Origin: Solirubrobacterales bacterium
Lineage (GTDB): Bacteria > Actinomycetota > Thermoleophilia > Solirubrobacterales > JACPNS01
NCBI GenBank assembly: GCA_016185345.1
Contig: JACPNS010000021.1
Coordinates: 1-64,000, forward strand
DNA length: 64,000 nucleotides
Direction of reading: 5' to 3'
Shown: positions 1-64,000 of the stretch, piece after piece
Position numbering within the stretch: position 1 is the first letter of the stretch
Layout of the letters: the number at the start of each line of letters is the position of its first letter
Made by a program: the position numbers and the translations under genes
The notes under the pieces: model-generated
The model's input: the letters and a program-made list of their open reading frames with translations, nothing else
Database searches by the model: none
Told to the model about the DNA's origin: nothing

Positions 1-60
1 GCGCTCAACGAGCAACTTCCGAGACTTGACGCAGGTCTTGGCGTTAGCGTGGATGTTCAT
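1..60 (-). CDS. IS481-family transposase, N-terminal fragment (runs off the window)
   Basis: Twenty codons starting at ATG 60-58 give MNIHANAKTCVKSRKLLVER. This resembles the opening of IS481-type DDE transposases from actinobacteria (MN-H-NA-tc---R-LLV-R pattern), just ahead of their helix-turn-helix. The catalytic DDE region is not in the window, so activity cannot be judged. The upstream leader contains the putative element end. The call rests on a short but characteristic start. Confidence 0.6.
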   Translation of the reverse strand, partial: MNIHANAKTCVKSRKLLVER

Positions 61-141
61 TCGGTTTTCCTTTGGGTCTGTGGTCTTAGACAACCTCAGG
101 GTCCAAAGGAGACCGGATGAACAACGTTGTTAGGAACTACA
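1..141 (-). mobile_element. End of an IS481-type insertion sequence (cut by window edge)
   Basis: The first 141 bases hold the 5' part of a leftward transposase gene and its leader. On the minus strand the likely element terminus begins TGTAGTTCCTAACAACG at about 141; TGT ends are usual in the IS481 family. The terminus contains the 12-bp palindrome AACAACGTTGTT (120-131). It lies about 20 bp past the stop codon of the cation transporter at 162-1109, so that gene is intact. The other end and any target duplication are outside the window, so the boundary is inferred. Confidence 0.6.
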
Positions 142-161
142 CCTAGTCAAGCGGTTTCTGC

Positions 162-1109
162 TTACTGGTGCGGCGCGCTTGAGTCCTCGCGGTCGAGTTC
201 GGTGTCTTCGAACGAGACTGGATCATCAATGGGTTCCAGGTGTGTGAAGACCGTGGCCGTGTCAAACAACTCACGCATGTCGCGCTCGATCGCTTCGGCC
301 TCGTCGTGACCGCGCTGCACGGACCAATCGCCGGGCACCAGCACGTGCAAAGAGATGAACGCGCGATGAGCGGCCCGGCGGGTGCGCAGGGCGTGGAATG
401 AGATTCCCTGCGCGCGGTAGCGGTCAAGCACGCACTCGATCTGGTCGATCTCTTCGGGCTCCAGGGCGCGATCCAGCAATCCCGAAAGCGCACTGCGGAG
501 CAGCACGAAGCCCGTCGCAACGATGTTCACGGCGACTATGAGAGCGATGAGCGGGTCGAGACGATTGATCCCGGTGATTGCGACCAGGGCAACACCGGCC
601 ATCACGCCGAGCGACGTGACAACGTCGGTCATCAGGTGGCGGCCGTCGGCATGCAGCGTGAGTGAAGTCTCTGCTCGGCCGACGCCGATCAACATGCGCG
701 CGACAACCAGATTGATCGCAGTCGCAAGCCCGGTGACAGCGATACCGAGGCCGACTGACTCCAGTTCAACCGGATTGATCAGTCGCCCCACTGCCGAAAC
801 CCCGATCACGATTGCCGCGACGATGATCATCGTGCCCTCGGCGCCGGCCGAGAGGTAATCGGCCTTGTCGTGACCGTAGGCGTGGTCCTCGTCGGCGGGC
901 TGGCCGGCCCAGCGGATGACGATCAGCGCAACGAACGCAGCGGCGAGGTTGACGAGGGACTCTGCGGCATCAGCGAGCAGACCGACCGATCCGGTGATCA
1001 GCCAGGCGGCACCCTTCAAGGCGATCGTTGCCAGCGCGGCGGCGATCGCGATGTAAATCATGCGCAACAGGTGTTTCTGTCGCTGTGACGTCTCCCCGTG
1101 AGCGGTCAT
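162..1109 (-). CDS. Cation diffusion facilitator (CDF) family metal efflux transporter
   Basis: A 315-residue inner-membrane antiporter of the cation diffusion facilitator family, expected to export divalent metals (Zn, Fe, Mn or Co) against protons. Hydrophobic segments near residues 15-40, 50-65, 85-105, 120-140, 155-175 and 180-200 fit the six-helix fold. Helix 2 carries DAAESLVN; the classical second Asp of the site is Asn here, as in some CDF subgroups. Helix 5 carries the HLMTD version of the HxxxD metal motif. A cytoplasmic domain with conserved His residues (RAAHRAFISLHVLVPG) and an acidic tail follow. It starts 12 bp after the doc stop, so it is probably the last gene of the toxin-antitoxin operon. 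Metal specificity cannot be read from the sequence. Confidence 0.88.
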   Translation of the reverse strand: MTAHGETSQRQKHLLRMIYIAIAAALATIALKGAAWLITGSVGLLADAAESLVNLAAAFVALIVIRWAGQPADEDHAYGHDKADYLSAGAEGTMIIVAAIVIGVSAVGRLINPVELESVGLGIAVTGLATAINLVVARMLIGVGRAETSLTLHADGRHLMTDVVTSLGVMAGVALVAITGINRLDPLIALIVAVNIVATGFVLLRSALSGLLDRALEPEEIDQIECVLDRYRAQGISFHALRTRRAAHRAFISLHVLVPGDWSVQRGHDEAEAIERDMRELFDTATVFTHLEPIDDPVSFEDTELDREDSSAPHQ

Positions 1110-1121
1110 GAGGTCCAGAGG

Positions 1122-1523
1122 CTATTCCGAGTCAGCAGGAGGTGCGGTGTGCTGGTCGAGCCAGTCGAACAGGCCAGCCTCGTCAAGCTCGCCGGACGCG
1201 AGAGACATCATCGTCATGTACTTCTTTTCTTCGCTCGCCTCAACACTTATGTCGTGCAGGTCAAGGAAGAGTTCGATGGCGATAAATGCAGCGCGCTTGT
1301 TGCCGTCAACGAAAGGGTGGTTGCTTGCGATTCCATAGCCGTAGGCAGCAGCCAATCGTGTGAGCGGCGCTTCGGGCTCGTAGGCGTGGATGTTCTGTGG
1401 GCGTGCCAGCGCCGACTCAAGCGAGCCAGTGTCGCGAACGCCGTCGCTTCCATCGCTGAACTCGATGACCAACGAATGCGCTCCGAGGATGTCTCGTGGG
1501 CGGAGCCAGTTGATGTTTTCCAT
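1122..1523 (-). CDS. doc: Doc-type toxin (Fic/DOC fold kinase) of a type II toxin-antitoxin system
   Basis: A 133-residue Fic-fold protein. The signature HPFVDGNKR at about residues 66-74 matches the HxFxDGNKR motif of Doc toxins, which phosphorylate elongation factor EF-Tu and stop translation. The N-terminus (INWLRPRDILGAHSLVIE) also matches Doc/death-on-curing proteins. Its start follows the antitoxin stop by 3 bp, so the two are co-transcribed and probably coupled. The toxin is intact, and its kinase loop DGNKR separates it from AMPylating Fic enzymes, which have GNGR. The downstream CDF transporter belongs to the same transcription unit. Confidence 0.88.
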   Translation of the reverse strand: MENINWLRPRDILGAHSLVIEFSDGSDGVRDTGSLESALARPQNIHAYEPEAPLTRLAAAYGYGIASNHPFVDGNKRAAFIAIELFLDLHDISVEASEEKKYMTMMSLASGELDEAGLFDWLDQHTAPPADSE

Positions 1524-1526
1524 GAC

Positions 1527-1748
1527 CTACTCCGCGAGTCGCTTGAGCAGGTTGCGGTTTTCGCGCATGATGCGATCCACTCGATCCATGCGGTCCGCAA
1601 AATCAGGATCAAACGGAGTCAGCTCAACGCCGTCCTTGGTCTCAAGGACGTGCAGAGAGTCGCCCTTCTCGACCTTCAGGCGGGCGAGAAGCTCCTTGGG
1701 GAGGATTACTCCAAGAGAGTTGCCGATCTGTGTGATCTTGAGTTCCAT
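1527..1748 (-). CDS. AbrB/MazE-type antitoxin of the Doc toxin
   Basis: A 73-residue protein starting MELKITQIGNSLGVILPKE, a SpoVT/AbrB swapped-hairpin DNA-binding domain (residues 1-45). A charged helical tail (residues 48-73) is the likely toxin-binding part. I chose ATG 1748 because the conserved domain begins there and a TATACT -10 box ends 7 bases upstream, implying a leaderless transcript. An alternative in-frame ATG at 1784 adds 12 residues and has an AGGAG ribosome site 4 bases away and a TATTCT box at 1806-1801. Both starts may be used. Antitoxins of this class bind their own operator; the repeats at 1758-1777 are the obvious target. Confidence 0.82.
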   Translation of the reverse strand: MELKITQIGNSLGVILPKELLARLKVEKGDSLHVLETKDGVELTPFDPDFADRMDRVDRIMRENRNLLKRLAE

Positions 1749-1755
1749 GGGATTT

Positions 1756-1777
1756 AGTATAACGGAAGTTATAACGG
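1756..1777 (-). promoter_or_regulatory. Antitoxin promoter and probable autoregulatory operator
   Basis: Two direct copies of TATAACGG (1758-1765 and 1770-1777) lie 12 bp apart around the palindrome GTTATAAC (1768-1775). On the minus strand the -10 box TATACT (1761-1756) sits 7 bases before ATG 1748. AbrB-type antitoxins commonly bind such A/T-rich repeats over their own promoter. Binding by this antitoxin is inferred. Confidence 0.5.
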
Positions 1778-1799
1778 TGGGCATGAGTCTCCTTTCCGG

Positions 1800-1805
1800 T
1801 AGAAT
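1800..1805 (+). promoter_or_regulatory. -10 box of dnaE2 (leaderless transcript)
   Basis: TAGAAT ends 8 bases before ATG 1814, so transcription should begin at or next to the start codon. There is no Shine-Dalgarno sequence and the only in-frame start is 1814 (an upstream in-frame stop lies at 1784). No good -35 hexamer is visible. Confidence 0.55.
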
Positions 1806-1806
1806 A

Positions 1807-1820
1807 CGAACATATGTTCG
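1807..1820. promoter_or_regulatory. LexA (SOS) box overlapping the dnaE2 start codon
   Basis: CGAACATATGTTCG is a perfect 14-bp palindrome that fits the Gram-positive/actinobacterial LexA operator (CGAAC-N4-GTTCG). It sits between the -10 box (1800-1805) and codon 3 of dnaE2, with ATG 1814-1816 at its centre. It also lies just upstream of a minus-strand TATTCT box (1806-1801) that could drive the divergent toxin-antitoxin operon. Confidence 0.85.
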
Positions 1821-4800
1821 GGTCAGGACGACCAAAATACATAGAGCTCCACGCCCACAGCGCCTACTCGTTCCACGACGGCGTAAGCCATCCGCACGAG
1901 CTTGCGGAGGCCGCTGCCGGCCACGGCTACAGCGCCTACGCGCTGACCGATCACGACGCGATCCACGGCAACATGGAGTTCGCGCACGCGCTGCAGCCGC
2001 TGGGCCTTCACGCGATCCACGGCACCGAACTGACGCTCGAAGGCGGCCATCACGTGACGCTGATCGTCGAGAACCACCGGGGCTGGACGACCCTCTGCAG
2101 GATCCTCACGCTGGCGCACGCCGAGACGCGCCAAGGCACGGCGCAACGCATCCCTCAGCAACCACAAGTCAAGTTCGACGAACTACTCGCCCTCGCAGGA
2201 GACGGCGGCGGATTGATCTGCCTCTCTGGCTGCGCGGCGCGCGGCGCGGTTGCCGGGCGCGTGGCGCGCGGCGAGCTGGCGGCGGCCGAGGGCGCGGCGC
2301 GGCAACTACGCGGCGCCTTCGGTCACGAGCACTTCTTCATCGAGATCCAGCGACCCTTCCAGCGCCACGACCGCGGGCTGAACATCGCGCTCGAACGGAT
2401 CGCCGAGCGGGTCGGCGCGCCGACGGTCGCGACCGGCAACGTCCACGTGCACGCGCGCGAGCGGGCCGCGCTGCAAGACGTGTTTGTCGCGCTGAAATAC
2501 AACGCGTCGCTCGACGAGACCGAGCCGCTGCGCCGCGGCAACAGCTCGCACGTGATGGCATCGCCAGAAGAGATGGCGCGGCGATTCGCCGAGCACCCGC
2601 AGGCAGTCGCGCAGACCGTCGAGATCGCCGAGCGGATCGACTTCGACCTGACCAGCGACCTCGGTTATCGCTACCCCGGCGCGCAGGACCCGCGGCAGAT
2701 CAAGCGGCTGCGCGCCGTCTGCGAGACGATGCTGCTCGAGCGCTACGGACCAAAGGGCGATCACAAGGGCGGCAGCGTCGGTCGCCGCCACGTGTCGCTC
2801 AAAGAGGCGCGCGTGCGCCTCGAAGAAGAACTGCGCGTGATCGAGAAGCTGCGCCTGCCCGGCTTCTTTCTGATTCACCATGACCTGCTTGAGCTGGCTA
2901 GAGAGATAGCGATCGAGGTGCGCGGCGACAGCGCGGCGCGGAGCGTGTTGCCGCCTGGCCGCGGCCGTGGATCATCCGTGTCCTCGATCGTTTGTTATCT
3001 GACCGGGCTGTCTCACGTCGATCCGCTGGAGGCAGACCTCTGCCTCGGTCGCTTCCTGCACGAGGAGCTCACCTCGCTCCCAGACATCGACCTCGACTTC
3101 CCGCGCGACATCCGCCACGAGCTGATCCCGCGCATCCACAAGCGCTACGGCAATCGCCACTCGGCGCTGGTTGCGGCATTTCCGACCTATAGAACGCGCG
3201 GTTCACTGCGCGGGCTGGGCAAGGCGCTTGGCTTGCCGCAAACCGAGATCGAGCGCGTAATCCGCACCACCGATCGCAGCTACGGCGAGGTGCTCGAAGA
3301 AAGGGTGGAGGCCTCGATCCGCGATTCGCCGAGCGGCGCGCGGCTGCTGGATTCGCCGCGCTGGCGCGCGCTCTTGACCCTGCTGCCGCAGATCCACCGG
3401 CTGCCACGCGGGCTCAGCCAGCACTCAGGTGGGATGGTGATCAGCACCGATCCGCTCGACGAGGTCTGCCCGATCGTGCCGGCGGCGATGGTGGGTCGGC
3501 AGATCGTGCAGTGGGACAAGGATTCGTGCTCGGACGCCGGCTTCGCGAAGATCGACCTTCTGGGGCTGGGGATGCTCAGCGCGGTCGAGCGCACGGTTGA
3601 CCTGATCCACGGCGCGCGCGGCGAGCAGGTCGATCTCTCGCGCATCCCCTTGGACGACCCCAAGACCTTTCATCAGATCGTGCGCGGCGAGACGACCGGC
3701 GTCTTCCAGATCGAGAGTCGCGCGCAGATGCAGATGCTCGTGCGCTCGCGGCCAGAAACTCTGAACGACATCTTCATCCAGGTCGCAATCGTGCGGCCGG
3801 GGCCGATCACGGGCGGGGCGGTGCATCCGTATCTCGAGCGGCGCAAGTTGCTGCGGGCGGATCCTTCTTATGAGGTGCCGTATGCGCATCCGTTGTTGAA
3901 AGAGGTTCTGGCGGACACGCTCGGGTCGATCGTGTTTCAGGATCAGGTGATCGAGGTTGCGCGGGTTCTTGCTGACTTCACGCCGTCGGAGGGAGAAGGG
4001 CTGCGGCGGGCGATGTCGCGGAAACGGAGCCATGAGGCGCTTGCGGCGTACCACCGTCGGTTCATTGAGGGTGCCGGCGCCAACGGCGTCAGTGAAGAGG
4101 TTGCCGAGAGCGTGTTTGCTCAGATCATTGGCTTCTCGGGTTTTGGGTTTCCGAAGGCTCACGCTGCGGCGTTTGGGCTTTTGGCCTACCAGACCTCCTG
4201 GCTGCGCGCTCATTACGCCCCTGAGTTCGTCTGCGGATTGATGAACGAGCAACCGATGGGCTTCTACCTGCCGGACGCCCTGGCGCACGAGGCGCAGCGG
4301 CGGGGGATCAAAGTTCTTCCCGCCGATGTGAACCGGAGCGGGGTGGAGTGCTCGGTCGAGTGGATCGGCCCTGAGGAGCTCGCGGTTCGGGTTGGCCTCG
4401 CATACGTGAAGGGCGCCAAAGAGGCGGGGCTGAGATCGCTTGTTGCTGCTCGAAAAGAGGCCGGCCCGTTCACATCAGTCGAAGACCTCGCCAGCCGCTC
4501 CGGCACCGACGGCCCAACCCTCGAGAAGCTCGCGTGGGCGGGGGCGTGCGACAACATCGGTACCGAAACAAATGGCCGCAACCGCCGCGAGGCCCTCTGG
4601 CTGCTCGGCGCCGCCCCGGCCGGCGAAACCAAGGCCGACGACTCGGCCCAGCTCGCCCTACCGATCGCGCCGCTGCCGGTTCCAAAGCTCAACAAGCTCG
4701 ACGACTGGGACGAGATGATCGCCGACTACGGCGCGACCGGCATGACCGTCGGCACGCACCCGCTGGGGCTGTTGCGCCCCCGTCTGCAAAAAGAAGGCGT

Positions 4801-5281
4801 CAGCTCCAGCACCGACCTCGATCGCCTGCCCGAGAACCACCGCGTGCAGGTGTCCGGGCTCGTTGTCGCGCGGCAGCGGCCGGGCACGGCCAAGGGTGTC
4901 GTCTTCGTTCTGCTCGAGGACGAGGTCGGTGTGGTCAACGTGATCTTCCCGCCGCAGATCTACGCTCAGCACCGAACAACCGTGCGCAGCGAGCCGTTGC
5001 TGACGGTCACGGGCAAGCTGGAGCGCAGGACTGGAGCGGTGAATGTGCTGGCAACGCACGTCAAGGCGCTGTTCGGCGCAGACATCGAGGCGGCCGTGCG
5101 CGAGATCAAGCGACCGCAGACCTCAGAGCAGGATGTTCGGGGCAAGATGGGCATCGACACCGACACCGCGCTTGCCGCGATGAACGGTGATTTTGATGCG
5201 GCGCGCAAGGTTATGGGCGATGCTGCCGACATAAAGGCAGTCGCCCCCGTCGGAATCAATTTCGGACGACGAGGGAGATAG
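1814..5281 (+). CDS. dnaE2: Error-prone DNA polymerase III alpha subunit DnaE2 (ImuC)
   Basis: An 1155-residue C-family polymerase that performs translesion synthesis and damage-induced mutagenesis in the SOS response. The PHP domain comes first (YIELHAHSAYSFHDG at residues 9-23, ALTDHD near 43). The polymerase core follows: GRGSSVSSIVCYLTG around 385, and the catalytic palm strand LPDIDLDFPRDIRHE around 420. Then come SQHSGGMVIS, KIDLLGLGMLS and FPKAHAAAFGLLAYQ, a helix-hairpin-helix region, and a C-terminal OB fold (residues 985-1090). Length and the short PHP-to-palm spacing match DnaE2, not replicative DnaE1. The LexA box over its start indicates DNA-damage induction. Its usual partners imuA and imuB are not in this window. 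Confidence 0.95.
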   Translation: MFGSGRPKYIELHAHSAYSFHDGVSHPHELAEAAAGHGYSAYALTDHDAIHGNMEFAHALQPLGLHAIHGTELTLEGGHHVTLIVENHRGWTTLCRILTLAHAETRQGTAQRIPQQPQVKFDELLALAGDGGGLICLSGCAARGAVAGRVARGELAAAEGAARQLRGAFGHEHFFIEIQRPFQRHDRGLNIALERIAERVGAPTVATGNVHVHARERAALQDVFVALKYNASLDETEPLRRGNSSHVMASPEEMARRFAEHPQAVAQTVEIAERIDFDLTSDLGYRYPGAQDPRQIKRLRAVCETMLLERYGPKGDHKGGSVGRRHVSLKEARVRLEEELRVIEKLRLPGFFLIHHDLLELAREIAIEVRGDSAARSVLPPGRGRGSSVSSIVCYLTGLSHVDPLEADLCLGRFLHEELTSLPDIDLDFPRDIRHELIPRIHKRYGNRHSALVAAFPTYRTRGSLRGLGKALGLPQTEIERVIRTTDRSYGEVLEERVEASIRDSPSGARLLDSPRWRALLTLLPQIHRLPRGLSQHSGGMVISTDPLDEVCPIVPAAMVGRQIVQWDKDSCSDAGFAKIDLLGLGMLSAVERTVDLIHGARGEQVDLSRIPLDDPKTFHQIVRGETTGVFQIESRAQMQMLVRSRPETLNDIFIQVAIVRPGPITGGAVHPYLERRKLLRADPSYEVPYAHPLLKEVLADTLGSIVFQDQVIEVARVLADFTPSEGEGLRRAMSRKRSHEALAAYHRRFIEGAGANGVSEEVAESVFAQIIGFSGFGFPKAHAAAFGLLAYQTSWLRAHYAPEFVCGLMNEQPMGFYLPDALAHEAQRRGIKVLPADVNRSGVECSVEWIGPEELAVRVGLAYVKGAKEAGLRSLVAARKEAGPFTSVEDLASRSGTDGPTLEKLAWAGACDNIGTETNGRNRREALWLLGAAPAGETKADDSAQLALPIAPLPVPKLNKLDDWDEMIADYGATGMTVGTHPLGLLRPRLQKEGVSSSTDLDRLPENHRVQVSGLVVARQRPGTAKGVVFVLLEDEVGVVNVIFPPQIYAQHRTTVRSEPLLTVTGKLERRTGAVNVLATHVKALFGADIEAAVREIKRPQTSEQDVRGKMGIDTDTALAAMNGDFDAARKVMGDAADIKAVAPVGINFGRRGR

Positions 5282-5310
5282 AAACAACCTGCAGGCAGAT
5301 CTAGAACTCA

Positions 5311-6378
5311 ATGACCACAACCCGTGAAGCACCCCGCGTAGTCGTGGCGGATGATTCCGCATTCATGCGCAGGCTGATTTCCGACGTGCTCACGCGCGAC
5401 GGCATGCGCGTCGTCGCCGAAGCGGCCAACGGTCGCGAAGCGATCGACGCCTGTCGCCAACACCACCCAGACGTTCTCTCGCTTGACCTCGCGATGCCCG
5501 AAGTAGATGGCATCGAGGTGCTCAAGAAGCTCCGCCCGATGCGCGATCTGAAGATCGTCGTCGTCTCGTCTTTCTCCGAGCAGGGCGGCATACGCGCCGT
5601 TGACGCCCTCGCCGAGGGCGCCTTCGAGCTCGTGCCCAAGCGCGCGACCGGCGGCAAGCTCCAGGACTTCCTCGACGATCTCCTGAGCAAGGCGCAGGCC
5701 GCAACATTCGAGGCCCCCGCCAAGCGCGTGAACGGAAATGGATTGATCGCAGAGCTCCCGGCCAAGGCGCCGAGCGCCCCGCGCAAGGTGCTCCCGGCGC
5801 GCCTCTCGCGCCCATCAACCAAGAAGCTCGTTCTGATCGCGTCTTCGACCGGCGGGCCGCGAGCGCTCACAGAAGTCGTGAAGCACTTCCCGGCAGAGCT
5901 CGGTCAAGGGCTGGTGATCGTGCAGCACATGCCCGCAGGCTTCACCCGCTCACTCGCCACCAGGCTCGACTCAGAAGGCCCTCTGAACATCGCCGAGGCT
6001 GAAGCAGGCGAGAAGATCGACTCCACGCACGGGTTCGTCGCGATGGGTGGCCACCACCTGCGCATCCGGCGCAAACGAATTGAACTCTCCAGCGAAGCCG
6101 CGATCGGCGGCCTGCGTCCGTGCGCCGACATCACGATCACCGACGCCGTCCAGAACTACGGCGGCAACATCGTCCTCGCCGTCCTGACTGGAATGGGTCG
6201 GGACGCCTGCAAGGGCGCAAAGCTTGTGAAGGATGCTGGCGGAATCGTGATCGCCGAGCACGGCAACACCACGACCGTGAACGGAATGCCGCGCGCGATC
6301 ACAGAGGCCGGCCTTGATGACGCAGTCCTGCCGATCGACGAGATCGGCGCCGCACTTGTGGAGGCAGCTGGTGAGTGA
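5311..6378 (+). CDS. cheB: Chemotaxis response regulator protein-glutamate methylesterase CheB
   Basis: A 355-residue CheB that removes methyl groups from (and deamidates) chemoreceptor glutamates during adaptation. The receiver domain (about 8-125) has the acidic pair D14-D15, phospho-acceptor D59 in LSLDLAMPEVDG and K117 in the VPKRA segment. After a linker, the methylesterase domain (about 168-350) carries the Ser-His-Asp triad: S179 in ASSTGGP, H206 in VIVQHMP and D298 in LTGMGRDA. It is the first gene of the chemotaxis operon, only 29 bases after the dnaE2 stop, with no clear promoter or strong ribosome site in that gap. cheR overlaps its end. Confidence 0.95.
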   Translation: MTTTREAPRVVVADDSAFMRRLISDVLTRDGMRVVAEAANGREAIDACRQHHPDVLSLDLAMPEVDGIEVLKKLRPMRDLKIVVVSSFSEQGGIRAVDALAEGAFELVPKRATGGKLQDFLDDLLSKAQAATFEAPAKRVNGNGLIAELPAKAPSAPRKVLPARLSRPSTKKLVLIASSTGGPRALTEVVKHFPAELGQGLVIVQHMPAGFTRSLATRLDSEGPLNIAEAEAGEKIDSTHGFVAMGGHHLRIRRKRIELSSEAAIGGLRPCADITITDAVQNYGGNIVLAVLTGMGRDACKGAKLVKDAGGIVIAEHGNTTTVNGMPRAITEAGLDDAVLPIDEIGAALVEAAGE

Positions 6379-7300
6379 ACGTCCCGAAAGACCAGCGCCG
6401 CCGCGCGTCCCGATTCCGCCGCGCCCGCCGCGTGCACCGATCAACACCCGCACGCCCGGAGTTGGCCTGCCCCTACCGGCGCCGGAAGCGCTGAAGCCCC
6501 TGCCGCCCGGCGACTTCGAGAACTTCTGCAAAGGAGTGAAGGAACTGCTGGGCGTGGACCTGTCGCTCTACAAGCGCAAACAGATGGAGCGTCGAGCCCG
6601 TGGCCTCGCGTCACGCAACCACGTCGAGACGCTCACCGAGTACCTGCACATGCTGCAGAAGGACGCAGTCCTTCTCGACCGCTTCATGGAGCGCATGACG
6701 ATCACCGTCAGTCAGCTCTGGCGCAACACAGACATCTTCGATGCGATCGAGAACGAGATCCTTCCCGAGCTCGACAAACACGCCGACGGCCGCAAACTGA
6801 AACTCTGGTCTGCCGGGTGTTCCTACGGCGCCGAGCCCTACACGCTCGCGTCGATCTGCCTTGAGATGGGCAACAAGCTCAATCGCACGCCGCAGATCAA
6901 GGGGACCGACATCAACCCGCGGATGATCGAGAAGGCCCGCCGCGGCCAGTACACCGAAGAGGACGCGCGCGACGCGCCGCCGCGACTGCTGCAGAAGTAC
7001 TTCGACCCCGTCAAGGGCGGGTGGATCGCAAAGCCGGCGCTCAAGCAGCTGATCACATTCAAGGTCGAGGACCTCTTCGCGTCGAAGACCGATGCTGTGG
7101 ACCTGATTCTCTTCCGAAACGTCGCAATTCACTTCGAGCGCCCGCGCCGCGATGAAGTGCACGGGATCCTCGCCGATGCGCTTCTGCCGGGCGGGATCCT
7201 CGTGCTCGGCTCGACCGAGATGATCGTCGACCCGAGCGGGATCGGCCTCGAGCGCGTTCGCCCATTCGTATTTCGCAAGGTCGCCACGGAAGCCGTCTGA
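6371..7300 (+). CDS. cheR: Chemotaxis protein methyltransferase CheR
   Basis: A 309-residue S-adenosylmethionine-dependent methyltransferase that methylates receptor glutamates. I chose GTG 6371, which overlaps the cheB stop by 8 bases and has GGAGG (6360-6364) 6 bases upstream; an in-frame ATG at 6314 would add an implausible tail inside cheB. After a proline-rich N-terminus comes the CheR N-domain (DFENFCKGVKELLGVDLSLYK, about 45-65) and the Rossmann domain with LWSAGCSYGAEPYTLA. That motif differs from the usual GCSTGEEPYS by a Tyr and an Ala. The downstream FRNVAIHF resembles the CheR FCRNVLIYF segment with the Cys replaced. It ends in a TGATG overlap with cheA. Confidence 0.93.
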   Translation: MSERPERPAPPRVPIPPRPPRAPINTRTPGVGLPLPAPEALKPLPPGDFENFCKGVKELLGVDLSLYKRKQMERRARGLASRNHVETLTEYLHMLQKDAVLLDRFMERMTITVSQLWRNTDIFDAIENEILPELDKHADGRKLKLWSAGCSYGAEPYTLASICLEMGNKLNRTPQIKGTDINPRMIEKARRGQYTEEDARDAPPRLLQKYFDPVKGGWIAKPALKQLITFKVEDLFASKTDAVDLILFRNVAIHFERPRRDEVHGILADALLPGGILVLGSTEMIVDPSGIGLERVRPFVFRKVATEAV

Positions 7301-8976
7301 TGGCCGGGATAGACGACTCCGAGTACATCGAGCTGTTTCTCGCCGAGGCGCGCGAGAACCTCGAAACGCTGAACACGGCGATCGTCGGCGTAGAGGCCGA
7401 CCCGACAGACACAGCGAACGTGGACGTCGTCTTCCGCGTGGCTCACTCAGTCAAGGGCATGGCCGCGACGATGGGTTACGACCACATCGCGCACCTCACC
7501 CACGCCATGGAAGACGTCTTCGCCCTGCTTCGCGAGCGCGCCGGCGGACTGCACCGCGAGGCGATCGACGTGCTGTTCGAGTGCATGGACATGCTCTCGA
7601 AGATGGTCGATGAGGTCGCCGAGCACGGCGAGAGCCGCACCGACCCGACCGCTCTTGAATCCGACCTTCGCGGTCTGCTGCGCGATCGCGATGACTCGGC
7701 CGGGCCCGAAGTTCGCGCTGCGGTTGCCGAAGCAGTAGTGGCCGACGTGCTTGTCGCCGATCAGCCCGCAGACCTGGTCGGCGCCGCCGTCAAGGACGCC
7801 CAGTCGCGCGCGACCGTGCGCGTCGAAGCTGCACGCCTGGACACGCTTTTGCACATGATCGGCGAGCTGGTGGTGCGCCGCTCGGCCGTCGAGCAGCTCG
7901 CGATCGAGAACGGCGACACTCGCCTTGTAGCCGCTGTTGGTGAATTGACCCGCGCCTCGCAGTCGGTGCAGGACATGGTCATGCGTGTGCGCATGGTGCC
8001 GATAGACACCGCTTTTGCCCGCCTGCCGCGGCTCGTGCGTGACCTTTCGCATCAGCTGGGCAAAGAAGTCCACCTCGAGATCGAGGGTCGCGACACCGAG
8101 CTTGACCGCACCGCGGTGGACGCGCTTGTCGAGCCTCTGATGCACCTCGTGCGCAACGCGATCGACCACGGAATCGAAATGCCCGACGTGCGCAAGAAGG
8201 CAAAGAAGCCAGAAGCCGGAAACCTCTTGATCGCCGCGCGGCACGAAGGCGGTGAGGTCGTCATCGCGATCACCGATGATGGCGCCGGCATCAACAACGA
8301 GGCCGTCGTGGCCCGCGCCCGCGAGCGCGGAATCATCGGCACGGACGACCTCGACAACGACCAGGCGATCGAACTGCTCTTCACTCCCGGATTCTCGACC
8401 CGCGCCGAGGTGACCGACGTTTCCGGTCGCGGCGTCGGCATGGATGCGGTCAGGTCGGCCGTGCGCGGCTTCGGTGGCGACGTCTCGGTGCGCTCGGAGT
8501 TCGGCAAAGGTACGACCACGGAACTGCGTATGCCTTTGACTCTGGCGATTCTTCCGGCGCTGGTCGTGAAGGCCGGCGGCGACTCCTACGCACTGCAGCT
8601 CGATCGGGTCGATCGCACCTTCAAGCTCGAGGAAGTCACCCTCACCACAACGGTCGGTCAGCCAGTCGCGATCTTTGATGAAGGGGCGATGCCAGTGGTC
8701 AATCTGGCGGAGTCATTCAATCGAGAGTCCGCATTTGGTACCCCACAGTTCATGGTCACAGTTCGCTCTGCCGATAGACAACTTGCTCTCGTGGTCGACG
8801 AAATGGTCGGTCGTCGCGAGCTCGTCACCCGCCCTGTTCCCGAGAGGATTCGCAGGGATTCGCCGGTCTCCGGTGGAGCGGTGTTGGCGAGCGGTGAGAT
8901 CGCCTTCATTGTCGATTGCGAGGAGCTGATTCGCCGGACGCTCATCGAGCCAGTACACAGTGGCTCACGCCAGTAG
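7300..8976 (+). CDS. cheA: Chemotaxis sensor histidine kinase CheA
   Basis: A 558-residue kinase that autophosphorylates in receptor arrays and passes phosphate to CheY and CheB. P1 (1-105) holds the phosphorylated His49 in VFRVAHSVKGMAATMGY. Only a 60-residue, Ala/Val-rich linker follows, so the CheY-binding P2 domain seems absent. P3 dimerisation (about 168-235) begins TVRVEAARLDTLLHMIGELV. P4 ATPase (about 236-410) shows the N box LVRNAIDHGIE, G1 DDGAGI and G2 GRGVGMDAV. P5, the CheW-like domain (about 415-550), binds receptors and CheW. Its ATG shares one base with the cheR stop (TGATG), so translation is coupled. Confidence 0.95.
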   Translation: MAGIDDSEYIELFLAEARENLETLNTAIVGVEADPTDTANVDVVFRVAHSVKGMAATMGYDHIAHLTHAMEDVFALLRERAGGLHREAIDVLFECMDMLSKMVDEVAEHGESRTDPTALESDLRGLLRDRDDSAGPEVRAAVAEAVVADVLVADQPADLVGAAVKDAQSRATVRVEAARLDTLLHMIGELVVRRSAVEQLAIENGDTRLVAAVGELTRASQSVQDMVMRVRMVPIDTAFARLPRLVRDLSHQLGKEVHLEIEGRDTELDRTAVDALVEPLMHLVRNAIDHGIEMPDVRKKAKKPEAGNLLIAARHEGGEVVIAITDDGAGINNEAVVARARERGIIGTDDLDNDQAIELLFTPGFSTRAEVTDVSGRGVGMDAVRSAVRGFGGDVSVRSEFGKGTTTELRMPLTLAILPALVVKAGGDSYALQLDRVDRTFKLEEVTLTTTVGQPVAIFDEGAMPVVNLAESFNRESAFGTPQFMVTVRSADRQLALVVDEMVGRRELVTRPVPERIRRDSPVSGGAVLASGEIAFIVDCEELIRRTLIEPVHSGSRQ

Positions 8977-8998
8977 AACGAGCAGATCAAGAGGACAC

Positions 8999-9619
8999 AT
9001 GAACATGCTGATGCCGCTGGGAGAGCCAGCTCCGCCAATTTCAGACGAACAGCAGAAAGCCCTGAGTGCCGTCGCAGAGACAATCTCGGACAAGGCCACT
9101 GACGCTTTCTCAAAACTTCTGGGCTCGAAGGTCACGGCCAAGGTGCCAGACCTCGAAGTCCTTCCGCTCAGCGAAGCCGTTGACCGCCTGGGTTCGCCCG
9201 GTGAACAGGTCACCGCCGCCTGGCTGCCGGTCGTCGGTCAGATCGAGGCCAGCGTGTTGCTGCTCTTCGATCCCGCCGGCGAAAAGCAGATTTACGACGC
9301 GCTGGGCTTGGAGCCGTACACCGAGATGGCGCGTTCGGCGCTGCAGGAGATGGCCAACATCATCGGCACGCAATACGTCTTTGGAATCGCAGAATCATGC
9401 GGGCTGACCTTCGAGCCCGAGCCTCCCGAGGTGTCCGAAGGAATGCTTGGTGCCGTGCTTTCCACGGTCTTGGCAATGTCCACGGTGGTCACCAATTACG
9501 CAGTGCTCGTTGACACACAACTGACAGTGGAGAAGAGTGACTGCATCGTGCGGTTCCTCTTCATCCCCAGCGACACAAGCGTCGAAGCTCTGATCGAGAA
9601 CATCGGCAAAGACGCATGA
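8999..9619 (+). CDS. cheC: CheC-family chemotaxis phosphatase
   Basis: A 206-residue CheC/FliY-family protein that dephosphorylates CheY-P and binds CheD. One active-site helix is intact: SALQEMANIIG (S/D-x3-E-x2-N pattern). The symmetry-related second site, MLGAVLSTVLAMSTVV, lacks the Glu-Asn pair, so this is a one-site CheC. I chose ATG 8999 (GAGGA just upstream); 9005 or 9011 give a better spacing and 8960, inside cheA, is less likely. Its end overlaps cheD (ATGA at 9616), which fits the known CheC-CheD partnership. Confidence 0.85.
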   Translation: MNMLMPLGEPAPPISDEQQKALSAVAETISDKATDAFSKLLGSKVTAKVPDLEVLPLSEAVDRLGSPGEQVTAAWLPVVGQIEASVLLLFDPAGEKQIYDALGLEPYTEMARSALQEMANIIGTQYVFGIAESCGLTFEPEPPEVSEGMLGAVLSTVLAMSTVVTNYAVLVDTQLTVEKSDCIVRFLFIPSDTSVEALIENIGKDA

Positions 9620-10245
9620 GCGGGTCCGCGGCCTCTTCCGCGGTCAACCTGATTCCTGTACGGATGGGTGAAATGGCCGTATCACGCGACAAGCGCGACG
9701 TCATCTCAGTGGTCGGGTTGGGTTCCTGCGTAGCTGTCGTGCTCGTCGCGCCCGAGAAGCGCGCCGTCGCGCTGGCGCACGTCGTGTTGCCCGAGGCGCG
9801 CATGACCGGTGGCCGAGAGGCGCCTCCTGGCAAGTTTGCAGACACCGCGATCCCCGCGATGCTCTACGCGATGCGCTCGCTGCGCGTGAAGGCCGAAGAC
9901 GTCTACGCCGTGCTCGTCGGCGGCGCCACGATGTTTGGTCACACACACTCGAGCAAGCTGGCGGGCGTCGGTGATCGTAATATCGAGGCCGCTCGCACGC
10001 AACTTGCGCGTCACGGCATCGGCATCTCATCGGAGGACGTTGGCGGGATCAGCGGCCGCAGTGTGCACGCATCTGTCGCGGATCTTGAGGTCTTTGTGCG
10101 CAGCGGCGCAGGTGAGCCGCTGAAACTGAAGGGGTCAGACAAGCCGCTCGCGGTAAAGGTTTCCGAGGTCGAGGCCGATCTGACTCAAGAGCCGTTTCCG
10201 GATGACATCTGGAACTCGGCCGACCCGGTCCAACAAACCTCGTAG
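9616..10245 (+). CDS. cheD: Chemoreceptor glutamine deamidase CheD
   Basis: A 209-residue CheD. It converts specific receptor glutamines to glutamates and takes part in CheC/CheD adaptation. The catalytic Cys38 lies in VVGLGSCVAV and His55 in ALAHVVLPE, matching the Cys-His pair of the papain-like CheD fold. GGATMF and GDRNIEAAR are further family motifs. The last 45 residues are a longer tail than usual. Start ATG 9616 overlaps the cheC stop by four bases. Confidence 0.93.
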   Translation: MSGSAASSAVNLIPVRMGEMAVSRDKRDVISVVGLGSCVAVVLVAPEKRAVALAHVVLPEARMTGGREAPPGKFADTAIPAMLYAMRSLRVKAEDVYAVLVGGATMFGHTHSSKLAGVGDRNIEAARTQLARHGIGISSEDVGGISGRSVHASVADLEVFVRSGAGEPLKLKGSDKPLAVKVSEVEADLTQEPFPDDIWNSADPVQQTS

Positions 10246-10262
10246 GAAGCTCGCTACTCAAG

Positions 10263-10625
10263 ATGGCAACTGTTCTAATCGCCGACGACTCCATGTTCAT
10301 GCGCAAGCGCCTGAATGACATCCTCACCGGAGAGGGTCACGACGTCATTGCTGAAGCAGAAGACGGCAACGAGGCGATCAACCTCTATGGCCGACTCCAG
10401 CCCGAGCTCGTGATGCTCGACATCACGATGCCCGAGCGAAACGGCATGGGCGCACTCAACCACATCATGGCCACCTCACCCGAGGCGCGCGTGATCATGT
10501 GCAGCGCGCTCGGTGAAGAGACCGTCGTCAAGGAGTGCATCGACACGGGCGCCAAGGCCTTCGTGGTCAAGCCGTTCGATCCTGAAGAAGTTCTCAGCGC
10601 CGTCGGCGACGCGCTGGCCGCCTGA
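10263..10625 (+). CDS. cheY: Chemotaxis response regulator CheY
   Basis: A 120-residue single receiver domain that carries the chemotaxis signal from CheA to its target (normally the flagellar motor). Acidic residues D8 and D9, phospho-acceptor D53 in VMLDITMP, S81 and K103 in VVKPF are all present. There is no output domain. It follows cheD by 17 bases and closes the first run of che genes before the receptor array. Because no flagellar genes are in the window, its final target is not shown here. Confidence 0.93.
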   Translation: MATVLIADDSMFMRKRLNDILTGEGHDVIAEAEDGNEAINLYGRLQPELVMLDITMPERNGMGALNHIMATSPEARVIMCSALGEETVVKECIDTGAKAFVVKPFDPEEVLSAVGDALAA

Positions 10626-10675
10626 CCGCGCCCTTCGAGAACCAACTGCACGGTAGGTAGGGGTAACGCCCACCG

Positions 10676-10681
10676 GGCCGA
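10676..10681 (+). promoter_or_regulatory. GGCCGA box before receptor pair 1 (candidate promoter element)
   Basis: GGCCGAACTA lies 53 bases before ATG 10735 in the 109-base gap after cheY. Similar GGCCGA boxes occur in the only two other real gaps of the array (13615 before cheW, 17142 before pair 3). They resemble the -10 half of flagellar sigma-28 promoters (GCCGATAA). The -35 TAAA half is not convincing, so the assignment is tentative. Confidence 0.25.
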
Positions 10682-10734
10682 ACTATCGAGTACGTGGACC
10701 CTGTCCGGCGACGGCCAGCTCACGCGTACTCGCG

Positions 10735-12174
10735 ATGAATCAACAAATACCAAACGCGCCCGAGCTCACAACGGCGCAACGCCTGCTCCCGCAATGGTTC
10801 CTGGACCTTGACGCTGCGCGTAAGCCGTACGTGATCGTCGGCATCGTGCTGATCGGCACGCTGCCTCTTCTCGTGCTAGCAATGGTTGCCGCGGCGGATC
10901 TCACGACCGAGATCGACGCCCTGAATCTTCTGCTCGCCCAGCCCGAGGCGAGCCTGACCGAGATCAATGCAGCTTCAACCGCGATCCACGACGATTACAC
11001 GCGCTACGCGGTCGGCATTCTTGGTGCGATCATCTGGGCGATAGTCGTGGCCGTGGGCGGAGCGAGAATCTCCGCGCAGGTTGCGACGGACTGGGTCGGT
11101 GGCCTGACCAGCGCGGCCAGGAGAATCGCCGACGGCGACCTCGGCGTGGTGATCCAGCGCGACAACAACAGCCAGGTCGGCGACATCCAGGAGTCGATGG
11201 GCAAGATGGTCGCGAGCTTCCGCGCAACGGTCACCCGGATCGAAAGGGCGGCCTCCGAGCTGACTGATTCCGCGACGGCGATGGCCGAGACCTCCGACAG
11301 CTCTGGCCGCGCGATCGGCGAGGTGGCGCAGTCGATCAGCTCGATCAGCGAAGGCGCGTCTCATCAGGTCGCGCTGATCACGGCGGCCTCAGATGTCGTC
11401 GCGCAGATCGAGTCGGCTGTTGTAGAAACCGCCAACAACGCTTCGGCGGCGCAGCAGGAAAGCGCGCAGACCGAAAAGCTGACAGAGACCGGCGTCGATC
11501 GAGCAACCGAGATCCAGGCCGCGATGGAGACGGTTCGCGGCGCGACGCACTCAACGGTCGAGATGGTCCGATCGCTCAGCGAGACATCGGCGAACATTGA
11601 CGAGATCGTCCGCTCGATCACGTCGATCTCGGGCCAGACCAACCTCCTCGCACTGAACGCGGCGATTGAGGCCGCACGTGCCGGCGAGCAGGGCCGAGGC
11701 TTTGCAGTTGTGGCAGAGGAAGTCCGCAAACTCGCCGAGGACTCGCAATCCTCCGCCGAGGGAATCGCCGAACTGATCGAGTCGATCCAGTCGCAAACCG
11801 TGCAGGCCGTCGCCGCGATGGAAGAGGGCATGGCCACTGTCGACAGTGGCTTTGAAGCGGTCAACCGCAACCGTCAACTGTTCTTTGACATCAGCGGAGC
11901 GGTGCGGATGTTTCACGAGAGCTCAGTTGAGATCGCCGGCCTTGCGCATTCAATCGCCACCGACGCGGGTCGCGTCCGCGAGCGCATCGAAGAGGTCGCC
12001 TCGGTCGCCGAGGAGTCGAGCGCTTCGACCGAAGAGGTCTCGGCATCGACTGAAGAGACTTCGGCATCCTCACAGCAGCTGACCGCCGCAGCCCAGCGCG
12101 TCTCTCAGACCGCAGTTTCACTTATGGAACTGGCCAGTCGCTTCAGCGTCGATCAAGGGCGAGGCGAGGCATGA
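10735..12174 (+). CDS. Methyl-accepting chemotaxis protein, class A, pair 1
   Basis: A 479-residue membrane chemoreceptor. TM1 spans about 32-54 and TM2 about 91-112, leaving an extracellular loop of only about 36 residues. A HAMP domain (about 113-165, with ADGDL and QVGDIQES) and a long coiled-coil signalling domain follow. The hairpin tip near residue 305 reads [18 protein letters not shown] then [15 protein letters not shown], which binds CheA/CheW. No C-terminal CheR-docking pentapeptide is seen. The N-terminus ([15 protein letters not shown]) is shared with the other two class A receptors. Its stop overlaps the class B partner by ATGA. Confidence 0.93.
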
Positions 12175-13577
12175 GGCGCTGGATGCAGTCGGTCCCGCTC
12201 AAGCGGGCGTACACGGTTTCGACGCTTGGATACACGCTGCCGCTGCTGTTGGTGGCATTGCTGCTCGTTTTCGTCGCGCGCGGAGCCGTTTCGGCGACGG
12301 ATGACATAGCCGCCCAAGCCGAACTGACCGCAAAGAACGGCACCGTCCAAACTGCGCAGCTCACGGCCGAACCGAGCTTCCTCGACGTCTCCAAGGAATT
12401 CGCGCTGATCACGCTGATCACGGCCTTGCTCGGCGGGATGGTCACCAAGGTAATGCTGACCAATGTGCTGATGAAGGAGACCTACAAGCTCGTCGACGCC
12501 ACCCGCACTGCGGCAGGCGGCGACCTGCGCCCCGAAATCGACGTGAACATGACAAACGAGTACGGCATGTTGCAGGCGAGCGTTCGCGATCTCTTCGGCG
12601 CGTTCCGAACGACGATCAGCCGGATTGAATCCGCTGCACTCGAGATGCGCGACGCCGCAAACGAGATGACGCACACTTCGGACGAATCCGGCCGCGCGAT
12701 CGGCGAGGTCGCGGTCGCCATTGGCGCGATCAGCGAGGGAGCCTCCCACCAGTCCGGACTGATCATCGACGTCTCGGACGTGATGGTCGACATTGAGCGC
12801 ACGATCACAGACGCGTCCGAACACGCGGCCGAAGCGCAGCGCCAGAGTGCCGATACGGAGAATCTTGCCGAACAGGGTGTGCAGGCCGCCTCCGAAGTGC
12901 TCGAGGCGATGCAGGCCGTACGTGAAGAATCGTTGGCCACGGCCGCTGTGATCCGCGAACTCGGAGAGAAGTCATCAAGTATCGATCAGATCGTCGGCGC
13001 GATCGGTGACATCGCTCAGCAGACCAACATGCTCGCGCTGAATGCCGCAATCGAAGCCGCACGCGCCGGCGAGGCCGGACGCGGTTTCGGCAACGTCGCC
13101 GGCGAAGTCCGAGCATTGGCCGACGACGCCCAGACCTCGGCCGCCCAGATCACCTTGTTGGTGGCTCAGATCCAGCAACAGACCGGCGCGGCCGTGGGAG
13201 CGATGGAAGAAGCGGTGGTTGCGGTCGAGGCCGGTTTCGAGACGATCAACTCCAACCGCCAGACGTTCTTTGACATCAGCAGCGCCGTGCACAGCCTGCA
13301 CGAGGGCGCAGCCGAAGTAAGCGAGCTGGCCGCGGGCATTGCGCTTGGTGCGGGCCAGGTGCGCGAGCAGATCGAAGAGGTCGCCGCCGTGGCGGAGCAG
13401 TCGAGCGCCTCAACTGAACAAGTCTCTGCGGCGACCGAAGAGACTTCGGCCGGGGCCCAGGATGTGAGCGACGCCGCTCAGCGCGTGGCGCAGACGGCGT
13501 ACAACCTCGCCGAGTTGGCCGGACGCTTTGAACTGCCGACGGGATTCGCGAACAGAAAACCAAGAACTGACGAGTGA
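12171..13577 (+). CDS. Methyl-accepting chemotaxis protein, class B, pair 1
   Basis: A 468-residue chemoreceptor co-translated with its class A neighbour (4-base overlap). TM1 is about 14-36, the extracellular loop about 40 residues, TM2 about 78-97. The HAMP region differs from class A ([17 protein letters not shown]). The tip near residue 286 reads [18 protein letters not shown] then [15 protein letters not shown]. The Leu-to-Met and VV-to-NV changes, and loss of the Lys after EVR, are shared by all class B receptors here. Two Gly replacements (GEAG, VAGEV) make this the most divergent tip of the set. No docking pentapeptide is visible at the C-terminus. Confidence 0.92.
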
Positions 13578-13614
13578 AGAAACCTACTCCAGCGTTCAAC
13601 ATTCCGGGCGCAAC

Positions 13615-13620
13615 GGCCGA
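13615..13620 (+). promoter_or_regulatory. GGCCGA box before cheW (candidate promoter element)
   Basis: GGCCGATAG is the best match among the three to a sigma-28 -10 box (7 of 8 bases of GCCGATAA). It is placed 67 bases upstream of the preferred cheW start GTG 13688, which would make the segment 13578-13687 a leader and not coding. The -35 side (TTCAAC) is weak. Confidence 0.3.
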
Positions 13621-13687
13621 TAGAGCAGCAGGGGATGGCAGCAGACAAGAAGTATTCGTAGGAACAACGCCCCAGAGGACACTCACC

Positions 13688-14188
13688 GTGAGCTCCACAG
13701 CAGAAGGCACAATCGCCCGGCAACTCGTCGTTTTCGTACTCGGAAACGAGGAATACGCGCTGCCGATCCAGACCGTCCAGGAAGTGATTCGCTTCCAGCA
13801 CCCGCGCGCAGTCTCAAGCTCGGACCCGTCGCTTCTTGGCGTGATCAATCTTCGTGGCCGCATCGTGCCCGTGCACGACGTTCGGCCTCAATTGAACATC
13901 ATTCACGATCCTCTTCCGGCGCCCGGCACGCTGGACGCCGACGGCGAAGAGGCAGACGACGACGAGAAGATCGTTCTGGTCAACATTGACGACCGCATGG
14001 CCGGTGTTGTGGTGGACGACGTTTCCGAGGTGCTGAACGTCGAGGCCAAAGAGTTTGAGGACCTGCCCGCGTCGGGCAACGCAGTCGTTGACGGCGTCGT
14101 CAAATCCGGCGACCGCCTGATCATCCTGCTCGACCCACACGCGCTCACCAGCCTCGCCGACGGCGAGCCGGCAGCCATCGCTTCCTGA
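13688..14188 (+). CDS. cheW: Chemotaxis coupling protein CheW
   Basis: A 166-residue scaffold that links CheA to receptors. The CheW beta-barrel starts at [18 protein letters not shown] and continues with [25 protein letters not shown] and a late [13 protein letters not shown]. An acidic insertion ([12 protein letters not shown]) lies in the middle. I chose GTG 13688 because the fold begins right after it and AGAGGA lies 9 bases upstream. A GTG at 13574 overlapping the previous stop would add 38 unconserved residues and cover a possible promoter box (GGCCGATAG at 13615). It sits between receptor pairs 1 and 2. Confidence 0.92.
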
Positions 14189-14192
14189 TCTG

Positions 14193-15698
14193 ATGTCCGA
14201 CCGCAAGCTCGATAGCCGTCGGGGAGCAACGCGACTGCTCCCGTGGTGGTACGTCAACCTCGGCGCCGACCAGAAACGCATTGTCGGCTCCCTCAGCGTT
14301 CTCGGAGGCCTCATTCCGTGTCTGGTGATCGCCTGGATCGCGTCTTCAAACGCGAGTGAGTTTGAAGGCCAAATCGATGCTCTCGTGGCCAGTGGCAAGG
14401 GAACAAAGTCACAATTGCTCGGCCTCAGTTCGCAGATGCAGTCGTCGATCGGACGCACGCAGCTGGCGATGATCATCGGAATGGTCTGGGCGTTCGTGGC
14501 CGCGCTCATCAGCACCCGAATGTCAACGACGTTGTCGCAGAACTGGTTGCGTGCTCTTACCAAGATGACCGACGAGATTGCCGACGGCGACCTCTCGCGC
14601 GAAATCGTGCGCGACAACGAAAGCCACATCGGAGACTTGCAGGAAGCGCTCGGAAAGATGACCGCAAGCTTCCGTGCGACGATCAATCGCATCGAGCTTG
14701 CCGCTGCCGAGTTGCGCGAGGCAGCAGGTGAGATGGTGGACACATCAGGTGAGGCGGGCAACGCAATCGGCGAGGTCGCGCAGTCGATCAGCGCGATCAG
14801 CGAGGGCGCCGCCCACCAGGTTGACCTCGTCACCCACACTTCGGACGTCGTTGGTGAAATCGAGCGCTCCGTCCAGGGCGCCGCTGATCACGCGCAACGC
14901 GCTCAGTCTCAGAGCGCCGACGCCGAGGTCCTCACTGAGGAGGGCGTGCGACGCGCGACCGAGGTCCAGGAAGCCATGGAATCGGTGCGCGAGACGTCTT
15001 TGGCCACGCAGGAGATGATCCGCTCGCTCGGCGAGAAGTCAACGAGTATTGACCTGATCATCCAGTCGATCACCGACATCGCCGAACAGACGAACCTTCT
15101 GGCGTTGAACGCCGCGATCGAAGCAGCTCGCGCCGGCGAACAGGGCCGCGGATTTGCCGTAGTCGCAGAAGAAGTGCGAAAGCTGGCCGAGGATGCGCAG
15201 GAATCCGCAGGCGACATCGCCGAGCTGATCCTGGAGGTGCGCGCTCAGACCGAACAGGCAGTCGTGGCGATGGAAGGCGGAGTCGGAATCGTCGAGCGCG
15301 GCTTCGAGACCGTGAATCTGAATCGCCAGACGTTCTTTGACATCAGCGGATCGGTCCGTGCATTGCACGAAAACTCCGTGGAGATCAGCCAGCTCGCGGG
15401 TGGCATCGCTGCGGATGCTGGCAACGTCCGCAGCCAGATCGAGGAGGTCGCGTCGGTTGCCCAGGAGTCGAGCGCCTCTACCGAGGAGGTCAGCGCGTCA
15501 ACTGAACAGACCTCGGCGGCGGCCCAACAGGTCACGGCTTCTGCCCACCGCGTCTCCGAGACAGCCGAAAACCTCGCGGCGCTCGCCGGTCGATTCAAAC
15601 TCACAAAGGGCCCGGTCCGCCCGATCCAGGCGCAGCGCGCGGCCACGCTCGCTGCAGTCGAGGATGACGAGCGGATGGCAGAGGAGAACGTCGCATGA
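14193..15698 (+). CDS. Methyl-accepting chemotaxis protein, class A, pair 2
   Basis: A 501-residue chemoreceptor. TM1 about 30-51, extracellular loop about 38 residues, TM2 about 90-109, then HAMP ([26 protein letters not shown]) and the signalling coiled coil. The tip near residue 302 is the class A form, [18 protein letters not shown] and [15 protein letters not shown]. It starts four bases after the cheW stop and overlaps the class B partner by ATGA. The acidic C-terminal tail ([11 protein letters not shown]) has no Trp-Phe docking motif. Confidence 0.93.
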
Positions 15699-17098
15699 GC
15701 ATGTTGCGCAAGCTCTACGTAATGCCGATCGTCCGCGCCTACACGGTCGCACTACTGGTTTCAGCCATTCCGATCCTGCTCATCTCGATCCTCGCCGTAT
15801 ATCTCGTAGGCAAGGGCCAGGGAAACATCAGCGACTTCTCTGCCCAGGTCCAGGGCCTCAATACCGGGGCAAACGAGCCGATTGGGAAGGGCACGATCGA
15901 GAGCGGACCATCGTTCACCGGTGTCGTGCACCCCTGGGTGATCATCGACCTCATTGCAGTGATCGTTGGCGGCATCTTCCTCAAGGTCGTGCTGATCAAG
16001 CCGACCGGCCTGCTCTCGGAGCTTTTGCTCGCCGACGCCCGCGCGGTCGCAGGTGGCGACTTGCGGCCCGAGCCGCACGCTTGGTTCCAGAATGAATACG
16101 GCGACCTTCAGGCGAGCATGGGTCGCATGATCGGATCCTTCCGCACGACAGTGATGCGGATTGAAACCGCGTCGGTCGAGTTGAAGCAGTCGGCCGCCGA
16201 GATGGCTCACACTTCGGACGAGGCCGGAAACGCGATTGGCGAGGTCGCCCAGGCGATCAGCGCGATCAGCGAAGGCGCGTCGCACCAGGTCGACCTGGTC
16301 ACGCGGTCCTCCTACGTGGTCGCCGAGATCGAAGGGCAGATCCGCGACACGACCGAGCACGCCCGCGAGGCGCAGCGGCAGAGCTCGGACACCGAGAAGC
16401 TTTCTGAAGAAGGGCTGCAGCGCGCGGCCGAGGTCCAGCAAGCGATGGAGGCTGTGCGCGAGAGTTCGTTGAGCACTGCGGCGGTGGTGCGTTCGCTGGG
16501 CGAGAAGTCAGCGGACATCGATCAGATCGTCCAGGCGATTCAGGCGATTGCTGCCCAGACCAACATGCTCGCGCTGAACGCTTCGATCGAGGCCGCCCGG
16601 GCTGGCGATCAGGGACGCGGCTTTGCAAACGTTGCGGAAGAGGTGCGCGTGCTCGCTGAGGACGCGCAGACCTCGGCGGAACAAATCGCCACGCTCGTAC
16701 GCGAGATCAAGCTTCAGACCGAGCAGGCAGTGCTGGCGATGGAAGAGGGCGTCGTGCGGGTCGAAAACGGATTCGAAACAGTCAACCGCAATCGCCAGAC
16801 GTTCTTCGACATCGGCGGTGCCGTGCGCGCGTTGCACGTGAGTTCCAACGACATCAGCGAGCTGGCCGAGGGCATTTCAACTGGCACGGCGAAGGTGCGT
16901 AAACAGATCGAGCAGGTCGCGAGCGTTGCTGAGGAGTCGAGCGCGTCAACCGAACAGGTCAGCGCTTCGACTGAGCAGACCTCCGCCGCCGCTCAGGAGG
17001 TTTCGGCCTCGGCGCAGCGGGTCGCGAACACTGCCGCGGCACTCTCGGAGCTGTCGGGTCGCTTCACGCTTCCCGATCGAGATTCACAGGCCGCTTAG
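15695..17098 (+). CDS. Methyl-accepting chemotaxis protein, class B, pair 2
   Basis: A 467-residue chemoreceptor coupled to the preceding class A gene by an ATGA overlap. TM1 about 15-38, an extracellular loop of about 40 residues containing GPSF (also EPSF in pair 1), TM2 about 79-102. HAMP has AGGDLRPE and NEYGDLQAS. The tip is the class B form: [18 protein letters not shown] and [15 protein letters not shown]. It closes the second pair; a 97-base gap with a GGCCGA box follows before pair 3. Confidence 0.92.
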
Positions 17099-17141
17099 TG
17101 ACCGCATAGTTATTTACCGCACTCATGGTATGGCCATGATT

Positions 17142-17147
17142 GGCCGA
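17142..17147 (+). promoter_or_regulatory. GGCCGA box before receptor pair 3 (candidate promoter element)
   Basis: GGCCGACAA lies 48 bases before ATG 17196 in the 97-base gap between pairs 2 and 3. It shares GGCCGA with the two other gap boxes. No firm -35 sequence is visible. Confidence 0.25.
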
Positions 17148-17195
17148 CAAAGTTTGTAATCGGGCCACGGCAGACGCGGCCCAGGGGACAGGTAG

Positions 17196-18692
17196 ATGGC
17201 TCATCAAAAGGACTTAGGCTCAGACGAGCTGCGCATAACGCGGGTATTTCCGCAATGGTTCAAGGACATGGACTCGGCCAAGAAGCCGGTCATCTCGTCG
17301 TTGATCCTGCTGATTGTTGCTGCGCCCTTCGCGATTTTCACGATCATCTCGTGGGGTAACGCTGCGGAAGCGCACGACCAGATCTCCGCGCTGCTCGCCA
17401 GCGGCGGAAGCAAGGCCGAGTTGCTCGTCGCAACCAACGATTTCAACTCCGCGAATGCCAGCGCGCGAACGGGCATTCTGCTCACTGCGACAATCGCGTG
17501 GATCGGCGCAATCTTCATAGCGCTCACCCTGACCAAACTTTCAACCGCGTGGTTGCGCCACATGACAGTCCGAGTGCGGCGTGCCGCAGAGGGTGACCTG
17601 ACCACAGAGATTCTGCGCGACAACGCCAGCCAGGTCGGAGACATCCAGGAAGCGCTCGGCAAGATGATCGCGAGCTTCCACGCCACGGTCACGCGCATCG
17701 ACCACGCTGCACTCGACCTTCGCGACTCCGCCAAGGAAATGTCCGGCATCTCGGACGAGGCCGGCGGAGCGATCGGCGAAGTCGCCCACTCAGTTTCAGT
17801 GATCAGCATCGGCGCTGGCAACCAGGTCGAGTTGATCGGAGACACATCACGCGAAGTCGGCGAGATCGAGCAGGCCGTTCGCGAAGCCGCCGACCACGCC
17901 CAGCACGCAAGCGAAGAATCTGCCGCAACCGAAGAACTGACCGACGAAGGTGTGCTCCGCGCAGCCGAGATCGAAGAGGCGATGGAAAACGTGCGCGCCA
18001 CCTCGATGGAGACGTCAAAGGTGATCCGCTCACTCGGTGAGAAGTCAACGAGTATCGACCTGATCGTGCGTTCGATCGCCGACATCGCCGAGCAGACCAA
18101 CCTTTTGGCGCTGAACGCCGCGATCGAAGCGGCTCGCGCGGGCGAACAGGGCCGCGGCTTCGCCGTCGTCGCCGAGGAAGTACGCAAGCTTGCAGAAGAC
18201 GCGCAGCAGTCAACCGGCGAGATCGCCGAGCTGACCGAACTGATCCGCGAGCAGACTGTCAAGGCAGTCGCAGCCGTGGACGACGGATCCGCGATCGTTG
18301 AGAAGGGCGCCGAGGCAGTCAGCCTCAACCGTCAGGCCTTCGCCGACATCAGCGAAGCCGTCGCAAACCTCAACACCGGCACCGCGAAGATCTCAGAGAT
18401 CGCTCGCGAAATCGCAGGCGACGCATCACGCGTCCGCGTTGAGATCGAGGACATCGCTTCAGTCGCCGAGGAATCCAGCGCATCGACCGAGCAGGTCAGC
18501 GCCGCAACCGAGGAATCGGCCGCCGCAGCGCAGGAAGTCACAGCAACCGCAGGCCGCGTCACGCAGACCGCCGTTGCCCTCGCAGACCTTGCATCCCAGT
18601 TCGTGCTCAAAGAGAAGGCGACGAAGAACGTCGTCCCGTTGGCCAAACCGACAGCCGTCCCAGACCGGCCGAGTAAGGAACGAGCAGCATGA
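17196..18692 (+). CDS. Methyl-accepting chemotaxis protein, class A, pair 3
   Basis: A 498-residue chemoreceptor with the class A N-terminus ([16 protein letters not shown]). TM1 about 31-53, short loop, TM2 about 91-112, HAMP with [15 protein letters not shown] and [12 protein letters not shown]. The tip is class A ([33 protein letters not shown]). The descending helix is more diverged than in the other two class A proteins ([15 protein letters not shown]). It has its own 97-base upstream gap with a possible promoter. ATGA overlap joins it to class B. Confidence 0.93.
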
Positions 18693-20083
18693 GCAAACTC
18701 TTCTCGATGGGCCTGACCAAGGCCTACATAATCGTCACGATCATCGGTACGGTGCCGGCGGTCATATTCGGAATCTTCTTCTACAACGAGCTCGGTGGCT
18801 ACGGCGACCAGACGGCGCAGCTCGAGACTGCTGCCAGCGGTGCCGGGACTTTCAAAGCGGGCTCTATCCCCGACAACATCGACTACTCGCACAACATTGG
18901 GCTCTGGATGGGCGGCGTGGTGCTGACGTTCCTGTTTGCCGGTGCGCTGCTTCGGATCGTGCTCGGGAACGTCACATTGCGGACCTCCGAGAAGATGATC
19001 AGCGATATGCGTCGCGCAGCAACCGGCGATCTCTCAGGCGACCCCAAGGTCACCATGTCCAACGAGTACGGCGACCTGCAGCGCGCCTTCGTGCAGCTGC
19101 TCGGAAACTTCCGCACGACAATCGCGCGTATTGACCGCGCCTCAGGCGACCTGCGCCAGGCCGCGATGGAAATGTCACACACTTCAGACGAGGCCGGAAA
19201 CTCGATCGGCGAGGTCGCCCAGGCGATCAGCGCGATCAGCGAGGGCGCCGCACACCAGGTGGATCTTGTCGGCCGCTCTGCTGGCCACATCGAAGCGATC
19301 GAGCACGCCGTGCGCGACGCGTCCGGGCACGCAGAAGAGGCGCGTCGCCAGAGTGCCGCCACAGCTGAACTCGCCGACCAGGGCCTTGCCCGTGCCGCCG
19401 AAGTCGAGCAGTCGATGCAGGCAACGCGCGAGAGCTCGATGCGCACCGCCGAGATCGTCCGCGAGCTCGGCGAGAGTTCGGCAGACATCGATCAGATCGT
19501 CCAGTCGATCGCGGACATCGCCACCCAGACCAACATGCTTGCGCTGAATGCGTCGATCGAAGCCGCACGCGCCGGCGAACAGGGCCGCGGATTTGCGAAC
19601 GTCGCCGACGAGGTGCGCATGCTCGCCGAGGATGCGCAGTCCTCAGTCTCAGAGATCGCTTTACTCGTCCGCGAGATCAAGCTTGAAACCGACCATGCGG
19701 TCGCCGCAATGGAATCCGGCGTCACGCTGGTTGAAGACGGCTTCGACACCGTCGCCCGCAACCGCCAGACCTTCTACGACATCAGTGGAGCGATCCACGG
19801 ACTGCACGAACGCGCCGGCGAAATCAGCCAGCTGACATCCGGCATTGTTGAGGCTGCGGTCCACGTGCGCGAGCACGTTGCCGAGGTCGCAGTCGTGGCC
19901 GAGCAGTCGAGTGCATCGACCGAAGAGGTCAGTGCCTCCACCCAGGAGACTTCTGCTGCCTCGCAAGAGGTCACCGCTTCAGCGCAGAAGGTCGCCGACA
20001 CGGCGTCCACGCTGGCCGAGCTCTCGGGGCGTTTCAAGCTCCCCGAGGCGCCCGGCCAGGCCGCGGCAGCCAAAGCGGCGTAG
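18689..20083 (+). CDS. Methyl-accepting chemotaxis protein, class B, pair 3
   Basis: A 464-residue chemoreceptor coupled to the preceding gene by ATGA. TM1 about 11-32, extracellular loop about 37 residues, TM2 about 70-90. HAMP shows [10 protein letters not shown] and NEYGDLQRA. The tip is class [19 protein letters not shown] and [15 protein letters not shown]. It ends the receptor array. Beyond its stop are remnants of a histidine kinase, so the array's right border is eroded. Confidence 0.92.
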
Positions 20084-20089
20084 TCCTTG

Positions 20090-20294
20090 GCTCGAGAGCC
20101 TGCTCGATGCCCTCGCCAGCCCCATCGGGGTGGTCGTGCAGCGGATGCGTCTCACCGGCGATCTAAAGCAGTCTCGCAAGGATCTCGTGAAAGCCCGCGA
20201 GGAGGAACGTTGCCGCTTGTGTCGCGATCTCCCGCCGAGTCTTCCGCGATGGACTGAATGCAAGATCAACACCGCAAACCCGCAGTTGGCGTGA
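20090..20294 (+). pseudogene. Remnant of a DesK/NarX-type sensor histidine kinase
   Basis: The stretch reads LDALASPIGVVVQRMRLTG then DLKQSRKDLVKAREEERCRL and CRDLPPSLPRW. This matches the segment just before and at the start of the HisKA_3 dimerisation helix (LxxSRxxLVxAREEERRRLRRDLHDGLGP). The phospho-accepting His-Asp of RDLHDGLGP is replaced by PP, and the frame ends after about 65 codons without an ATPase domain. It is a decayed 3'-truncated and 5'-truncated fragment at the right border of the chemotaxis island. No full-length kinase gene is present here. The rest of 20295-20391 holds no gene. Confidence 0.65.
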
Positions 20295-20334
20295 TCGTGA
20301 TCACGATGTTCGAAGCTGCCGCCTGAGCGTCATT

Positions 20335-20352
20335 AGTTACAGAGGAGTAACT
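20335..20352. promoter_or_regulatory. Inverted repeat upstream of the VOC gene
   Basis: AGTTAC-N6-GTAACT forms a perfect 6-bp inverted repeat 40 bases before ATG 20392. Its position fits an operator for the VOC gene. No adjacent regulator gene is present, so the binding protein is unknown. Confidence 0.35.
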
Positions 20353-20391
20353 TGGATTGAGGCAGCCGGATAACTCTTGAATGGGGTACAG

Positions 20392-20796
20392 ATGCTTTCG
20401 AACGGAGATGTGATCGCGACTCTCGCGGTTAAGGACATCGAGCAGGGCAAGGCGTTCTATGGCGGGAAGCTCGGCCTCGTGCAGAGCATGGAGGACCCGG
20501 GTGGAGTTGGATACAAAGTTGGTGCGGGGCAGCTGTATGTGTACTCGTCACCGACGGCAGGCTCTAGCGACGCGACGGCAGCATTCTTTCGCGTTGACGA
20601 CGTGCGAACGGTCGTTTCGCAGCTCGCATCCGAGGGGATTTCGTTTGAGCACTACGAGATGCCGGGTACCCGGATCGAAGGTGACGTCCACGTGGTGGAC
20701 GGCAGTGACATAACTGCCGCCTGGTTCAAGGATCCAGACGGGAACATCATTGGAGTGGGGGACGGTGCTCGATGGGAATTGCAGACGGATGGGTAA
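20392..20796 (+). CDS. VOC superfamily (glyoxalase/bleomycin resistance-like) protein
   Basis: A 134-residue vicinal-oxygen-chelate fold protein made of two beta-alpha-beta-beta-beta modules. Module 1 is MLSNGDVIATLAVKDIEQG to about residue 60 and contains FYGGKLGLVQ; module 2 ends AAWFKDPDGNIIGVGD, a typical VOC close. The clear FKDPDGN motif supports the family, but the metal ligands and substrate cannot be assigned. I chose ATG 20392 (GGGG 5 bases upstream) instead of TTG 20377. A broken second copy follows directly at 20800-20995, so this was probably a duplicated locus. Confidence 0.8.
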   Translation: MLSNGDVIATLAVKDIEQGKAFYGGKLGLVQSMEDPGGVGYKVGAGQLYVYSSPTAGSSDATAAFFRVDDVRTVVSQLASEGISFEHYEMPGTRIEGDVHVVDGSDITAAWFKDPDGNIIGVGDGARWELQTDG

Positions 20797-20799
20797 ATG

Positions 20800-20995
20800 G
20801 TGGCGGTGCAAGCCTCTTCGTCCATGTCAGCGATACGGCAGGCAACGGTCAAGCCAACGCCGCGACTTGGCAGGCTGACGACGGCCGGTTGCCCGGGAGT
20901 TCGCGGCCAATCGATGGGGCTGCGGCGCCTTCACAAACGCATTGCTCCGCGACCCCGATGGGAACATCCTCGGGATCGTCAGCGGTGAGATGTAG
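20800..20995 (+). pseudogene. Frameshifted VOC-family fragment (decayed duplicate)
   Basis: One frame gives GGASLFVHVSDTAGNGQAN followed by AATWQADD, matching the middle of a VOC protein (compare LYVYSSPTAGSSDATAAFF in the intact gene). A different frame at 20948-20995 gives the usual VOC ending LRDPDGNILGIVSGEM and a stop. A frameshift between them and loss of the first module leave a pseudogene. Its stop abuts the stop of the convergent dehydrogenase (20996). Confidence 0.65.
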
Positions 20996-22459
20996 CTAGA
21001 AGTCCATCCCGACGTACTTGATCTCGAGGTACTCCTCGATTCCCTCAGATCCGCCTTCGCGACCGAACCCGCTCTGCTTGATCCCGCCGAACGGCGCAGC
21101 CGGGTTGCTGATCACGCCGCGGTTGAGACCGACCATGCCGGTCTCAAGGCCTTCGATCGTGCGGAAGGCGCGGCCGAGGTCTGCGGTGTATACGTAGGCA
21201 GCAAGTCCATACTCAGTTGCGTTTGCGCTGGCCAGAGCCTCTTCTTCGGTGCTGAAGGACTTGATCGGTGCGACCGGTCCAAAGACCTCATCCACAAGGA
21301 TGTTCGCGTCAGCTGAAAGGTCGCCGATCACCGTCGGCGGGTAGTAGAAGCCTGCGCCGTCAGGGCGCTCCCCACCGGTGAGGATCTTGCCGCCCTTGCT
21401 GACCGCATCCTCGACGAGGCCTTCAACGATCTCGCGCTGGCTCTCGTTGATCAGCGGTCCCACCTTGGTGTCTTCGAGCGTTCCGCGTCCGACCTTCATC
21501 GCGCCGAGGCGCTCGGCGAGCTTCTCACCGAACTGCTGGGCGATTGACTCGTGGGCGTGGAAGCGGTTGGCGGCGGTGCAGGCCTCGCCGTTGTTGCGCA
21601 TCTTGGCGAGGATCGCGCCCTCCACTGCTTTGTCGAGGTCTGCGTCCTCATGGACGATGAAGGGCGCGTTTCCGCCGAGCTCCATCGAGACCTTCAGGAC
21701 CTGGTCTGCGGACTGCTTGATCAGCTCCTTACCCACCGGGGTGGACCCGGTGAAGCTGAGCTTGCGGGTGCGCGGATCCTTGAGCAGAGGGCCGACGATC
21801 GCGCTCGCGCTTGATCCGCAGACGAGGTTCACGACGCCCGCCGGTAGGCCCGCATCGAGGAAAGCCTGGCCGAGCGCGAACGAGCTGAGCGGCGTTTCCT
21901 TCGCCGGCTTCATCACTACGGTGCAGCCAGCGGCGAGCGCCGGGCCGATCTTGCGGGTGGCCATTGCGGCCGGGAAGTTCCAAGGCGTGACAAATACACA
22001 AGGACCGAGCGCCTGCTTCATGGTGAGCAGTCGGCCCTGGCCGTTGGGCGCGGTGGCGTAGCGACCATTGATGCGCACGGCCTCTTCGCTGAACCAGCGC
22101 AGGAAGTCTGCGGCGTAGGCAACTTCGGCCCTCGACTCGCTGATCGGCTTGCCCATCTCGAGCGTCATCAGCAGCGCCAGCTCGTCGAGTCGGCTGGTCA
22201 TCGATTCGTAGACGGCGCGCAAGATCTCGCTGCGTTCGCGCGGCGGGGTCGCGGCCCAGGAGGCCTGGGCGTTCGATGCTGCGTCGAGCGCGGCAAGCGC
22301 CTCGGCTTCGCCTGCGTCAGTGATCGCGCAGAGCGGTTCGCCTGTCGAAGGATCGATCACATCAAGCGTCTTGCCAGTCTCAATCCAATTCCCGTTGATC
22401 AGCGCCCCCTTAGGGACGGAATCGACAACGGCTTGTTCTGAGGCTGCGGTGATCGTCAT
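20996..22459 (-). CDS. gabD: NAD(P)-dependent aldehyde dehydrogenase, succinate-semialdehyde type
   Basis: A 487-residue aldehyde dehydrogenase, closest in motifs to GabD succinate-semialdehyde dehydrogenases that oxidise succinate semialdehyde to succinate. Visible are the substrate/cofactor segment GPCVFVTPWNFPAAM, KPAKETPLSS, the Rossmann motif FTGSTPVGKELI, catalytic Glu in MELGGNAPFIV and catalytic Cys in NNGEACTAANR. EVFGPVAPI and PFGGIKQSGFGREGG close the fold. I chose ATG 22459: a TACGAT -10 box ends 7 bases upstream, and the longer frame to 22507 has no support. No GABA transaminase is adjacent, so the physiological aldehyde is uncertain. Confidence 0.88.
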   Translation of the reverse strand: MTITAASEQAVVDSVPKGALINGNWIETGKTLDVIDPSTGEPLCAITDAGEAEALAALDAASNAQASWAATPPRERSEILRAVYESMTSRLDELALLMTLEMGKPISESRAEVAYAADFLRWFSEEAVRINGRYATAPNGQGRLLTMKQALGPCVFVTPWNFPAAMATRKIGPALAAGCTVVMKPAKETPLSSFALGQAFLDAGLPAGVVNLVCGSSASAIVGPLLKDPRTRKLSFTGSTPVGKELIKQSADQVLKVSMELGGNAPFIVHEDADLDKAVEGAILAKMRNNGEACTAANRFHAHESIAQQFGEKLAERLGAMKVGRGTLEDTKVGPLINESQREIVEGLVEDAVSKGGKILTGGERPDGAGFYYPPTVIGDLSADANILVDEVFGPVAPIKSFSTEEEALASANATEYGLAAYVYTADLGRAFRTIEGLETGMVGLNRGVISNPAAPFGGIKQSGFGREGGSEGIEEYLEIKYVGMDF

Positions 22460-22466
22460 GCCCAGG

Positions 22467-22472
22467 ATCGTA
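22467..22472 (-). promoter_or_regulatory. -10 box of the aldehyde dehydrogenase (leaderless)
   Basis: On the minus strand TACGAT is followed by 7 bases and then ATG 22459. There is no ribosome binding site. The arrangement matches the other leaderless genes of this window. Confidence 0.45.
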
Positions 22473-22511
22473 TTACGCGGCAGAACCGGAGCTTCCGACC
22501 CCGACAACGGG

Positions 22512-22535
22512 GCGGGGCGCCCTCAAGCGCCCCGC
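22512..22535 (-). terminator. Hairpin terminator after the DUF4383 gene
   Basis: GCGGGGCGC (22512-22520), a six-base loop, and GCGCCCCGC (22527-22535) form a perfect 9-bp GC stem 15 bases beyond the DUF4383 stop. There is no T tract, as is common for actinobacterial terminators. It separates that gene from the dehydrogenase downstream. Confidence 0.6.
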
Positions 22536-22549
22536 GGCTTCATCGGCGT

Positions 22550-22999
22550 TCAGACAGCGTCGGCGTGACGATCCGGGCCGAGGCCCGCGGTCACTCCGAG
22601 CACGCCGATTGCGGCGTAGACGATCGCCGTCATGTCGTTCACCGGGAACATGCCGATCACGGAGGCCGTGAAGAGGCTCCAAATCGTCACGATCAGGTAG
22701 ACGACACCGACACCGACACAGGCCTTGCGGGCCCTGTCGGCTACGCGGCTTGCTGCGAGCAGCACGATGCCGGTCAGCAGCATCAGCAGTCCGCTCCAGC
22801 CGTTCACGTCCATGAACAGCAACTTGTCAGTGACGATCGCCTCGCCGGTGCTGAAGTCCGCATTCACGATCAACGCCAGAACTCCGACAACAGTGAGGAT
22901 CACGCCCGCGACAAGTGCGAACATCTGGGCGATTGAACCGTGGGCAATACCCGCGCCTACTTCTCGCAAGTTGTGCCCCTTCATTCCATGTGCTTCCAC
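22550..22999 (-). CDS. DUF4383 family membrane protein
   Basis: A small integral membrane protein (149 residues from GTG 22999, 144 from ATG 22984). Four hydrophobic helices are visible: AQMFALVAGVILTVVGVLA, GLLMLLTGIVLLAA, VGVVYLIVTIWSLF and AIVYAAIGVLGVTAGL. The pattern FxLVxGVxLxxVGVL...HxxxGxxxL matches DUF4383, a family of unknown function common in actinobacteria. GTG 22999 has GAGG 9 bases upstream and is slightly preferred. It diverges from the MBL gene at 23119. Confidence 0.7.
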   Translation of the reverse strand: MEAHGMKGHNLREVGAGIAHGSIAQMFALVAGVILTVVGVLALIVNADFSTGEAIVTDKLLFMDVNGWSGLLMLLTGIVLLAASRVADRARKACVGVGVVYLIVTIWSLFTASVIGMFPVNDMTAIVYAAIGVLGVTAGLGPDRHADAV

Positions 23000-23057
23000 C
23001 GTAACCACCCTCTTTCGAATTCGACGGTGAATGTATCCGGCGACCCAGGATGGGCCT

Positions 23058-23079
23058 CCAGTGATATTTACCCCACTGG
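23058..23079. promoter_or_regulatory. Inverted repeat in the DUF4383/MBL divergent gap
   Basis: CCAGTG-N10-CACTGG, a 6-bp inverted repeat in the 119-base divergent region, could be an operator or part of two back-to-back promoters. The A/T-rich spacer (ATATTTA) might hold a -10 box. Evidence is positional only. Confidence 0.25.
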
Positions 23080-23118
23080 CACCGTCCAGGTAACCGTTTT
23101 GCAAAGGGGCCTGCGTTG

Positions 23119-23922
23119 ATGTTGGTCGAGACTGGTGTTCCAGATCTGACCGTTGGCCTTGTTCGCGCGGACAATCCGTCGATCATGACGCTCGACGGAA
23201 CCAACACCTGGATCGTCGGCATTGGCGGAGCGAGCTGGGTGATCGATCCCGGACCCGATGATCCGACGCATCTCGAAGCCGTCGCGGCAGCGGCCCGCGA
23301 GCTTGGCGAACCAGGCGCGGTGCTGCTGACGCACGATCATCTCGATCACAGCGCCGGCCTTGACTCGATGGCCGAACTGCTCGGCGGCGTGCCAGTACTT
23401 CGCCATGGAGACGACTTCTCTGCCGTCCCTCTCGAGGTCACGTTCACGCCCGGCCACGCGGCAGATCATCTTGTCTTTCACTTCGGCAAGGACCAGTGCC
23501 GCGCTCTCTTCAGCGGCGACCTGATCCTCGGCCAATCCTCGACGATCGTCCCGCCCGGCGGCGGCACGCTGATCGCCTATCTCGAGTCGCTCGCCAGGGT
23601 CGCGGCAATCGCTCCCGACATCATCCTGCCCGGTCACGGCGAACCGATCGAAGATGCGCTCGCTGCGGTCGAAGCCCAGCGCGAGCATCGTCTGCAGCGC
23701 GAGCGCGACCTCGTGGCTGCGCTCGAAGACGGCCTCTACGACCGCGAAGGGTTGCTCGATCGAGTTTGGAGCGACGTCGGTCCTGAGCTACGAATCGCCG
23801 CCCACGTGACGATGCAGACCAACCTGGAGAAGCTCGATCTGGAGGGGCGCCTGCCGGCGGACTTCGAGAGTGAAGGTCGCAAGCGCTGGCAGCACCGCTA
23901 TCTGCCCGACTGGGCTACCTGA
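23119..23922 (+). CDS. Metallo-beta-lactamase fold hydrolase (LACTB2-like)
   Basis: A 267-residue MBL-fold hydrolase. The binuclear zinc motif is THDHLDHSAG (about 76-85), with further ligands in TPGHAADHL, SGDLILG and LPGHGEP. A C-terminal alpha-helical domain (RLQRERDLVAALEDG to LEKLDLEGRLP) corresponds to the winged-helix tail of LACTB2-type endoribonuclease/thioesterase-like proteins. Start ATG 23119 has AAGGGG 9 bases upstream. The substrate is unknown. Its end overlaps the convergent GH2 gene by 8 bases. Confidence 0.82.
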   Translation: MLVETGVPDLTVGLVRADNPSIMTLDGTNTWIVGIGGASWVIDPGPDDPTHLEAVAAAARELGEPGAVLLTHDHLDHSAGLDSMAELLGGVPVLRHGDDFSAVPLEVTFTPGHAADHLVFHFGKDQCRALFSGDLILGQSSTIVPPGGGTLIAYLESLARVAAIAPDIILPGHGEPIEDALAAVEAQREHRLQRERDLVAALEDGLYDREGLLDRVWSDVGPELRIAAHVTMQTNLEKLDLEGRLPADFESEGRKRWQHRYLPDWAT

Positions 23923-25801
23923 AGGGCGGCGTCGCCTTGAACTCACGTTCGATCAGCGCGGCGGCCGGCTTGGGCGAGCCATCGGCTTCGAAGAGTCCCT
24001 TGCGTGAGAACGGCGGAGTCGGGTCTGGGTTTCCGCCGGTCCAGCCCGGGCGCACCCAGTAGTCACGCAGGGCCCAGGCGAACAGGCCGTTCAGGTACTG
24101 AATGTTGCGCAGGATGTTCAGCTGTTGCGTGAAGAAGTTGGTCTGGAACTCGTACGTGCCGAGCTCGTCGGGGCTGCCACTTCGATTGGCTTCGGCGCCG
24201 AACTCGGTGATGAAGAGTGCCTGCTTGGAGTAGATCCTGCGCAGGTAATCCAGGTAGGGGCGCAATCCAGAAACCTTCAGTGTTGATCCGAGTTGGCCGG
24301 GGTACCAGCCGAAGTACTCGTTGATGCCGAGGATGTCCATGCGGCGATACGCCGGGTGCTGTAGCTCGTCCTCCGGTGACGAGGCGTAGTCGGCGCTGAT
24401 CAGCGCCTGTGGGTCGAGCTTCTTGATCTCCTTGATCTGCTTGACGAACATCTCGTCAAGGTATTTGGTGTCTGAGGGCACGGCCTCGTTGCTGAGGTTC
24501 CAGGTCAGCACCGACGAGTACTTGCGGTACTGCGCGACCATCTCTTTGGTCAGCTTGACGACCTGCCTCGGGTACGCCTTGGTGCGGAGCTGCGCATTGC
24601 GCGGGCGGAAATTCTGGATCTGGGACCACACGAGCACGCCGTTCTTGTCGGCCCACTCCATCTGCTGCGGCGCCATCGGGTAGTGGGTGCGGATCACGTT
24701 CACGCCGAGCTTCTTGAACAGGACATTGTTTGCAGCGCGCTGTGCCGGAGACAAGGCCGCGCCGGTCGCAACATCAGATTCGTGAAAGCTCACTCCGCGC
24801 AGTCTCGTCTTGAGACCGTTCATCGTGAGGATGCCTTTGCTCGAAACATCAAACTTTCGGATTCCGGCCTTCGAAGTGAAGGTCACACCGGGGCCGGAGA
24901 CCTTCACGTCGTACAGCTTGGGCGAGAGTGGCGACCAAAGCTTTGGCTTGCCGACGCGCGCGGTTCCGAAAACCTGCGCGCTGCTGCCGGCCTTCATCAA
25001 CGTCCTGCGGAACCTCACCGTTGACCCCCCGAAGCGGCCGCGCAACTGGATGCGCGACCTGCGGCCGAGGTTTTTCACGGTTGCGATCACAACTATGCGC
25101 GCGGAACCCTTGGCCCTCCCCTTTGAGGCGGTGAAGTAGGAACGCGTTGACACATCGGAAACGTCAACACGGGAAACGCGGCGCAGAACAACTTCGCGCA
25201 GCAGGCCGCCGAAGTTCCACCATCCACCGGTCAGCTGGTCGATGCGCTCCTCGACCGATGGCACCGACGTGACCGAGAGGCGACTGTCGATGCGTACAAC
25301 GAGTGTGTTCACTCCACTCCTGATGCTGGATGCGGGGACCTCAAACGGGATGTTGCCGCCGACGTGCTGGCCGATCTTGCGTCCGTTGAGATAGACATCT
25401 GCACGCAGGTTGGCACTGTTGAACTGGAGGATCCAGTTGGCGCCACCAGGCGCCGCCGGACGATTGAAATGGGTCGCGTACCAGGCGATGCTGCCCGTGT
25501 AGCTGGCCTCGGAGGCATCGCCAGCGTTGAAGGCGTTCGGGATCGTGATTTTCTTCCAGGACGCGAAGTTCTTCAATGACTGGTAACGGGCCGCGTTGCC
25601 GATGTTGGTCGGGTCTGCCTTGAGGAACCAGGTTCCGTCGAGTGTGAAGCGGTTCGTCTGGCCGTAGCTGAAAGGTGCACCCTTGCGCGGTTTGTCTGCG
25701 GCCATGGCGGGGCCGGCCGTGAGCGTGAGCAGCATTCCGGATACGAGTGCGGCCGCCAGAGCGACCGTGCGGAGATCATTTTTCGCGGGGAAAAGGTGCA
25801 C
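23915..25801 (-). CDS. Secreted glycoside hydrolase family 2 enzyme (beta-glucuronidase/galactosidase-like)
   Basis: A secreted GH2-type retaining glycosidase of about 628 residues. From GTG 25801 there is a good signal peptide (hydrophobic TVALAAALVSGMLLTLTAG, cleavage after PAMA). The sugar-binding jelly roll (about 50-215) includes SYTGSIAWYATHF and LRADVYLNGRKIGQHVGG; an immunoglobulin-like domain follows. The TIM barrel begins about 330 (RLRGVSFHES, GVNVIRTHYP). The acid/base Glu is in WNLSNEAV and the nucleophile Glu in FITEFGAEA. Longer starts (ATG 25873, GTG 25816) are possible but 25873 lies on the egtB promoter. A TAGGGT box at 25820-25815 favours TTG 25804 or GTG 25801. Substrate is not determinable. 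Confidence 0.82.
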   Translation of the reverse strand: MHLFPAKNDLRTVALAAALVSGMLLTLTAGPAMAADKPRKGAPFSYGQTNRFTLDGTWFLKADPTNIGNAARYQSLKNFASWKKITIPNAFNAGDASEASYTGSIAWYATHFNRPAAPGGANWILQFNSANLRADVYLNGRKIGQHVGGNIPFEVPASSIRSGVNTLVVRIDSRLSVTSVPSVEERIDQLTGGWWNFGGLLREVVLRRVSRVDVSDVSTRSYFTASKGRAKGSARIVVIATVKNLGRRSRIQLRGRFGGSTVRFRRTLMKAGSSAQVFGTARVGKPKLWSPLSPKLYDVKVSGPGVTFTSKAGIRKFDVSSKGILTMNGLKTRLRGVSFHESDVATGAALSPAQRAANNVLFKKLGVNVIRTHYPMAPQQMEWADKNGVLVWSQIQNFRPRNAQLRTKAYPRQVVKLTKEMVAQYRKYSSVLTWNLSNEAVPSDTKYLDEMFVKQIKEIKKLDPQALISADYASSPEDELQHPAYRRMDILGINEYFGWYPGQLGSTLKVSGLRPYLDYLRRIYSKQALFITEFGAEANRSGSPDELGTYEFQTNFFTQQLNILRNIQYLNGLFAWALRDYWVRPGWTGGNPDPTPPFSRKGLFEADGSPKPAAALIEREFKATPPFR

Positions 25802-25872
25802 CAAGTTGAAGAACACCCTAATGGCATGGCTTGTTGCGATCTTCCATCGACACATTCCCTGCAGAATGTGCA

Positions 25873-25878
25873 TAGAGT
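25873..25878 (+). promoter_or_regulatory. -10 box of egtB (leaderless)
   Basis: TAGAGT is followed by 6 bases and ATG 25885, with no ribosome binding site, so the transcript should be leaderless. The same hexamer recurs before the genes at 45128 and 61226. Confidence 0.5.
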
Positions 25879-25884
25879 GGCCCG

Positions 25885-27228
25885 ATGGAATCGCGCGCCG
25901 TGAGGGGGACAGACGTTGCGAGCGAGCAGGCCGAAGTTCTGGCCGGCACGCGTGATCGGACCCTCGCTCTTATCGCGGGGCTGGACGACGCGGATCTTGC
26001 GCGCGTCGTGGACCCGCTGCTTTCCCCGCTGCTCTGGGATCTGGGGCACATCGCCAACTTCGAGCAGCGTTGGCTGCTCGGCAGCGACGACAGTGCGCTC
26101 GACGGCGTCTACAACCCTTTCGCGCACCCACGCGCCGGGCGCGGCGAGCTGGATGTACTGAGCAGCGACGACTGCTTCACCTACATGGGCGCCGTGCGCG
26201 AGCAGGTGCTCCAGCGGATCGACTCGCTCGACCCGTTCTTTCTTGAGCTCGTGATTCAGCACGAGCAACAGCACAACGAGACCATGCTCCAGCTGTTGCG
26301 CCAGATGGAGGGCTACACGCCACCGCCTGTGCTCGCAGATGAATACCTCGCGCCGCCGTCAGGCAAACAGCACATACGGCTTCGCGAGGCAGCTTCACGC
26401 GCCTACCGCCCGATGTCACGGAGCAAGGACATGATCGCCTTCCCGGCCGGCACCTACCGGATCGGCACCGAGCCGGGCGCGCGCACGCTGATCTACGACA
26501 ACGAACTGAACGCCCACGATCGCGACATCGAGGCATTTGAGATAGCCACGCGCCCGGTCACCAACGGAGACTTCGCTGAGTGGATCGAGTTCGGTGGCTA
26601 CAAGAAGCCCGAGTGGTGGACGCCCGAGGGCTGGGAGTGGCTCGCCGAACAAGGCGATGATTTCGATGCCGCGCCGCTCGGCTGGAAGCGCAGCCGGAAA
26701 GGTTGGATCACGACCGACTTCGGAGCAAACGATCCAATCGACCTTTCGGCACCGGTCTGCCACGTGAACTGGCACGAAGCCTGCGCTTACGCGCGAGCGC
26801 ACGGCGCTCGCCTGCCCACGGAGTTCGAATGGGAGGTCGCCGCTTCATATGACCCGCGCGTCGGCGCATCCGGCGACCGCCGCACATATGCCTGGGGCGA
26901 CAGCGCCTGGGTTTCGGGCGCGGCCAACCTGGATCATCTGGCCTTTGGCGCGCGCCCGGTCGGAAGCGCAGATCATGGTTTTGCTCCGATCGACATGCTC
27001 GGTCAGGTCTGGGAGTGGACGAGTTCAGAGTTCGCGCCGTATCCAGGATTCACGCCGTTCGCATACGAGCAGTACTCCGAGCCGTTTTTTCATGGCGGCT
27101 ACCGGGTACTACGAGGAGGATCGTGGGCAACCCGCGCCCGCACCGTCACGAACACATTTCGCAACTGGGATCTGCCGATGAGACGGCAGATTTTCTCTGG
27201 ATTCCGCCTCGCAAGGAGCGCCGCTTGA
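25885..27228 (+). CDS. egtB: Ergothioneine biosynthesis sulfoxide synthase EgtB
   Basis: A 447-residue non-haem iron enzyme that joins hercynine to a thiol donor with oxygen, the central C-S bond step in ergothioneine synthesis. The N-terminal DinB-like domain supplies the three iron His ligands: WDLGHIANFE (about 51-60) and QHEQQHNETM (about 131-140). The C-terminal FGE-sulfatase domain runs from IAFPAGTYRIG to GSWATRARTVTNTFRNWD and GFRLARS. Length is typical. It is followed by egtD with a TTGA overlap. No egtA, egtC or egtE is next to it, so the thiol donor and lyase cannot be inferred here. Confidence 0.93.
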   Translation: MESRAVRGTDVASEQAEVLAGTRDRTLALIAGLDDADLARVVDPLLSPLLWDLGHIANFEQRWLLGSDDSALDGVYNPFAHPRAGRGELDVLSSDDCFTYMGAVREQVLQRIDSLDPFFLELVIQHEQQHNETMLQLLRQMEGYTPPPVLADEYLAPPSGKQHIRLREAASRAYRPMSRSKDMIAFPAGTYRIGTEPGARTLIYDNELNAHDRDIEAFEIATRPVTNGDFAEWIEFGGYKKPEWWTPEGWEWLAEQGDDFDAAPLGWKRSRKGWITTDFGANDPIDLSAPVCHVNWHEACAYARAHGARLPTEFEWEVAASYDPRVGASGDRRTYAWGDSAWVSGAANLDHLAFGARPVGSADHGFAPIDMLGQVWEWTSSEFAPYPGFTPFAYEQYSEPFFHGGYRVLRGGSWATRARTVTNTFRNWDLPMRRQIFSGFRLARSAA

Positions 27229-28247
27229 ACCCGATCGCCGAACAAATCGAGGAACTCGAATTCGCGAGCGTACTTCCGGACGTGCGCCTGGACATATACC
27301 GCGGCGAGGAGTGGATTACATCTTTCGCCAATGACGTGCGCCGCGGACTCAGCGCGACAACCCGCTTCCTGCCGCCGAAGTACTTCTACGACGCCAAGGG
27401 TTCGGAGCTGTTTGACCAGATCTGCGAGTTGCCCGAGTACTACCCGACGCGTACCGAAGAAGCGATCCTCGAGGCACGTGGTGCGGACATCGTGGACACG
27501 GCCGGCGCGACGGCGCTGGTAGAGCTTGGCTCAGGCTCATCGCTCAAGACTGAGCACCTGTTGCGGCCATTGCTCGCGAGCATGGGCGAATCTCTGTACG
27601 TGCCGATCGAGTTCTCTGAGTCGGCTGTACGCGAGGCGTCGGTGCGGCTCGTTGGCGAGTACCCGGGGCTGCGCGTTCATGGTGTCATTGGCGACTTCGA
27701 GAAGCACCTCGGAGGATTGCCACATGCCGATGCTCGCCTGTTCGCATTTCTCGGCGGAACGATTGGAAACTTCACGCCCGATGAGATGCTCTTTTTCCTG
27801 AAGCGCATGGCCTTCCTCGCCGAGCCTGACGACTCTCTGCTCGTCGGAATCGACCTTGTGAAGGACAAGAACGAACTCGAGGTCGCATACAACGACGCAT
27901 CTGGCGTAACTGCGGAGTTCAACAAGAACGTGCTGTCTTCGATCAACACGAGCCTCGCCGGCAACTTTGACCTCGATGCCTGGGAGCACGTCGCATTCTT
28001 CGACGAGCAGAACCAATGGATCGAAATGCGCCTTCGCGCAACGCGCAATCAGGTTGTGCGCATCGCAGCCATCGACCTCACGCTTGATTTCATCGCTGGC
28101 GAGGAGATCCGCACGGAGATCAGCCGCAAGTTCACACGCGACGGTTTCACTGCTGCGCTTGAAGAGGCCGGGCTTGATTTGAAGGACTGGTACACCGACG
28201 ATGAGGAGCGATTCGCGCTCGCGCTCGCGACACCGCCGACTCAGTGA
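27225..28247 (+). CDS. egtD: L-histidine N(alpha)-methyltransferase EgtD
   Basis: A 340-residue SAM-dependent enzyme that trimethylates histidine to hercynine, the first step of ergothioneine synthesis. Family motifs: LPPKYFYDAKGSELFDQI followed by CELPEYYPTRTEEAIL near residues 49-75, the SAM loop LVELGSGSSLKTEHLL, and FLGGTIGNF. I chose TTG 27225: it overlaps the egtB stop (TTGA) and has AAGGAG 6 bases upstream; longer frames lie inside egtB. Start and length match characterised EgtD proteins. egtB and egtD form a two-gene operon. Confidence 0.94.
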   Translation: MNPIAEQIEELEFASVLPDVRLDIYRGEEWITSFANDVRRGLSATTRFLPPKYFYDAKGSELFDQICELPEYYPTRTEEAILEARGADIVDTAGATALVELGSGSSLKTEHLLRPLLASMGESLYVPIEFSESAVREASVRLVGEYPGLRVHGVIGDFEKHLGGLPHADARLFAFLGGTIGNFTPDEMLFFLKRMAFLAEPDDSLLVGIDLVKDKNELEVAYNDASGVTAEFNKNVLSSINTSLAGNFDLDAWEHVAFFDEQNQWIEMRLRATRNQVVRIAAIDLTLDFIAGEEIRTEISRKFTRDGFTAALEEAGLDLKDWYTDDEERFALALATPPTQ

Positions 28248-28253
28248 GCGGGC

Positions 28254-28850
28254 CTAAGTGGCCTGTTCATAACCCGGATCGCCGGGCAGCAGAATCTCAA
28301 AACCCTCGTCGCTTGCGGCTACGCGGGGGAGGACCGTCTCGACGGGGATATCGGCGTGAGCATCAAGCGCGTCCTGGGCCGTCTCAAAGTGCGCGATCTT
28401 CTCGACCTGCCTGATCGTCGGGAAGTGGAGGTCGGCTTCGTCTTTTACAAACAGGTGTAGCGCCTTGGCTGGGGTCCACCATTCGGCTCTGTCCACCTCG
28501 CGACGGTCCGGGGCGGGCTCTGCGCCTGCGGGCGCAGCGGCAAGGTAGAAGCGCGTGTCGAATCGCATCGGCGCCATCTCGGGCGTGATCCAGCGGCTGA
28601 ACGGCACCAGCGTTTCGGGCTCCTCGAGCTTGATCTTCGCCTCTTCAAAGGTTTCGCGCGCGCCAGCAATTTTCCAGGCTAGGTCCACGTCGGGATCGCC
28701 GTCTGATGCGATCAGCGTGCCGCCCGGAAATACCCACGCGCCGCCCATGAATTTCAGCGACATGGAGCGCTGAACGAAAAGGATCTCGATTCCGTCGTCC
28801 CCGTCGCGAAGGACGAGGACGGAAGCGGCTGCACGCGGTTCGACTGGCAT
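28254..28850 (-). CDS. NUDIX hydrolase
   Basis: A 198-residue Nudix-fold hydrolase, similar in layout to NUDT7/NUDT19-type enzymes that cleave CoA derivatives. The Nudix box begins GGAWVFPGGTL and ends GARETFEEAKI, with an insertion between the halves; the REx2EE core that binds metal is intact. Its ATG overlaps the bioA stop, so it is the last gene of the biotin operon. Whether it acts on CoA, a biotin intermediate or another nucleotide is not shown. Confidence 0.82.
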   Translation of the reverse strand: MPVEPRAAASVLVLRDGDDGIEILFVQRSMSLKFMGGAWVFPGGTLIASDGDPDVDLAWKIAGARETFEEAKIKLEEPETLVPFSRWITPEMAPMRFDTRFYLAAAPAGAEPAPDRREVDRAEWWTPAKALHLFVKDEADLHFPTIRQVEKIAHFETAQDALDAHADIPVETVLPRVAASDEGFEILLPGDPGYEQAT

Positions 28851-30175
28851 CAGACCTTCACTTTCGCCCTGCTTACGGTGGGTTCCTGTCGCGACGATGC
28901 ATCTGCCGAGACTTCGGCGATCGATTCGCCGACGATGTCGATCAGGCGACGCAACTCTGGTTCACTGATTGCGAGCGGCGGCATCAGCACGACGGTGTCG
29001 CCGAGCGGGCGGATGATTGCGCCGCGCCGACGCGCGGCGAGCGTGACCTGGTGGCCGGCCCGCGTCTCTGCCGGGAATCCATCGAGCTCGATTCCGACCA
29101 TCAGGCCGCGGCGTCGAATTTCCTTTACTCGCGGCAGCGCGGCGATCGGTTCAAGTAGACCGATGATCGACACACAGAGGTCGGCGACGTGATCCATCGT
29201 CTGTTCCTGCTCAAACACGTCAAGTGTTGCGAGGCCGGCCGCGCATGCCAGCGGGTTGCCGGTGTAGGTGTGACCGTGGAAGAAGGTCTTCTGCTCGGCG
29301 TGGTCGCCGAGGAAGCTCGAATAGATGATCTCGGTGGTCAAGGTTGCCGCCAGCGGCAGGTAGCCGCCCGTGATGCCTTTGGCGATGCACATGATGTCTG
29401 GCTCGACCGTCTCCTGCTGGCAGGCGAACATCGTGCCGGTGCGGCCAAAACCGGTGGCCACTTCATCGAGGATCAGCAGCACGCCGTACTTGTCGCAGAG
29501 CTCGCGAGCCTTGCGCAGGAAGCCATTGGGATGCATGATCATCCCGGCTGCGCCCTGCACCAGCGGCTCCATGATCAATGCCGCAAGCTCACGGCCGTGC
29601 TGCTCGAAGTTGCGCTCAAGCTCTTCGAAGTCGCCGGAGGCAGTCTTGATCGTGTCAAAGAGCAGTGGTCCGTAAGTGGCGTGGAAGAGGTCGATGCCGC
29701 CGGCAGACACCGCGCCGATCGTGTCGCCGTGGTAGGCGTCGCGCAACGACATGAAGCGCGTGCGCTGCGCCTGGCCGCACTGCTGGAAGTGCTGAAAGGC
29801 GATCTTCAGCGCTATCTCGGTGGCGGTCGATCCGCTGTCTGAGTAGAACACGCGCGTGAGGCGTTCCGGCGCGATCTCGATCAGGCGCTCGGCCAGCTGA
29901 ATTCCCGGCTCATGCGAGAGACCGAGCATCGTGGTGTGTGCGACCTTCCCGAGCTGGTCGCGCACTGCCTTGTCGATCTTTGGGTGCTGGTGTCCGTGGA
30001 CGTTGCACCAGAGCGACGAGACGCCGTCGATGTAGACGCGGCCCTCCACGTCGGTCAGCGTGCAGCCGTTGGCCGACCGGATGATCGGGGCGTCCTCGGA
30101 CAACCAGCCCTGCTGCTGCGTGAACGGGTGCCAGATGTAGCGCCGGTCCAGCTCAGCAAGGTCACCTCTTGTCAT
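28850..30175 (-). CDS. bioA: Adenosylmethionine-8-amino-7-oxononanoate aminotransferase BioA
   Basis: A 441-residue class III PLP aminotransferase making 7,8-diaminopelargonate in biotin synthesis with SAM as amino donor. Characteristic are RRYIWHPFTQ at the N-terminus, FYSDSGSTATEIALK, DAYHGDTIGAVS, the PLP Asp in LLILDEVATGFGRTG and the Schiff-base Lys in AKGITGGYLPL. I chose ATG 30175 over TTG 30193. It follows bioD by 18 bases in the order bioF-bioD-bioA-Nudix. Confidence 0.95.
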   Translation of the reverse strand: MTRGDLAELDRRYIWHPFTQQQGWLSEDAPIIRSANGCTLTDVEGRVYIDGVSSLWCNVHGHQHPKIDKAVRDQLGKVAHTTMLGLSHEPGIQLAERLIEIAPERLTRVFYSDSGSTATEIALKIAFQHFQQCGQAQRTRFMSLRDAYHGDTIGAVSAGGIDLFHATYGPLLFDTIKTASGDFEELERNFEQHGRELAALIMEPLVQGAAGMIMHPNGFLRKARELCDKYGVLLILDEVATGFGRTGTMFACQQETVEPDIMCIAKGITGGYLPLAATLTTEIIYSSFLGDHAEQKTFFHGHTYTGNPLACAAGLATLDVFEQEQTMDHVADLCVSIIGLLEPIAALPRVKEIRRRGLMVGIELDGFPAETRAGHQVTLAARRRGAIIRPLGDTVVLMPPLAISEPELRRLIDIVGESIAEVSADASSRQEPTVSRAKVKV

Positions 30176-30193
30176 GGCGTTGATCCTAGGCAA

Positions 30194-30880
30194 TCAAATG
30201 TGCTTGGTCAGCCAACGTTCGATCGGCAGATCAGAGGCGTCTTCCGCGAGTCGCTCAGGCGAGGTGATCGGCAGCGTCGCGACGTCCACGCGGAGTAGTC
30301 GAGCAAGCGTCTCGAGGTTGGAAAACTCGATCGCTGATGGGTGCTCGGGCCAGCCCGAGATCACCACGGCGGCTACGAAAATGCCCTCCGCCTCGAGTCG
30401 ATCGACCGTCAGTCGCGTGTCGCTGATCGTACCGAGTCCGGGGTGCGTCGCGACGATCGTTGGGAGGCCGACCGTCCTGGCGAAGTCGAGCACGCTGAGT
30501 TCCGGCTCGTCAGCGAGCGGCACCATCAGGCCGCCAACGCCTTCGCAGATGACCACGTCTGACCCGGCCGAAGAGATCTCGAACGCCGTGACCAGCGCGC
30601 CGAGCGTGATTTTCACGCCCGCATCGCGCGCGGCCAGATGCGGAGAGACTGGCGGACCGAAGGTGAAGGGGGAGACGTCCTCAGGTGCCTGCCAGCCAGT
30701 GGCGGCGGCGAGCAACTCGTGATCGGGAGGCCATCCTGGTGTGAGTTCATCCAATCCGCTCACCGCCGGCTTGAACGCTGAGACCTTCTCGCCTCGCGCG
30801 GTCAACGCCGCGACGATCGAGGCTGCAACGACAGACTTACCGACACCAGTGCCGGTGCCGGTGACAAACAGGCCCGACAT
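30194..30880 (-). CDS. bioD: Dethiobiotin synthetase BioD
   Basis: A 228-residue P-loop enzyme that closes the ureido ring of dethiobiotin using ATP and CO2. The P-loop is GTGTGVGKS at residues 8-16, followed by FKPAVSG and the second site CEGVGGLMVPL. Start ATG 30880 gives the standard BioD N-terminus MSGLFVTGTGTGVGKS; the longer frame extends back into bioF. It begins 4 bases after the bioF stop. Confidence 0.95.
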   Translation of the reverse strand: MSGLFVTGTGTGVGKSVVAASIVAALTARGEKVSAFKPAVSGLDELTPGWPPDHELLAAATGWQAPEDVSPFTFGPPVSPHLAARDAGVKITLGALVTAFEISSAGSDVVICEGVGGLMVPLADEPELSVLDFARTVGLPTIVATHPGLGTISDTRLTVDRLEAEGIFVAAVVISGWPEHPSAIEFSNLETLARLLRVDVATLPITSPERLAEDASDLPIERWLTKHI

Positions 30881-30884
30881 GTGG

Positions 30885-32162
30885 CTAAGCGACTGCGAGT
30901 TCGTTCGAGTCTTCGTCGAAGACTCGCTTGCCACGTGAGACGTTCGCGCTTTGTCGCGGACCGAACTCGCCGGGCATGCGCTCGCCCGGAGTGAAGCCGA
31001 CGGAGATCGCGGCCTTGGCAAGCACGTGCGCCGCGGCCGTCAATTCGTCTGGCTTGTGGGAGCTCATCACGGCTGCGCGGATGCGGCTCATGCCGTCGGG
31101 CACGGTCGGCGGGCGGATCGCCTGGGCGAACACCCCACGCTCAAGGGCCTCCTGGGACATCATCATTGCGAGCTCCGGGTCACCGATCACCAGCGGCACG
31201 ATGTGCGGCGCGCTGTTGCTTGCGTTTTCGGCGACGTCGAAGCCGCGGCGCGCGAGCTCGCGGCGGAAGAGTTCTGCGTTCTGGCGCAGGCGCGTGACGC
31301 GGCGGGGTTGCTCGATCAGAATCTCGAGCGCCTCTGCTGCTGCCGCTACGACTGGCGGCGCGGGCGCGGTGCTGTAGATGAAGCTTCGTGCAGAGTTGAC
31401 GAGGTAGCGGGCGACCTGCGTATCGCAGGCGACGAAAGCGCCGTATGCGCCTAGCGCCTTGCTCAACGTCCCGACGATCAAGTCGACGTCGCTGGTCAGG
31501 CCGAGCGCCGCAACTGCGCCGCGACCCTCGGATCCGATCGTTCCGGTGGCGTGGGCCTCGTCGACCATCACGCGGACGTCGTTGTCGCGCGCGAGTTTGG
31601 CAATGCCCTCGAGCGGGGCGATATCGCCGTCCATGCTGAAGACGCTGTCGGTGACGATCAGGCTTGCGCGGCCGCCGTTCTGACGCAGGCCCCAGGCGAG
31701 ATGCTCGAGGTCGCCATGGTCGTATACAAATGTCTCGGCACGCGAGAGGCGGCAGCCGTCGACGATCGAGGCGTGGTTGAACTCATCGGAAAAGATCACC
31801 TCGCCGGCCTGGGTGAGCGCGGGGATGATGCCCGCGTTGGCCATGTAGCCGCTGCCGAAGAGCAAGGCTGCGTCGGTGCCTTTGAACTCCGCAAGGCGCG
31901 ATTCGAGCCTGCGGTGGATTGTCATGTTTCCGCTGATCAACCGCGATCCACTGGAGCCAACGCCCCAACGACGAGCGGCATCAGCGGCTGCTTCACGGAC
32001 CCGGGGGTGGTCCGCAAGGCCTAGATAGTTGTTTGAACACATCAGCAGCACGGGCTTGCCGTCGAGCAGAACGCGCGCGCCCTGCGGACCGGAAATCAAC
32101 CGCATGCGGCGATAGAGACCCTGGTCTTCAAGGGCATTTAGATGCTGTTCCAGATCAGTCAA
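30885..32162 (-). CDS. bioF: 8-amino-7-oxononanoate synthase BioF
   Basis: A PLP enzyme that condenses pimeloyl thioester with alanine, the first committed step of biotin ring assembly. Motifs: CSNNYLGLADHP, GSGSRLISGN region (VGSSGSRLISGN), FSDEFNHASIVDG, VDEAHATGTIG and the Schiff-base Lys in GTLSKALGAYG. From TTG 32162 it has 425 residues; a GTG at 32243 would add 27 residues that look like leader. The C-terminus carries an extra tail of about 30 residues. First gene of the biotin operon; bioB and a biotin repressor are not in the window. Confidence 0.9.
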   Translation of the reverse strand: MTDLEQHLNALEDQGLYRRMRLISGPQGARVLLDGKPVLLMCSNNYLGLADHPRVREAAADAARRWGVGSSGSRLISGNMTIHRRLESRLAEFKGTDAALLFGSGYMANAGIIPALTQAGEVIFSDEFNHASIVDGCRLSRAETFVYDHGDLEHLAWGLRQNGGRASLIVTDSVFSMDGDIAPLEGIAKLARDNDVRVMVDEAHATGTIGSEGRGAVAALGLTSDVDLIVGTLSKALGAYGAFVACDTQVARYLVNSARSFIYSTAPAPPVVAAAAEALEILIEQPRRVTRLRQNAELFRRELARRGFDVAENASNSAPHIVPLVIGDPELAMMMSQEALERGVFAQAIRPPTVPDGMSRIRAAVMSSHKPDELTAAAHVLAKAAISVGFTPGERMPGEFGPRQSANVSRGKRVFDEDSNELAVA

Positions 32163-32270
32163 GTTCCGTTCCCCACTGATTGGGCGGGAGGCCCGCTCAA
32201 TTGACCCAACGATAGGCGGTTCCTCGGACGGTTGAAGCCGCACGGGGAGCGGGATTGACTGACCCGCGAG

Positions 32271-33089
32271 TTACGTGCCCGTCCACTCGGGAGGACGCTT
32301 CTCGGCGAAGGCGCGAACTCCCTCGTGAAAGTCGTCGCTCAGGAAGCACTCGCGACGCAACCGGATCAACTCGTCGCGTTCGGCCGGATCGATCGGGGCG
32401 TGAGCGAGAAGCGTGTTGATCACTCGCTTGTTGCCCGCAAGCGAGAGCGGTGCATTGGCTGCAATCGACTCGGCCATCACGACTGCATCAGGACTGACTG
32501 CCTCCGCCTGACGCACATAGTTGACGAGCCCCCATTTGAGCGCGCGGTCGGCGCTGATGTTCTGCGCCGTGAAGAACAGCTCACGCGTGCGCGCAGGGCC
32601 GATCGTCTGAATGAACTTGTCGAGACCGTCATAGCTGTACACCAGGCCCAGCTTGGCGGGAGGCATTCCGAGCTTCGCGCCCTCGGCGCAGATCCGGATG
32701 TCGCAGGAGAGCGCAAGCTCCAGCCCGCCGCCGATCGTGTGGCCGTTCAAAGCGCCGATCGTCGGAAACGGAAACTCGGTGAGCGCGGTGATGGCTTCTG
32801 TGAACGGGTGAGCGACCAACTTCTCGGCCTCTTCGGCGAAGCGCTCCTCGGGCAGTCCGCCGATGTCGTAGCCGGCGCTGAACACGTTGCCGGTGCCGGT
32901 GACGATCAGGCAGCGCGCCTCGATCGTCGGGACGAACTCGGCGATCGCATCAAGGATCTCCTGGTCGAGCGCGCCGCGCTTGTTCGGGTTGTCGATCCGC
33001 AGGCGGGCGACGTGGGGCAGCGGCTCGTCGTAGATCAGCTTGCCGCTGGCGAGCTCGCGCTTGTTCTGGCCCTCGGGATCAAACGACAT
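32271..33089 (-). CDS. Enoyl-CoA hydratase/isomerase family protein
   Basis: A 272-residue crotonase-fold protein. The oxyanion-hole segments are GNVFSAGYDIGGL and NGHTIGGGLELALSCDIR; the second ends in the usual GG-x-E-L pattern. The position of the catalytic Glu144 of classical hydratases (PPAKLGLVYSYDG) has no clear Glu, so it may be an isomerase or decarboxylase, not a hydratase. It starts downstream of an inverted repeat that overlaps its -10 box. It lies between the biotin operon and the biotin carrier protein, all on the minus strand. Confidence 0.82.
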   Translation of the reverse strand: MSFDPEGQNKRELASGKLIYDEPLPHVARLRIDNPNKRGALDQEILDAIAEFVPTIEARCLIVTGTGNVFSAGYDIGGLPEERFAEEAEKLVAHPFTEAITALTEFPFPTIGALNGHTIGGGLELALSCDIRICAEGAKLGMPPAKLGLVYSYDGLDKFIQTIGPARTRELFFTAQNISADRALKWGLVNYVRQAEAVSPDAVVMAESIAANAPLSLAGNKRVINTLLAHAPIDPAERDELIRLRRECFLSDDFHEGVRAFAEKRPPEWTGT

Positions 33090-33095
33090 GATCCG

Positions 33096-33120
33096 AGAGT
33101 AATTGACTCGATAGTTACTC
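33096..33120 (-). promoter_or_regulatory. Promoter and inverted repeat of the crotonase-family gene
   Basis: On the minus strand TACTCT (33101-33096) stands 6 bases before ATG 33089, a leaderless layout. It overlaps the inverted repeat GAGTAA-N12-TTACTC (33097-33120), which spans the 3' end of the carrier-protein gene. A repressor bound there would block transcription. The regulator is unknown. Confidence 0.4.
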
Positions 33121-33327
33121 GAGGACTACGAGAACATCGCCTTCATGGACCGACTGGCCCTCGGCGCACTTGATCTCCTTGACCACGCCGTCGTCCTCTG
33201 CCTCGACCGGCATTTCCATCTTCATCGACTCGAGGATCACGACCGTGTCGCCCTCTTCAATGCTGTCGCCGGGCTTGACTTCGATCTTCCAGACCGTGCC
33301 GGTGATGTGTGCCTCAATGTCGCTCAT
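33115..33327 (-). CDS. Stand-alone biotin carboxyl carrier protein (biotinyl domain)
   Basis: A 70-residue biotinyl/lipoyl domain with nothing attached. The biotin-accepting lysine is in ILESMKMEMP (about residues 32-41); the Met-Lys-Met triad is diagnostic of biotin carriers. Such small subunits serve acyl-CoA carboxylases in actinobacteria. Its neighbours are the biotin operon and acyl-CoA genes, and a carboxyltransferase subunit is encoded at 46774-48354. The biotin carboxylase subunit is not in this window. Confidence 0.9.
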   Translation of the reverse strand: MSDIEAHITGTVWKIEVKPGDSIEEGDTVVILESMKMEMPVEAEDDGVVKEIKCAEGQSVHEGDVLVVLE

Positions 33328-33388
33328 ATTGCCTCTTGCTCGGGGTGGTTATGCGTCGTCGTAGCTGCCTGACAACATACCGAGCTAC

Positions 33389-34084
33389 ATGGCGGACCGA
33401 CCAACCACGGTGGGGCACGTAATCGTTGCCGCGCTCAACGAAGCAGATCGCATCGCCGACACCGTCGCCGCACTGCATGAGGCCTTTCCCGGAACGACCG
33501 TTGTCGTTGCCAATGATGGTTCGACCGATGACACCGGCGCGGTCGCGGCGGCGGCTGGCGCGACCGTCGTTGGCAGCGCGACGCACCTCGGAAAGGGCGG
33601 CGCTGCGTCGCTGGCCGCCGCGCAGGTTCTGAAAGACGGACCGCCATCAGAAGACGCCGTCGTGCTGCTGGCCGACGCCGACCTCGCGCGGTCGGCCTCA
33701 AAACTCATGCCGCTCGCGGATGCCGTCGCCTCGGGCGAAGCCGATCTGACCGTCGCGATGTTTGCCAGTCGCGTCGGCGGCGGATTCGGCCTTGCGCTCG
33801 ATTTTGCCCACCGAGCAATCAAGAAGCGCTGCGGGCTCGACACCCAGGCGCCGATCTCCGGGCAGCGCGCGCTGAGCTACTCGGCGCTTGAGGCCGTGAC
33901 GCCTTTTCACGCGGCATTCGGTATGGAGATAGGTATGACGATCGATGCCGTTCGTGCCGGCCTGCGCCTGAAGGAGATCGAGCTCGATCTCTCGCACCGC
34001 GCAACCGGAAAATCGCTGCGCGGGTTCATCCACCGCGGCAGGCAGCTGAAGGATTTCCTGGCTGTGTACCGGGCGACGAAATGA
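33389..34084 (+). CDS. Family 2 glycosyltransferase
   Basis: A 231-residue GT-A fold transferase. The start HVIVAALNEADRI, ANDGSTDDT and LLADADL (DxD-type metal motif) fit family GT2, as does the later GQRALSYSALE. There are no membrane spans, unlike processive enzymes. It overlaps glpK by four bases (ATGA) and may act in glycolipid synthesis with glpK and plsC. Sugar donor and acceptor are unknown. Confidence 0.82.
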   Translation: MADRPTTVGHVIVAALNEADRIADTVAALHEAFPGTTVVVANDGSTDDTGAVAAAAGATVVGSATHLGKGGAASLAAAQVLKDGPPSEDAVVLLADADLARSASKLMPLADAVASGEADLTVAMFASRVGGGFGLALDFAHRAIKKRCGLDTQAPISGQRALSYSALEAVTPFHAAFGMEIGMTIDAVRAGLRLKEIELDLSHRATGKSLRGFIHRGRQLKDFLAVYRATK

Positions 34085-35562
34085 TCCTCGCGCTCGACGA
34101 GGGCACCACCGGCAGCAAGGCATTGCTGCTCGGCGACGACGGACGGATCGTCGCCACGCGCCAGCACGAGTTCACGCAGCACTTTCCGCATCCAGGTTGG
34201 GTCGAGCACGACGCCAACGAGATCTGGCAGGTGACAAGCGGAGTGGCGGCCGAGGTACTCGCCGCCGCGGGTGCTCGCGCGACTGACCTCAAAGGTGTGG
34301 GTATCACCAACCAACGCGAGACCACCGTCGTCTGGGATCGCGCCACCGGGGAGCCGCTGCACAACGCGATCGTCTGGCAGGACCGCCGCACGGCCGATCG
34401 CTGCCGTGAGCTTGTCGAGGCCGGACACCTACCGATCGTGCGCGAGCAGACAGGCCTCACGATCGACCCGTATTTCTCGGCAACGAAGATCGAGTGGCTG
34501 CTTCAGAACGTCGAAGGCCTCGCCGCGCGCCCGGCCGCCGAGGTCTGCTTCGGCACGATCGATTCCTGGCTTGCCTTCAAGCTCACGGGTCGCCACGTCA
34601 CCGACTACTCCAACGCCGCGCGCACGATGCTCTTTGACATCAACAAGCTCGCGTGGTCGATCGAGCTGTGCGAGATCTTTGGCGTCGATCCTGATTCGCT
34701 CCCCGAGGTCCTGCCTTCGCTCGGGCTCTTCGGTGAGACGGACCCGGGATTGTTCGGCGGCGCCTCGATTCCGCTTGCCGGTATGGCCGGCGATCAGCAG
34801 GCGGCGCTGTTTGGACAGGCTTGCTTTGCGCCGGGGAAGGCCAAGAACACTTACGGCACGGGCAGCTTCGTTCTGTTGAACGTGGGCGATGAGGCGCCCG
34901 CACCTGCTGATGGCCTGGTAGGAACGCTCGCGTGGGGAACTTCCGACACGGCGACCTATGCGTACGAGGCGAGCGTCTTCGTATCTGGCGCGGCAGTGCA
35001 GTGGCTGCGCGATGGACTGGGCCTGCTGCCCAACGCCGCCGAGACCGAAACGCTCGCGCGATCACTGGACTCCAACGATGGCGTCTACTTCGTGCCCGCC
35101 CTGACTGGCCTTGGCTCGCCCTACTGGGATCCAGACGCTCGTGGGGCGATCATGGGCCTGACTCGCGGCACGACCCGCGCGCACCTCGCTCGATCGGCGC
35201 TCGAGGCAATGGCCTACCAAACCGTTGACGCAGTTCGGGCGATGGAGGCGGCCTCCGGCCTGCCTTTGGGCGAACTGCACGCCGACGGCGGCGCCGTCGC
35301 CAATCACTGGCTGATGCAATTTCAGGCCGACGTCTTGGGCGCGCCCGTCGTCGTGCCGGAGATCACCGAGACCACTGGGTTTGGCGCGGGCATGATGGCC
35401 GGCATCACCACCGGAAGCTGGACGGCCGCTGAAGTCGAGACCCTCTGGCGCGAAGAATTCCGCTTCGAACCGCAGATGTCAGAATCGACGCGCGCGGCTC
35501 TGCTCGATGAGTGGGCCGCGACGGTTCAAAGCGTGCGCGAGCGCGGCGACACGAATGATTGA
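34081..35562 (+). CDS. glpK: Glycerol kinase GlpK
   Basis: A 493-residue FGGY-family kinase making sn-glycerol 3-phosphate. N-terminal ATP-binding ALDEGTTGSKALL, glycerol-binding WVEHDANEIW and TNQRETTVVWD, then the C-terminal signatures GLGSPYWDPDARGAIMG and ADGGAVANHWLMQFQAD. Length is standard. It overlaps the GT2 gene by ATGA and is followed 18 bases later by an acyltransferase. The product, glycerol 3-phosphate, is the acceptor for the first acylation in phospholipid synthesis, which makes the operon coherent. Confidence 0.95.
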   Translation: MILALDEGTTGSKALLLGDDGRIVATRQHEFTQHFPHPGWVEHDANEIWQVTSGVAAEVLAAAGARATDLKGVGITNQRETTVVWDRATGEPLHNAIVWQDRRTADRCRELVEAGHLPIVREQTGLTIDPYFSATKIEWLLQNVEGLAARPAAEVCFGTIDSWLAFKLTGRHVTDYSNAARTMLFDINKLAWSIELCEIFGVDPDSLPEVLPSLGLFGETDPGLFGGASIPLAGMAGDQQAALFGQACFAPGKAKNTYGTGSFVLLNVGDEAPAPADGLVGTLAWGTSDTATYAYEASVFVSGAAVQWLRDGLGLLPNAAETETLARSLDSNDGVYFVPALTGLGSPYWDPDARGAIMGLTRGTTRAHLARSALEAMAYQTVDAVRAMEAASGLPLGELHADGGAVANHWLMQFQADVLGAPVVVPEITETTGFGAGMMAGITTGSWTAAEVETLWREEFRFEPQMSESTRAALLDEWAATVQSVRERGDTND

Positions 35563-35580
35563 TCGAGAGGTGGTGGTGAC

Positions 35581-36348
35581 ATGGCAATGAAGGAGCAGGT
35601 CTACGTCGACGAGCGCGACGCCTCGGGCATGGAGGTCTACCACCGGCGCGTGCGCGAGAACAAGCCGAGTGCGATGTACGACCTCGTGCGCGTGCTGATG
35701 ACCAGCAGCTACGGCATGCTCGACCGCGTGGCGGCGATCGACGTCGAGAACGTCCCGCACGCCGACGGCACAATCTTCGTGCCCAATCACTTCAGCTTCA
35801 TCGACCACTTCTTCACCGGCATCCATCTGCGCCGCAAGCTCCAGTTCATGGCCAAGTCGCAGCTCTTCAAGCCGCCGCTTGATTTTGTTTACTCGCACGG
35901 TGGCGTCTTCCCCGTGATGCGCGGGAAGGGCGACAACGAGACCTTCATCACTGCACAGGCGATTCTCGATCGCGGCGGAGTGGTGCAGATGTACGCCGAG
36001 GGCGGACGCTCCCGCGACTACTACCCGACCGTCGCCAAGCGCGGCGCGGGGCAACTCGCGCTGACCAGCGGCGCGCCGGTCGTCCCTGTGGCGATCTACG
36101 GCTCGCAGTTCCTTCGTGACGTCAAGAAGCACTGGTTCCCAAAGGTCGTCGTGAGCTACGGACGGCCGGTTCAGTTCACGCAGGTGGCCGAGCCGACCAA
36201 GGAGCAGGCGCAGGCCGCCTCCGAGGAGATCTTTCACCGGGTGCTGGAAATGTGGTGGGGGATGGACGCCGAGTTCGAACCCAAGTGGCGCCAGAACGAG
36301 CGCGCCAGGACCGGCGAGGTCCCCCGCCGCACCTCCCCCGGGTCCTGA
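35581..36348 (+). CDS. 1-acyl-glycerol-3-phosphate acyltransferase-like (PlsC family) protein
   Basis: A 255-residue PlsC/LPLAT-family acyltransferase. The catalytic Hx4D motif is NHFSFID (about residues 62-68) and the glycerol-phosphate motif is YAEGGRSRD (EGTRS in the classical enzymes). VVPVAIYGSQFL is the fourth family block. It has no strong membrane anchor. It follows glpK directly, suggesting phosphatidate or glycolipid synthesis. The C-terminal 20 residues are charged and likely disordered. Confidence 0.85.
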   Translation: MAMKEQVYVDERDASGMEVYHRRVRENKPSAMYDLVRVLMTSSYGMLDRVAAIDVENVPHADGTIFVPNHFSFIDHFFTGIHLRRKLQFMAKSQLFKPPLDFVYSHGGVFPVMRGKGDNETFITAQAILDRGGVVQMYAEGGRSRDYYPTVAKRGAGQLALTSGAPVVPVAIYGSQFLRDVKKHWFPKVVVSYGRPVQFTQVAEPTKEQAQAASEEIFHRVLEMWWGMDAEFEPKWRQNERARTGEVPRRTSPGS

Positions 36349-36373
36349 TGCGTGCCCTGGACAAGGAGCGCGC

Positions 36374-37273
36374 CTAGTAGGACTCCTCGAGCGACGCGAA
36401 GAAGTCTGCGTCGTGGCCCGGGATGATCAGGGCGCTCGGGGTCATCTGTTTATATGCGCGAATCTCGCGGACTGACCGCTTGTAGTTGTGCTCGTCGGCC
36501 AGGATCAGCGGAAGGTCGCCGGTGCTCAAGGCTCGCTGCGAGTAGACCGCGTCACCCGCAATCAGGCACTCGCGATCCTTCAGCTTGACGACCACGGACA
36601 TGTGGCCGCTCGTGTGACCAGGAGTGGATACGAGCACCACCGTCTGGTCACCGAAGAGATCGACCGATCGCCCGAACGATGCGAAGGAATTCACTTCGGC
36701 GGCTTCAAAGTCGACCAGTCGAATGTCGTGGCCGAGGTCGAACTGCTTGCGGATGTAGCCGCGTGCCAGCGCCTTGCCGGCATGCGCGCTGCGCCACTCC
36801 TTCTTGTTGACGACGACCACGGCATCCTCGACCTCGTTCAGCGATCCTGCGTGGTCGAAATGTAGGTGGGTCATGACGACCACGTCGATCCCGCCGCGCG
36901 AAATCCCGAGCGCTCGCAAGCGCGCCGGGAGCGGCTGCTCCTCGGTGGCGCGATTGACATACATGCGTGAAGCGACCGGGCCGAGCGCCGCCTTTGGATC
37001 ATGCGCGGTCGCAGCGGGCAACCCAGTGTCGATCAAGATCCGCCCGGCCTTCGGGTGCTCAAGCAAGAAGATCGGGCAGGGCGTCCAGTGGTCGAACCTC
37101 CTCCGGGCCCCACGCCACAAAGCCCGCGGATAGGCAAGCGGTTCGTCAATGCGATGAAGAAAGCCGCGCGGAACACCTGACTCGCCGGTAGAGAAGGGCC
37201 TGAGAGTGACGAACGCACCCGCAGATCCTCCGGGCAGCGGCGTACGCAACACTGGTGTGTCGATCTCCGCCAT
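36374..37273 (-). CDS. MBL-fold hydrolase, N-acyl homoserine lactonase-like
   Basis: A 299-residue metallo-beta-lactamase fold protein. The zinc motif MTHLHFDHAGSL, the GHTSGHMSV segment, AGDAVYSQRAL and IIPGHDADFF give all ligands of the AiiA-type lactonase group. Lactonase activity is only one possibility in this family. A TAGATT -10 box ends 6 bases before ATG 37273 (leaderless). It is convergent with plsC, and a terminator upstream isolates it from the SDR gene. Confidence 0.82.
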   Translation of the reverse strand: MAEIDTPVLRTPLPGGSAGAFVTLRPFSTGESGVPRGFLHRIDEPLAYPRALWRGARRRFDHWTPCPIFLLEHPKAGRILIDTGLPAATAHDPKAALGPVASRMYVNRATEEQPLPARLRALGISRGGIDVVVMTHLHFDHAGSLNEVEDAVVVVNKKEWRSAHAGKALARGYIRKQFDLGHDIRLVDFEAAEVNSFASFGRSVDLFGDQTVVLVSTPGHTSGHMSVVVKLKDRECLIAGDAVYSQRALSTGDLPLILADEHNYKRSVREIRAYKQMTPSALIIPGHDADFFASLEESY

Positions 37274-37279
37274 TGCCGA

Positions 37280-37285
37280 AATCTA
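37280..37285 (-). promoter_or_regulatory. -10 box of the lactonase-like gene (leaderless)
   Basis: TAGATT on the minus strand is followed by 6 bases and ATG 37273, with no ribosome site. The same hexamer precedes the lipoprotein at 43797-44351. Confidence 0.45.
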
Positions 37286-37304
37286 CGCCCCCGACCGGAG
37301 GGCA

Positions 37305-37338
37305 AGAAAAAGGCCCTCCCGCGTAAGCGAGAGGGCCC
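37305..37338 (-). terminator. Rho-independent terminator of the SDR/acyl-CoA dehydrogenase unit
   Basis: On the minus strand GGCCCTCTCGC, a TTAC loop and GCGGGAGGGCC (37337-37312) form an 11-bp stem with one mismatch, followed by TTTTTCTT (37311-37304). This is the only textbook hairpin-plus-T-tract terminator I found in the window. It lies 26 bases beyond the SDR stop. Confidence 0.88.
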
Positions 37339-37363
37339 GATTCAGATCAGTCATTTCGCGGTA

Positions 37364-38209
37364 CTAGAACGCCATGCCGCCGAACATGCCGCCCGTGATG
37401 TTGAGCACCTGGCCGTGCACGTAGTTGCTGTGCGGGCTCGCCAGGAAGAAGATCGGCGCTGCCGCCTCTTCCGGAGTTGCCGGGCGACCGAGCGGAATCA
37501 GCATGTTCGCCATCTGGCGCATCTGTTCCGGGATGCCGAGCTGGATGGACTCGCCGTCCTTTTCGATCGTCTCTGCATTCTCCTTGGCGGCCGTGAGGCG
37601 CGTCTCGACGAAGCCGAAGGCGACGGCGTTGACGTTGACCTTGAACTGACCCCACTCCTTGGCGACGGTCTTGGTCAGACCGACGACAGCGAGCTTGCCC
37701 GAGCTGTAGTTGGCCTGGCCGGCGTTGCCGAACATTCCCGAGGTCGATGACACGTTGACGATCTTGCGGAAGACTTCCTTGCCCTCTGCGCGCTCGGCCT
37801 TGGCCGGCTCGCGGAAGTACGGGGCCGCTTCGCGGATCATCTGGAACGGAGCCTTGACGTGGACGTTGAGCATTGCGTCCCACTGCTCGTCGGTGATCTT
37901 GTGCACCGGGGCGTCCCAGGTGTATCCGGCATTGTTGATCAGGATGTCGATCTGACCGAACTCGTCGATCGTCTTCTTGACGATTGCGGCGGGGATCCCG
38001 TCGGCAGTGATGTCGCCGCCGATCGAGACGGTGTTTCCGGCGATGTCGCCCGCGGCCTGCTCGGCGATGTCGCCGTCGAGGTCGGTGATGACAACGTTGG
38101 CGCCAGAGCCTGCGAGCAGCTCTGCGGTGGAACGGCCGATGCCACGGGCCGAGCCGGTGACGATGGCGGTCTTGCCCTCAAGCAGACCGGGAATGACGAG
38201 GTCACTCAT
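37364..38209 (-). CDS. Short-chain dehydrogenase/reductase (3-oxoacyl reductase/FabG-like)
   Basis: A 281-residue SDR oxidoreductase. The nucleotide motif TGSARGIGRS (about 19-28), NNAG (about 92-95), the catalytic Ser in NVSSTSGMFG and the YSSGK catalytic pair are intact. GRPATPEEAAAPIFFLAS fits FabG/HSD-type enzymes. An insertion (REPAKAERAEGKEVF) precedes the catalytic Ser. It lies 68 bases after the acyl-CoA dehydrogenase and likely shares its transcript, so a 3-hydroxyacyl-CoA dehydrogenase role is plausible. Confidence 0.87.
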   Translation of the reverse strand: MSDLVIPGLLEGKTAIVTGSARGIGRSTAELLAGSGANVVITDLDGDIAEQAAGDIAGNTVSIGGDITADGIPAAIVKKTIDEFGQIDILINNAGYTWDAPVHKITDEQWDAMLNVHVKAPFQMIREAAPYFREPAKAERAEGKEVFRKIVNVSSTSGMFGNAGQANYSSGKLAVVGLTKTVAKEWGQFKVNVNAVAFGFVETRLTAAKENAETIEKDGESIQLGIPEQMRQMANMLIPLGRPATPEEAAAPIFFLASPHSNYVHGQVLNITGGMFGGMAF

Positions 38210-38277
38210 GGTGAATTGGATCTCTTTCTTGGTGGGATGGAGGTATTACGAAAAGGTCTTGATTTCTGCGCGCGAGC

Positions 38278-39459
38278 TTAGAAGCCGTAGCTCCGACCGA
38301 TGACGTCGAGCATCACTTCATCAGTACCGGCGCCGATGCGGTTCAAGCGCATGTCACGCCAGGCCCGCTCGATCCCGTACTCCTTCATGTAGCCCCAGCC
38401 GCCGTGAATCTGCAGGCACTCGTCGGTGATCTCGCAGCCGATCTGCGAGGAGAAGAGCTTGGCCTGTGAGATTTCGCGCACCGGGTACTCGCCGCGGTCA
38501 ACAAGCCACGCGGTGTAGTAGTTCAGCTGGCGTGCGGCCTCGAGCTTCGTGCTCATCGCGGCGATCTTGTGACGGATCGCCTGGAACTTGCCGATCGGGC
38601 GGCCGAAAGCCTGGCGCTCTTTCGCGTATTCCATTGTCTGGTCAAGCACACGCTGCGCGCCGGCAACGCAAGCACAGGCGGCAACCATGCGCTCGCTCTG
38701 CAGCTCCCACATGATGTTGTAGAAACCTTTGCCTTCCTCGCCGAGCATGTTCGCTGCGGGAACGCGCATGTCGGTGAATGAAAGCTCCGCGGTGTCAGAG
38801 GCGTGCATGCCGAGCTTCTCGAGCCGACGCGAGATCCCGTAGCCCGGAGTGTCGGTGTCAACGACAAACAGCGTGAAGCCTTCGAAGCCCTTGGTGTCGT
38901 CGGTCTTGGTGACGAGCACGATCGCATCTGCACGCAGACCGTTGGTGATGAAGACCTTCGAGCCGTTGATCACGTAATCGTCGCCGTCCCGCACGGCGCG
39001 TGTCTTGATCGCGGCCACGTCGGATCCGGCGTCGGGCTCTGTGATGCCCAGCGCGAGGATGATGTCGCCGGCGATCGCGCCCTTCAAGTACTTCTGCTTG
39101 ATCTCTTCGCTGCCGAATTTGGCGATCGGCGGCATCGCCATGTCGGTCTGGACCGCAATTCCCATGTTCAACCCGCCGCTGTTCGAGTAAGCCATCGCCT
39201 CAGCCCGCACGACCGAGGTGAAGTAGTCGCCGCCCTGTCCGCCGTACTCCTCGGGCTGGGTGAGGCCGAGGAAACCAAGGTCTCCCATGCGCTTGATCAC
39301 CGAGTCTGGGAACGTGGTTTCTTCCCACTCTTCTGCATTGGGGGCGAGCTCTGTCTTGGCAAACCGCTCGATCGTTTCGCGCAACTGCTCGTGCTCGTCG
39401 TTGAAGATGAAGTGCCGCGTGTTGGCGGCGAAGTCAGGCTTGATCGTTGCTGATTCCAT
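38278..39459 (-). CDS. Acyl-CoA dehydrogenase
   Basis: A 393-residue FAD enzyme that introduces the alpha-beta double bond into acyl-CoAs. FAD/substrate motifs: LALGITEPDAGSDVAAIKT, YVINGSKVFITNG, SERMVAACACVAGAQRVLD, ERQAFGRPIGKFQAI and the C-terminal IHGGWGYMKEYGIERAWRD. The last lines match the short/medium-chain family. A GGAGG ribosome site lies 9 bases before ATG 39459. Its promoter region carries an operator at 39497-39523 shared with the acyl-CoA operon at 45997, so both are probably under one repressor. Confidence 0.93.
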   Translation of the reverse strand: MESATIKPDFAANTRHFIFNDEHEQLRETIERFAKTELAPNAEEWEETTFPDSVIKRMGDLGFLGLTQPEEYGGQGGDYFTSVVRAEAMAYSNSGGLNMGIAVQTDMAMPPIAKFGSEEIKQKYLKGAIAGDIILALGITEPDAGSDVAAIKTRAVRDGDDYVINGSKVFITNGLRADAIVLVTKTDDTKGFEGFTLFVVDTDTPGYGISRRLEKLGMHASDTAELSFTDMRVPAANMLGEEGKGFYNIMWELQSERMVAACACVAGAQRVLDQTMEYAKERQAFGRPIGKFQAIRHKIAAMSTKLEAARQLNYYTAWLVDRGEYPVREISQAKLFSSQIGCEITDECLQIHGGWGYMKEYGIERAWRDMRLNRIGAGTDEVMLDVIGRSYGF

Positions 39460-39496
39460 CGTTGATCCTCCGCAGGGTCGGGCTCGGTGAAAGTGG

Positions 39497-39523
39497 AAAG
39501 TAAGAAGTCCTAGTTCTTACTTT
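39497..39523. promoter_or_regulatory. Operator O1 upstream of the acyl-CoA dehydrogenase
   Basis: AAAGTAAGAA, a 7-base spacer GTCCTAG, and TTCTTACTTT form a perfect 10-bp inverted repeat. On the minus strand TAAAGT (39525-39520), a likely -10 box, is embedded in one arm, so a bound protein would block the promoter. The 27-bp site matches O2 at 45947-45973 in length, spacing and most bases. Confidence 0.75.
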
Positions 39524-39561
39524 ATCCGAAGCGCACTGAAACCTGCGGCCGATTCCGCGTT

Positions 39562-39567
39562 TAGTCT
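39562..39567 (+). promoter_or_regulatory. -10 box of the first GT-C-like gene (leaderless)
   Basis: TAGTCT is followed by 9 bases and GTG 39577. No ribosome binding site is present. It lies 39 bases beyond operator O1, so the two divergent promoters may affect each other. Confidence 0.4.
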
Positions 39568-39576
39568 CGCCGGGAC

Positions 39577-41691
39577 GTGAAAGCAAACTTTGCAGAATGG
39601 CGCAGTGACGCCGGCGCCTGGCTGCGCGAGCGCGGGCTGGAAATTTGGATCATCACCGGCATCTGGGCCATCCTGACGGTGATCATCTACCTGCTCGCGA
39701 CCGGTCACGAGTCTCCGCGTAGGTACCAGGACGAATTCCTCTTCTGGGCGCTGGCAAAGAACTGGGCTGGCGGCGACGGCTTGACCTGGCGTGGCACAGG
39801 TCTGCAGATGCGCAGTGCGCTCTATCCGATTCTTCTCGCGCCCGCTTTCTGGTTCGCCAACTCCGTACCTGGTCAGTACACCGGGGTGCATCTGATCAGC
39901 TCAATGATGATCGTCGCCACGATTTTCCCGGCGTATCTGATGGGTCGCCTGTACATGGACCGCTGGCGCGCGCTGGTTGTGGCGCTGCTGGTCGTTTCCG
40001 TTCCGGCGATGAACTACGCCGGGGTCATCGGAACCGAGAACCTCGGCTATCTGCTCTTCACAGCGGCCTGCGGCGGGATCCTGCTTTCGCTGGCTCGTCC
40101 GAGACCGAGAAATACGCTGCTCGCCTTCGCGCTGGTGCTCGCCGCGATGCTGTCTCGAACGCAGTTCATCGTTCTGTTGCCGATCTTCACTGGCACGTTG
40201 CTCATGGCCGCCGTAATGGGCCCCCCGGGCAATCGCGTGGACTACCTGAAAGAGCGGCGCTCGGTCTGGACGACGCTGGTAGCGCTGGCTGCGCTCGGCG
40301 GGCTGTTCATATTGGTGCAGGGAAAGGGCGCCTTCGGTCTCTACGGCGGAGTGTTCGAAGGCATCCCTCTCGAGTTCTCCGCGTTGTGGTTCTGGGTGAA
40401 GGCATTCACCGCGGATGTCTACCTGCTCAGCGCGATAGTCCCCGTGATCGCGACGCTTGCGATGTTTGGCCGCGCCGAAAACCGACGCGATCCCTTGATC
40501 GGCGCGCTGCTCGCTCTGGCGGTGATCGCCTCGATCGTCTTCATCGCGCAGATCTCCTGGTTCTCGGCCACCAATCCGTACCAGTGGCGCGCGCGGCACA
40601 TTTTTTACGAGCGCTACATGTTCTACCTCGGCCCGATCTTTTTCCTCGGATTCCTGGCCTCTTGGAAACGGGTGTCCTGGACTTCGGCGCTCGTCTCAGT
40701 TGCGGTCGCGACGGCGATCATCAGCGGCTTCCAGACCGATGCCGTGCTCGTGCCGTTCTCATACGACTCTTTCGGTCTGACCACGATCGCGAGCTGGATG
40801 GCCAATAACCCGGCCTCCGCGCCAAAGATCGGGATGTTGTTGGCTCGGCTGACGTTCCTGCTGGGCGTGGTCTACGTGCTCTCAACGATCGACCACAAGC
40901 TGGTGCGAAAAATCCTCTATTGCGTGTTGGTCGCCGTAACATTCGTCTGGTTGATTCAGGCTCAGGCCAAGACTTGGCAGGACGCCCGCAAGTATTCAGC
41001 GCAGGCATTCGAGCTGGTCCCCAAGCCTGCAAACTTCATCGACCAGAACACCGATGAGGAGGTCGGCATGATCATCACATCCACCGATGACCCGCTGTCC
41101 TACTTCACGACAGAGTTCTGGAACAACCGCGTCGTGCGGGCGTTTGCGACCGATGCCAAGCCGATCGTTTCCCCGATCATGTATTCGCCCAAATGCAAGT
41201 TCGACTGGACGAGGACCGGCGAGATCCTTGGCACGGGTTGTGACCTGGTGCCAAACGCCTGGTACCTGCGCAGCGACACCGTCGCGATGCACCTGAAGGA
41301 CGAAACAAAGCGCGTGAATCCGTCGCCCGCCTGGCCGACGATGACGCTGATGGTTGGCGGGGCCCCGCCGAGAATGCTCTCGTTGATAGATGGTCGCAAC
41401 GTGCGTTCGGGCATAGTCTCGGGCGCGCTGAACACGCGGACCTTCCTCGACAAGCCGGGCAAGCTCCGCTTCAAGATTCGCGGCTCCGAGTCCACGGCCG
41501 TCCTGCGGACGCCAAGCGGCAAGTCCGTGGTCGTCCAGCCCGGCAAGAGCGGCGAGCTGACGATGGACTTGTCAGCCAACGAAACGTATTCGACATTCAC
41601 GGTCAAAACGCCCGGCGGCATACAAAGTGAAGTCTTTCTGGACGACCTGAGCGTGCAGGAGCCTGACGGCAAATGGCAGTCCATTCTCTGA
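39577..41691 (+). CDS. Polytopic membrane protein, GT-C glycosyltransferase-like (copy 1)
   Basis: A 704-residue protein with about 11-12 membrane helices in residues 20-480 and a soluble beta-rich C-terminal domain (about 490-704). After TM1 the loop YQDEFLFWALAKNWAGG then DGLTWRG has the acidic pair typical of GT-C mannosyl/arabinosyltransferase-like enzymes. A later signature is HIFYERYMFYLGPIFFLGF. The acceptor and sugar are unknown, and no precise family was recognised. The start is GTG 39577 behind TAGTCT. It overlaps a 706-residue paralogue by 19 bases, so the two are co-translated. Confidence 0.7.
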   Translation: MKANFAEWRSDAGAWLRERGLEIWIITGIWAILTVIIYLLATGHESPRRYQDEFLFWALAKNWAGGDGLTWRGTGLQMRSALYPILLAPAFWFANSVPGQYTGVHLISSMMIVATIFPAYLMGRLYMDRWRALVVALLVVSVPAMNYAGVIGTENLGYLLFTAACGGILLSLARPRPRNTLLAFALVLAAMLSRTQFIVLLPIFTGTLLMAAVMGPPGNRVDYLKERRSVWTTLVALAALGGLFILVQGKGAFGLYGGVFEGIPLEFSALWFWVKAFTADVYLLSAIVPVIATLAMFGRAENRRDPLIGALLALAVIASIVFIAQISWFSATNPYQWRARHIFYERYMFYLGPIFFLGFLASWKRVSWTSALVSVAVATAIISGFQTDAVLVPFSYDSFGLTTIASWMANNPASAPKIGMLLARLTFLLGVVYVLSTIDHKLVRKILYCVLVAVTFVWLIQAQAKTWQDARKYSAQAFELVPKPANFIDQNTDEEVGMIITSTDDPLSYFTTEFWNNRVVRAFATDAKPIVSPIMYSPKCKFDWTRTGEILGTGCDLVPNAWYLRSDTVAMHLKDETKRVNPSPAWPTMTLMVGGAPPRMLSLIDGRNVRSGIVSGALNTRTFLDKPGKLRFKIRGSESTAVLRTPSGKSVVVQPGKSGELTMDLSANETYSTFTVKTPGGIQSEVFLDDLSVQEPDGKWQSIL

Positions 41692-43793
41692 ACACTTCCC
41701 GGGCTCCGGCGCGCAGCACGCGGCTGCGCGAACTGGGAATTGTGTTCGCCGTCTGGATTATCGCGAGCGCGCTCGTTGCCGTCCTCGCGTTCGGGGTCAT
41801 CACGCCCAGACGGTTCGTCGATGAATTTGTTTACTGGGCACTCGCGGGAAGCGTTTCCGCTGGCGAAGGACTGACATGGCGCGGGCAGTCGTATGGGCTG
41901 GGCCCGTGGGTCTATCCGATCCTGATCGCCCCGGCGTTCAGGATCGCGAACAGCGTGAGCTCGCAGTACGAGCTCGTCAAAGCGGTCAATGCGGCGACGA
42001 TCTGCGCCGTTGTGTTTCCGGTCTACGTCGCGGCGCGATGGTTTGTCTCGCAACCAATGGCCCTGCTCGCGGCAGTCTTCGCGATCAGCGTCCCGGCCCT
42101 GAACTATGCGGGAATTGTCGGGACCGAGAATCTCGCATATCCCGTCTCGGCTTCAGCCTTTGCGGCGATGCTCCACGCGCTTGCCAGACCGGGCCTGCGA
42201 CCGTCCGCGCTCGCGGTTGGCCTGACCGTTCTGGCGGTGGCCGTGCGGGCGCAGTTTGCCCTTCTATTGCCGATCTTCGCGGCGACCCTCTTGCTCGTCG
42301 CCCTTATGCGCGGGCCGGGCAAGCGCCGCGCATATCTCTCCGAGCAGCGCTCGCTGATCGCAACGCTCGGCGTTCTTGCGGCGCTGGTAGGCCTCTACGC
42401 GCTGGTCCGCGGGGGTCAATCCCTGGGTCTTTATCAGTCGGTGCTCAACAGCGCAGCGCTCACATTGGACGGCGTTTGGTTCTGGCTCAAGGCCTTCACG
42501 GCAGACGTCTATCTGCTCTGTGCGATCGTGCCTGCGATCGCGACGTTTTCACTCTTGGGATCGGCTGAGAATCGCCGCGATCCGCTGATCGGCGCTCTCG
42601 CGGCATTGGCGCTGGTCGCGTCAATCTCGTTCATAGCCCAGATGACGTGGTTCTCGGCGATCAGCACATTTCGTTGGCGCGAACAGCACATCTTCTACGA
42701 GCGCTACATGTTCTACCTCGGACCGATCTTCTTCATCGGCTTGGTTGCCTCTCTCCGACGCGTCACATGGAAGGCCGCCGCCGCGTCGTTGGCAGTTGCT
42801 GTCCTGGTGATCAGCGGCATGCAGTCCGATGCCATCACGGTGCCGTTCTCTCTCGACGCCTTTGGGCAGGCATACATCGGCTTCTATCTCGATGAGAACC
42901 CGGAGACGCTCTCGCATGTGGGCATGGCATTGGCGGGCATCGCGCTGCTGATCGGTTTGGCATTCGTGGCAAGCGCCGCTCCCGAGTCTCGCGTTGCCTT
43001 GCGAAAGTACGGTCAAGCGCTGGCGATAGTGCTGCCGTTGTTCTTGCTCACGATCAGCCAGGCCAAGGCATGGTCCTACCAGCAGCTTTACGCCGAGTCA
43101 CTGGACGCGCAGGAACCGGTGCCAAAAGACTGGATTTCCCGTGCCACGTCGCAGCGCGTCGCCATGTTGATCCCGCGAAGTGCCGACCCGACGACCTTTT
43201 ACCAGTCGGAGTTCTGGAACCCCAACGTCGATCGCGCCTACGCCTCGACGACCAGGCCGATTGGCTCGAGACCCGTCTACTCGCCGACCTGTCCGTTTCG
43301 CACGACGTCAACCGGCGAGATCCGCGCGGTGGATGCGCCCGGGTGCGAGAGCGTTCCGACCGCCTGGCTGGTCGAGAGCGACATTTTCTCGATGCACCTT
43401 CGCAATGAAACCGAACGGGCGCATCCGAGCACGGGCCGATCGTCGACGCTGATGATCTCGTCTGCTCCAGCGCGGGTGCTCTCCATGGTCGCGGGGCGCA
43501 ACGTTGTAGACGAAAGTGTGGAGACTGCGCTCGAGATCAGGACCTATTCACGTGAGTCCGGGCAGGTCCGCATAGTCGCATCGAGCGGCAAGGGTCGCGC
43601 TCACATGCGTGCGCCAGACGGGTCGCTGGTCACGGTGCTGCCGGAACGGAGTACGACTCTCGAATATGAAACTCGCCCCGGCACCCAGCTTGAGACCTAC
43701 TTGGTCAAAGATCGACCCGGTTCGGCCAGCAAAGTCAACGTGGACAGGATTGAGTTCCGCGAGGGGGACGGCCCTTGGCGAAGCATTGACTGA
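41673..43793 (+). CDS. Polytopic membrane protein, GT-C glycosyltransferase-like (copy 2)
   Basis: A 706-residue paralogue of the preceding gene with the same plan: TM1, the loop FVDEFVYWALAGSVSAGEG and LTWRG, about 11 more helices, HIFYERYMFYLGPIFFIGL, then a soluble C-terminal domain. Conserved stretches run end to end (MNYAG/LNYAG-IVGTENL, RRDPLIGAL, TWFSA). Identity looks moderate, so the duplication is old. ATG 41673 lies inside the upstream gene with AGGAG 11 bases before it. The stop is 3 bases from the stop of the convergent lipoprotein. Confidence 0.7.
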   Translation: MAVHSLNTSRAPARSTRLRELGIVFAVWIIASALVAVLAFGVITPRRFVDEFVYWALAGSVSAGEGLTWRGQSYGLGPWVYPILIAPAFRIANSVSSQYELVKAVNAATICAVVFPVYVAARWFVSQPMALLAAVFAISVPALNYAGIVGTENLAYPVSASAFAAMLHALARPGLRPSALAVGLTVLAVAVRAQFALLLPIFAATLLLVALMRGPGKRRAYLSEQRSLIATLGVLAALVGLYALVRGGQSLGLYQSVLNSAALTLDGVWFWLKAFTADVYLLCAIVPAIATFSLLGSAENRRDPLIGALAALALVASISFIAQMTWFSAISTFRWREQHIFYERYMFYLGPIFFIGLVASLRRVTWKAAAASLAVAVLVISGMQSDAITVPFSLDAFGQAYIGFYLDENPETLSHVGMALAGIALLIGLAFVASAAPESRVALRKYGQALAIVLPLFLLTISQAKAWSYQQLYAESLDAQEPVPKDWISRATSQRVAMLIPRSADPTTFYQSEFWNPNVDRAYASTTRPIGSRPVYSPTCPFRTTSTGEIRAVDAPGCESVPTAWLVESDIFSMHLRNETERAHPSTGRSSTLMISSAPARVLSMVAGRNVVDESVETALEIRTYSRESGQVRIVASSGKGRAHMRAPDGSLVTVLPERSTTLEYETRPGTQLETYLVKDRPGSASKVNVDRIEFREGDGPWRSID

Positions 43794-43796
43794 GTT

Positions 43797-44351
43797 CTAC
43801 TGAGTGAACTTCAGCGAACCGAGAATCTCATCGCAGCCCTCGTTCACGGCCTCACGGTTCTTCGCCGATGACTGACAGTTGACCTGGAACTCGTACTGGC
43901 CCTTGAAGAGAAACGTCAGCTTGTTCTCGAGCGTGAGGTTCTCGCCGCCCGGGTACTCGACGATGTACTGATAGCCCGGCTGACCGCCGTACTTGACGAC
44001 CTTGGCATCGCCCGCGGACCCTCCGGCCTGCCTGGTCAGCCGCGCGACGATTCGATCGACCTCGGGCTGGTAGCCGTTGACTCCTGCCGGGAGCGTCTTC
44101 TTCAGCTTGTACTGCGTGATCGTGACCTGGTCATACGGCTCTTTGAGTGCGGCCGAGACGGATCGCACCGCCGCGTCGCTGGATCCGTACGTGAAGTTCG
44201 CCCCGCGGGCGAGCGTCCAGTCTTCTGGATAGTCGAAGCTGAAGGGGTAGGTCGGCGTGGTGAAGGACTGCTCGCCGCCGCTTCCGCAGCCCGCAAACAG
44301 GGCGCCGCCCACCACTACTGCAGTGAGGGTCTTGGCGATCGTCCTCGTCAT
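43797..44351 (-). CDS. Lipoprotein of unknown function
   Basis: A 184-residue secreted lipoprotein. The signal peptide AKTLTAVVVGGALFAGC ends in a lipobox (LFAGC), so the mature protein is anchored through Cys25. The rest (YPFSFDYPEDWTLARG onward) resembles the PsbP/LpqN-like fold seen in actinobacterial lipoproteins that begin with a 'fsidyPddW' strand. I chose ATG 44351: TAGATT ends 7 bases upstream. A longer frame to 44513 would destroy the signal peptide. Confidence 0.78.
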   Translation of the reverse strand: MTRTIAKTLTAVVVGGALFAGCGSGGEQSFTTPTYPFSFDYPEDWTLARGANFTYGSSDAAVRSVSAALKEPYDQVTITQYKLKKTLPAGVNGYQPEVDRIVARLTRQAGGSAGDAKVVKYGGQPGYQYIVEYPGGENLTLENKLTFLFKGQYEFQVNCQSSAKNREAVNEGCDEILGSLKFTQ

Positions 44352-44358
44352 GGGCGCC

Positions 44359-44364
44359 AATCTA
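44359..44364 (-). promoter_or_regulatory. -10 box of the lipoprotein gene (leaderless)
   Basis: TAGATT on the minus strand, then 7 bases and ATG 44351. It overlaps the gap after the dienelactone hydrolase stop (44374), so the lipoprotein has its own promoter. Confidence 0.45.
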
Positions 44365-44373
44365 GCGAGCGGC

Positions 44374-45051
44374 TCAGCCGAGATTTTTGTCGAAGAATTC
44401 GAGGTTGCGCGAGAACGCAAGCTCGGCGTACTCCTCGTTGTAGGTGCCGAGGCGATTGGCGGTATTGCAGAACGCGTGGGCGGCGCCTTCGTACATCTCG
44501 GTGACAACGTCAACGCCGGCTTCTTTCATCTCGGCAGTCAAAGCCTCGATGTCGCTAACAGACATGAAGTCGTCCTCGGTGCCGAAGTGCATCTTCACCG
44601 GCCCCTCGATCTTGCTCCAATCAGGCTTTCCGTGCGGGAAGACGTAATAGAAGCTCGAGCTTGCGGCGACCTTCGGATTGAGCGCGGCGGCGAACAGGCA
44701 GAGCGCACCACCGATGCAGTAGCCGGTTGCGCCAACGGTCTCGGCGCCGGCCTTTGATGCGACGAAGTCAACGGCGCCGATCAGTTCCTTCTCGACCTCG
44801 GGAACGTTCATCGCCATCATCTGCTGCTGGGCCTCGTCGGGCTGATCTGTCGAGTCGCCGTGAAAGTGGTCGGGCACGAGCGCGTAGTAGCCAGCTTCGG
44901 CGTAGCGATCAGCGATGCCCTTGATTTCGTCAACCAGGCCCCACCATTCCTGGATCACGACCAGCGCTTTGCCGTTGGGCGTTTCCGGGATTGCGAGGTA
45001 GCCCTCGGCAGTGCCCCCGTTGGATGCGAACTCGACCATCTCTCCAGCCAT
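44374..45051 (-). CDS. Dienelactone hydrolase family protein
   Basis: A 225-residue alpha/beta hydrolase of the dienelactone hydrolase family, whose members hydrolyse cyclic esters using a Cys-Asp-His triad. The nucleophile elbow is GYCIGG, the Asp lies in HFGTEDDFMS and the His in GAAHAFCN. VVIQEWWGLVDEIKGIADR is the family's N-terminal block. ATG 45051 has GGGGGAG about 6 bases upstream. No aromatic-degradation genes are adjacent, so the natural ester is unknown. Confidence 0.88.
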   Translation of the reverse strand: MAGEMVEFASNGGTAEGYLAIPETPNGKALVVIQEWWGLVDEIKGIADRYAEAGYYALVPDHFHGDSTDQPDEAQQQMMAMNVPEVEKELIGAVDFVASKAGAETVGATGYCIGGALCLFAAALNPKVAASSSFYYVFPHGKPDWSKIEGPVKMHFGTEDDFMSVSDIEALTAEMKEAGVDVVTEMYEGAAHAFCNTANRLGTYNEEYAELAFSRNLEFFDKNLG

Positions 45052-45113
45052 GTGATCTCCCCCAAAGAAGAATCTTCGATTACCGGCGCAACCTACCAAT
45101 CAAGCGCCTCCGG

Positions 45114-45119
45114 TAGAGT
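45114..45119 (+). promoter_or_regulatory. -10 box of the enoyl-CoA hydratase gene (leaderless)
   Basis: TAGAGT, 8 bases, ATG 45128. The 17 bases GGTAGAGTCGCCAGC plus flanks are nearly identical to the promoter of the gene at 61226. Confidence 0.5.
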
Positions 45120-45127
45120 CGCCAGCC

Positions 45128-45928
45128 ATGTCCGACGTGATCCTCACCGAGGTCAACGCAGCGACCCACGTCGCCACGCTGACGCTGAACAAGCCCGAAA
45201 AGTTCAATGCCTTCGATGCTGAGTTGGTGGACGAGTGGGCCGACGCGCTCGACCGCGTAGCGGCCGACAAGTCCGTACACGCAATCGTCATCACCGGCGC
45301 CGGCAAGGCCTTCTGCGCCGGCGGCGAGCTCGCGACGCTGGCAGCTGAATCGGGACCGCTCGCCAAGAAAGAGTTTTTGCGCGACCACGTTCACCGTGTC
45401 CAACGCTCACTCCAACGCGTGCCGCAACCGGTGATCGCGATGATCAATGGCGCGGCGATGGGGGCGGGCCTTGACATGGCGCTGCTGTGCGACCTGCGGA
45501 TCGCCGCCAACGAGGCGAGGATCGGCGAGGCGTACGTGAACCTCGGGCTTGTTCCGGGCGACGGCGGCGCGTGGCTGCTCACTCACCTGGTCGGACCGGC
45601 CCGAGCGCTGGAGCTTCTGTTGACCGGCAAAGTGATCAACGGCGAGCAGGCGGCCGAGTGGGGGCTGGTCAACCAGTCCGTCCCGCGTGAAAAGCTTTCC
45701 GAAGTTACTTATGCGCTCGCCGAGAAGCTTGCGGCTGGCCCGCAGTTGGCGCAGCGCCTGATCAAGCGAGCCGTCTACACAGCGGAGTCGATGCCGCGCG
45801 ACACGCATTACGACATGGTTTCTTCCTACATGGCTTTGGCCCAGTCGCACGACGACTTCAAGGGTGCAATAGAGGCAGCGCAGGCTGGCGAGAAGCCGGT
45901 CTTTGAATCTGGGGACCCACGCCCGTAG
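45128..45928 (+). CDS. Enoyl-CoA hydratase
   Basis: A 266-residue crotonase-family enzyme. Oxyanion-hole motifs are GAGKAFCAGGELA and NGAAMGAGLDMALLCDLRIA. The segment NEARIGEAYVNLGLVPGDGG has Glu in the place of the first catalytic Glu, and GDGG near the second. It likely hydrates 2-enoyl-CoAs in beta-oxidation. It has its own leaderless promoter, and operator O2 lies between it and the next hydratase, so it is probably not part of the operon that follows. Confidence 0.88.
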   Translation: MSDVILTEVNAATHVATLTLNKPEKFNAFDAELVDEWADALDRVAADKSVHAIVITGAGKAFCAGGELATLAAESGPLAKKEFLRDHVHRVQRSLQRVPQPVIAMINGAAMGAGLDMALLCDLRIAANEARIGEAYVNLGLVPGDGGAWLLTHLVGPARALELLLTGKVINGEQAAEWGLVNQSVPREKLSEVTYALAEKLAAGPQLAQRLIKRAVYTAESMPRDTHYDMVSSYMALAQSHDDFKGAIEAAQAGEKPVFESGDPRP

Positions 45929-45946
45929 TCGTTCGCCGCATCCGTT

Positions 45947-45973
45947 AGAGTGAGAAGTCGAACTTCTTACTTC
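45947..45973. promoter_or_regulatory. Operator O2 at the promoter of the acyl-CoA operon
   Basis: AGAGTGAGAA, spacer GTCGAAC, TTCTTACTTC: the same 10-7-10 layout and nearly the same bases as O1 (39497-39523). TAGAGT (45946-45951) is a likely -10 box overlapping the left arm, as in O1. A further TCTCACT on the right extends the symmetry. GTG 45997 follows after a 45-base leader. Confidence 0.75.
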
Positions 45974-45996
45974 TCACTTGAACCAACGGGGCGGGC

Positions 45997-46773
45997 GTGT
46001 ACGAAAACATTCTTTACGAGGTCGCAGACGGTGTGGCGACGATCACCCTCAACCAACCGGACAAGCGCAACGCGCTGAGTCACGGAATGCTCGATGACCT
46101 GGTTGACGCATTTGGCAAAGCCAAGGTTGACCCGGAAGTGCGGGTCGCGGTCCTGACAGGCGCGGGGGACGTGTTCAGCGCAGGCGGCGATCTCTCCAGC
46201 TTCTCGCAGGACGTCCCGCTCGCGCACAAGCACTACGGCACCACCCGCTTTCTAGATCTCTTCCGCGCGATCGCCGAGCTCGGCAAGCCGACGATCTGCA
46301 AGGCCAACGGGCACGTCGTTGCTGGCGGCCTTGGCGTGGCGCTCGCGTGCGACCTGATCGTCGCTTCTGACGCCGCGAAGTTCTCCACGCCCGAGATCAA
46401 CATCGGCCTCTTCCCGTTCATGATCATGGCGATCATCTACCGCAACGTTCCACGCAAGAAGGTCAACGAGATGTTGCTGCTGGGCGAGCGCATGACTGCC
46501 GAGGAGGCCGTGAACTTCGGTCTGATCAACAAGGCGGTCCCGCGCGAGGAACTCGACGAGGCAACCGACGCCTGGGCCAAGAAGCTCGCCGCCAAGGCGC
46601 CCGTCGTGATGCGACTCGGGCACGACTCGATGATCAACCAACAAGACCTGCCGTATTTCAGCGCCCTCGAGTATCTGCACACGCAGTTCACCGTGGCGCT
46701 CGGAACTGAAGACGCGATCGAGGGCGCAATGGCGTTCTTCGAGAAGCGCGAACCCGAATGGAAGGGCCGATAG
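45997..46773 (+). CDS. Enoyl-CoA hydratase/isomerase family protein (acyl-CoA operon)
   Basis: A 258-residue crotonase-fold enzyme, different from the neighbour at 45128. Motifs: GAGDVFSAGGDLSSF, KANGHVVAGGLGVALACDL and FSTPEINIGLFPFMIM. The latter has Glu at the first catalytic position, while the second position is unclear. GTG 45997 is behind a G-rich leader. It is the first gene of the operon under O2; the carboxyltransferase gene begins right at its stop. A methylglutaconyl-type hydratase role would suit the context but is inferred. Confidence 0.85.
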   Translation: MYENILYEVADGVATITLNQPDKRNALSHGMLDDLVDAFGKAKVDPEVRVAVLTGAGDVFSAGGDLSSFSQDVPLAHKHYGTTRFLDLFRAIAELGKPTICKANGHVVAGGLGVALACDLIVASDAAKFSTPEINIGLFPFMIMAIIYRNVPRKKVNEMLLLGERMTAEEAVNFGLINKAVPREELDEATDAWAKKLAAKAPVVMRLGHDSMINQQDLPYFSALEYLHTQFTVALGTEDAIEGAMAFFEKREPEWKGR

Positions 46774-48354
46774 ATGACTGAGAAGGACGGAGCTGCAATC
46801 AAGTCGCAGATGGAGGAACTCGTCGACGAGTTGCTCGCCAAGCGCGAGCACAACCTCACGGGCGGCGGCGAGGCGAAGATCGCCAAGCAGCACGAGCGCG
46901 GCAAGCTGACCGCTCGCGAGCGCCTTGATCTTTTGATCGACGACGGCACCTGGGTTGAACTCGGCCTTCACGCCCGACCACACTTCTCGCAGCGCGCAAT
47001 GGAAGGCGTCGACGCGCCGGCCGATGGCGTCCTGACCGGCTACGGCAAGGTCAACGGGCGACTGGTGGGCGTAGGCGCATACGACTTCACCGTCATGGCG
47101 GGCTCGATGGGCCTGACCGGCGAGGTCAAGCTTGCGCGGCTGCGGGCACTTGCCCTGAACAAGCGCATGCCAATGATCTGGCTGCTGGATTCAGCTGGCG
47201 CGCGAATCCAAGAAGCAGTCGGAAGCCTTTTTGCCGGCTCCGGCCACCTCTTCCGCGAGCAGGTGACGATGAGCGGCGTGATCCCGCAGATCGCAGCGGT
47301 GATGGGACCATGCGCCGCGGGCACCGCGTACATCCCGGCGCTCACTGACTTCTTGCCGATGGTCAAGGGCCAGGGCTCGATGGCGCTCGCTGGATCCCAC
47401 CTCGTCAAGGCAGCAACCGGCGAGGACGTCACCGACGAAGAGATCGGTGGCTACAAGGTCCATAACCGCAAGAGCGGCGTGGCCGACACGGAATGCAATG
47501 ATGACGCCGAGTGCATCCAGTCGATCAAGGACTACCTCTCATACATGCCTTCCCACAGCGGCGAGAAGCCGCCGATCAAGGCGACCGAAGACCCGGTCAA
47601 TCGCCACTCCGAAGAGCTGCTGAACATCCTGCCCGAGAGTTCACGCCAGCCCTACGACATGTACGAGATCATCAAGCACATCGTCGACGACGGTGAGTAC
47701 TTCGACATGAAGGGCAAGTGGGCGAAGTCGATCATCACGTGCTTTGCGCGGATGGACGGGCGCAGCGTCGGCATCGTCGCCAACCAGCCCAAGCACCTCG
47801 GCGGGATCCTCGACAACGACTCGGCGGACAAGGCCGCGCGCTTCATCAACCTCTGCGACGCCTACGGCGTGCCGCTGATCTACCTGCAGGACGTTCCCGG
47901 CTTCATGGTCGGCAGCAAGGTCGAAGAGGCGGGCATCATTCGCCACGGCGCAAAGTTCCTCTACGCGACCTCTCGCGCCACGGTGCCGAAGGTCACGATT
48001 CTGATCCGCAAGTGTTACGGCGCTGGCTACTACGTGATGAACGGCTCGGGCTACGAGCCCGATGCGATCTACGCATGGCCAACGGCTGAGATCAGCGTGA
48101 TGGGCGCCGAGGGCGCGGTGAACATCATCGGTCGCAGCATCATCGAAGCTGCCGAAGACCCAGAGGCCAAGCGCGAGGAACTGCTCGCGCAGGCCCAGAA
48201 GATGATCGACGTCTACCTCGCCGCAGGCAACGGAATGATCGACGACGTGATCGACCCACGCGAGACGCGCCACCACATCATCCGCGCGCTCGAAATGGCC
48301 GAGAACAAGCACGTCGATCGCCCGGCCAAGAAGCATGGAGTGATGCCCGTATGA
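46774..48354 (+). CDS. Acyl-CoA carboxylase, carboxyltransferase (beta) subunit
   Basis: A 526-residue carboxyltransferase of the propionyl/methylcrotonyl-CoA type, which moves carboxyl from biotin to an acyl-CoA. N-domain: ERLDLLIDDGTWVELG, DFTVMAGSMG, DSAGARIQEAVGSL and GPCAAGTAYIPALTDF. C-domain: ITCFARMDGRSVGIVANQP, LQDVPGFMVGSKVEEAGIIRH and YGAGYYVMNG. The ATG directly follows the previous TAG. It needs a biotin carboxylase and carrier; a free carrier is encoded at 33115-33327. The acyl-CoA specificity is not determined by these motifs. Confidence 0.92.
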   Translation: MTEKDGAAIKSQMEELVDELLAKREHNLTGGGEAKIAKQHERGKLTARERLDLLIDDGTWVELGLHARPHFSQRAMEGVDAPADGVLTGYGKVNGRLVGVGAYDFTVMAGSMGLTGEVKLARLRALALNKRMPMIWLLDSAGARIQEAVGSLFAGSGHLFREQVTMSGVIPQIAAVMGPCAAGTAYIPALTDFLPMVKGQGSMALAGSHLVKAATGEDVTDEEIGGYKVHNRKSGVADTECNDDAECIQSIKDYLSYMPSHSGEKPPIKATEDPVNRHSEELLNILPESSRQPYDMYEIIKHIVDDGEYFDMKGKWAKSIITCFARMDGRSVGIVANQPKHLGGILDNDSADKAARFINLCDAYGVPLIYLQDVPGFMVGSKVEEAGIIRHGAKFLYATSRATVPKVTILIRKCYGAGYYVMNGSGYEPDAIYAWPTAEISVMGAEGAVNIIGRSIIEAAEDPEAKREELLAQAQKMIDVYLAAGNGMIDDVIDPRETRHHIIRALEMAENKHVDRPAKKHGVMPV

Positions 48355-48370
48355 CCGACCCCACCATTTT

Positions 48371-48616
48371 GCTGCACACCTCAGGTGTGCAACTCGATTC
48401 TGCGGAGAGAAATGGCTTAGGTATCGGGTCGATCGCTGCACACCTCTGGTGTGCAGCGGGTTCCCGGGCGCCGCAGCTCGCCTCATCCTCCCGCCGCCTG
48501 CAGGTCACATCCGTTCGCCAACGATCTGCTGCTCACCAGAGGTGCGCAGCAACTAACCCCTTGAACAAGCCCCTTCTCAATGCCAAATCCCATTGCACAC
48601 CAGAGGTGCGCAGCAA
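48371..48616. repeat. Array of four palindromic repeats arranged as inverted pairs
   Basis: The 273-base gap between the carboxyltransferase and BKACE genes has no gene but four hairpin repeats of the form GCTGCACACC-NNN-GGTGTGCAGC. R1 is at 48371-48392 (centre TCA), R2 at 48435-48457 (TCT, perfect 10-bp stem), R3 at 48527-48552 (AGA) and R4 at 48593-48616 (AGA). Centres are 64, 93 and 64 bases apart. R3/R4 are in reverse orientation to R1/R2, and the spacer of R3-R4 read backwards resembles that of R1-R2 (GAGAA-GGCTT-GGGT). R4 ends 1 base before the AAAGGA region of the next gene. Confidence 0.8.
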
Positions 48617-48627
48617 AGGAATCACCA

Positions 48628-49521
48628 ATGTCGGGATTTGAGAAGCCTTGCATCCTCACCAACTCGATCAGCGGTGTCGTTGCCAACAAGGAGCAACACC
48701 CGGCGATTCCGTACACGCCCGAGGAGTACGCCGCCGAAGCGCGCAGCGCGGTTGACGCCGGCGCGGCGATGATTCACATTCACGCGCGCAAGCACGACGG
48801 CACGCCGAGCTTCGAGATCGAGAACTACCGAGAGATCACCGACGCGATCAAGCAAGAGTGCGGCGACGTGATCATCAACTTCTCGACCGGCGCCGTTGGC
48901 CTGAGCGTTGAGAAGCGGCTCGAGTATCTCGAGGCGATCCGCCCAGACATCGCGGCCCTGAACATGGGCTCGATGAACTACGCGAAGTACTCGAAGCGCC
49001 GTAAAGAGTTCATCTTCGGCTTCGTATTCGAGAACAGTTTCGAGACGATCATCCAGTTCCTGACTGCGATGAACGAGTACGGAATCCGGCCCGAACACGA
49101 GTGCTTCGAGCTAGGGCATCTTGCGTCGCTTGAGCCGCTGATCGACATGGGCATTCTCGAGTCGCCACTGCAGATCTCGCTGGTGACCGGCGTGCTTGGC
49201 GGCACCCCGGCGCGCGCCGCAAACTTGAAGCACATGGCTTCACAGGTTCCCCAGCCGGGCGGGCATGGGGGAGATGGCGCGAACAACTGGGGGATGGTTG
49301 GCGTCTCGCGCGAGCAGTGGGACCTGGTGCCCGTTGCGGTTGCCGAGGGCGGCAACGTTCGCGTCGGACTGGAAGACAACCTGTACCTCCCGAATGGCGA
49401 ACTCGCCAAGGGCAACGGCGAACTCTGCGAAGAAGCCGCGCGCCAGATCGAGGCGGGTGGCCGCAAGGTTGCCTCGATCGCCGAGGCCCGCGAGCTGCTT
49501 GGGGTTCCGCGCAATGTCTGA
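48628..49521 (+). CDS. Beta-keto acid cleavage enzyme (BKACE, DUF849 family)
   Basis: A 297-residue zinc enzyme of the BKACE family, which condenses a beta-keto acid with acetyl-CoA to give acetoacetate and a new acyl-CoA (the type member acts in lysine fermentation). The Zn-binding MIHIHARKHDG comes early. FSTGAVGLSVEKRLEYL, the ECFELGHL segment and NWGMVGVSREQWDLVPVAVA agree with the family. ATG 48628 has AAAGGA 7 bases upstream. The residues that set the substrate class cannot be assigned with confidence. It overlaps the CoA-transferase gene by 8 bases. Confidence 0.87.
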   Translation: MSGFEKPCILTNSISGVVANKEQHPAIPYTPEEYAAEARSAVDAGAAMIHIHARKHDGTPSFEIENYREITDAIKQECGDVIINFSTGAVGLSVEKRLEYLEAIRPDIAALNMGSMNYAKYSKRRKEFIFGFVFENSFETIIQFLTAMNEYGIRPEHECFELGHLASLEPLIDMGILESPLQISLVTGVLGGTPARAANLKHMASQVPQPGGHGGDGANNWGMVGVSREQWDLVPVAVAEGGNVRVGLEDNLYLPNGELAKGNGELCEEAARQIEAGGRKVASIAEARELLGVPRNV

Positions 49522-50734
49522 TCTTCCGTTGAAGGGCGTCAAGGTCCTCGACCTCTCGCGCCTTCTCCCCGGACCGTTCTGCTCATTGCTGCTCGCCGAC
49601 CTCGGCGCAGAAGTGCTGAAGGTCGAAGACACCGGCATGGGCGACTACCTGCGCTGGACGACGCCGTACGCGGGCGGGGAAGAGGCCAAGGCAAGCGGCA
49701 CCCACAGCGTCCAGTTCGACGCGCTCAACCGCAACAAGAAGTCGATCCAGCTCGACCTGAAGTCGATCGAAGGCAAAGAGATCCTGCTGAAGCTCGTCGC
49801 GGCACACGACGTCGTACTTGAGTCTTTCCGTCCCGGCGTGCTCGCCAAACTGAACGTCGGATACGACCAGATGAAGACCGTGAATCCCGGTGTCGTCTAT
49901 TGCGCGATCACAGGCTATGGACAGGACGGGCCTTTCGCACTTCGCGCAGGTCACGACATGAACTATCTGGGCTTGAACGGACTGCTCGGACTGACCGGCG
50001 CCAAAGGCGGCGCCCCGGTTCAGGCCGCAGGCCAGATCGCAGACATCGGCGGCGGGGCCCAGATGGCAGCGATCGCAATTCTCGGCGCGCTGGTGAAGAA
50101 GCAGACGACGGGCGAGGGAGCCGAGATCGACATCTCGATGACCGACGGCGCCCTGAGCTGGCTCGCAATGCCGGCCGCGGCGGCGCTTGCGGGCGACGTC
50201 CGCGAGCGAGGCGAAGTTGACCTCGCCGGCAAATGGGCTTGCTACATGCCGTATGAGGCCGCCGACGGCTGGATCAGCTGCGGCGCCCTGGAGCCGAAGT
50301 TCTGGCAGGCATTTGCGCGCGGCGTTGGTCGCGAGGACCTGATCGAGAACCAGTTCGAGCTCGCTGGCAGCGAGGGTTGGGCCGTCGTCGCCGAAGTCTT
50401 CAAGACCAAGACGCGCGCCGAGTGGGCCGCATTCAACGACGAACACGACTGCTGCATCGAACCGGTGCTTGATATCGACGAAGCCCTCGAGTCCGATCTG
50501 GTGAAGTCACGCGGGATGGTGATCGAAATCGACCAGCCGGGCGTCGGCCCAGTCGCCCAGCTCGCACCACCGTTCGTGATCGACGGAGTCCGCCCGGACC
50601 GACGCGAACCCGCCCCCGGATTTGGCGAGCACACCGACAGTGTTTTGGAATCGCTCGGCTACAGCGACGACCAGATCGCCGAGTTGCGATCGAGCGGTGC
50701 CGTCGCAGGAGTGGAAAGCGTGCCCGCGCAGTGA
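49514..50734 (+). CDS. Class III CoA-transferase (CaiB/BaiF) or alpha-methylacyl-CoA racemase-like
   Basis: A 406-residue class III CoA-transferase fold protein. The N-terminus LPLKGVKVLDLSRLLPG leads into PFCSLLLADLGAEVLKVED, a classic start; then NRNKKSIQLDLKS, VVLESFRPGVLAKL and YCAITGYGQDGPF. GHDMNYLGLNGLLGLTG is typical of the racemase branch. It either exchanges CoA between acids or epimerises 2-methylacyl-CoA. ATG 49514 overlaps BKACE by 8 bases and the MerR gene begins at its stop (GTGA), so all three are translationally coupled. Confidence 0.88.
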   Translation: MSDLPLKGVKVLDLSRLLPGPFCSLLLADLGAEVLKVEDTGMGDYLRWTTPYAGGEEAKASGTHSVQFDALNRNKKSIQLDLKSIEGKEILLKLVAAHDVVLESFRPGVLAKLNVGYDQMKTVNPGVVYCAITGYGQDGPFALRAGHDMNYLGLNGLLGLTGAKGGAPVQAAGQIADIGGGAQMAAIAILGALVKKQTTGEGAEIDISMTDGALSWLAMPAAAALAGDVRERGEVDLAGKWACYMPYEAADGWISCGALEPKFWQAFARGVGREDLIENQFELAGSEGWAVVAEVFKTKTRAEWAAFNDEHDCCIEPVLDIDEALESDLVKSRGMVIEIDQPGVGPVAQLAPPFVIDGVRPDRREPAPGFGEHTDSVLESLGYSDDQIAELRSSGAVAGVESVPAQ

Positions 50735-51456
50735 CGCCCACAACTACGCCAAGCACCGATGGCCTCCTGCGCATGGCCGCGCTAGCCGAGCAGAGCGGAG
50801 TATCTGCCGCGACAATCAAGCACTACCTGCGCGAAGGCCTGCTGCCCGCGCCGGTCAAGACCAGCCGCAACATGGCCTGGTATTCGCCCGAGTACGTGGA
50901 CCGCATCAAGCTGATCAAGCGGCTCCAGGAAGAGCGCTACCTGCCGCTCGACGTGATCAAGCGCATCCTCGAGAATGAGCCCGACCAGGTTGAGGCGCGC
51001 CTTGAGCTTGGCGACGCGTTGCTGCAGCGCTCCGAAGCAGCGCTCGCTAGCGGCAAGGGACTCACGCGAAAGCAAGCTGTCTCCAAGCTCGATCTTCCCG
51101 ACGATGTTCTGGACGCGTTCGAGCGCATCGGCGCAATTGAGCCGCACGAAACGAAGGGCGGCGTCCGCTACACCCAGCCCGACGCTGAGTTCCTGACCGC
51201 AATCGCCGAGTTCCGCAAGAGCGGCTACGGCGAAGCGCTCGGCTTCACCGTCTACGACGCCCTGATCTACATGCGCCACCTCGAAGCCCTCGCGCGCGAC
51301 GAAGTCGACGTGATCTCAGAGAAGCTCCCGGGCAAGCTGTCGGCCGACGAGGCCGCAGACCTGATCGAGCGTGGGCACGGCCCGATGCGTGATCTGCTCA
51401 GCGCGATGCACGTGAAGCTGCTTGTTGCTGAGCTTCGTCGTCGCCAGGACAGCTGA
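50731..51456 (+). CDS. MerR-family transcriptional regulator
   Basis: A 241-residue regulator. The N-terminal winged helix (about 12-80) reads LRMAALAEQSGVSAATIKHY then LREGLLPAPVKTSRN, followed by YVDRIKLIKRLQEERYLPL, the MerR dimerisation-helix approach. The remaining 150 residues are helical and contain no metal-binding Cys. MerR regulators such as LiuR control branched-chain acyl-CoA degradation. Being the last gene of this operon, it is a candidate to bind O1 and O2, though that is inference. GTG 50731 overlaps the previous stop. Confidence 0.85.
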   Translation: MTPTTTPSTDGLLRMAALAEQSGVSAATIKHYLREGLLPAPVKTSRNMAWYSPEYVDRIKLIKRLQEERYLPLDVIKRILENEPDQVEARLELGDALLQRSEAALASGKGLTRKQAVSKLDLPDDVLDAFERIGAIEPHETKGGVRYTQPDAEFLTAIAEFRKSGYGEALGFTVYDALIYMRHLEALARDEVDVISEKLPGKLSADEAADLIERGHGPMRDLLSAMHVKLLVAELRRRQDS

Positions 51457-51656
51457 GAGTCGGCGCACAGCACTGGGCCGGTTGGTTCTTCCGTCACCAA
51501 CGATGACGTTCAGTTTCGTCCCGCCTGTCGTAAGGGCGAACGTCTTCAGTGGACTCAAGCACGAGCACCAGAGTGAAAGGCAGCACCGCCGCCGCGCCGA
51601 TCACGTTGCGGCTTTTTTGGCCCTCGTTTCCTGTGCGCTGGAAGCTCTCGCTCCGT

Positions 51657-51662
51657 TAGCCT
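51657..51662 (+). promoter_or_regulatory. -10 box of the nitrilase-family gene (leaderless)
   Basis: TAGCCT, 6 bases, ATG 51669. The 212-base gap 51457-51668 shows nothing else I can name. Confidence 0.35.
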
Positions 51663-51668
51663 GCCGAC

Positions 51669-52496
51669 ATGCCCGAACCGCTGATCGCCGCCGCGATCCA
51701 GATGAACTCCCAGGCCGACAAGGCCCACAACAACGAACGCGCTCATGCGCTTGTTCGCGAGGCCGCGGCCGACGGCGCGCAGCTGATCGTCCTACCCGAG
51801 AAGTTCAACGTCATGGGCGGCACCGAGGACTACTTCGAGAACGCGGAACCGCTCGACGGCCCAACAATCGTCAGCCTCGCGCGCATCGCCGAGGAGCTGA
51901 AGATCGACATCGTCGCCGGTTCGATCGTTGAGCGCATCCCGGGCCAGGAGAAGCTCGCCAACACCTCAGTGCACATCGGCCCAGACGGCGCGATCAAAGC
52001 GACCTACCGCAAGATCCACATGTTCGACGTTGTGCTCAACGGTCAGGAATACAAAGAGTCCGACCACGAGGATCCCGGGAATGATGTCGTTACGACCGAG
52101 CTCGCGGGCGGCCAGCCGCTCGGCCTGACCGTTTGCTACGACGTCCGCTTCCCCGAGCTTTACAGAATCCTCGCCACCCGCGGCGCCCTGATCGAGACCG
52201 TCCCGGCGGCCTTCACCTACACGACAGGCGAGGCCCACTGGGAGCTCCTGCTGCGCGCCCGCGCCGTAGAAAACCAGCTCTTCGTCATCGCGCCGAACCA
52301 GTTCGGCTGCCACGACGGCGACCGCCGCTCCTACGGCAACTCCATGATCGTTGACCCCTGGGGAACCGTGCTCGCACGCGCCGGCGACGTGGGCGACGCA
52401 GTAATTGCAGCGGAGCTCGACTTTGTCGCTCAATCAGCCATCCGCGATAAGCTGCCGAGCCTTGCCAACCGCGTGCCCGGCGCCTACTCATGGTGA
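51669..52496 (+). CDS. Carbon-nitrogen hydrolase (nitrilase superfamily, omega-amidase/NIT2-like)
   Basis: A 275-residue amidase with the full Glu-Lys-Cys triad: E44 in IVLPEKFN, K115 in TYRKIHMFD and C156 in GLTVCYDVRFPEL. The YRKIHMFDV and RFPELYR context matches NIT1/NIT2 enzymes, which hydrolyse omega-amides of 2-oxo acids or deaminated glutathione. It is placed just before the DUF4235/Holin-X genes but has its own promoter. Confidence 0.9.
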   Translation: MPEPLIAAAIQMNSQADKAHNNERAHALVREAAADGAQLIVLPEKFNVMGGTEDYFENAEPLDGPTIVSLARIAEELKIDIVAGSIVERIPGQEKLANTSVHIGPDGAIKATYRKIHMFDVVLNGQEYKESDHEDPGNDVVTTELAGGQPLGLTVCYDVRFPELYRILATRGALIETVPAAFTYTTGEAHWELLLRARAVENQLFVIAPNQFGCHDGDRRSYGNSMIVDPWGTVLARAGDVGDAVIAAELDFVAQSAIRDKLPSLANRVPGAYSW

Positions 52497-52527
52497 CCTC
52501 AAACGCGGACAGGGTAAGGAAAACTTG

Positions 52528-52719
52528 ATGTCAGAAACCAGCTCAACACCCTCGGCTTCCAACGAAAGGCTTCCGGCCCCGATGCAGAACGACATGGTCA
52601 AAAAGCTCGTCTACAGCGGCGTTCTCGCGGGCGTCAGCGCGATCGCGGCGATCGCAGCGCGCAAGATCACCGAACAGATCTGGATCAGGGTGTTCAACGA
52701 GGAACCACCGATCGACTAG
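52528..52719 (+). CDS. DUF4235-like small membrane protein
   Basis: A 63-residue protein with one hydrophobic segment, LVYSGVLAGVSAIAAIAARK, followed by ITEQIWIRVFNEEPP. This looks like DUF4235, an actinobacterial family of unknown function often encoded beside DUF3618 and Holin-X genes, as here. ATG 52528 has AAGGA 7 bases upstream. The next gene begins 2 bases after its stop. Confidence 0.7.
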   Translation: MSETSSTPSASNERLPAPMQNDMVKKLVYSGVLAGVSAIAAIAARKITEQIWIRVFNEEPPID

Positions 52720-52721
52720 CG

Positions 52722-53690
52722 ATGTCCACACCCCCCGAAAACACGCCACTCGGCGAGTCGATCAGCGAAATCATCGACCGCACGACCAAGATCGTCCACG
52801 AAGAGATCGAGCTAGCCAAGGCCGAGATGTCGGTCGCCCTTCAAGACCTTCTGCGCGGATCTGTCGCCGGAATCGTCGGCGGTGTATTTGCCTTCTTCGG
52901 TCTCTTCATCATCCTGATCGGAATTGCGTTTCTGATTTCAGATGTGATCGACTACGGACTCTGGCCGGGATTCCTGATCGTTGCGCTGCTTTCGTTTGTC
53001 ATCGGCGGACTACTCGCGCTCGTCGCGCTGAAGAAGATCAAAAAGGGCTCGCAGCTCACTCCAAGCCAGGCAATTTCCGAGGCCAAGCAGACGCGCGACG
53101 CGCTCCAGGCCGAGGCCGATACTCCGATCGAGTCGATCGACTCCGTCGCTGTCGAAGAGCCGTCCGCCGGATCAGCGCCAGCCGCCGTTGCAACTCCTGT
53201 TAAGCCCGCCACGGATCCAGCGGTCGTCGAAGCCAAAGAAGATCTCAAGGAAGCGCGCGAAGACGCCAACGAACTCCATCTCGACGCCAAAGAGCTCAAG
53301 AAGCGCGCAAAGCAAGAGGCCAAGGAAGCCAAGGAGGCCGCCAAGGCCGCCAAGGTTGCCGAACAAGAGGCCGCAAAGGCCGATGCGATCGCGGCAAAGG
53401 CCGCCGAGAAGGCCGAGAGGGAAGCCGCCAAAGCGAAGGCCCAGGCCGAAAAGGACGCGTCCAAAGCAGCCAAGGCCGCCGAAAAGCAGGCCAAGAAGGG
53501 TGGAGAGCAGCCCCCACAGGCTCCGCCAGCACTGGACGCCAAGCCCTACGTCGCGCCACGGCCACCAGCGCAGCCGCCCGCAGTTCCGCAGCGCCCGCCG
53601 GCTCCGCCAAGCCAGACTCCGCCGCCCGCGCAGCCGCCGCAGCCGCCGCGCGACACGTCCACACCCTATGACCCGAAGAGTGACGAATAA
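52722..53690 (+). CDS. Holin-X/phage-holin-3-6-like membrane protein with Lys-Ala-Glu coiled coil and Pro-rich tail
   Basis: A 322-residue protein. Residues 1-125 are a Holin-X-type domain: an amphipathic helix (IIDRTTKIVHEEIELAKAEM) and two membrane helices (GVFAFFGLFIILIGIAFLIS and LIVALLSFVIGGLLALVAL). Residues about 170-265 are an unbroken Ala/Lys/Glu-rich helix of AK, AEK and KAA repeats. Residues 265-322 are Pro-rich (PPAQPPAVPQRPPAPPSQ). The tail probably reaches far from the membrane. Despite the family name, a lysis role is unlikely outside phage. Confidence 0.75.
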   Translation: MSTPPENTPLGESISEIIDRTTKIVHEEIELAKAEMSVALQDLLRGSVAGIVGGVFAFFGLFIILIGIAFLISDVIDYGLWPGFLIVALLSFVIGGLLALVALKKIKKGSQLTPSQAISEAKQTRDALQAEADTPIESIDSVAVEEPSAGSAPAAVATPVKPATDPAVVEAKEDLKEAREDANELHLDAKELKKRAKQEAKEAKEAAKAAKVAEQEAAKADAIAAKAAEKAEREAAKAKAQAEKDASKAAKAAEKQAKKGGEQPPQAPPALDAKPYVAPRPPAQPPAVPQRPPAPPSQTPPPAQPPQPPRDTSTPYDPKSDE

Positions 53691-53911
53691 TGGCTCAGCG
53701 CAGCCCCGCGGAAATCCGCGCCTCGATCGAAGAGAACCGCCAGCAGCTAGTTCATTCAGTCAACTCGGCGCGCACTGAAGTTGCGCGGATCACCGACTGG
53801 CGCCAGCACATCGCTGACCACAAGCAGGAGCTCACCGTAGGCGCGGCCGCGATCGGTTTTCTCGTAGGCAGCTCGCTCGTGCTCAAGGGCCTGCGCCGCC
53901 GCCGAGGCTGA
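53690..53911 (+). CDS. DUF3618 family protein
   Basis: A 73-residue protein starting RSPAEIRASIEENRQQLVHSVNS (written here in parts: PAEIRASIEENRQQL), the usual DUF3618 opening, followed by one membrane helix (LTVGAAAIGFLVGSSLVLKG) and a basic tail. Its ATG shares a base with the preceding stop (TAATG). Function unknown; with DUF4235 and Holin-X it forms a recurrent actinobacterial envelope set. Confidence 0.8.
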   Translation: MAQRSPAEIRASIEENRQQLVHSVNSARTEVARITDWRQHIADHKQELTVGAAAIGFLVGSSLVLKGLRRRRG

Positions 53912-53946
53912 TCCCCGACCGTTGTTTCCCCGTCGGCTCGCCGGGG

Positions 53947-53952
53947 TAACTT
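53947..53952 (+). promoter_or_regulatory. -10 box of the AI-2E family transporter gene (leaderless)
   Basis: TAACTT, 6 bases, GTG 53959, no ribosome site. This separates the transporter from the envelope module before it. Confidence 0.4.
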
Positions 53953-53958
53953 GCAAGA

Positions 53959-55071
53959 GTGGATCCCACCGCGCCCAAACGCGAGGTTGTCGTCTCAGCG
54001 CGGACGGTCGCCAAAGTCTTTCTCGTCGCCCTCGGCCTCAGCGCCGTCTGCTATTTCCTCGTGCTCGCGCGGCAGGCGCTCGGGCTCGTCATCATCTCGA
54101 TCTTTCTGGCCGTGGCACTCGGGCCCGCCGTCGGCTTCTTCGAGAACCGGTCCCGGATCCCGCGCTGGCTGTCAATCATCGTCGTTTACCTGCTTGTGAT
54201 GTCGGCAATTGTGCTGATCGGACTCATCGTGGTGCCGCCAATCGTCACAGGCGTGCAGCAGCTCGCCGAGGAGATCCCGATCCGGGTCGAAGAACTCAAG
54301 CGCACGGGTTGGATCCTCGATCTCGACAATCGCTACAACGTCGTGGACAAACTCGGATCGTCGGTGAGTGAGCTGCCTCAGCAGCTTGGGACGGCGGCCG
54401 GCACACTCCAGGCCGTCACCTTGGGCGCGCTTTCCGCATTCGTGCAACTGGTCACCGTTCTGACGCTCGTGTTCCTCTGGTTGCTCGATGGTCCGCGGAT
54501 CGTGCACTGGCTTTCCGTGCAGTTCTCTGGCGATCAGAAGGATCGGATTAACGCCCTCGCCAGCGACATGTATCGCGTCGTCAGCGGCTATGTGGTCGGA
54601 AACTTCGTGATCAGCGTCGCGGCCGGTTCTGTCACCTACGTGACGCTGATCACCCTCGGCATCCCATTCGCCGCGCCGTTGGCAATCTTCATGGCCTTCA
54701 TGGATCTGATTCCGATGGTCGGCGCGACGATCGGCGGCGCGATCGTCGGATTGGCAAGTATTGCGCTCGGCGACTTCCCGTGGGACCCGATTATTTGGCT
54801 GATTGTCTTGACGGCCTACCAGCAGGTCGAGAACAACCTGCTCCAGCCGGTCATCTACAAGCGCACGGTCGCCGTGCCGCCAATTCTCACAATCATTGCG
54901 GTTTTGATTGGAGCGGCCCTGCTCGGCGTGCTCGGGGTATTGCTCGCGATCCCCGTCGCGGCGATGCTGCAGGTGCTGGCCTCGGATGTTTGGCCCGAGG
55001 TTCAGAAACGACGCGAAGCTGCGCGCGCCAAGTCCGCGGTCTCCTCGAACACCGTGCCCGCCGCCGATTAA
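53959..55071 (+). CDS. AI-2E family transporter (PerM/TqsA-like)
   Basis: A 370-residue polytopic membrane protein. Helices near 24-45, 47-65, 72-98, then a periplasmic/cytoplasmic helical region, and a C-terminal bundle with GVLLAIPVAAMLQVL. The signature block AIFMAFMDLIPMVGATIGG and YQQVENNLLQPVIYKRTV is diagnostic of the family formerly DUF20. Members export small molecules or sodium; autoinducer-2 transport should not be assumed. The GTG start follows a TAACTT box. Confidence 0.9.
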   Translation: MDPTAPKREVVVSARTVAKVFLVALGLSAVCYFLVLARQALGLVIISIFLAVALGPAVGFFENRSRIPRWLSIIVVYLLVMSAIVLIGLIVVPPIVTGVQQLAEEIPIRVEELKRTGWILDLDNRYNVVDKLGSSVSELPQQLGTAAGTLQAVTLGALSAFVQLVTVLTLVFLWLLDGPRIVHWLSVQFSGDQKDRINALASDMYRVVSGYVVGNFVISVAAGSVTYVTLITLGIPFAAPLAIFMAFMDLIPMVGATIGGAIVGLASIALGDFPWDPIIWLIVLTAYQQVENNLLQPVIYKRTVAVPPILTIIAVLIGAALLGVLGVLLAIPVAAMLQVLASDVWPEVQKRREAARAKSAVSSNTVPAAD

Positions 55072-55940
55072 GTGATGTCGATCAGGCCGCTGGGGAACAC
55101 CCCGACGCCGATCAGACCCGGACCGACGTGCGCGCCGATCACCGGCCCGATCTCGCCGGGCACGAAGGCCGGCCCGCGCCCCAGGCGGTAGGTGAGGTCG
55201 TCGATCACGACCTGCGCCCGCTCGGGAGCTTGAACGTGCTGCACGAGGTAGCCACCGCCCTCGGGAATGCTCTGCTCGGCAAGCTCGGCGATCCGCGCGA
55301 GCACGCGTGACTCAGTGCGCACCTTCTCGACTGGCACGATCCCCTCGGAACTGACCGTCAGGATCGGCTTGATCTTGATCGCCCCACCGACGATCGCCGC
55401 CCCAGTGCCGACACGGCCGCCGCGGCGCAGGAACTCAAGGGTGTCGATCGCAAACCAGAAGCGCAGGCCGGCATTCATCTCGCGCGCGGCTGCGACGACT
55501 TCTCCGTGGGCGGCCCCGCGATTGGCCGCCGCGCCGGCTGCCATCAGAATCGTGCCGTACCCACCGCAGGCCGAGCCCGTGTCGAGCACGGTGATGCGCA
55601 GCGGATCGACGCCGTCGCGCACCAGCTGCTGCTTGGCCTGGAGGGCGCTGTCGTAGGTTCCGGAAATGCCAGAAGAAAAGTGCAGTGAAACGACGTCGTC
55701 GCCGGCTTCGATCGCCGGCTCGTAGGCATCCAAAAACTGGCCGACCGACGGCTGGGACGTGCCCGGGAGATCCTTCATCTCGCGAATCTCGTCGTAGAAG
55801 CTGTCGAGATCAGTGATCTCGAGCTCCGGGACTGAGCGGTCATTCCAGACCACGGAAAGACTGACCTGGGTGATGCCGTAGTCGGCAATCTGTGCAGGGG
55901 TGAGATACGACGTGCTGTCGCCGACGACGCGGACGGACAC
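55068..55940 (-). CDS. DegV family fatty-acid-binding protein
   Basis: A 290-residue DegV protein, which in other Gram-positive bacteria (FakB) presents fatty acids to a kinase. Starts VRVVGDSTSYLTPAQIADYG, then DLPGTSQPSVGQF, LHFSSGISGTYDSA, VLDTGSACGGYG and LEFLRRGGRVGTGAAIVGG. The TSQPS and FSSGISGT motifs bind the carboxylate. It lies 9 bases after the glutaredoxin gene on the same strand. Its stop overlaps the convergent transporter gene by 4 bases. Confidence 0.9.
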   Translation of the reverse strand: MSVRVVGDSTSYLTPAQIADYGITQVSLSVVWNDRSVPELEITDLDSFYDEIREMKDLPGTSQPSVGQFLDAYEPAIEAGDDVVSLHFSSGISGTYDSALQAKQQLVRDGVDPLRITVLDTGSACGGYGTILMAAGAAANRGAAHGEVVAAAREMNAGLRFWFAIDTLEFLRRGGRVGTGAAIVGGAIKIKPILTVSSEGIVPVEKVRTESRVLARIAELAEQSIPEGGGYLVQHVQAPERAQVVIDDLTYRLGRGPAFVPGEIGPVIGAHVGPGLIGVGVFPSGLIDIT

Positions 55941-55949
55941 GGCCGATGC

Positions 55950-56348
55950 CTAGAGGTTGTTCTCGAGCTGCAGGCCTTGGGCCCGAGGCGCGGGAGCAGA
56001 TGGCTCCTCAGTCTGCGCAGGCTGCTCGACGCCCATGACGCTCGCCAGCTCGCCGCTCTCGTACATCTCGGTGACGATGTCGCAGCCACCGATCAACTCG
56101 CCGTCCACAAAAAGCTGAGGGATTGTGGGCCAGTCGGAAATCGCGGTCAGCTCCTGTCGGATGCGCGGGTCGGGCAGGATGTCAACAGCGGCGTACTTGC
56201 GGCCAAGCGAGTTGAGCACGGCGACCGTGCGGGCCGAAAAGCCACAGGCCGGCGCGTCGGGGTTGCCCTTCATGAAGAGGATGACTTCGTTCTCGGAGAT
56301 CAGCGTTGCCAGGTGTTCGCGCAGTTCGTTTGAATTTTCTTCGCTCAT
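55950..56348 (-). CDS. grxD: Monothiol glutaredoxin, Grx4/GrxD family
   Basis: A 132-residue CGFS glutaredoxin that carries [2Fe-2S] clusters and partners BolA. LISENEVILFMKGNPDAPAC leads into the active site CGFSART; WPTIPQLFVDGELIGGCDI is the glutathione-binding block. An extra 25-residue Pro/Ala/Glu tail follows the domain. ATG 56348 overlaps the bolA stop by four bases. Actinobacteria usually lack glutathione, so the ligand thiol may be something else. Confidence 0.92.
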   Translation of the reverse strand: MSEENSNELREHLATLISENEVILFMKGNPDAPACGFSARTVAVLNSLGRKYAAVDILPDPRIRQELTAISDWPTIPQLFVDGELIGGCDIVTEMYESGELASVMGVEQPAQTEEPSAPAPRAQGLQLENNL

Positions 56349-56587
56349 GTTCTTGCCGCCTCTGGGGTTTGGGTCTTGATCGAGAGTGCGTGGATGCTGC
56401 CGCCGAGCTCGCCTAGGAAGATCTCATTGATCAACTTGTGCTGTTGGATCCTGGAGAGTCCTTCGAACTGCGCGGCGGTCACAACAGCACGGAAGTGATT
56501 GCTGTCGCCAGCCGTGTCCTCGACCTCTGCGGTCGAGCCGGGAAGCGCAGCTTCAATTCGGTTCTTGATTTCTACTGTGTCAGCCAT
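56345..56587 (-). CDS. bolA: BolA family protein
   Basis: An 80-residue BolA protein, a partner of CGFS glutaredoxins in iron-sulfur cluster handling. AEVEDTAGDSNHFRAVVTAA contains the conserved His region, and IQQHKLINEIFLGELGG the second one, with SIHALSIKTQTP at the end. It begins the bolA-grxD-degV operon and diverges from erpA across a 94-base gap. Confidence 0.93.
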   Translation of the reverse strand: MADTVEIKNRIEAALPGSTAEVEDTAGDSNHFRAVVTAAQFEGLSRIQQHKLINEIFLGELGGSIHALSIKTQTPEAART

Positions 56588-56605
56588 AGGGATGAAGTCC
56601 GGTCG

Positions 56606-56626
56606 TTTCGACTAAAATGGACTGTA
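56606..56626. promoter_or_regulatory. bolA/erpA divergent promoter region
   Basis: GACTA-N10-TAGTC forms a short inverted repeat in the 94-base gap. TAAAAT within it is a plausible rightward -10 box for erpA. On the minus strand TTGACT begins just inside the repeat. Back-to-back placement suggests joint control of these iron-sulfur genes; the regulator is unknown. Confidence 0.35.
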
Positions 56627-56681
56627 GTCAAGTTAGCCCCCGTCCGATGAAACAACAACGGACACATTGGAGCACTCGCAA

Positions 56682-57056
56682 ATGGTCACACTTACAGACA
56701 TCGCAGCAACAAAGATCAAGGATTACGTCGAAGGACAGGACAAGTCGATCGACGATGCCGGGCTGCGCGTGGGCGTAAAGGGTGGAGGTTGCTCTGGATT
56801 CACGTATTCGCTCGCAATCGACGAGCAGCGCGACGGCGATCACGTCTTCGAGAACAACGGAATCAAGATCCTCGTTGATGACCTTTCGCTGCGTTACGTG
56901 GATACCTCAGAGGTCGATTTCCTCGAGGGTCTGACCGGCGCTGGCTTCCAGGTCAACAACCCGAACGTTGTCGCGGCCTGTGGTTGCGGTTCGTCCTTCC
57001 GCGTGAAGGACGACGAGGGCGCTGAGGTTGACTGCCCCTCGGGCGCGGTCGCCTAA
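56682..57056 (+). CDS. erpA: Iron-sulfur cluster insertion protein ErpA/IscA family
   Basis: A 124-residue A-type carrier that delivers Fe-S clusters. The three cluster-binding cysteines are in KGGGCSGFTY and ACGCGSSF. TDIAATKIKDYVEGQ at the start and VDFLEGLTGAGFQVNNPN match ErpA. I chose ATG 56682 with GGAG 9 bases upstream; TTG/ATG options further up lack support. It faces the bolA operon, giving a small Fe-S locus. The C-terminal 15 residues (DEGAEVDCPSGAVA) are an extension with one more Cys. Confidence 0.92.
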   Translation: MVTLTDIAATKIKDYVEGQDKSIDDAGLRVGVKGGGCSGFTYSLAIDEQRDGDHVFENNGIKILVDDLSLRYVDTSEVDFLEGLTGAGFQVNNPNVVAACGCGSSFRVKDDEGAEVDCPSGAVA

Positions 57057-57064
57057 CTCTTTTC

Positions 57065-58075
57065 TTACCGCTCAGCTTTCTTGATCGCTGCGCGCAGTTC
57101 GTCCGCGACAAAAGGCCCTTGAAGCTGCTCGACGACCTTCCCGTCGGGACCGATGACGAACGTGAACGGCTCTGAAGTCAGTCCAAACGCTGCGACTTGA
57201 GGGCGATAGCCCTCGTTCAGGTCGTTTTTCTTGTAGATCTCCTGATGGATGAAGATCACGTCGTTGCGGAGTTCGTGGTGTACTGCTTCGGCAACGTCAA
57301 CGACGGGGCCGCAGACGCGCGATGAGCAGAGCTTCGGCGTCGCGAAGACCAGGACGATCGGCTTCTTTTTCTTCAGGGCGTCCTTCAGGCTGATCTCGTG
57401 CATGTCGTCGGCGGGGACGCGGGTCTCTATTTCTGAGACATCGTCGACGCTGTCCACGGTCGGGGTTTCGATCGCTGGCGCCTTCTCACCGGGCGCTATC
57501 ACTGGATCGCGCAGCGTCGGCCTAATGCCGGTGGCCGCTGCCTGGAACCCGCCGTTCTGCTGGGTCAGCGTCAGCACGTTGATCTTCTTCGTGCCCTTCG
57601 GCGTCGGAATGTTCGCAACGTAGAAGCCGTTGCCGATCGTGTTCAGATCGCTCTTGGAAATCTCGCTCTGGAACTCCTTGGGCACGGAGAAGTCGTAGGC
57701 CGCGACCTTGAATGGACCCGTCGCGGGCGCGTCGGTGCCGGCCGAGAGGTATACCGCCGTCGGACCCCAGACTGGTTCGCGATCGACGTTGAACAGTCCG
57801 AACGGGAGTCGGTTGTCGCGCCCCACGACGAAATTGTTGGCGGCGGGAAGCATGTTCGCGTCCTGCCCGGCCTTGACCTCGCGCTGAAGCTGGGCGAATG
57901 TTTTCTTGCCGTCGGTCCTGGGGAAGTCGGAGAGATTGACGTCCTTGGCGGCGGCCGGAGTATTGGGTGCGGATGACGTGTCTCCGCCGCATCCCGCCAA
58001 CGGCACGGCCAGAGCGGTCGCCAGCGCTGCGAGGGCGATAACGCGGCGGGGCGAATGAGCGTGGTGTTCCGACAT
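57065..58075 (-). CDS. Lipoprotein with a thioredoxin-like domain
   Basis: A 336-residue secreted lipoprotein. Signal peptide VIALAALATALAVPLAGC with lipobox LAGC. Residues about 60-190 form an uncharacterised beta-rich region (LPFGLFNVDREPVWGPTAVY). Residues about 225-336 look thioredoxin-like: KKKPIVLVFATPKLCSSRVC then GPVVD, a CxxxxC pair at the position of the redox loop, and FTFVIGPDGKVVEQLQGP. It could act as an extracytoplasmic reductase or SCO-like factor. I chose ATG 58075; the longer frame would bury the signal peptide. Confidence 0.78.
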   Translation of the reverse strand: MSEHHAHSPRRVIALAALATALAVPLAGCGGDTSSAPNTPAAAKDVNLSDFPRTDGKKTFAQLQREVKAGQDANMLPAANNFVVGRDNRLPFGLFNVDREPVWGPTAVYLSAGTDAPATGPFKVAAYDFSVPKEFQSEISKSDLNTIGNGFYVANIPTPKGTKKINVLTLTQQNGGFQAAATGIRPTLRDPVIAPGEKAPAIETPTVDSVDDVSEIETRVPADDMHEISLKDALKKKKPIVLVFATPKLCSSRVCGPVVDVAEAVHHELRNDVIFIHQEIYKKNDLNEGYRPQVAAFGLTSEPFTFVIGPDGKVVEQLQGPFVADELRAAIKKAER

Positions 58076-58166
58076 GGCGGCGCCAAGTGTTGCAGATAAC
58101 ATCACCGCTTCCGTCGATCCCCAAGCCAGCGTTAATACGACGAAGAACCGAAAGAAATCCTTCCCC

Positions 58167-59537
58167 ATGACTTCCGAAACCAAGCTTCGCGCCGCAATCG
58201 TCGGAGCCGGTCCATCCGGCTTCTACGCTGCCGGCCAGCTCCTCGCAGAGGGCTTCGCCGTCGACCTGATCGACAAACTGCCGACGCCGTTCGGCCTCGT
58301 GCGCTTTGGCGTGGCACCGGACCACCCGAAGATCAAGAACGTCACGCGCGTCTTCGAGAAGACCGCGACCAACGAGGATTTTCGCTTCTTCGGCGCCGTC
58401 GAGCTCGGCCGCGACATCACCCGCGAAGAGCTGCTTGATCGCTACGACCTCGTGCTCTACACGATCGGAACGAGCAGTGACAACCGACTCGGGATCGAGG
58501 GCGAGGATCTCGTCGGTTCGCATCCAGCAACGACTTTTGTTGCCTGGTACAACGGGCACCCTGAGGCAACCCACAACGAATTCGACCTGAGCGCGGAGCG
58601 CGCGGTCGTGATCGGAAACGGAAACGTTGCGATCGACGTGGCGCGCATGCTCGTGCTCGACGAAGATGAGGTTCAACCGACCGACACCGCAGATCACGCC
58701 GTCGAGGCCTTCAAGACGCACGGCGTGAAGGAAGTCATCATCCTCGGCCGTCGCGGCCCGGCCCAGGCCGCGTTCACCAACCCCGAACTGTTGGAGCTCG
58801 GCGAACTCAAGCGCGCCGACATCATCGTTGACCCGGAACAGATGGCGCTAGATGAGCTGAGTGAGAATTGGCTCGGCAGCGACCTCGCCGAGCCGACCAA
58901 CCGCCGCAACGTCGACATCATGAAGGAGTACGCCGAGCGCACGCCCGAGGGCAAATCGCACCGCGTCGTGCTGCAGTTCCTGCGCTCACCGGTCGCGATT
59001 CTCGGCGATGGCGAGAAGGTCACGGGGATCCGCGTGGAGATCAACGAGATCGTCGACGACGGAAACGGCAACCCGAAGGCCGTCGGCACAGGCGTGACCG
59101 AGGACATCGAGTGTGGTCTCGTCTTCCGCTCGATCGGTTACCGCGGCGAGCCCGTGGACACCGTCCCGTTCGAGCCCAAACGCGGCCTGATCCATAACGA
59201 AGGGGGCCGCGTCACCGACGAGGACGGCAACGTACTGCCCGCCGAGTACGTCTCGGGCTGGGTCAAGCGCGGACCGAGCGGCGTCATCGGCACGAACAAG
59301 AAGGACAGCGCCGACACCGTCGCTCGGATCGTCGAGGACCGCGAGGCCGGCAAGCTCACGCCGAAGGAGCCCCTGGGCGACAACGGCCAGTGGCTGAAGT
59401 CGAAGGTCCCGGACCTGGTCGATTGGGAAGGTTGGACCAAGATCAACGAGCACGAGGTCGCCCTCGGCGAAGCCCAAGGACGCCCCCGCGTCAAGCTCGT
59501 CGACATCGACGAAATGAAGAAAATCGCAAACGCGTAG
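58167..59537 (+). CDS. fprA: Ferredoxin/adrenodoxin-type NADP reductase (FprA-like)
   Basis: A 456-residue FAD and NADPH enzyme that feeds electrons to ferredoxins. The FAD motif AIVGAGPSGFYAAGQLL is at the start; LPTPFGLVRFGVAPDHPKIK is specific to the adrenodoxin-reductase family; the NADP motif is VIGNGNVAIDVARML and GRRGPAQAAFTNPELLEL follows. GWVKRGPSGVIGTNKKDS closes the FAD domain. ATG 58167 gives the standard N-terminus. TAATAC near 58133 could be its -10 box. Near iron-sulfur genes, it may support cluster assembly or a cytochrome P450. Confidence 0.93.
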   Translation: MTSETKLRAAIVGAGPSGFYAAGQLLAEGFAVDLIDKLPTPFGLVRFGVAPDHPKIKNVTRVFEKTATNEDFRFFGAVELGRDITREELLDRYDLVLYTIGTSSDNRLGIEGEDLVGSHPATTFVAWYNGHPEATHNEFDLSAERAVVIGNGNVAIDVARMLVLDEDEVQPTDTADHAVEAFKTHGVKEVIILGRRGPAQAAFTNPELLELGELKRADIIVDPEQMALDELSENWLGSDLAEPTNRRNVDIMKEYAERTPEGKSHRVVLQFLRSPVAILGDGEKVTGIRVEINEIVDDGNGNPKAVGTGVTEDIECGLVFRSIGYRGEPVDTVPFEPKRGLIHNEGGRVTDEDGNVLPAEYVSGWVKRGPSGVIGTNKKDSADTVARIVEDREAGKLTPKEPLGDNGQWLKSKVPDLVDWEGWTKINEHEVALGEAQGRPRVKLVDIDEMKKIANA

Positions 59538-59551
59538 CTAAGCCCGATCGT

Positions 59552-59598
59552 GCCCCAACATACGTCCTGCCGAGGGTCGGCAGGACGTATGTTGGGGC
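59552..59598. terminator. Perfect 22-bp inverted repeat, probable terminator
   Basis: Bases 59552-59573 are exactly complementary to 59577-59598, leaving a GGG loop; the stem contains CATACGTCCTGCCGA. It lies 15 bases after the reductase stop. There is no T tract, so it would act as a tract-less terminator or has another role. A stem this long and perfect is unusual compared with the 9-11 bp stems elsewhere in the window. Confidence 0.6.
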
Positions 59599-59624
59599 TG
59601 AAAGTCGCTTGAAACCGTTGGTCA

Positions 59625-59643
59625 ATAGTGCAGACTGCACTAT
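59625..59643. promoter_or_regulatory. 19-bp palindromic operator before the alpha/beta hydrolase
   Basis: ATAGTGCAG-A-CTGCACTAT is a perfect odd-centred palindrome ending 7 bases before the TAGGGT -10 box (59651-59656) of the next gene. It covers the -35 region, so a repressor site is likely. The regulator is not in the window. Confidence 0.65.
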
Positions 59644-59650
59644 GAGCGGG

Positions 59651-59656
59651 TAGGGT
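59651..59656 (+). promoter_or_regulatory. -10 box of the alpha/beta hydrolase gene (leaderless)
   Basis: TAGGGT, 7 bases, ATG 59664. A GTG at 59655 is inside the box, which argues for ATG 59664 as the start. Confidence 0.45.
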
Positions 59657-59663
59657 GGTCCGT

Positions 59664-60566
59664 ATGGGAATCCGCAACGGCTCGATCACCATCGATGACC
59701 TGACCTCCCCTTACCTGGAGTCGGGCCCTGAGAACGCCACCGAAGCCGTGATCTTCACTCACGGCAGCCCGGGCTGCTCCCAGGAGTTCACCCGCCTCCT
59801 CAAAGAAACCGGCACCTTCGCCCGCGCCATTGCGATCGACATGCCCGGCTTCGGCCGGGCCGACAAGCCCAGCCCCAAGGACTTCAACTACGACGCCCCC
59901 AACATCGGCATCCACCTCGCCAAGCAGCTCGAAGAACTCAACGTCACGAAGGCCCACTTCGTAGGTCACGACTTCGGCGGCGCATTCAACCTCATCGCCG
60001 CCACCTACAACCCACTCCAGGTCGGTTCAATCTCGATGATCAACAGCGGCCTGATGCGCGGAACGCGCTGGCACAAGATCGCCCGCCTCTACAGAACACC
60101 CCTCATAGGTGAGCTCTTCATGGCAGTCATGAACGAGCGCGGCTTCAAGCACGCCTTCCGCGCGCTCCCGCAAGAAGACCTCAACATCATGTGGAAGAAC
60201 CTCGACCGCCCAACCCGCAAGGCAATCCTCGCCCTCTACCGCGCAACAGATCTGGAGCCACTGACCGCAAGCCTCCCGCAGCTCCGCCTACTCGCATCGC
60301 AGTGGCCCGCGATCGTGGTCTGCGGCGAGGACGATCCCTACATGCCGACCAGGTTCGTACCGCGCAACAAGGAATCACTCCCGAACGCAGAGATCCACAT
60401 GATCAAGGGCGCTGGCCACTGGCCCCACCTTGAAAAGCCGGACGAGGTCAGCGCAAGGCTGATCCCGTTCCTGAGACAAGTGACTAGTTCGAAAGCGGCT
60501 CAGCAACCGGCGCCGAGCCATCAAGCGCATTCAGCGCCCGGCGAATCGACATCGATCGCGCAGTGA
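59664..60566 (+). CDS. Alpha/beta fold hydrolase (haloalkane dehalogenase/epoxide hydrolase-like)
   Basis: A 300-residue alpha/beta hydrolase. The oxyanion segment is FTHGSPGCSQEF, the nucleophile elbow VGHDFGGAFNL has Asp, not Ser, as in dehalogenases and epoxide hydrolases, and the His is in GAGHWPHLEKPDE. A helical cap lies between about 130 and 220. The last 28 residues are a Ser/Ala/Pro-rich tail that overlaps the convergent hemQ gene by 83 bases. Substrate unknown; the palindromic operator suggests induction by one. Confidence 0.86.
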   Translation: MGIRNGSITIDDLTSPYLESGPENATEAVIFTHGSPGCSQEFTRLLKETGTFARAIAIDMPGFGRADKPSPKDFNYDAPNIGIHLAKQLEELNVTKAHFVGHDFGGAFNLIAATYNPLQVGSISMINSGLMRGTRWHKIARLYRTPLIGELFMAVMNERGFKHAFRALPQEDLNIMWKNLDRPTRKAILALYRATDLEPLTASLPQLRLLASQWPAIVVCGEDDPYMPTRFVPRNKESLPNAEIHMIKGAGHWPHLEKPDEVSARLIPFLRQVTSSKAAQQPAPSHQAHSAPGESTSIAQ

Positions 60567-61179
60567 ACATCGGTGTGTCGCGAGCGGTGTAGAGGCTCGA
60601 CTCGGTCTCGCGCAGCTTCTGCACCAGGTTCAAGAAGTCCACAGGCTCGTCAGCCTCAAACGACACGACAAAGTCCTGATCGTCGAGCCCGAACGAGTAA
60701 GACGTGTTCAAGTTGATCTGCGGATACTCGCGGCCGACGGCGATGTGCTCCTTCATGATCCGCATCCGCTCATCCATCGGCAACAGATACCACTCACGCG
60801 TCTTCACGAACGGGTAGACGAAGAGGTACTTGCCCTCGCCCGGGCGCACTTTGGTGCGGTCCTCGTTCGTGTAGGGCGAGTTCTTGGTCATCGCCAGGAA
60901 CGAATGGGAGATCTCGCCATAGCGCAGGATCCCGCTCTGGTTCAAGAGCACGTGCAGCTCGTGGATGTGGTCGAGGTTCGGCGAGGCGGTCCAGAGCAAC
61001 AAGTCGGCGCTGCCCTTGGTCCCGACCGTCGAATAGGCGCGCAGGAAGTCGTCAACCGCGAAGTCTTCACAGGCCGAGGCGAACTCGTCCTTGTCGCGGG
61101 TGCGCTCCTCGGCGAGGCGGCGGCGCCACGCGGGATCGACCTTGATGAATGTGAACTTGACGAACGACTCTCCGGCCAT
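60484..61179 (-). CDS. hemQ: Coproheme decarboxylase HemQ (chlorite dismutase family)
   Basis: A 231-residue enzyme that converts coproheme to heme b in the Gram-positive (coproporphyrin) heme pathway. The core reads YLFVYPFVKTREWYLLP then MDERMRIMKEHIAVGREYP, which includes the proximal His, and NTSYSFGLDDQDFVVSFE. This is the HemQ signature and not that of chlorite dismutase. I chose ATG 61179; TAAGCT lies 9 bases upstream. Other heme genes are not adjacent. The 3' end overlaps the convergent hydrolase. Confidence 0.93.
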   Translation of the reverse strand: MAGESFVKFTFIKVDPAWRRRLAEERTRDKDEFASACEDFAVDDFLRAYSTVGTKGSADLLLWTASPNLDHIHELHVLLNQSGILRYGEISHSFLAMTKNSPYTNEDRTKVRPGEGKYLFVYPFVKTREWYLLPMDERMRIMKEHIAVGREYPQINLNTSYSFGLDDQDFVVSFEADEPVDFLNLVQKLRETESSLYTARDTPMFTARSMSIRRALNALDGSAPVAEPLSN

Positions 61180-61188
61180 GGTGATCAA

Positions 61189-61194
61189 AGCTTA
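61189..61194 (-). promoter_or_regulatory. -10 box of hemQ (leaderless)
   Basis: TAAGCT on the minus strand, 9 bases, ATG 61179. It is back to back with the TAGAGT box of the gene at 61226. Confidence 0.35.
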
Positions 61195-61211
61195 TGCGCC
61201 CCCGTCGCGGG

Positions 61212-61217
61212 TAGAGT
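61212..61217 (+). promoter_or_regulatory. -10 box of the AlkP-like membrane protein gene (leaderless)
   Basis: TAGAGT, 8 bases, ATG 61226; the surrounding GGTAGAGTCGCCAGC is the same as at 45112-45126. Confidence 0.5.
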
Positions 61218-61225
61218 CGCCAGCG

Positions 61226-63271
61226 ATGTTTCGCACCGCGCCCTTCGCGCTGCTCGCCGCGATGATTGCGGCAGCGGCCCTCGCTGGACCCGCCGCAGCT
61301 GCGGCCGAGTGCATTCCTGCGCAGGGCCCGAAGACCGACGCGGTCGACCAGAAGCGCGCGGCGACACTGCTCTTCATTCCCGGACCGGTAAGGAGCCCTG
61401 AGCCGGTACTCGCGGCAGATCTCGACCAGCTTCCCGGCTTCGCGGTCGGTCTGTTCAGTCCCACGCTCGGTCGATACAGCCCGACGCAGATGATGCTCGA
61501 CATCTCCCAGGGCGCGCGGGTCGCCAGCAGTCTTTACAAGCCGGTCGCGCCGCCGCCGCCCGGCTTCGAAGTGGACCGCTTAGGTCTGGAAGGCGGCAAG
61601 GGCAGGTACGTGCAGTGGCCAGAACTCGTCAAACGCGCTGCTGACGTTCCTGGCGACATCGTACCCGGTTCGTTGGGCTGCGCCGTGACGGGATCGCGCA
61701 ACCGGCTCGCCTGGATTTCCTACGAAGGTGCGCCGACGATCACGGGGATAGCTGCCGCAAATACGCTTGGCAGGATCGACCAACTCGTCATCTCGCCGCC
61801 CGAAGACCAGCTCGAGGAGCTGGGCAAGGCGCAGTACTACGCCGACGTCGTCGTCGGGACGCTCCCGGCTGGCGGGGCTGGCTTCGGAATCGCGCGAAAG
61901 CTCGCCGCTGAGCACCCCGAGCGCCTGGTCATCATCGTTCAAGCACCACCCGAGCCCGCGCGGACACGCCTGTTGACGCTGGCAGCACGCGGGCTCGACG
62001 GTGGGGGTGGTCTGCGCTCCGCGACCACTCGTCGCGACGGACTGGTCGCGGCAACCGACGTCGCACCCACGATCCTCAAGCGGCTCAACGTCGATCCGCC
62101 CGAGGACATGCAGGGACAGCCGATCGAGGGCGCGCCGCGCATGACAGCACCCGAGCTCAACGAAATGAGTGCCCGCCTCTCGCTGGTCTCCGGCCGTCGC
62201 GTTCCGCTCGGGCGCAGCGTGATCCTGATTGGCGGAATCGTCATCATCCTGCTGTTGCTGGCCGGCCGTCTGACCGGGCGCTACGCGGAAATTTCGCGGC
62301 TCACCCAGCGGCTGGTCGGACTCGCAGTGTTGTGGCTCCCGGTCATGCTTTTGATCACCGCGGCGATGCGACCGTCGCGAGCGTTGGAGGCGGATCTTGC
62401 GATAGTCGGCTCGCTGTCACTCGCGCTCGTGACCGACCGACTGGTGAAGTGGCCGCGCGCACTGTTTGTTCCCGTGCTGTTCGTAGTGATTGCCCATGGC
62501 CTCGACTTCCTGATCTTCGACGGCCAGTTGACGGGCGAGTCGTTGCTCGGTTCCAACCCGCTCTACGGAGCACGCTTCTTCGGAGTTGGGAACGAACTTG
62601 AAGCGGTGATCGCGGTGAGCAGCGTCATGGGCGTCGGCGCATTTCTCAGCGATAGCGGAATCAAACACCCGGCCCGCTGGTTTGCGGCTGCCGGCGCGGT
62701 GCTCGCACTGTTCCTCGGTGCGGGGCGCCTCGGCGCAGACGTCGGCGGAGTGATCTTCATCGGCGGCGCGTTCGGAATCGCAGCGCTCTACGTCGCAAGA
62801 ATGAAGTTCACGCCGCTGCGCGTCGCGGCGCTGGTCGCGTTGCCCTTCATCGCCCTCGGTCTGATCGGTTTGCTCGACGCAGCAACCGGCGGCGAGTCCC
62901 ATCTGACCCGAACGGTCTTCAAGGCCAACGGCCTCGGCGATCTCTGGAAGGTCGCCGACCGACGCTTCAGCGCCAGCGTCGAGGGCGCTAAGTCTGACGG
63001 CATCTGGGTGGTTGTGCTGATCGCGCTGGCCGTGCTGATCTGGGGCTGGGCCAAGCGAGAACAGCTGTTCTCGCGCCTGACCGACAGGGGCGAGGTCGCC
63101 GCCGTGCGCCGTCCATTCCGCGCCGGCATGGTCGGCGCGCTCGGCGGGACCGTGATCGGCGCGCTGGCCAACGATTCTGGCCCCGCGATCCTGATCATCG
63201 GAACGATCTACATCTGTATGGGCCTCTTGTACATGCGCGGCAAGCCAATTTCGGGCACAATCAAAGATTGA
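61226..63271 (+). CDS. Large membrane protein: degenerate alkaline-phosphatase-like ectodomain plus about 8-9 TM helices
   Basis: A 681-residue protein. Residues 1-28 are a signal peptide (ALLAAMIAAAALAGPAAAAA). Residues 30-310 form an exported domain whose end, ATDVAPTILKRLNVDPPEDM then QGQPI, is the standard closing strand of alkaline phosphatase/sulfatase-superfamily proteins. The metal-binding Asp expected after the first strand is replaced (TLLFIPGPV) and no SDHG motif is seen, so it may be inactive. About eight membrane helices follow from residue 330 (VILIGGIVIILLLLAG onward), with GARFFGVGNELEAV between them. I do not recognise the whole architecture. Start from TAGAGT and the signal peptide. 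Confidence 0.68.
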   Translation: MFRTAPFALLAAMIAAAALAGPAAAAAECIPAQGPKTDAVDQKRAATLLFIPGPVRSPEPVLAADLDQLPGFAVGLFSPTLGRYSPTQMMLDISQGARVASSLYKPVAPPPPGFEVDRLGLEGGKGRYVQWPELVKRAADVPGDIVPGSLGCAVTGSRNRLAWISYEGAPTITGIAAANTLGRIDQLVISPPEDQLEELGKAQYYADVVVGTLPAGGAGFGIARKLAAEHPERLVIIVQAPPEPARTRLLTLAARGLDGGGGLRSATTRRDGLVAATDVAPTILKRLNVDPPEDMQGQPIEGAPRMTAPELNEMSARLSLVSGRRVPLGRSVILIGGIVIILLLLAGRLTGRYAEISRLTQRLVGLAVLWLPVMLLITAAMRPSRALEADLAIVGSLSLALVTDRLVKWPRALFVPVLFVVIAHGLDFLIFDGQLTGESLLGSNPLYGARFFGVGNELEAVIAVSSVMGVGAFLSDSGIKHPARWFAAAGAVLALFLGAGRLGADVGGVIFIGGAFGIAALYVARMKFTPLRVAALVALPFIALGLIGLLDAATGGESHLTRTVFKANGLGDLWKVADRRFSASVEGAKSDGIWVVVLIALAVLIWGWAKREQLFSRLTDRGEVAAVRRPFRAGMVGALGGTVIGALANDSGPAILIIGTIYICMGLLYMRGKPISGTIKD

Positions 63272-63644
63272 ATGCAACGCAGCCGACCCCCGATGCCGAG
63301 CCGCGTCGGATCGTCAGAGCGCTGTCGAATACTTTTTGGCGAAGAAGACTCAGGGACGCTTCCGATCGGCGCCGGGGCGATGCGCCGCGGACACCGCAAT
63401 ATTGACGGCCAACCGCGGCGTGAGGGTTTTAGACATCTGGACAAGCGCGCGCATACGACTCGTGGCTTAGTCTCTGGTCCGCCACACAAGAGCCACAGGC
63501 ACCACGCAAACACCCACCATTGCGAGGACGTGTTGGCTTGCGACGCGCGATAATGCGTATTGCTCGCGAGCCGGGCAAAAGTATTCACCCAAGAGATTGT
63601 CCGGGCTCGATCCGGAACGCCTAAAAGAGGAGACGGTCAAAGAG
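63272..63644. other. Intergenic region before glnN, no gene recognised
   Basis: These 373 bases have no convincing coding frame; a 93-codon Arg/His-rich rightward frame (63272-63553) lacks any family resemblance. An imperfect inverted repeat, GCGATAAT to ATTGCTCGC (about 63550-63571), lies about 75 bases before glnN. I found no clear nitrogen-regulator box or riboswitch. AAAGAGGAG (63624-63632) is a ribosome-site-like stretch, slightly far from ATG 63645. A long leader with regulation is plausible. Confidence 0.4.
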
Positions 63645-64000
63645 ATGTCAAACCTTCGACAGCACGCCATCGTTGGCACACAGTGGAAGCAGCGCAACGG
63701 CGGTGGCTCCCTTGCCAATGAGGACGAGGTCTACAACGAACTCGTGTTCACCGACAAGATCGCCAAAGAGCTGATGGACGCTGGCTCGTACGACCAGTAC
63801 AAGGCGGCCCTCTCGGCTGGCGAGGCAATCAGCCCCGCAGTCGCTGACTCCGTCGCCGCCGCAATGCTCGAATGGGCACTCAGCAAGGGTGCGACGCACT
63901 ACACCCACTGGTTCCAGCCGCTTACCGGTCGTACCGCCGAGAAGCACGACTCATTCTTCGAGCCGAAGGACGGCACGACCAAGTCGAAGTTCCGCGGCAA
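63645..64000 (+). CDS. glnN: Type III glutamine synthetase GlnN, N-terminal part (cut by window edge)
   Basis: The first 118 codons of a gene that runs off the window. VYNELVFTDKIAKELMD and AVADSVAAAMLEWALSKGAT lead to the diagnostic THYTHWFQPLTGRTAEKHDS block of type III (GlnN, about 720-residue) glutamine synthetases, which make glutamine from glutamate and ammonia. The catalytic domain lies beyond the edge. Type III enzymes are known in Bacteroidetes, cyanobacteria and some actinobacteria, often as a second synthetase. Confidence 0.93.
   Translation, partial: MSNLRQHAIVGTQWKQRNGGGSLANEDEVYNELVFTDKIAKELMDAGSYDQYKAALSAGEAISPAVADSVAAAMLEWALSKGATHYTHWFQPLTGRTAEKHDSFFEPKDGTTKSKFRG

Follow-up and report, generated by a model that had tools for sequence, protein, structure and literature searches.

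Three chemoreceptor gene pairs in the window, that is, the whole stretch of 64,000 nucleotides analysed here, encode two receptor classes, A and B, that differ at the tip of the signalling hairpin. The Asn residue of class B at the position equivalent to Tsr 398 suggests, at the level of sequence, an unequal partnership of A and B in place of ordinary identical pairs. We assign a probability of about 0.5 to the reading that A and B together form one signalling unit or team, with the coupling tip retained in A, and with B at sites where coupling contacts are not required. The proteins themselves are known MCPs; the novelty lies in the pairing with class-fixed tip divergence. The receptor genes and their junctions are as follows.

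10735..12174, + strand, receptor A1, class A, 479 aa: PxWF N-terminus, TM1, short loop, TM2, degenerate HAMP (SQVG), MCP signalling domain
12171..12174, + strand, ATGA overlap A1/B1
12171..13577, + strand, receptor B1, class B, 468 aa: TM1, short loop, TM2, degenerate HAMP (NEYG), MCP domain, Asn398-type tip
14193..15698, + strand, receptor A2, class A, 501 aa
15695-15698, + strand, ATGA overlap A2/B2
15695..17098, + strand, receptor B2, class B, 467 aa
17196..18692, + strand, receptor A3, class A, 498 aa
18689-18692, + strand, ATGA overlap A3/B3
18689..20083, + strand, receptor B3, class B, 464 aa

An earlier note on this DNA had placed six receptors here, and six ORFs were indeed found, all matching MCPsignal with E < 1e-34 (PF00015; 121-132 bits in all six, curated cut-off 34.6). 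The identical 4-base ATGA overlap that it described is present at A1/B1, A2/B2 and A3/B3, and successive pairs are separated as it had said, by cheW between pairs 1 and 2 and by 97 nt between pairs 2 and 3. Its HAMP motif for class B, NEYG(D/M)LQ, occurs in all three B proteins of the window, while its N-terminal motif for class A, LLPxW(F/Y), stood in part: PxW(F/Y) is shared, and the exact LLP is restricted to A1 and A2, with VFPQWF in A3. For comparison, we used five genomes of the family, all of one genus, namely the window's genome (2.43 Mb, 22 contigs) and four relatives (G001-G004), of which G001 is a close one.

A divergent tip in class B

Comparing 12 A with 12 B sequences over the whole cytoplasmic signalling domain (Tsr numbering), we found only two positions that were fixed and non-overlapping between the classes, and both lie in the hairpin tip. 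Position 377 is Leu in A and Met in B, and position 398, a residue of the canonical tip, is Val in 12/12 A and Asn in 12/12 B, so that class B lacks the usual Val/Ile. At Tsr 405, Lys was present in all 12 A and in none of the 12 B, which have Ala, Val, Met, Leu, Ile or Gln. The codons concerned in the window are the following.

13029-13031, + strand, B1 codon for Met at Tsr 377 (Leu in every A)
13092..13094, + strand, B1 codon for Asn at Tsr 398 (Val in every A)
16565..16567, + strand, B2 codon for Met at Tsr 377
16628..16630, + strand, B2 codon for Asn398
19535-19537, + strand, B3 codon for Met at Tsr 377
19598..19600, + strand, B3 codon for Asn398

The case rests mostly on Asn398, given that Met377 is also seen in other receptors and that unrelated receptors of these genomes vary at residue 405. 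When 299 genomes of the class were searched with a DNA pattern for the Asn398 tip, this genus alone matched. A looser tip pattern matched in 57 of 247 genomes of the phylum, and among the matches listed, those outside the genus had Val, or Ile in three; genomes of the class beyond that listing, such as G008 and G014, fall within the search of 299 genomes. Five plasmid-borne relatives had Val or Ile at 398. We take Tsr 398 itself to be a trimer-contact residue. Our literature search found no paper on Tsr V398 and, for I377, only I377P, a replacement that prevents trimer formation in Tsr (PMC4692393). The neighbourhood of the hairpin tip holds the trimer contacts as well as the CheA and CheW determinants (PMC4692393), and K390 of a T. 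maritima receptor, which corresponds to Tsr 405, pairs with D333 of the CheA P3 domain in a modelled array (PMC6746300).

Among characterised systems, the E. coli receptors Tsr and Tar resemble A and B in having two TM helices, HAMP, methylation-type sites, a hairpin signalling domain, and CheA and CheW. They differ in being homodimers with large ligand-binding domains and one canonical tip, whereas A and B have two tip classes locked in gene pairs. The best solved relatives are the T. maritima TM1143-type receptors (PDB 2CH7; E 5.6e-26 for A2 and 1.1e-23 for B2). Their tip is canonical, as in class A, with Val where class B has Asn. To our knowledge, they are not known to form A/B pairs. Haloarchaeal receptors with a TNMLALNAS tip (e.g. 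Halomicrobium, L065) have Met377 and Ser383 in common with class B, but retain Val at 398.

Strict pairing within one genus

The window's genome and G001 carry three receptor pairs each, and G002, G003 and G004 carry two each. In all 12 pairs of the five genomes, A precedes B, and orphan A or B genes were absent. Eleven of the 12 A/B junctions overlap by exactly 4 nt (NTGA) and one by 8 nt; for the other four genomes, this amounts to eight exact 4-nt overlaps among nine junctions, the ninth being the 8-nt case. The surrounding spacings are wide, with ~100-122 nt from B to cheW in the relatives, ~108-136 nt from cheY to A, and 97-98 nt from B2 to A3, and this difference from the A/B overlaps sets every pair apart as a tight unit. 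However, the cheX/cheD junction, readable in four genomes, is in each of them also an overlap of exactly 4 nt, which makes this type of overlap ordinary for the operon: it marks co-translation, and by itself does not mark complex formation. We thus rejected the overlap as specific evidence of a complex. Conservation of the pairs inside one genus may also reflect simple inheritance.

A second receptor family in these genomes has several predicted TM segments and is also arranged in tandem (G000:C3, ~103600-107400; L044 5597-7516 and 7531-9381). Two of its members in G002 (L046 6087-7892/7889-9688) overlap by 4 nt, and the family is unrelated to A and B. The tips of this multi-TM family retain Val398.

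Two classes older than the pair duplications

In a tree with outgroup receptors from the order, A and B together formed one clade (100/99), divided into an A clade (89/93) and a B clade (94/91). Both classes were recovered in a second tree (A 84/84, B 99/96), so that support for the class A clade was moderate in both. The lineages of pair 1 and pair 2 recur, with parallel branching, within both the A and the B clade, indicating that A and B had separated before the pairs were duplicated. The earlier note had predicted this order of branching, and the topology that it had named as a refutation, with A and B of one pair closest to each other, was not recovered. Judging from these sequences, two pairs probably existed before the five species diverged, and pair 3 was found only in the window's genome and in G001. 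Gene conversion between A and B of one pair was considered and rejected; identity within a pair exceeded identity within a class only in a few short windows, and the A/B split stands.

Input and adaptation

Hydrophobic segments were located at residues ~30-51 and ~89-112 in class A and at ~4-38 and ~73-101 in class B, leaving a loop of roughly 35-60 residues between the TM segments in both. None of the six receptors had a Pfam match to a sensor domain and, together with the short loop, this indicates that neither A nor B has room for a standard one. Given that some MCP-like proteins lack an extracytoplasmic ligand-binding domain (PMC11940527), A and B still count as MCPs. The TM/short-loop region diverges most between the pairs of the window (identity 24-27% in A and 15-29% in B), and input specificity would be expected there. 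Bac_rhodopsin, sought as a candidate sensory-rhodopsin partner, gave no match in the five genomes, a weak result given that control genomes also gave none. Structure predictions for A2 and B2 from six-sequence alignments had mean pLDDT values of 61 and 57, respectively, and are usable for helical secondary structure only.

HAMP was matched below the cut-off in all six receptors (11.8-19.2 bits vs a curated 25), at the correct place between TM2 and the signalling domain. The usual HAMP motif is DExG. Class A has S(Q/H)xG and class B has NEYG (SEYG in one), while all eight outgroup receptors have Asp at the first motif position. Three to four overlapping consensus methylation-type motifs were present in the C-terminal helix of all 24 receptors and, given that CheR, CheB and CheD are encoded, both A and B are probably adapted. 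After controlling for signalling-domain distance, A and B distances remained correlated in the TM region (partial r 0.41, p 0.0008) and in HAMP (0.30, p 0.008). We regard this co-divergence as suggestive only, as the permutation tests leave some shared ancestry.

Shared coupling proteins and a probable pilus output

The remaining chemosensory genes of the window are listed below.

5311..6378, + strand, cheB, identified by sequence, with orthologues in relatives
6314..7300, + strand, cheR, start uncertain, identified by sequence, with orthologues in relatives
7300..8976, + strand, cheA: Hpt, dimerisation, ATPase and CheW-like P5 domains; no P2 detected
8960..9619, + strand, cheC/cheX-type CheY phosphatase gene
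9616..10245, + strand, cheD, 4-nt overlap with cheX
10263..10625, + strand, cheY
13574..14188, + strand, cheW ORF, 204 aa as called, probable true start near 13685

The cheW ORF of the window is longer than those of the relatives (204 vs 156-167 aa), with homology starting ~39-48 residues in. Given the shorter cheW of the relatives and their gap of ~100-122 nt after B, the seeming overlap of B1 with cheW in the window probably arises from a wrongly called start codon. All five genomes encode one CheW, and all except G003 encode one CheA; no CheA match was found in G003, whose contig ends near that spot. Each genome yielded just two CheW-type domains, CheW itself and the P5 domain of CheA, and with a single CheW and a single CheA, class B has no private coupling protein of the CheW/CheA kind.

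Only ~70 residues separate Hpt from the dimerisation domain in CheA (7300-8976), a spacing into which the usual P2 domain would not fit. The best NCBIfam model for CheA, and likewise for CheY, was a haloarchaeal one, with a score below cut-off. Directly upstream of cheB, an ORF of 1155 aa (1814-5281) resembles an error-prone DnaE-type DNA polymerase, and farther downstream in the window, an ORF of 447 aa (25885-27228) resembles EgtB of ergothioneine synthesis; both are putative assignments. For regulatory RNA, Rfam gave no match, and the promoter and terminator scans gave chance-level results.

A flagellar or archaellar output was rejected, given that neither the flagellar rod (Flg_bb_rod, 0/5 genomes) nor archaellin (0/5) was found. 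Adjacent genes for PilB-like and PilT-family ATPases are present (G000:C12 86435-88568; L057), with PilT above its curated cut-off and PilB below. The output is probably type IV pili, reached via CheY.

Unequal partners, independent receptors or divided docking

Our preferred explanation, with A and B as one signalling unit, would work as follows. A and B would be two ancient, co-inherited receptor subclasses, translated 1:1. Class A, which retains the canonical tip (Leu377, Val398, Lys405), would engage CheA and CheW, and class B, lacking Val398 and Lys405, would be a specialised partner at sites that do not require those contacts. The two would be in physical contact, either in mixed trimers that combine A homodimers with B homodimers or as A-B heterodimers. 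Sensing would occur through the fast-diverging TM/short-loop region, both classes would be adapted by methylation, and CheY would carry the output to the type IV pilus and not to a flagellum. The earlier note had proposed obligate A-B partners; the 1:1 pairing in five genomes and the B-specific tip residues lend this proposal partial support, while the overlap that it had also invoked is ordinary, as cheX/cheD illustrates.

In each receptor dimer, one subunit is oriented towards the trimer axis and the other towards CheA/CheW, and when the subunits are identical, the same tip residues must serve both trimer contact and kinase coupling (PMC4692393). An obligate, asymmetric A-B heterodimer, in which A faces CheA/CheW and B sits at the trimer axis in one fixed orientation, is attractive in that the two dimer environments would be assigned to two genes. 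We nevertheless consider this version rather doubtful. Canonical MCPs do not form heterodimers with related MCPs (PMC11940527), which also favours a simpler account in which A and B are tandem-duplicated, co-regulated receptors with different inputs, present as ordinary homodimers that join a common array at random, the B tip being tolerated drift or fine tuning. Mixed trimers built from homodimers of different receptors, as in E. coli with Tsr and Tar (PMC4692393), would explain most of the data, and tandem arrangement with a 4-nt overlap also occurs in the unrelated multi-TM receptor family of the genus, just as NTGA overlaps are ordinary in the operon. Against this account, A and B have been kept at 1:1 in all 12 pairs across divergent genomes, and the presence of Asn398 in all 12 B and in no other receptor sampled is unlike drift at a nearly invariant site. 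We therefore view independent homodimers as a credible but less likely account.

It is also conceivable that the B tip is tuned to one coupling domain, for instance with A docking on CheW and B on CheA P5, or the reverse, so that the A/B composition would orient the trimer in the lattice. The presence of CheW and CheA P5 as the sole CheW-type domains found per genome would fit such a division, as would the location of the fixed A/B differences at the tip, the site of CheA/CheW determinants (PMC4692393). Yet the loss of Val398 and Lys405 resembles a lost contact and not a switch, and we consider divided docking improbable.

We found no example of a natural MCP heterodimer or of such receptor pairs in the open-access literature, the range of our search. 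The analysis also documents a chemosensory cluster in a genus of freshwater actinobacteria that has type IV pilus motors and apparently lacks flagella. A natural system with two receptor classes that have diverged at the very residues serving trimer contact and kinase coupling would allow the two roles to be examined separately, and it might reveal the arrangement of receptor teams within the array.

What the first reader, a model, noticed from the sequence alone, without database searches (positions are those of the whole stretch)
39497..45973. Matching 27-bp operators link two acyl-CoA units 6.4 kb apart
Seen: O1 (39497-39523) is AAAGTAAGAA-N7-TTCTTACTTT and O2 (45947-45973) is AGAGTGAGAA-N7-TTCTTACTTC; both spacers begin GTC. 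Each overlaps a -10 box in the same way (TAAAGT or TAGAGT in the arm), on the strand of the acyl-CoA gene. Inference: one repressor controls the acyl-CoA dehydrogenase/SDR unit and the hydratase-carboxyltransferase-BKACE-CoA-transferase-MerR operon, making them one catabolic pathway.
Basis: partly seen in the sequence, partly recalled or inferred. Interest (0 to 1): 0.68.

Follow-up and report, generated by a model that had tools for sequence, protein, structure and literature searches.

The report
MerR operators of an acyl-CoA regulon
Two matching DNA switches in an actinobacterium mark two halves of one acyl-CoA breakdown locus, and comparison with related genomes shows that the switch goes with a MerR-type regulator gene at the end of the same operon.

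Summary
They are instances of an order-wide operator (Solirubrobacterales), AGT-N4-AGT-N3-ACT-N4-ACT. In 34 of 37 related loci with room to judge, the acyl-CoA dehydrogenase gene lies divergently beside hydratase-carboxyltransferase-BKACE-CoA-transferase-MerR; the 3 exceptions belong to the window's own genus, where other genes lie between. Gaps up to 228 bp carry one shared operator (21 of 22 loci); wider gaps usually carry one per gene (13 of 17). The window is a wide-gap case. The operator follows the MerR gene: 76 of 98 MerR+ genomes against 1 of 43 MerR- genomes; among genomes with the carboxyltransferase, 66 of 76 against 0 of 19, although the MerR- genomes keep the enzyme genes. So the regulator is most likely the MerR protein at 50731-51456, not a TetR. 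Repression and an acyl-CoA ligand are inferred. The pathway is probably branched-chain acyl-CoA (leucine/isovalerate type): in four relatives the operator precedes a methylcrotonyl-CoA carboxylase gene. A new regulon of a known kind, with strong comparative support and no experimental proof.

The parts
39497..39523 (-). Operator O1; its centre is 51 bp upstream of the acyl-CoA dehydrogenase start
   Evidence: counterpart in G001 and in G002 and G003
39492..39494 (-). Extra AGT/ACT element of O1, 7 bp outside the palindrome on the gene-proximal side
   Evidence: sequence
45947..45973 (+). Operator O2; its centre is 37 bp upstream of the hydratase start
   Evidence: counterpart in G001 and in G002-G004
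45976..45978 (+). Extra ACT element of O2, 7 bp outside the palindrome on the gene-proximal side
   Evidence: the same element is the column +27/+28 signal over 37 loci
38278..39459 (-). Acyl-CoA dehydrogenase, first gene behind O1
   Evidence: Pfam
37364..38209 (-). SDR oxidoreductase, probably cotranscribed with the dehydrogenase
   Evidence: Pfam; also downstream of the dehydrogenase in several relatives
36374..37273 (-). Metallo-beta-lactamase-fold protein, possible third gene of the O1 unit
   Evidence: Pfam; order kept in G001
45997..46773 (+). Enoyl-CoA hydratase/isomerase family, first gene behind O2
   Evidence: Pfam
46774..48354 (+). Acyl-CoA carboxylase carboxyltransferase, propionyl-CoA type by sequence; the only PF01039 gene found in this genome
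48628..49521 (+). BKACE (beta-keto acid cleavage enzyme family); likely start 48628
   Evidence: Pfam PF05853
49508..50734 (+). Class III CoA-transferase
   Evidence: Pfam
50731..51456 (+). MerR-family regulator proposed to bind O1 and O2
   Evidence: Pfam PF13411; phyletic association
39577..45928 (.). Genes between the two units in this genus (two large ORFs, two further ORFs on the - strand, a second hydratase gene)
   Evidence: absent between the units in 34 of 37 judged relatives

Best explanation
O1 and O2 are binding sites of the MerR-family protein encoded at the end of the O2 operon (50731-51456). The two units are a divergently transcribed acyl-CoA catabolic locus that lies apart in this genus, so each promoter carries its own operator. 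Shown by comparison: the operator family, the one-or-two-operators rule, and the dependence of the operator on the MerR gene. Inferred: the MerR dimer sits on the -10 to start region and represses, feedback through its own operon sets its level, and a pathway acyl-CoA releases it. The pathway is most likely a branched-chain (isovaleryl-CoA/leucine type) acyl-CoA route.
For: Consensus AGTRGGAAGTNNNACTTCCYACT within 5 mismatches upstream of 40 of 44 hydratase genes and 37 of 40 dehydrogenase genes; 20 shuffles per region give 0.05 and 0 per set at that level. The looser pattern at up to 1 mismatch hits 81 of 151 genomes, its reversed control 2 of 151. MerR and operator: 76 of 98 against 1 of 43, Fisher 1.9e-18; given the carboxyltransferase 66 of 76 against 0 of 19, 4.4e-13; stratified within 8 genera, p = 2e-5. 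The 20 loci fetched from carboxyltransferase-positive genomes (19 scored MerR-, plus G147, whose MerR was not searched) keep enzyme genes of this locus, and their best site matches have 5 to 8 mismatches. Where the locus is split further, sites stand in front of the separated pieces, e.g. before BKACE in G017, G014 and G112 and before the carboxyltransferase in G112. Gap rule. Four genomes carry the operator before a methylcrotonyl-CoA carboxylase beta gene, with an alpha subunit bearing BT_MCC_alpha next to it in G010.
Against: No binding or expression data. The consensus was written after looking at about 18 loci, many from genomes that also appear among the 80 loci, so 40 of 44 and 37 of 40 are not blind; the MerR+/MerR- contrast does not depend on that, but MerR- genomes could have another operator. 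In compact loci one shared site is counted in both sets. One MerR- genome (G074) has a 1-mismatch site. 22 of 98 MerR+ genomes have no site within 1 mismatch; of the 10 that also have the carboxyltransferase, four seem to lie at a contig end (G091, G105, G123, G135; inferred from match positions), G052, G059 and G126 have sites with 2 or 3 mismatches, G019 and G025 have weaker ones, and G125 was not inspected. The window's carboxyltransferase resembles propionyl-CoA carboxylase, not methylcrotonyl-CoA carboxylase. No promoter passes the scan at O1 or O2; a TTGAC at the right distance upstream of the operator is seen in only 4 of 39 hydratase regions.
Confidence: 0.8

Rival explanations
1. A TetR-family (or other) regulator encoded elsewhere binds the sites, and the MerR gene merely travels with the operon.
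For: A long palindrome in front of acyl-CoA genes is typical of TetR regulators (general knowledge); the genome has 28 TetR_N matches.
Against: Among genomes with the carboxyltransferase the operator is found in 0 of 19 without MerR and 66 of 76 with it, also within genera. Such a TetR would have to be lost and gained together with MerR. TetR distributions were not tested.
Confidence: 0.1
2. The MerR protein is an activator of the classical kind (operator inside a stretched -35/-10 spacer) rather than a repressor.
For: Most characterised MerR proteins activate by distorting a 19-20 bp spacer (review PMC9909328, passages).
Against: In four relatives TTGACG lies 26-27 bp before the operator's first base, which puts a 17-18 bp spaced -10 at the operator edge and the operator over the -10 and start region. 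Promoters are not mapped, so the polarity is open.
Confidence: 0.2
3. The pathway is not leucine/isovalerate but another short-chain route (for example propionyl-CoA linked).
For: The carboxyltransferase is closest to propionyl-CoA carboxylase beta chains (503.6 bits for the best); no methylcrotonyl-CoA carboxylase chain is among the 25 matches at E up to 1e-100. It is the only PF01039 gene found in the genome. BKACE and the class III CoA-transferase have no place in the textbook leucine route (general knowledge).
Against: Operator in front of methylcrotonyl-CoA carboxylase beta in G010, G037, G049 and G007. That carboxylase is present in 10 of 22 MerR+ genomes lacking the window-type carboxyltransferase and in 2 of 76 having it (related genomes, so not independent). 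HMG-CoA-lyase-family gene in 38 of 39 carboxyltransferase+ genomes against 12 of 22 others.
Confidence: 0.45
4. The two sites are chance or generic palindromes without regulatory meaning.
For: Short palindromes are common.
Confidence: 0.01

Closest known systems
LiuR regulon (MerR family, branched-chain amino acid use, Proteobacteria)
   Same: MerR-family regulator of a branched-chain amino acid (liu/ivd type) catabolic gene set; described as a repressor (PMC3223726, passages). That such sets hold an acyl-CoA dehydrogenase, a carboxyltransferase and a hydratase is recalled.
   Different: Other phylum; here BKACE and a class III CoA-transferase belong to the operon, the window's carboxyltransferase is not of the methylcrotonyl type, and orthology and the LiuR motif could not be compared (Kazakov 2009 is not held)
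FtsR / Rv1828 (MerR family, actinobacteria)
   Same: Best NCBIfam hit of the window MerR is FtsR; a review lists fatty acids for Rv1828 (PMC9909328, passages). That Rv1828 is the mycobacterial FtsR is recalled.
   Different: 47.6 bits against a cut-off of 150, so not a member
BldC (MerR-like, binds direct repeats)
   Same: Operators with stepped short repeats; here AGT/ACT elements at 7-bp steps
   Different: BldC binds 9-bp direct repeats head to tail and lacks coiled-coil and effector domains (PMC5859096, abstract start and passages); here the core is a dyad and the protein has over 150 residues beyond the MerR domain

Membership tests
MerR family | N-terminal MerR winged helix-turn-helix | tested here: met
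   PF13411 4.3e-26, 91.3 bits against cut-off 21.6; model hits MerR/GlnR structures
MerR family, classical activator | Operator inside a 19-20 bp -35/-10 spacer | tested here: inconclusive
   No promoter called at O1/O2; in 4 of 39 relatives TTGACG precedes the operator by 26-27 bp
FtsR | NCBIfam equivalog score of 150 bits or more | tested here: not met
   47.6 bits
LiuR | Controls a methylcrotonyl-type carboxyltransferase | tested here: not met
   Not in the window; found only in G010, G037, G049 and G007
LiuR | HMG-CoA lyase in the regulated cluster (feature recalled) | tested here: not met
   The lyase-family gene lies on another contig, C9:22116-22997; O1 and O2 are the only own-genome sites
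LiuR | Orthology to proteobacterial LiuR and its motif | not tested
   Motif paper not held; no LiuR sequence was compared

The most novel reading that the evidence does not exclude
A MerR regulator with a second helix-turn-helix-like domain reads a five-element operator (AGT-N4-AGT-N3-ACT-N4-ACT plus one more step) and senses a branched acyl-CoA; the propionyl-type carboxyltransferase of the operon, the only one found in this genome, stands in for methylcrotonyl-CoA carboxylase, and the operator is copied when the divergent promoter region widens.
Probability: 0.25. Interest if true: 0.65.

Novelty: new member of a known kind. Interest (0 to 1): 0.5.

Why it matters
It gives a regulator, its operator and its regulon for a little-studied actinobacterial order, from sequence alone and with a built-in natural control (same genes, no MerR, no operator). 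The gap series from 67 bp to 7 kb shows how a shared divergent operator and a pair of separate ones relate, which is a clean case for studying how regulation survives rearrangement. The exchange of the window-type carboxyltransferase for a methylcrotonyl-CoA carboxylase under the same operator gives a testable clue to what this BKACE operon does.

Tried and rejected
Rejected: chance palindromes. Considered and lowered: TetR control; classical MerR activation. The lead that the HMG-CoA-lyase gene sits beside a biotin carboxylase in the own genome was wrong: the large neighbouring gene is an AMP-binding ligase of the acetyl-CoA synthetase type. The acyl-CoA dehydrogenase could not be given a substrate. 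Paper searches listed nothing on this regulon; only listings with abstract starts, and passages of PMC3223726, PMC5343134, PMC5045206, PMC5859096, PMC9909328 and PMC9938897, were seen. The structure model is of medium quality (pLDDT 77, pTM 0.53), so the second helix-turn-helix is only suggested.

Rows dropped: one hydratase region of 5 nt (L137); L133 left out of the hydratase set because its best match there is the dehydrogenase-side site; rows at least 80% alike dropped. MerR was searched in 141 of the 151 genomes (G141-G150 not searched). The 80 loci are the best 80 of 202. Family labels such as GT, DLH and NIT in my scripts are working names; of these only NIT was scanned (Pfam CN_hydrolase). 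NF004283 is printed as PRK05692.1; that it means hydroxymethylglutaryl-CoA lyase is recalled.

Full report
Observation. O1 and O2 stand at the stated coordinates. O1 is a perfect 10+10 palindrome; O2 pairs at 7 of 10. A scan of the own genome (G000, 2.43 Mb in 22 contigs, 96.7% complete) with AGTNAGAA-N7-TTCTNACT at up to 3 mismatches gives 25 places, of which only O1 and O2 match fully; the reversed control gives 45. With the order-wide pattern, O1 and O2 are again the only own-genome sites within 1 mismatch.

Conservation. In genus mate G001 the same pair of sites precedes the same two genes. Titles of the 80 loci found with the MerR alignment place the group in the Solirubrobacterales and Thermoleophilia where they name an order or class. 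In those 80 loci, MerR is preceded on the same strand by the CoA-transferase in 71, BKACE in 75, the carboxyltransferase in 63 and the hydratase in 47; many contigs end before the further genes. Of 37 loci with at least 1500 nt before the hydratase, 34 have the dehydrogenase divergently upstream; the other three are from the window's genus.

Operator. The consensus AGTRGGAAGTNNNACTTCCYACT lies within 5 mismatches upstream of 40 of 44 hydratase genes and 37 of 40 dehydrogenase genes (39 of 40 within 6); dinucleotide shuffles reach 5 or fewer 0.05 and 0 times per set. In gaps up to 228 bp the two genes share one site (21 of 22; L165 has none). In gaps of 238 bp to 7 kb there are two sites, one at each gene, in 13 of 17, and one in the other four; no other site lies between. 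The window, with a 6.5-kb gap, is near the wide end of this series. Column statistics show the core AGT-N4-AGT-N3-ACT-N4-ACT and a further element one 7-bp step out on the hydratase side, present at both window sites.

Regulator. In 141 genomes the MerR protein was sought and scored at E up to 1e-15 and the operator at up to 1 mismatch: 76 of 98 MerR+ against 1 of 43 MerR- (Fisher 1.9e-18). Restricted to genomes with the window-type carboxyltransferase: 66 of 76 against 0 of 19 (4.4e-13). Stratified within the eight genera that hold both states, p = 2e-5. Direct inspection of 20 loci from carboxyltransferase-positive genomes (19 scored MerR-, and G147, whose MerR was not searched) shows the enzyme genes in place and best site matches of 5 to 8 mismatches, which is background except perhaps the 5-mismatch place in G011. 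When the locus is broken up further, the pieces carry sites of their own (G014, G017, G112). This is what is expected if MerR is the binder and its loss lets the operator decay. It is correlation, not binding.

Mode of action. In four relatives a TTGACG lies 26-27 bp before the operator's first base, so that a -10 hexamer would end in the operator's first AGT. The operator would then cover the -10 and start region, as a repressor's site does; the window has no recognisable -35. The MerR model has a MerR domain, a long helix, a second winged-helix-like part and C-terminal helices (the reading of the second part is mine), with MerR and GlnR structures as nearest folds. An acyl-CoA ligand is inferred from the genes controlled and from Rv1828, listed with fatty acids in a review (PMC9909328, passages).

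Pathway. The window's carboxyltransferase is of propionyl-CoA type and is the only PF01039 gene found in its genome. In G010, G037 and G049, which lack that type at E up to 1e-150 (G037 and G049 likewise), an operator with 0 mismatches precedes a methylcrotonyl-CoA carboxylase beta gene, and in G007 one with 3 mismatches. The G010 protein matches methylcrotonyl-CoA carboxylase best (560 bits) and its neighbour has the BT_MCC_alpha domain. The two carboxyltransferase types tend to exclude each other among MerR+ genomes (10 of 22 against 2 of 76; genomes are related, so this is weaker than its p-value). An HMG-CoA-lyase-family gene occurs in 38 of 39 carboxyltransferase+ genomes, the window's included, against 12 of 22 others. 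Together this favours a leucine/isovalerate type route, at about even odds; BKACE and the CoA-transferase remain unexplained in it.

Verdict. Ordinary in kind (a local MerR regulon), well supported by comparison, and not found in the paper searches made.

Noticed in passing
48368-48617: Four copies of a palindromic repeat (GCACACC-NNN-GGTGTGC type) lie in two pairs, 64 bp apart within each pair, between the carboxyltransferase and BKACE genes; the same pattern occurs elsewhere in the genome only on C5 (one) and C13 (a pair, again 64 bp apart). It looks like a REP/REPIN-type element; the contig of G001 breaks near here.
   Followed up: partly
39497-39577: O1 also lies just upstream of the divergent ORF at 39577-41691 (704 aa, no NCBIfam hit), so that gene may have come under the same operator in this genus.
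   Followed up: no
51669-52496: A carbon-nitrogen hydrolase gene lies behind MerR here and in many of the related loci fetched, and behind the CoA-transferase in several MerR-negative ones.
   Followed up: no
L183 (G011): A MerR-negative genome keeps a 5-mismatch remnant-like site (AGTGAATAGTCGTACGTCGCACT), possibly a decaying operator.
   Followed up: no
G000, whole genome: Only one Carboxyl_trans (PF01039) gene was found, so the window's carboxyltransferase may also have to serve other acyl-CoA carboxylations.
   Followed up: no
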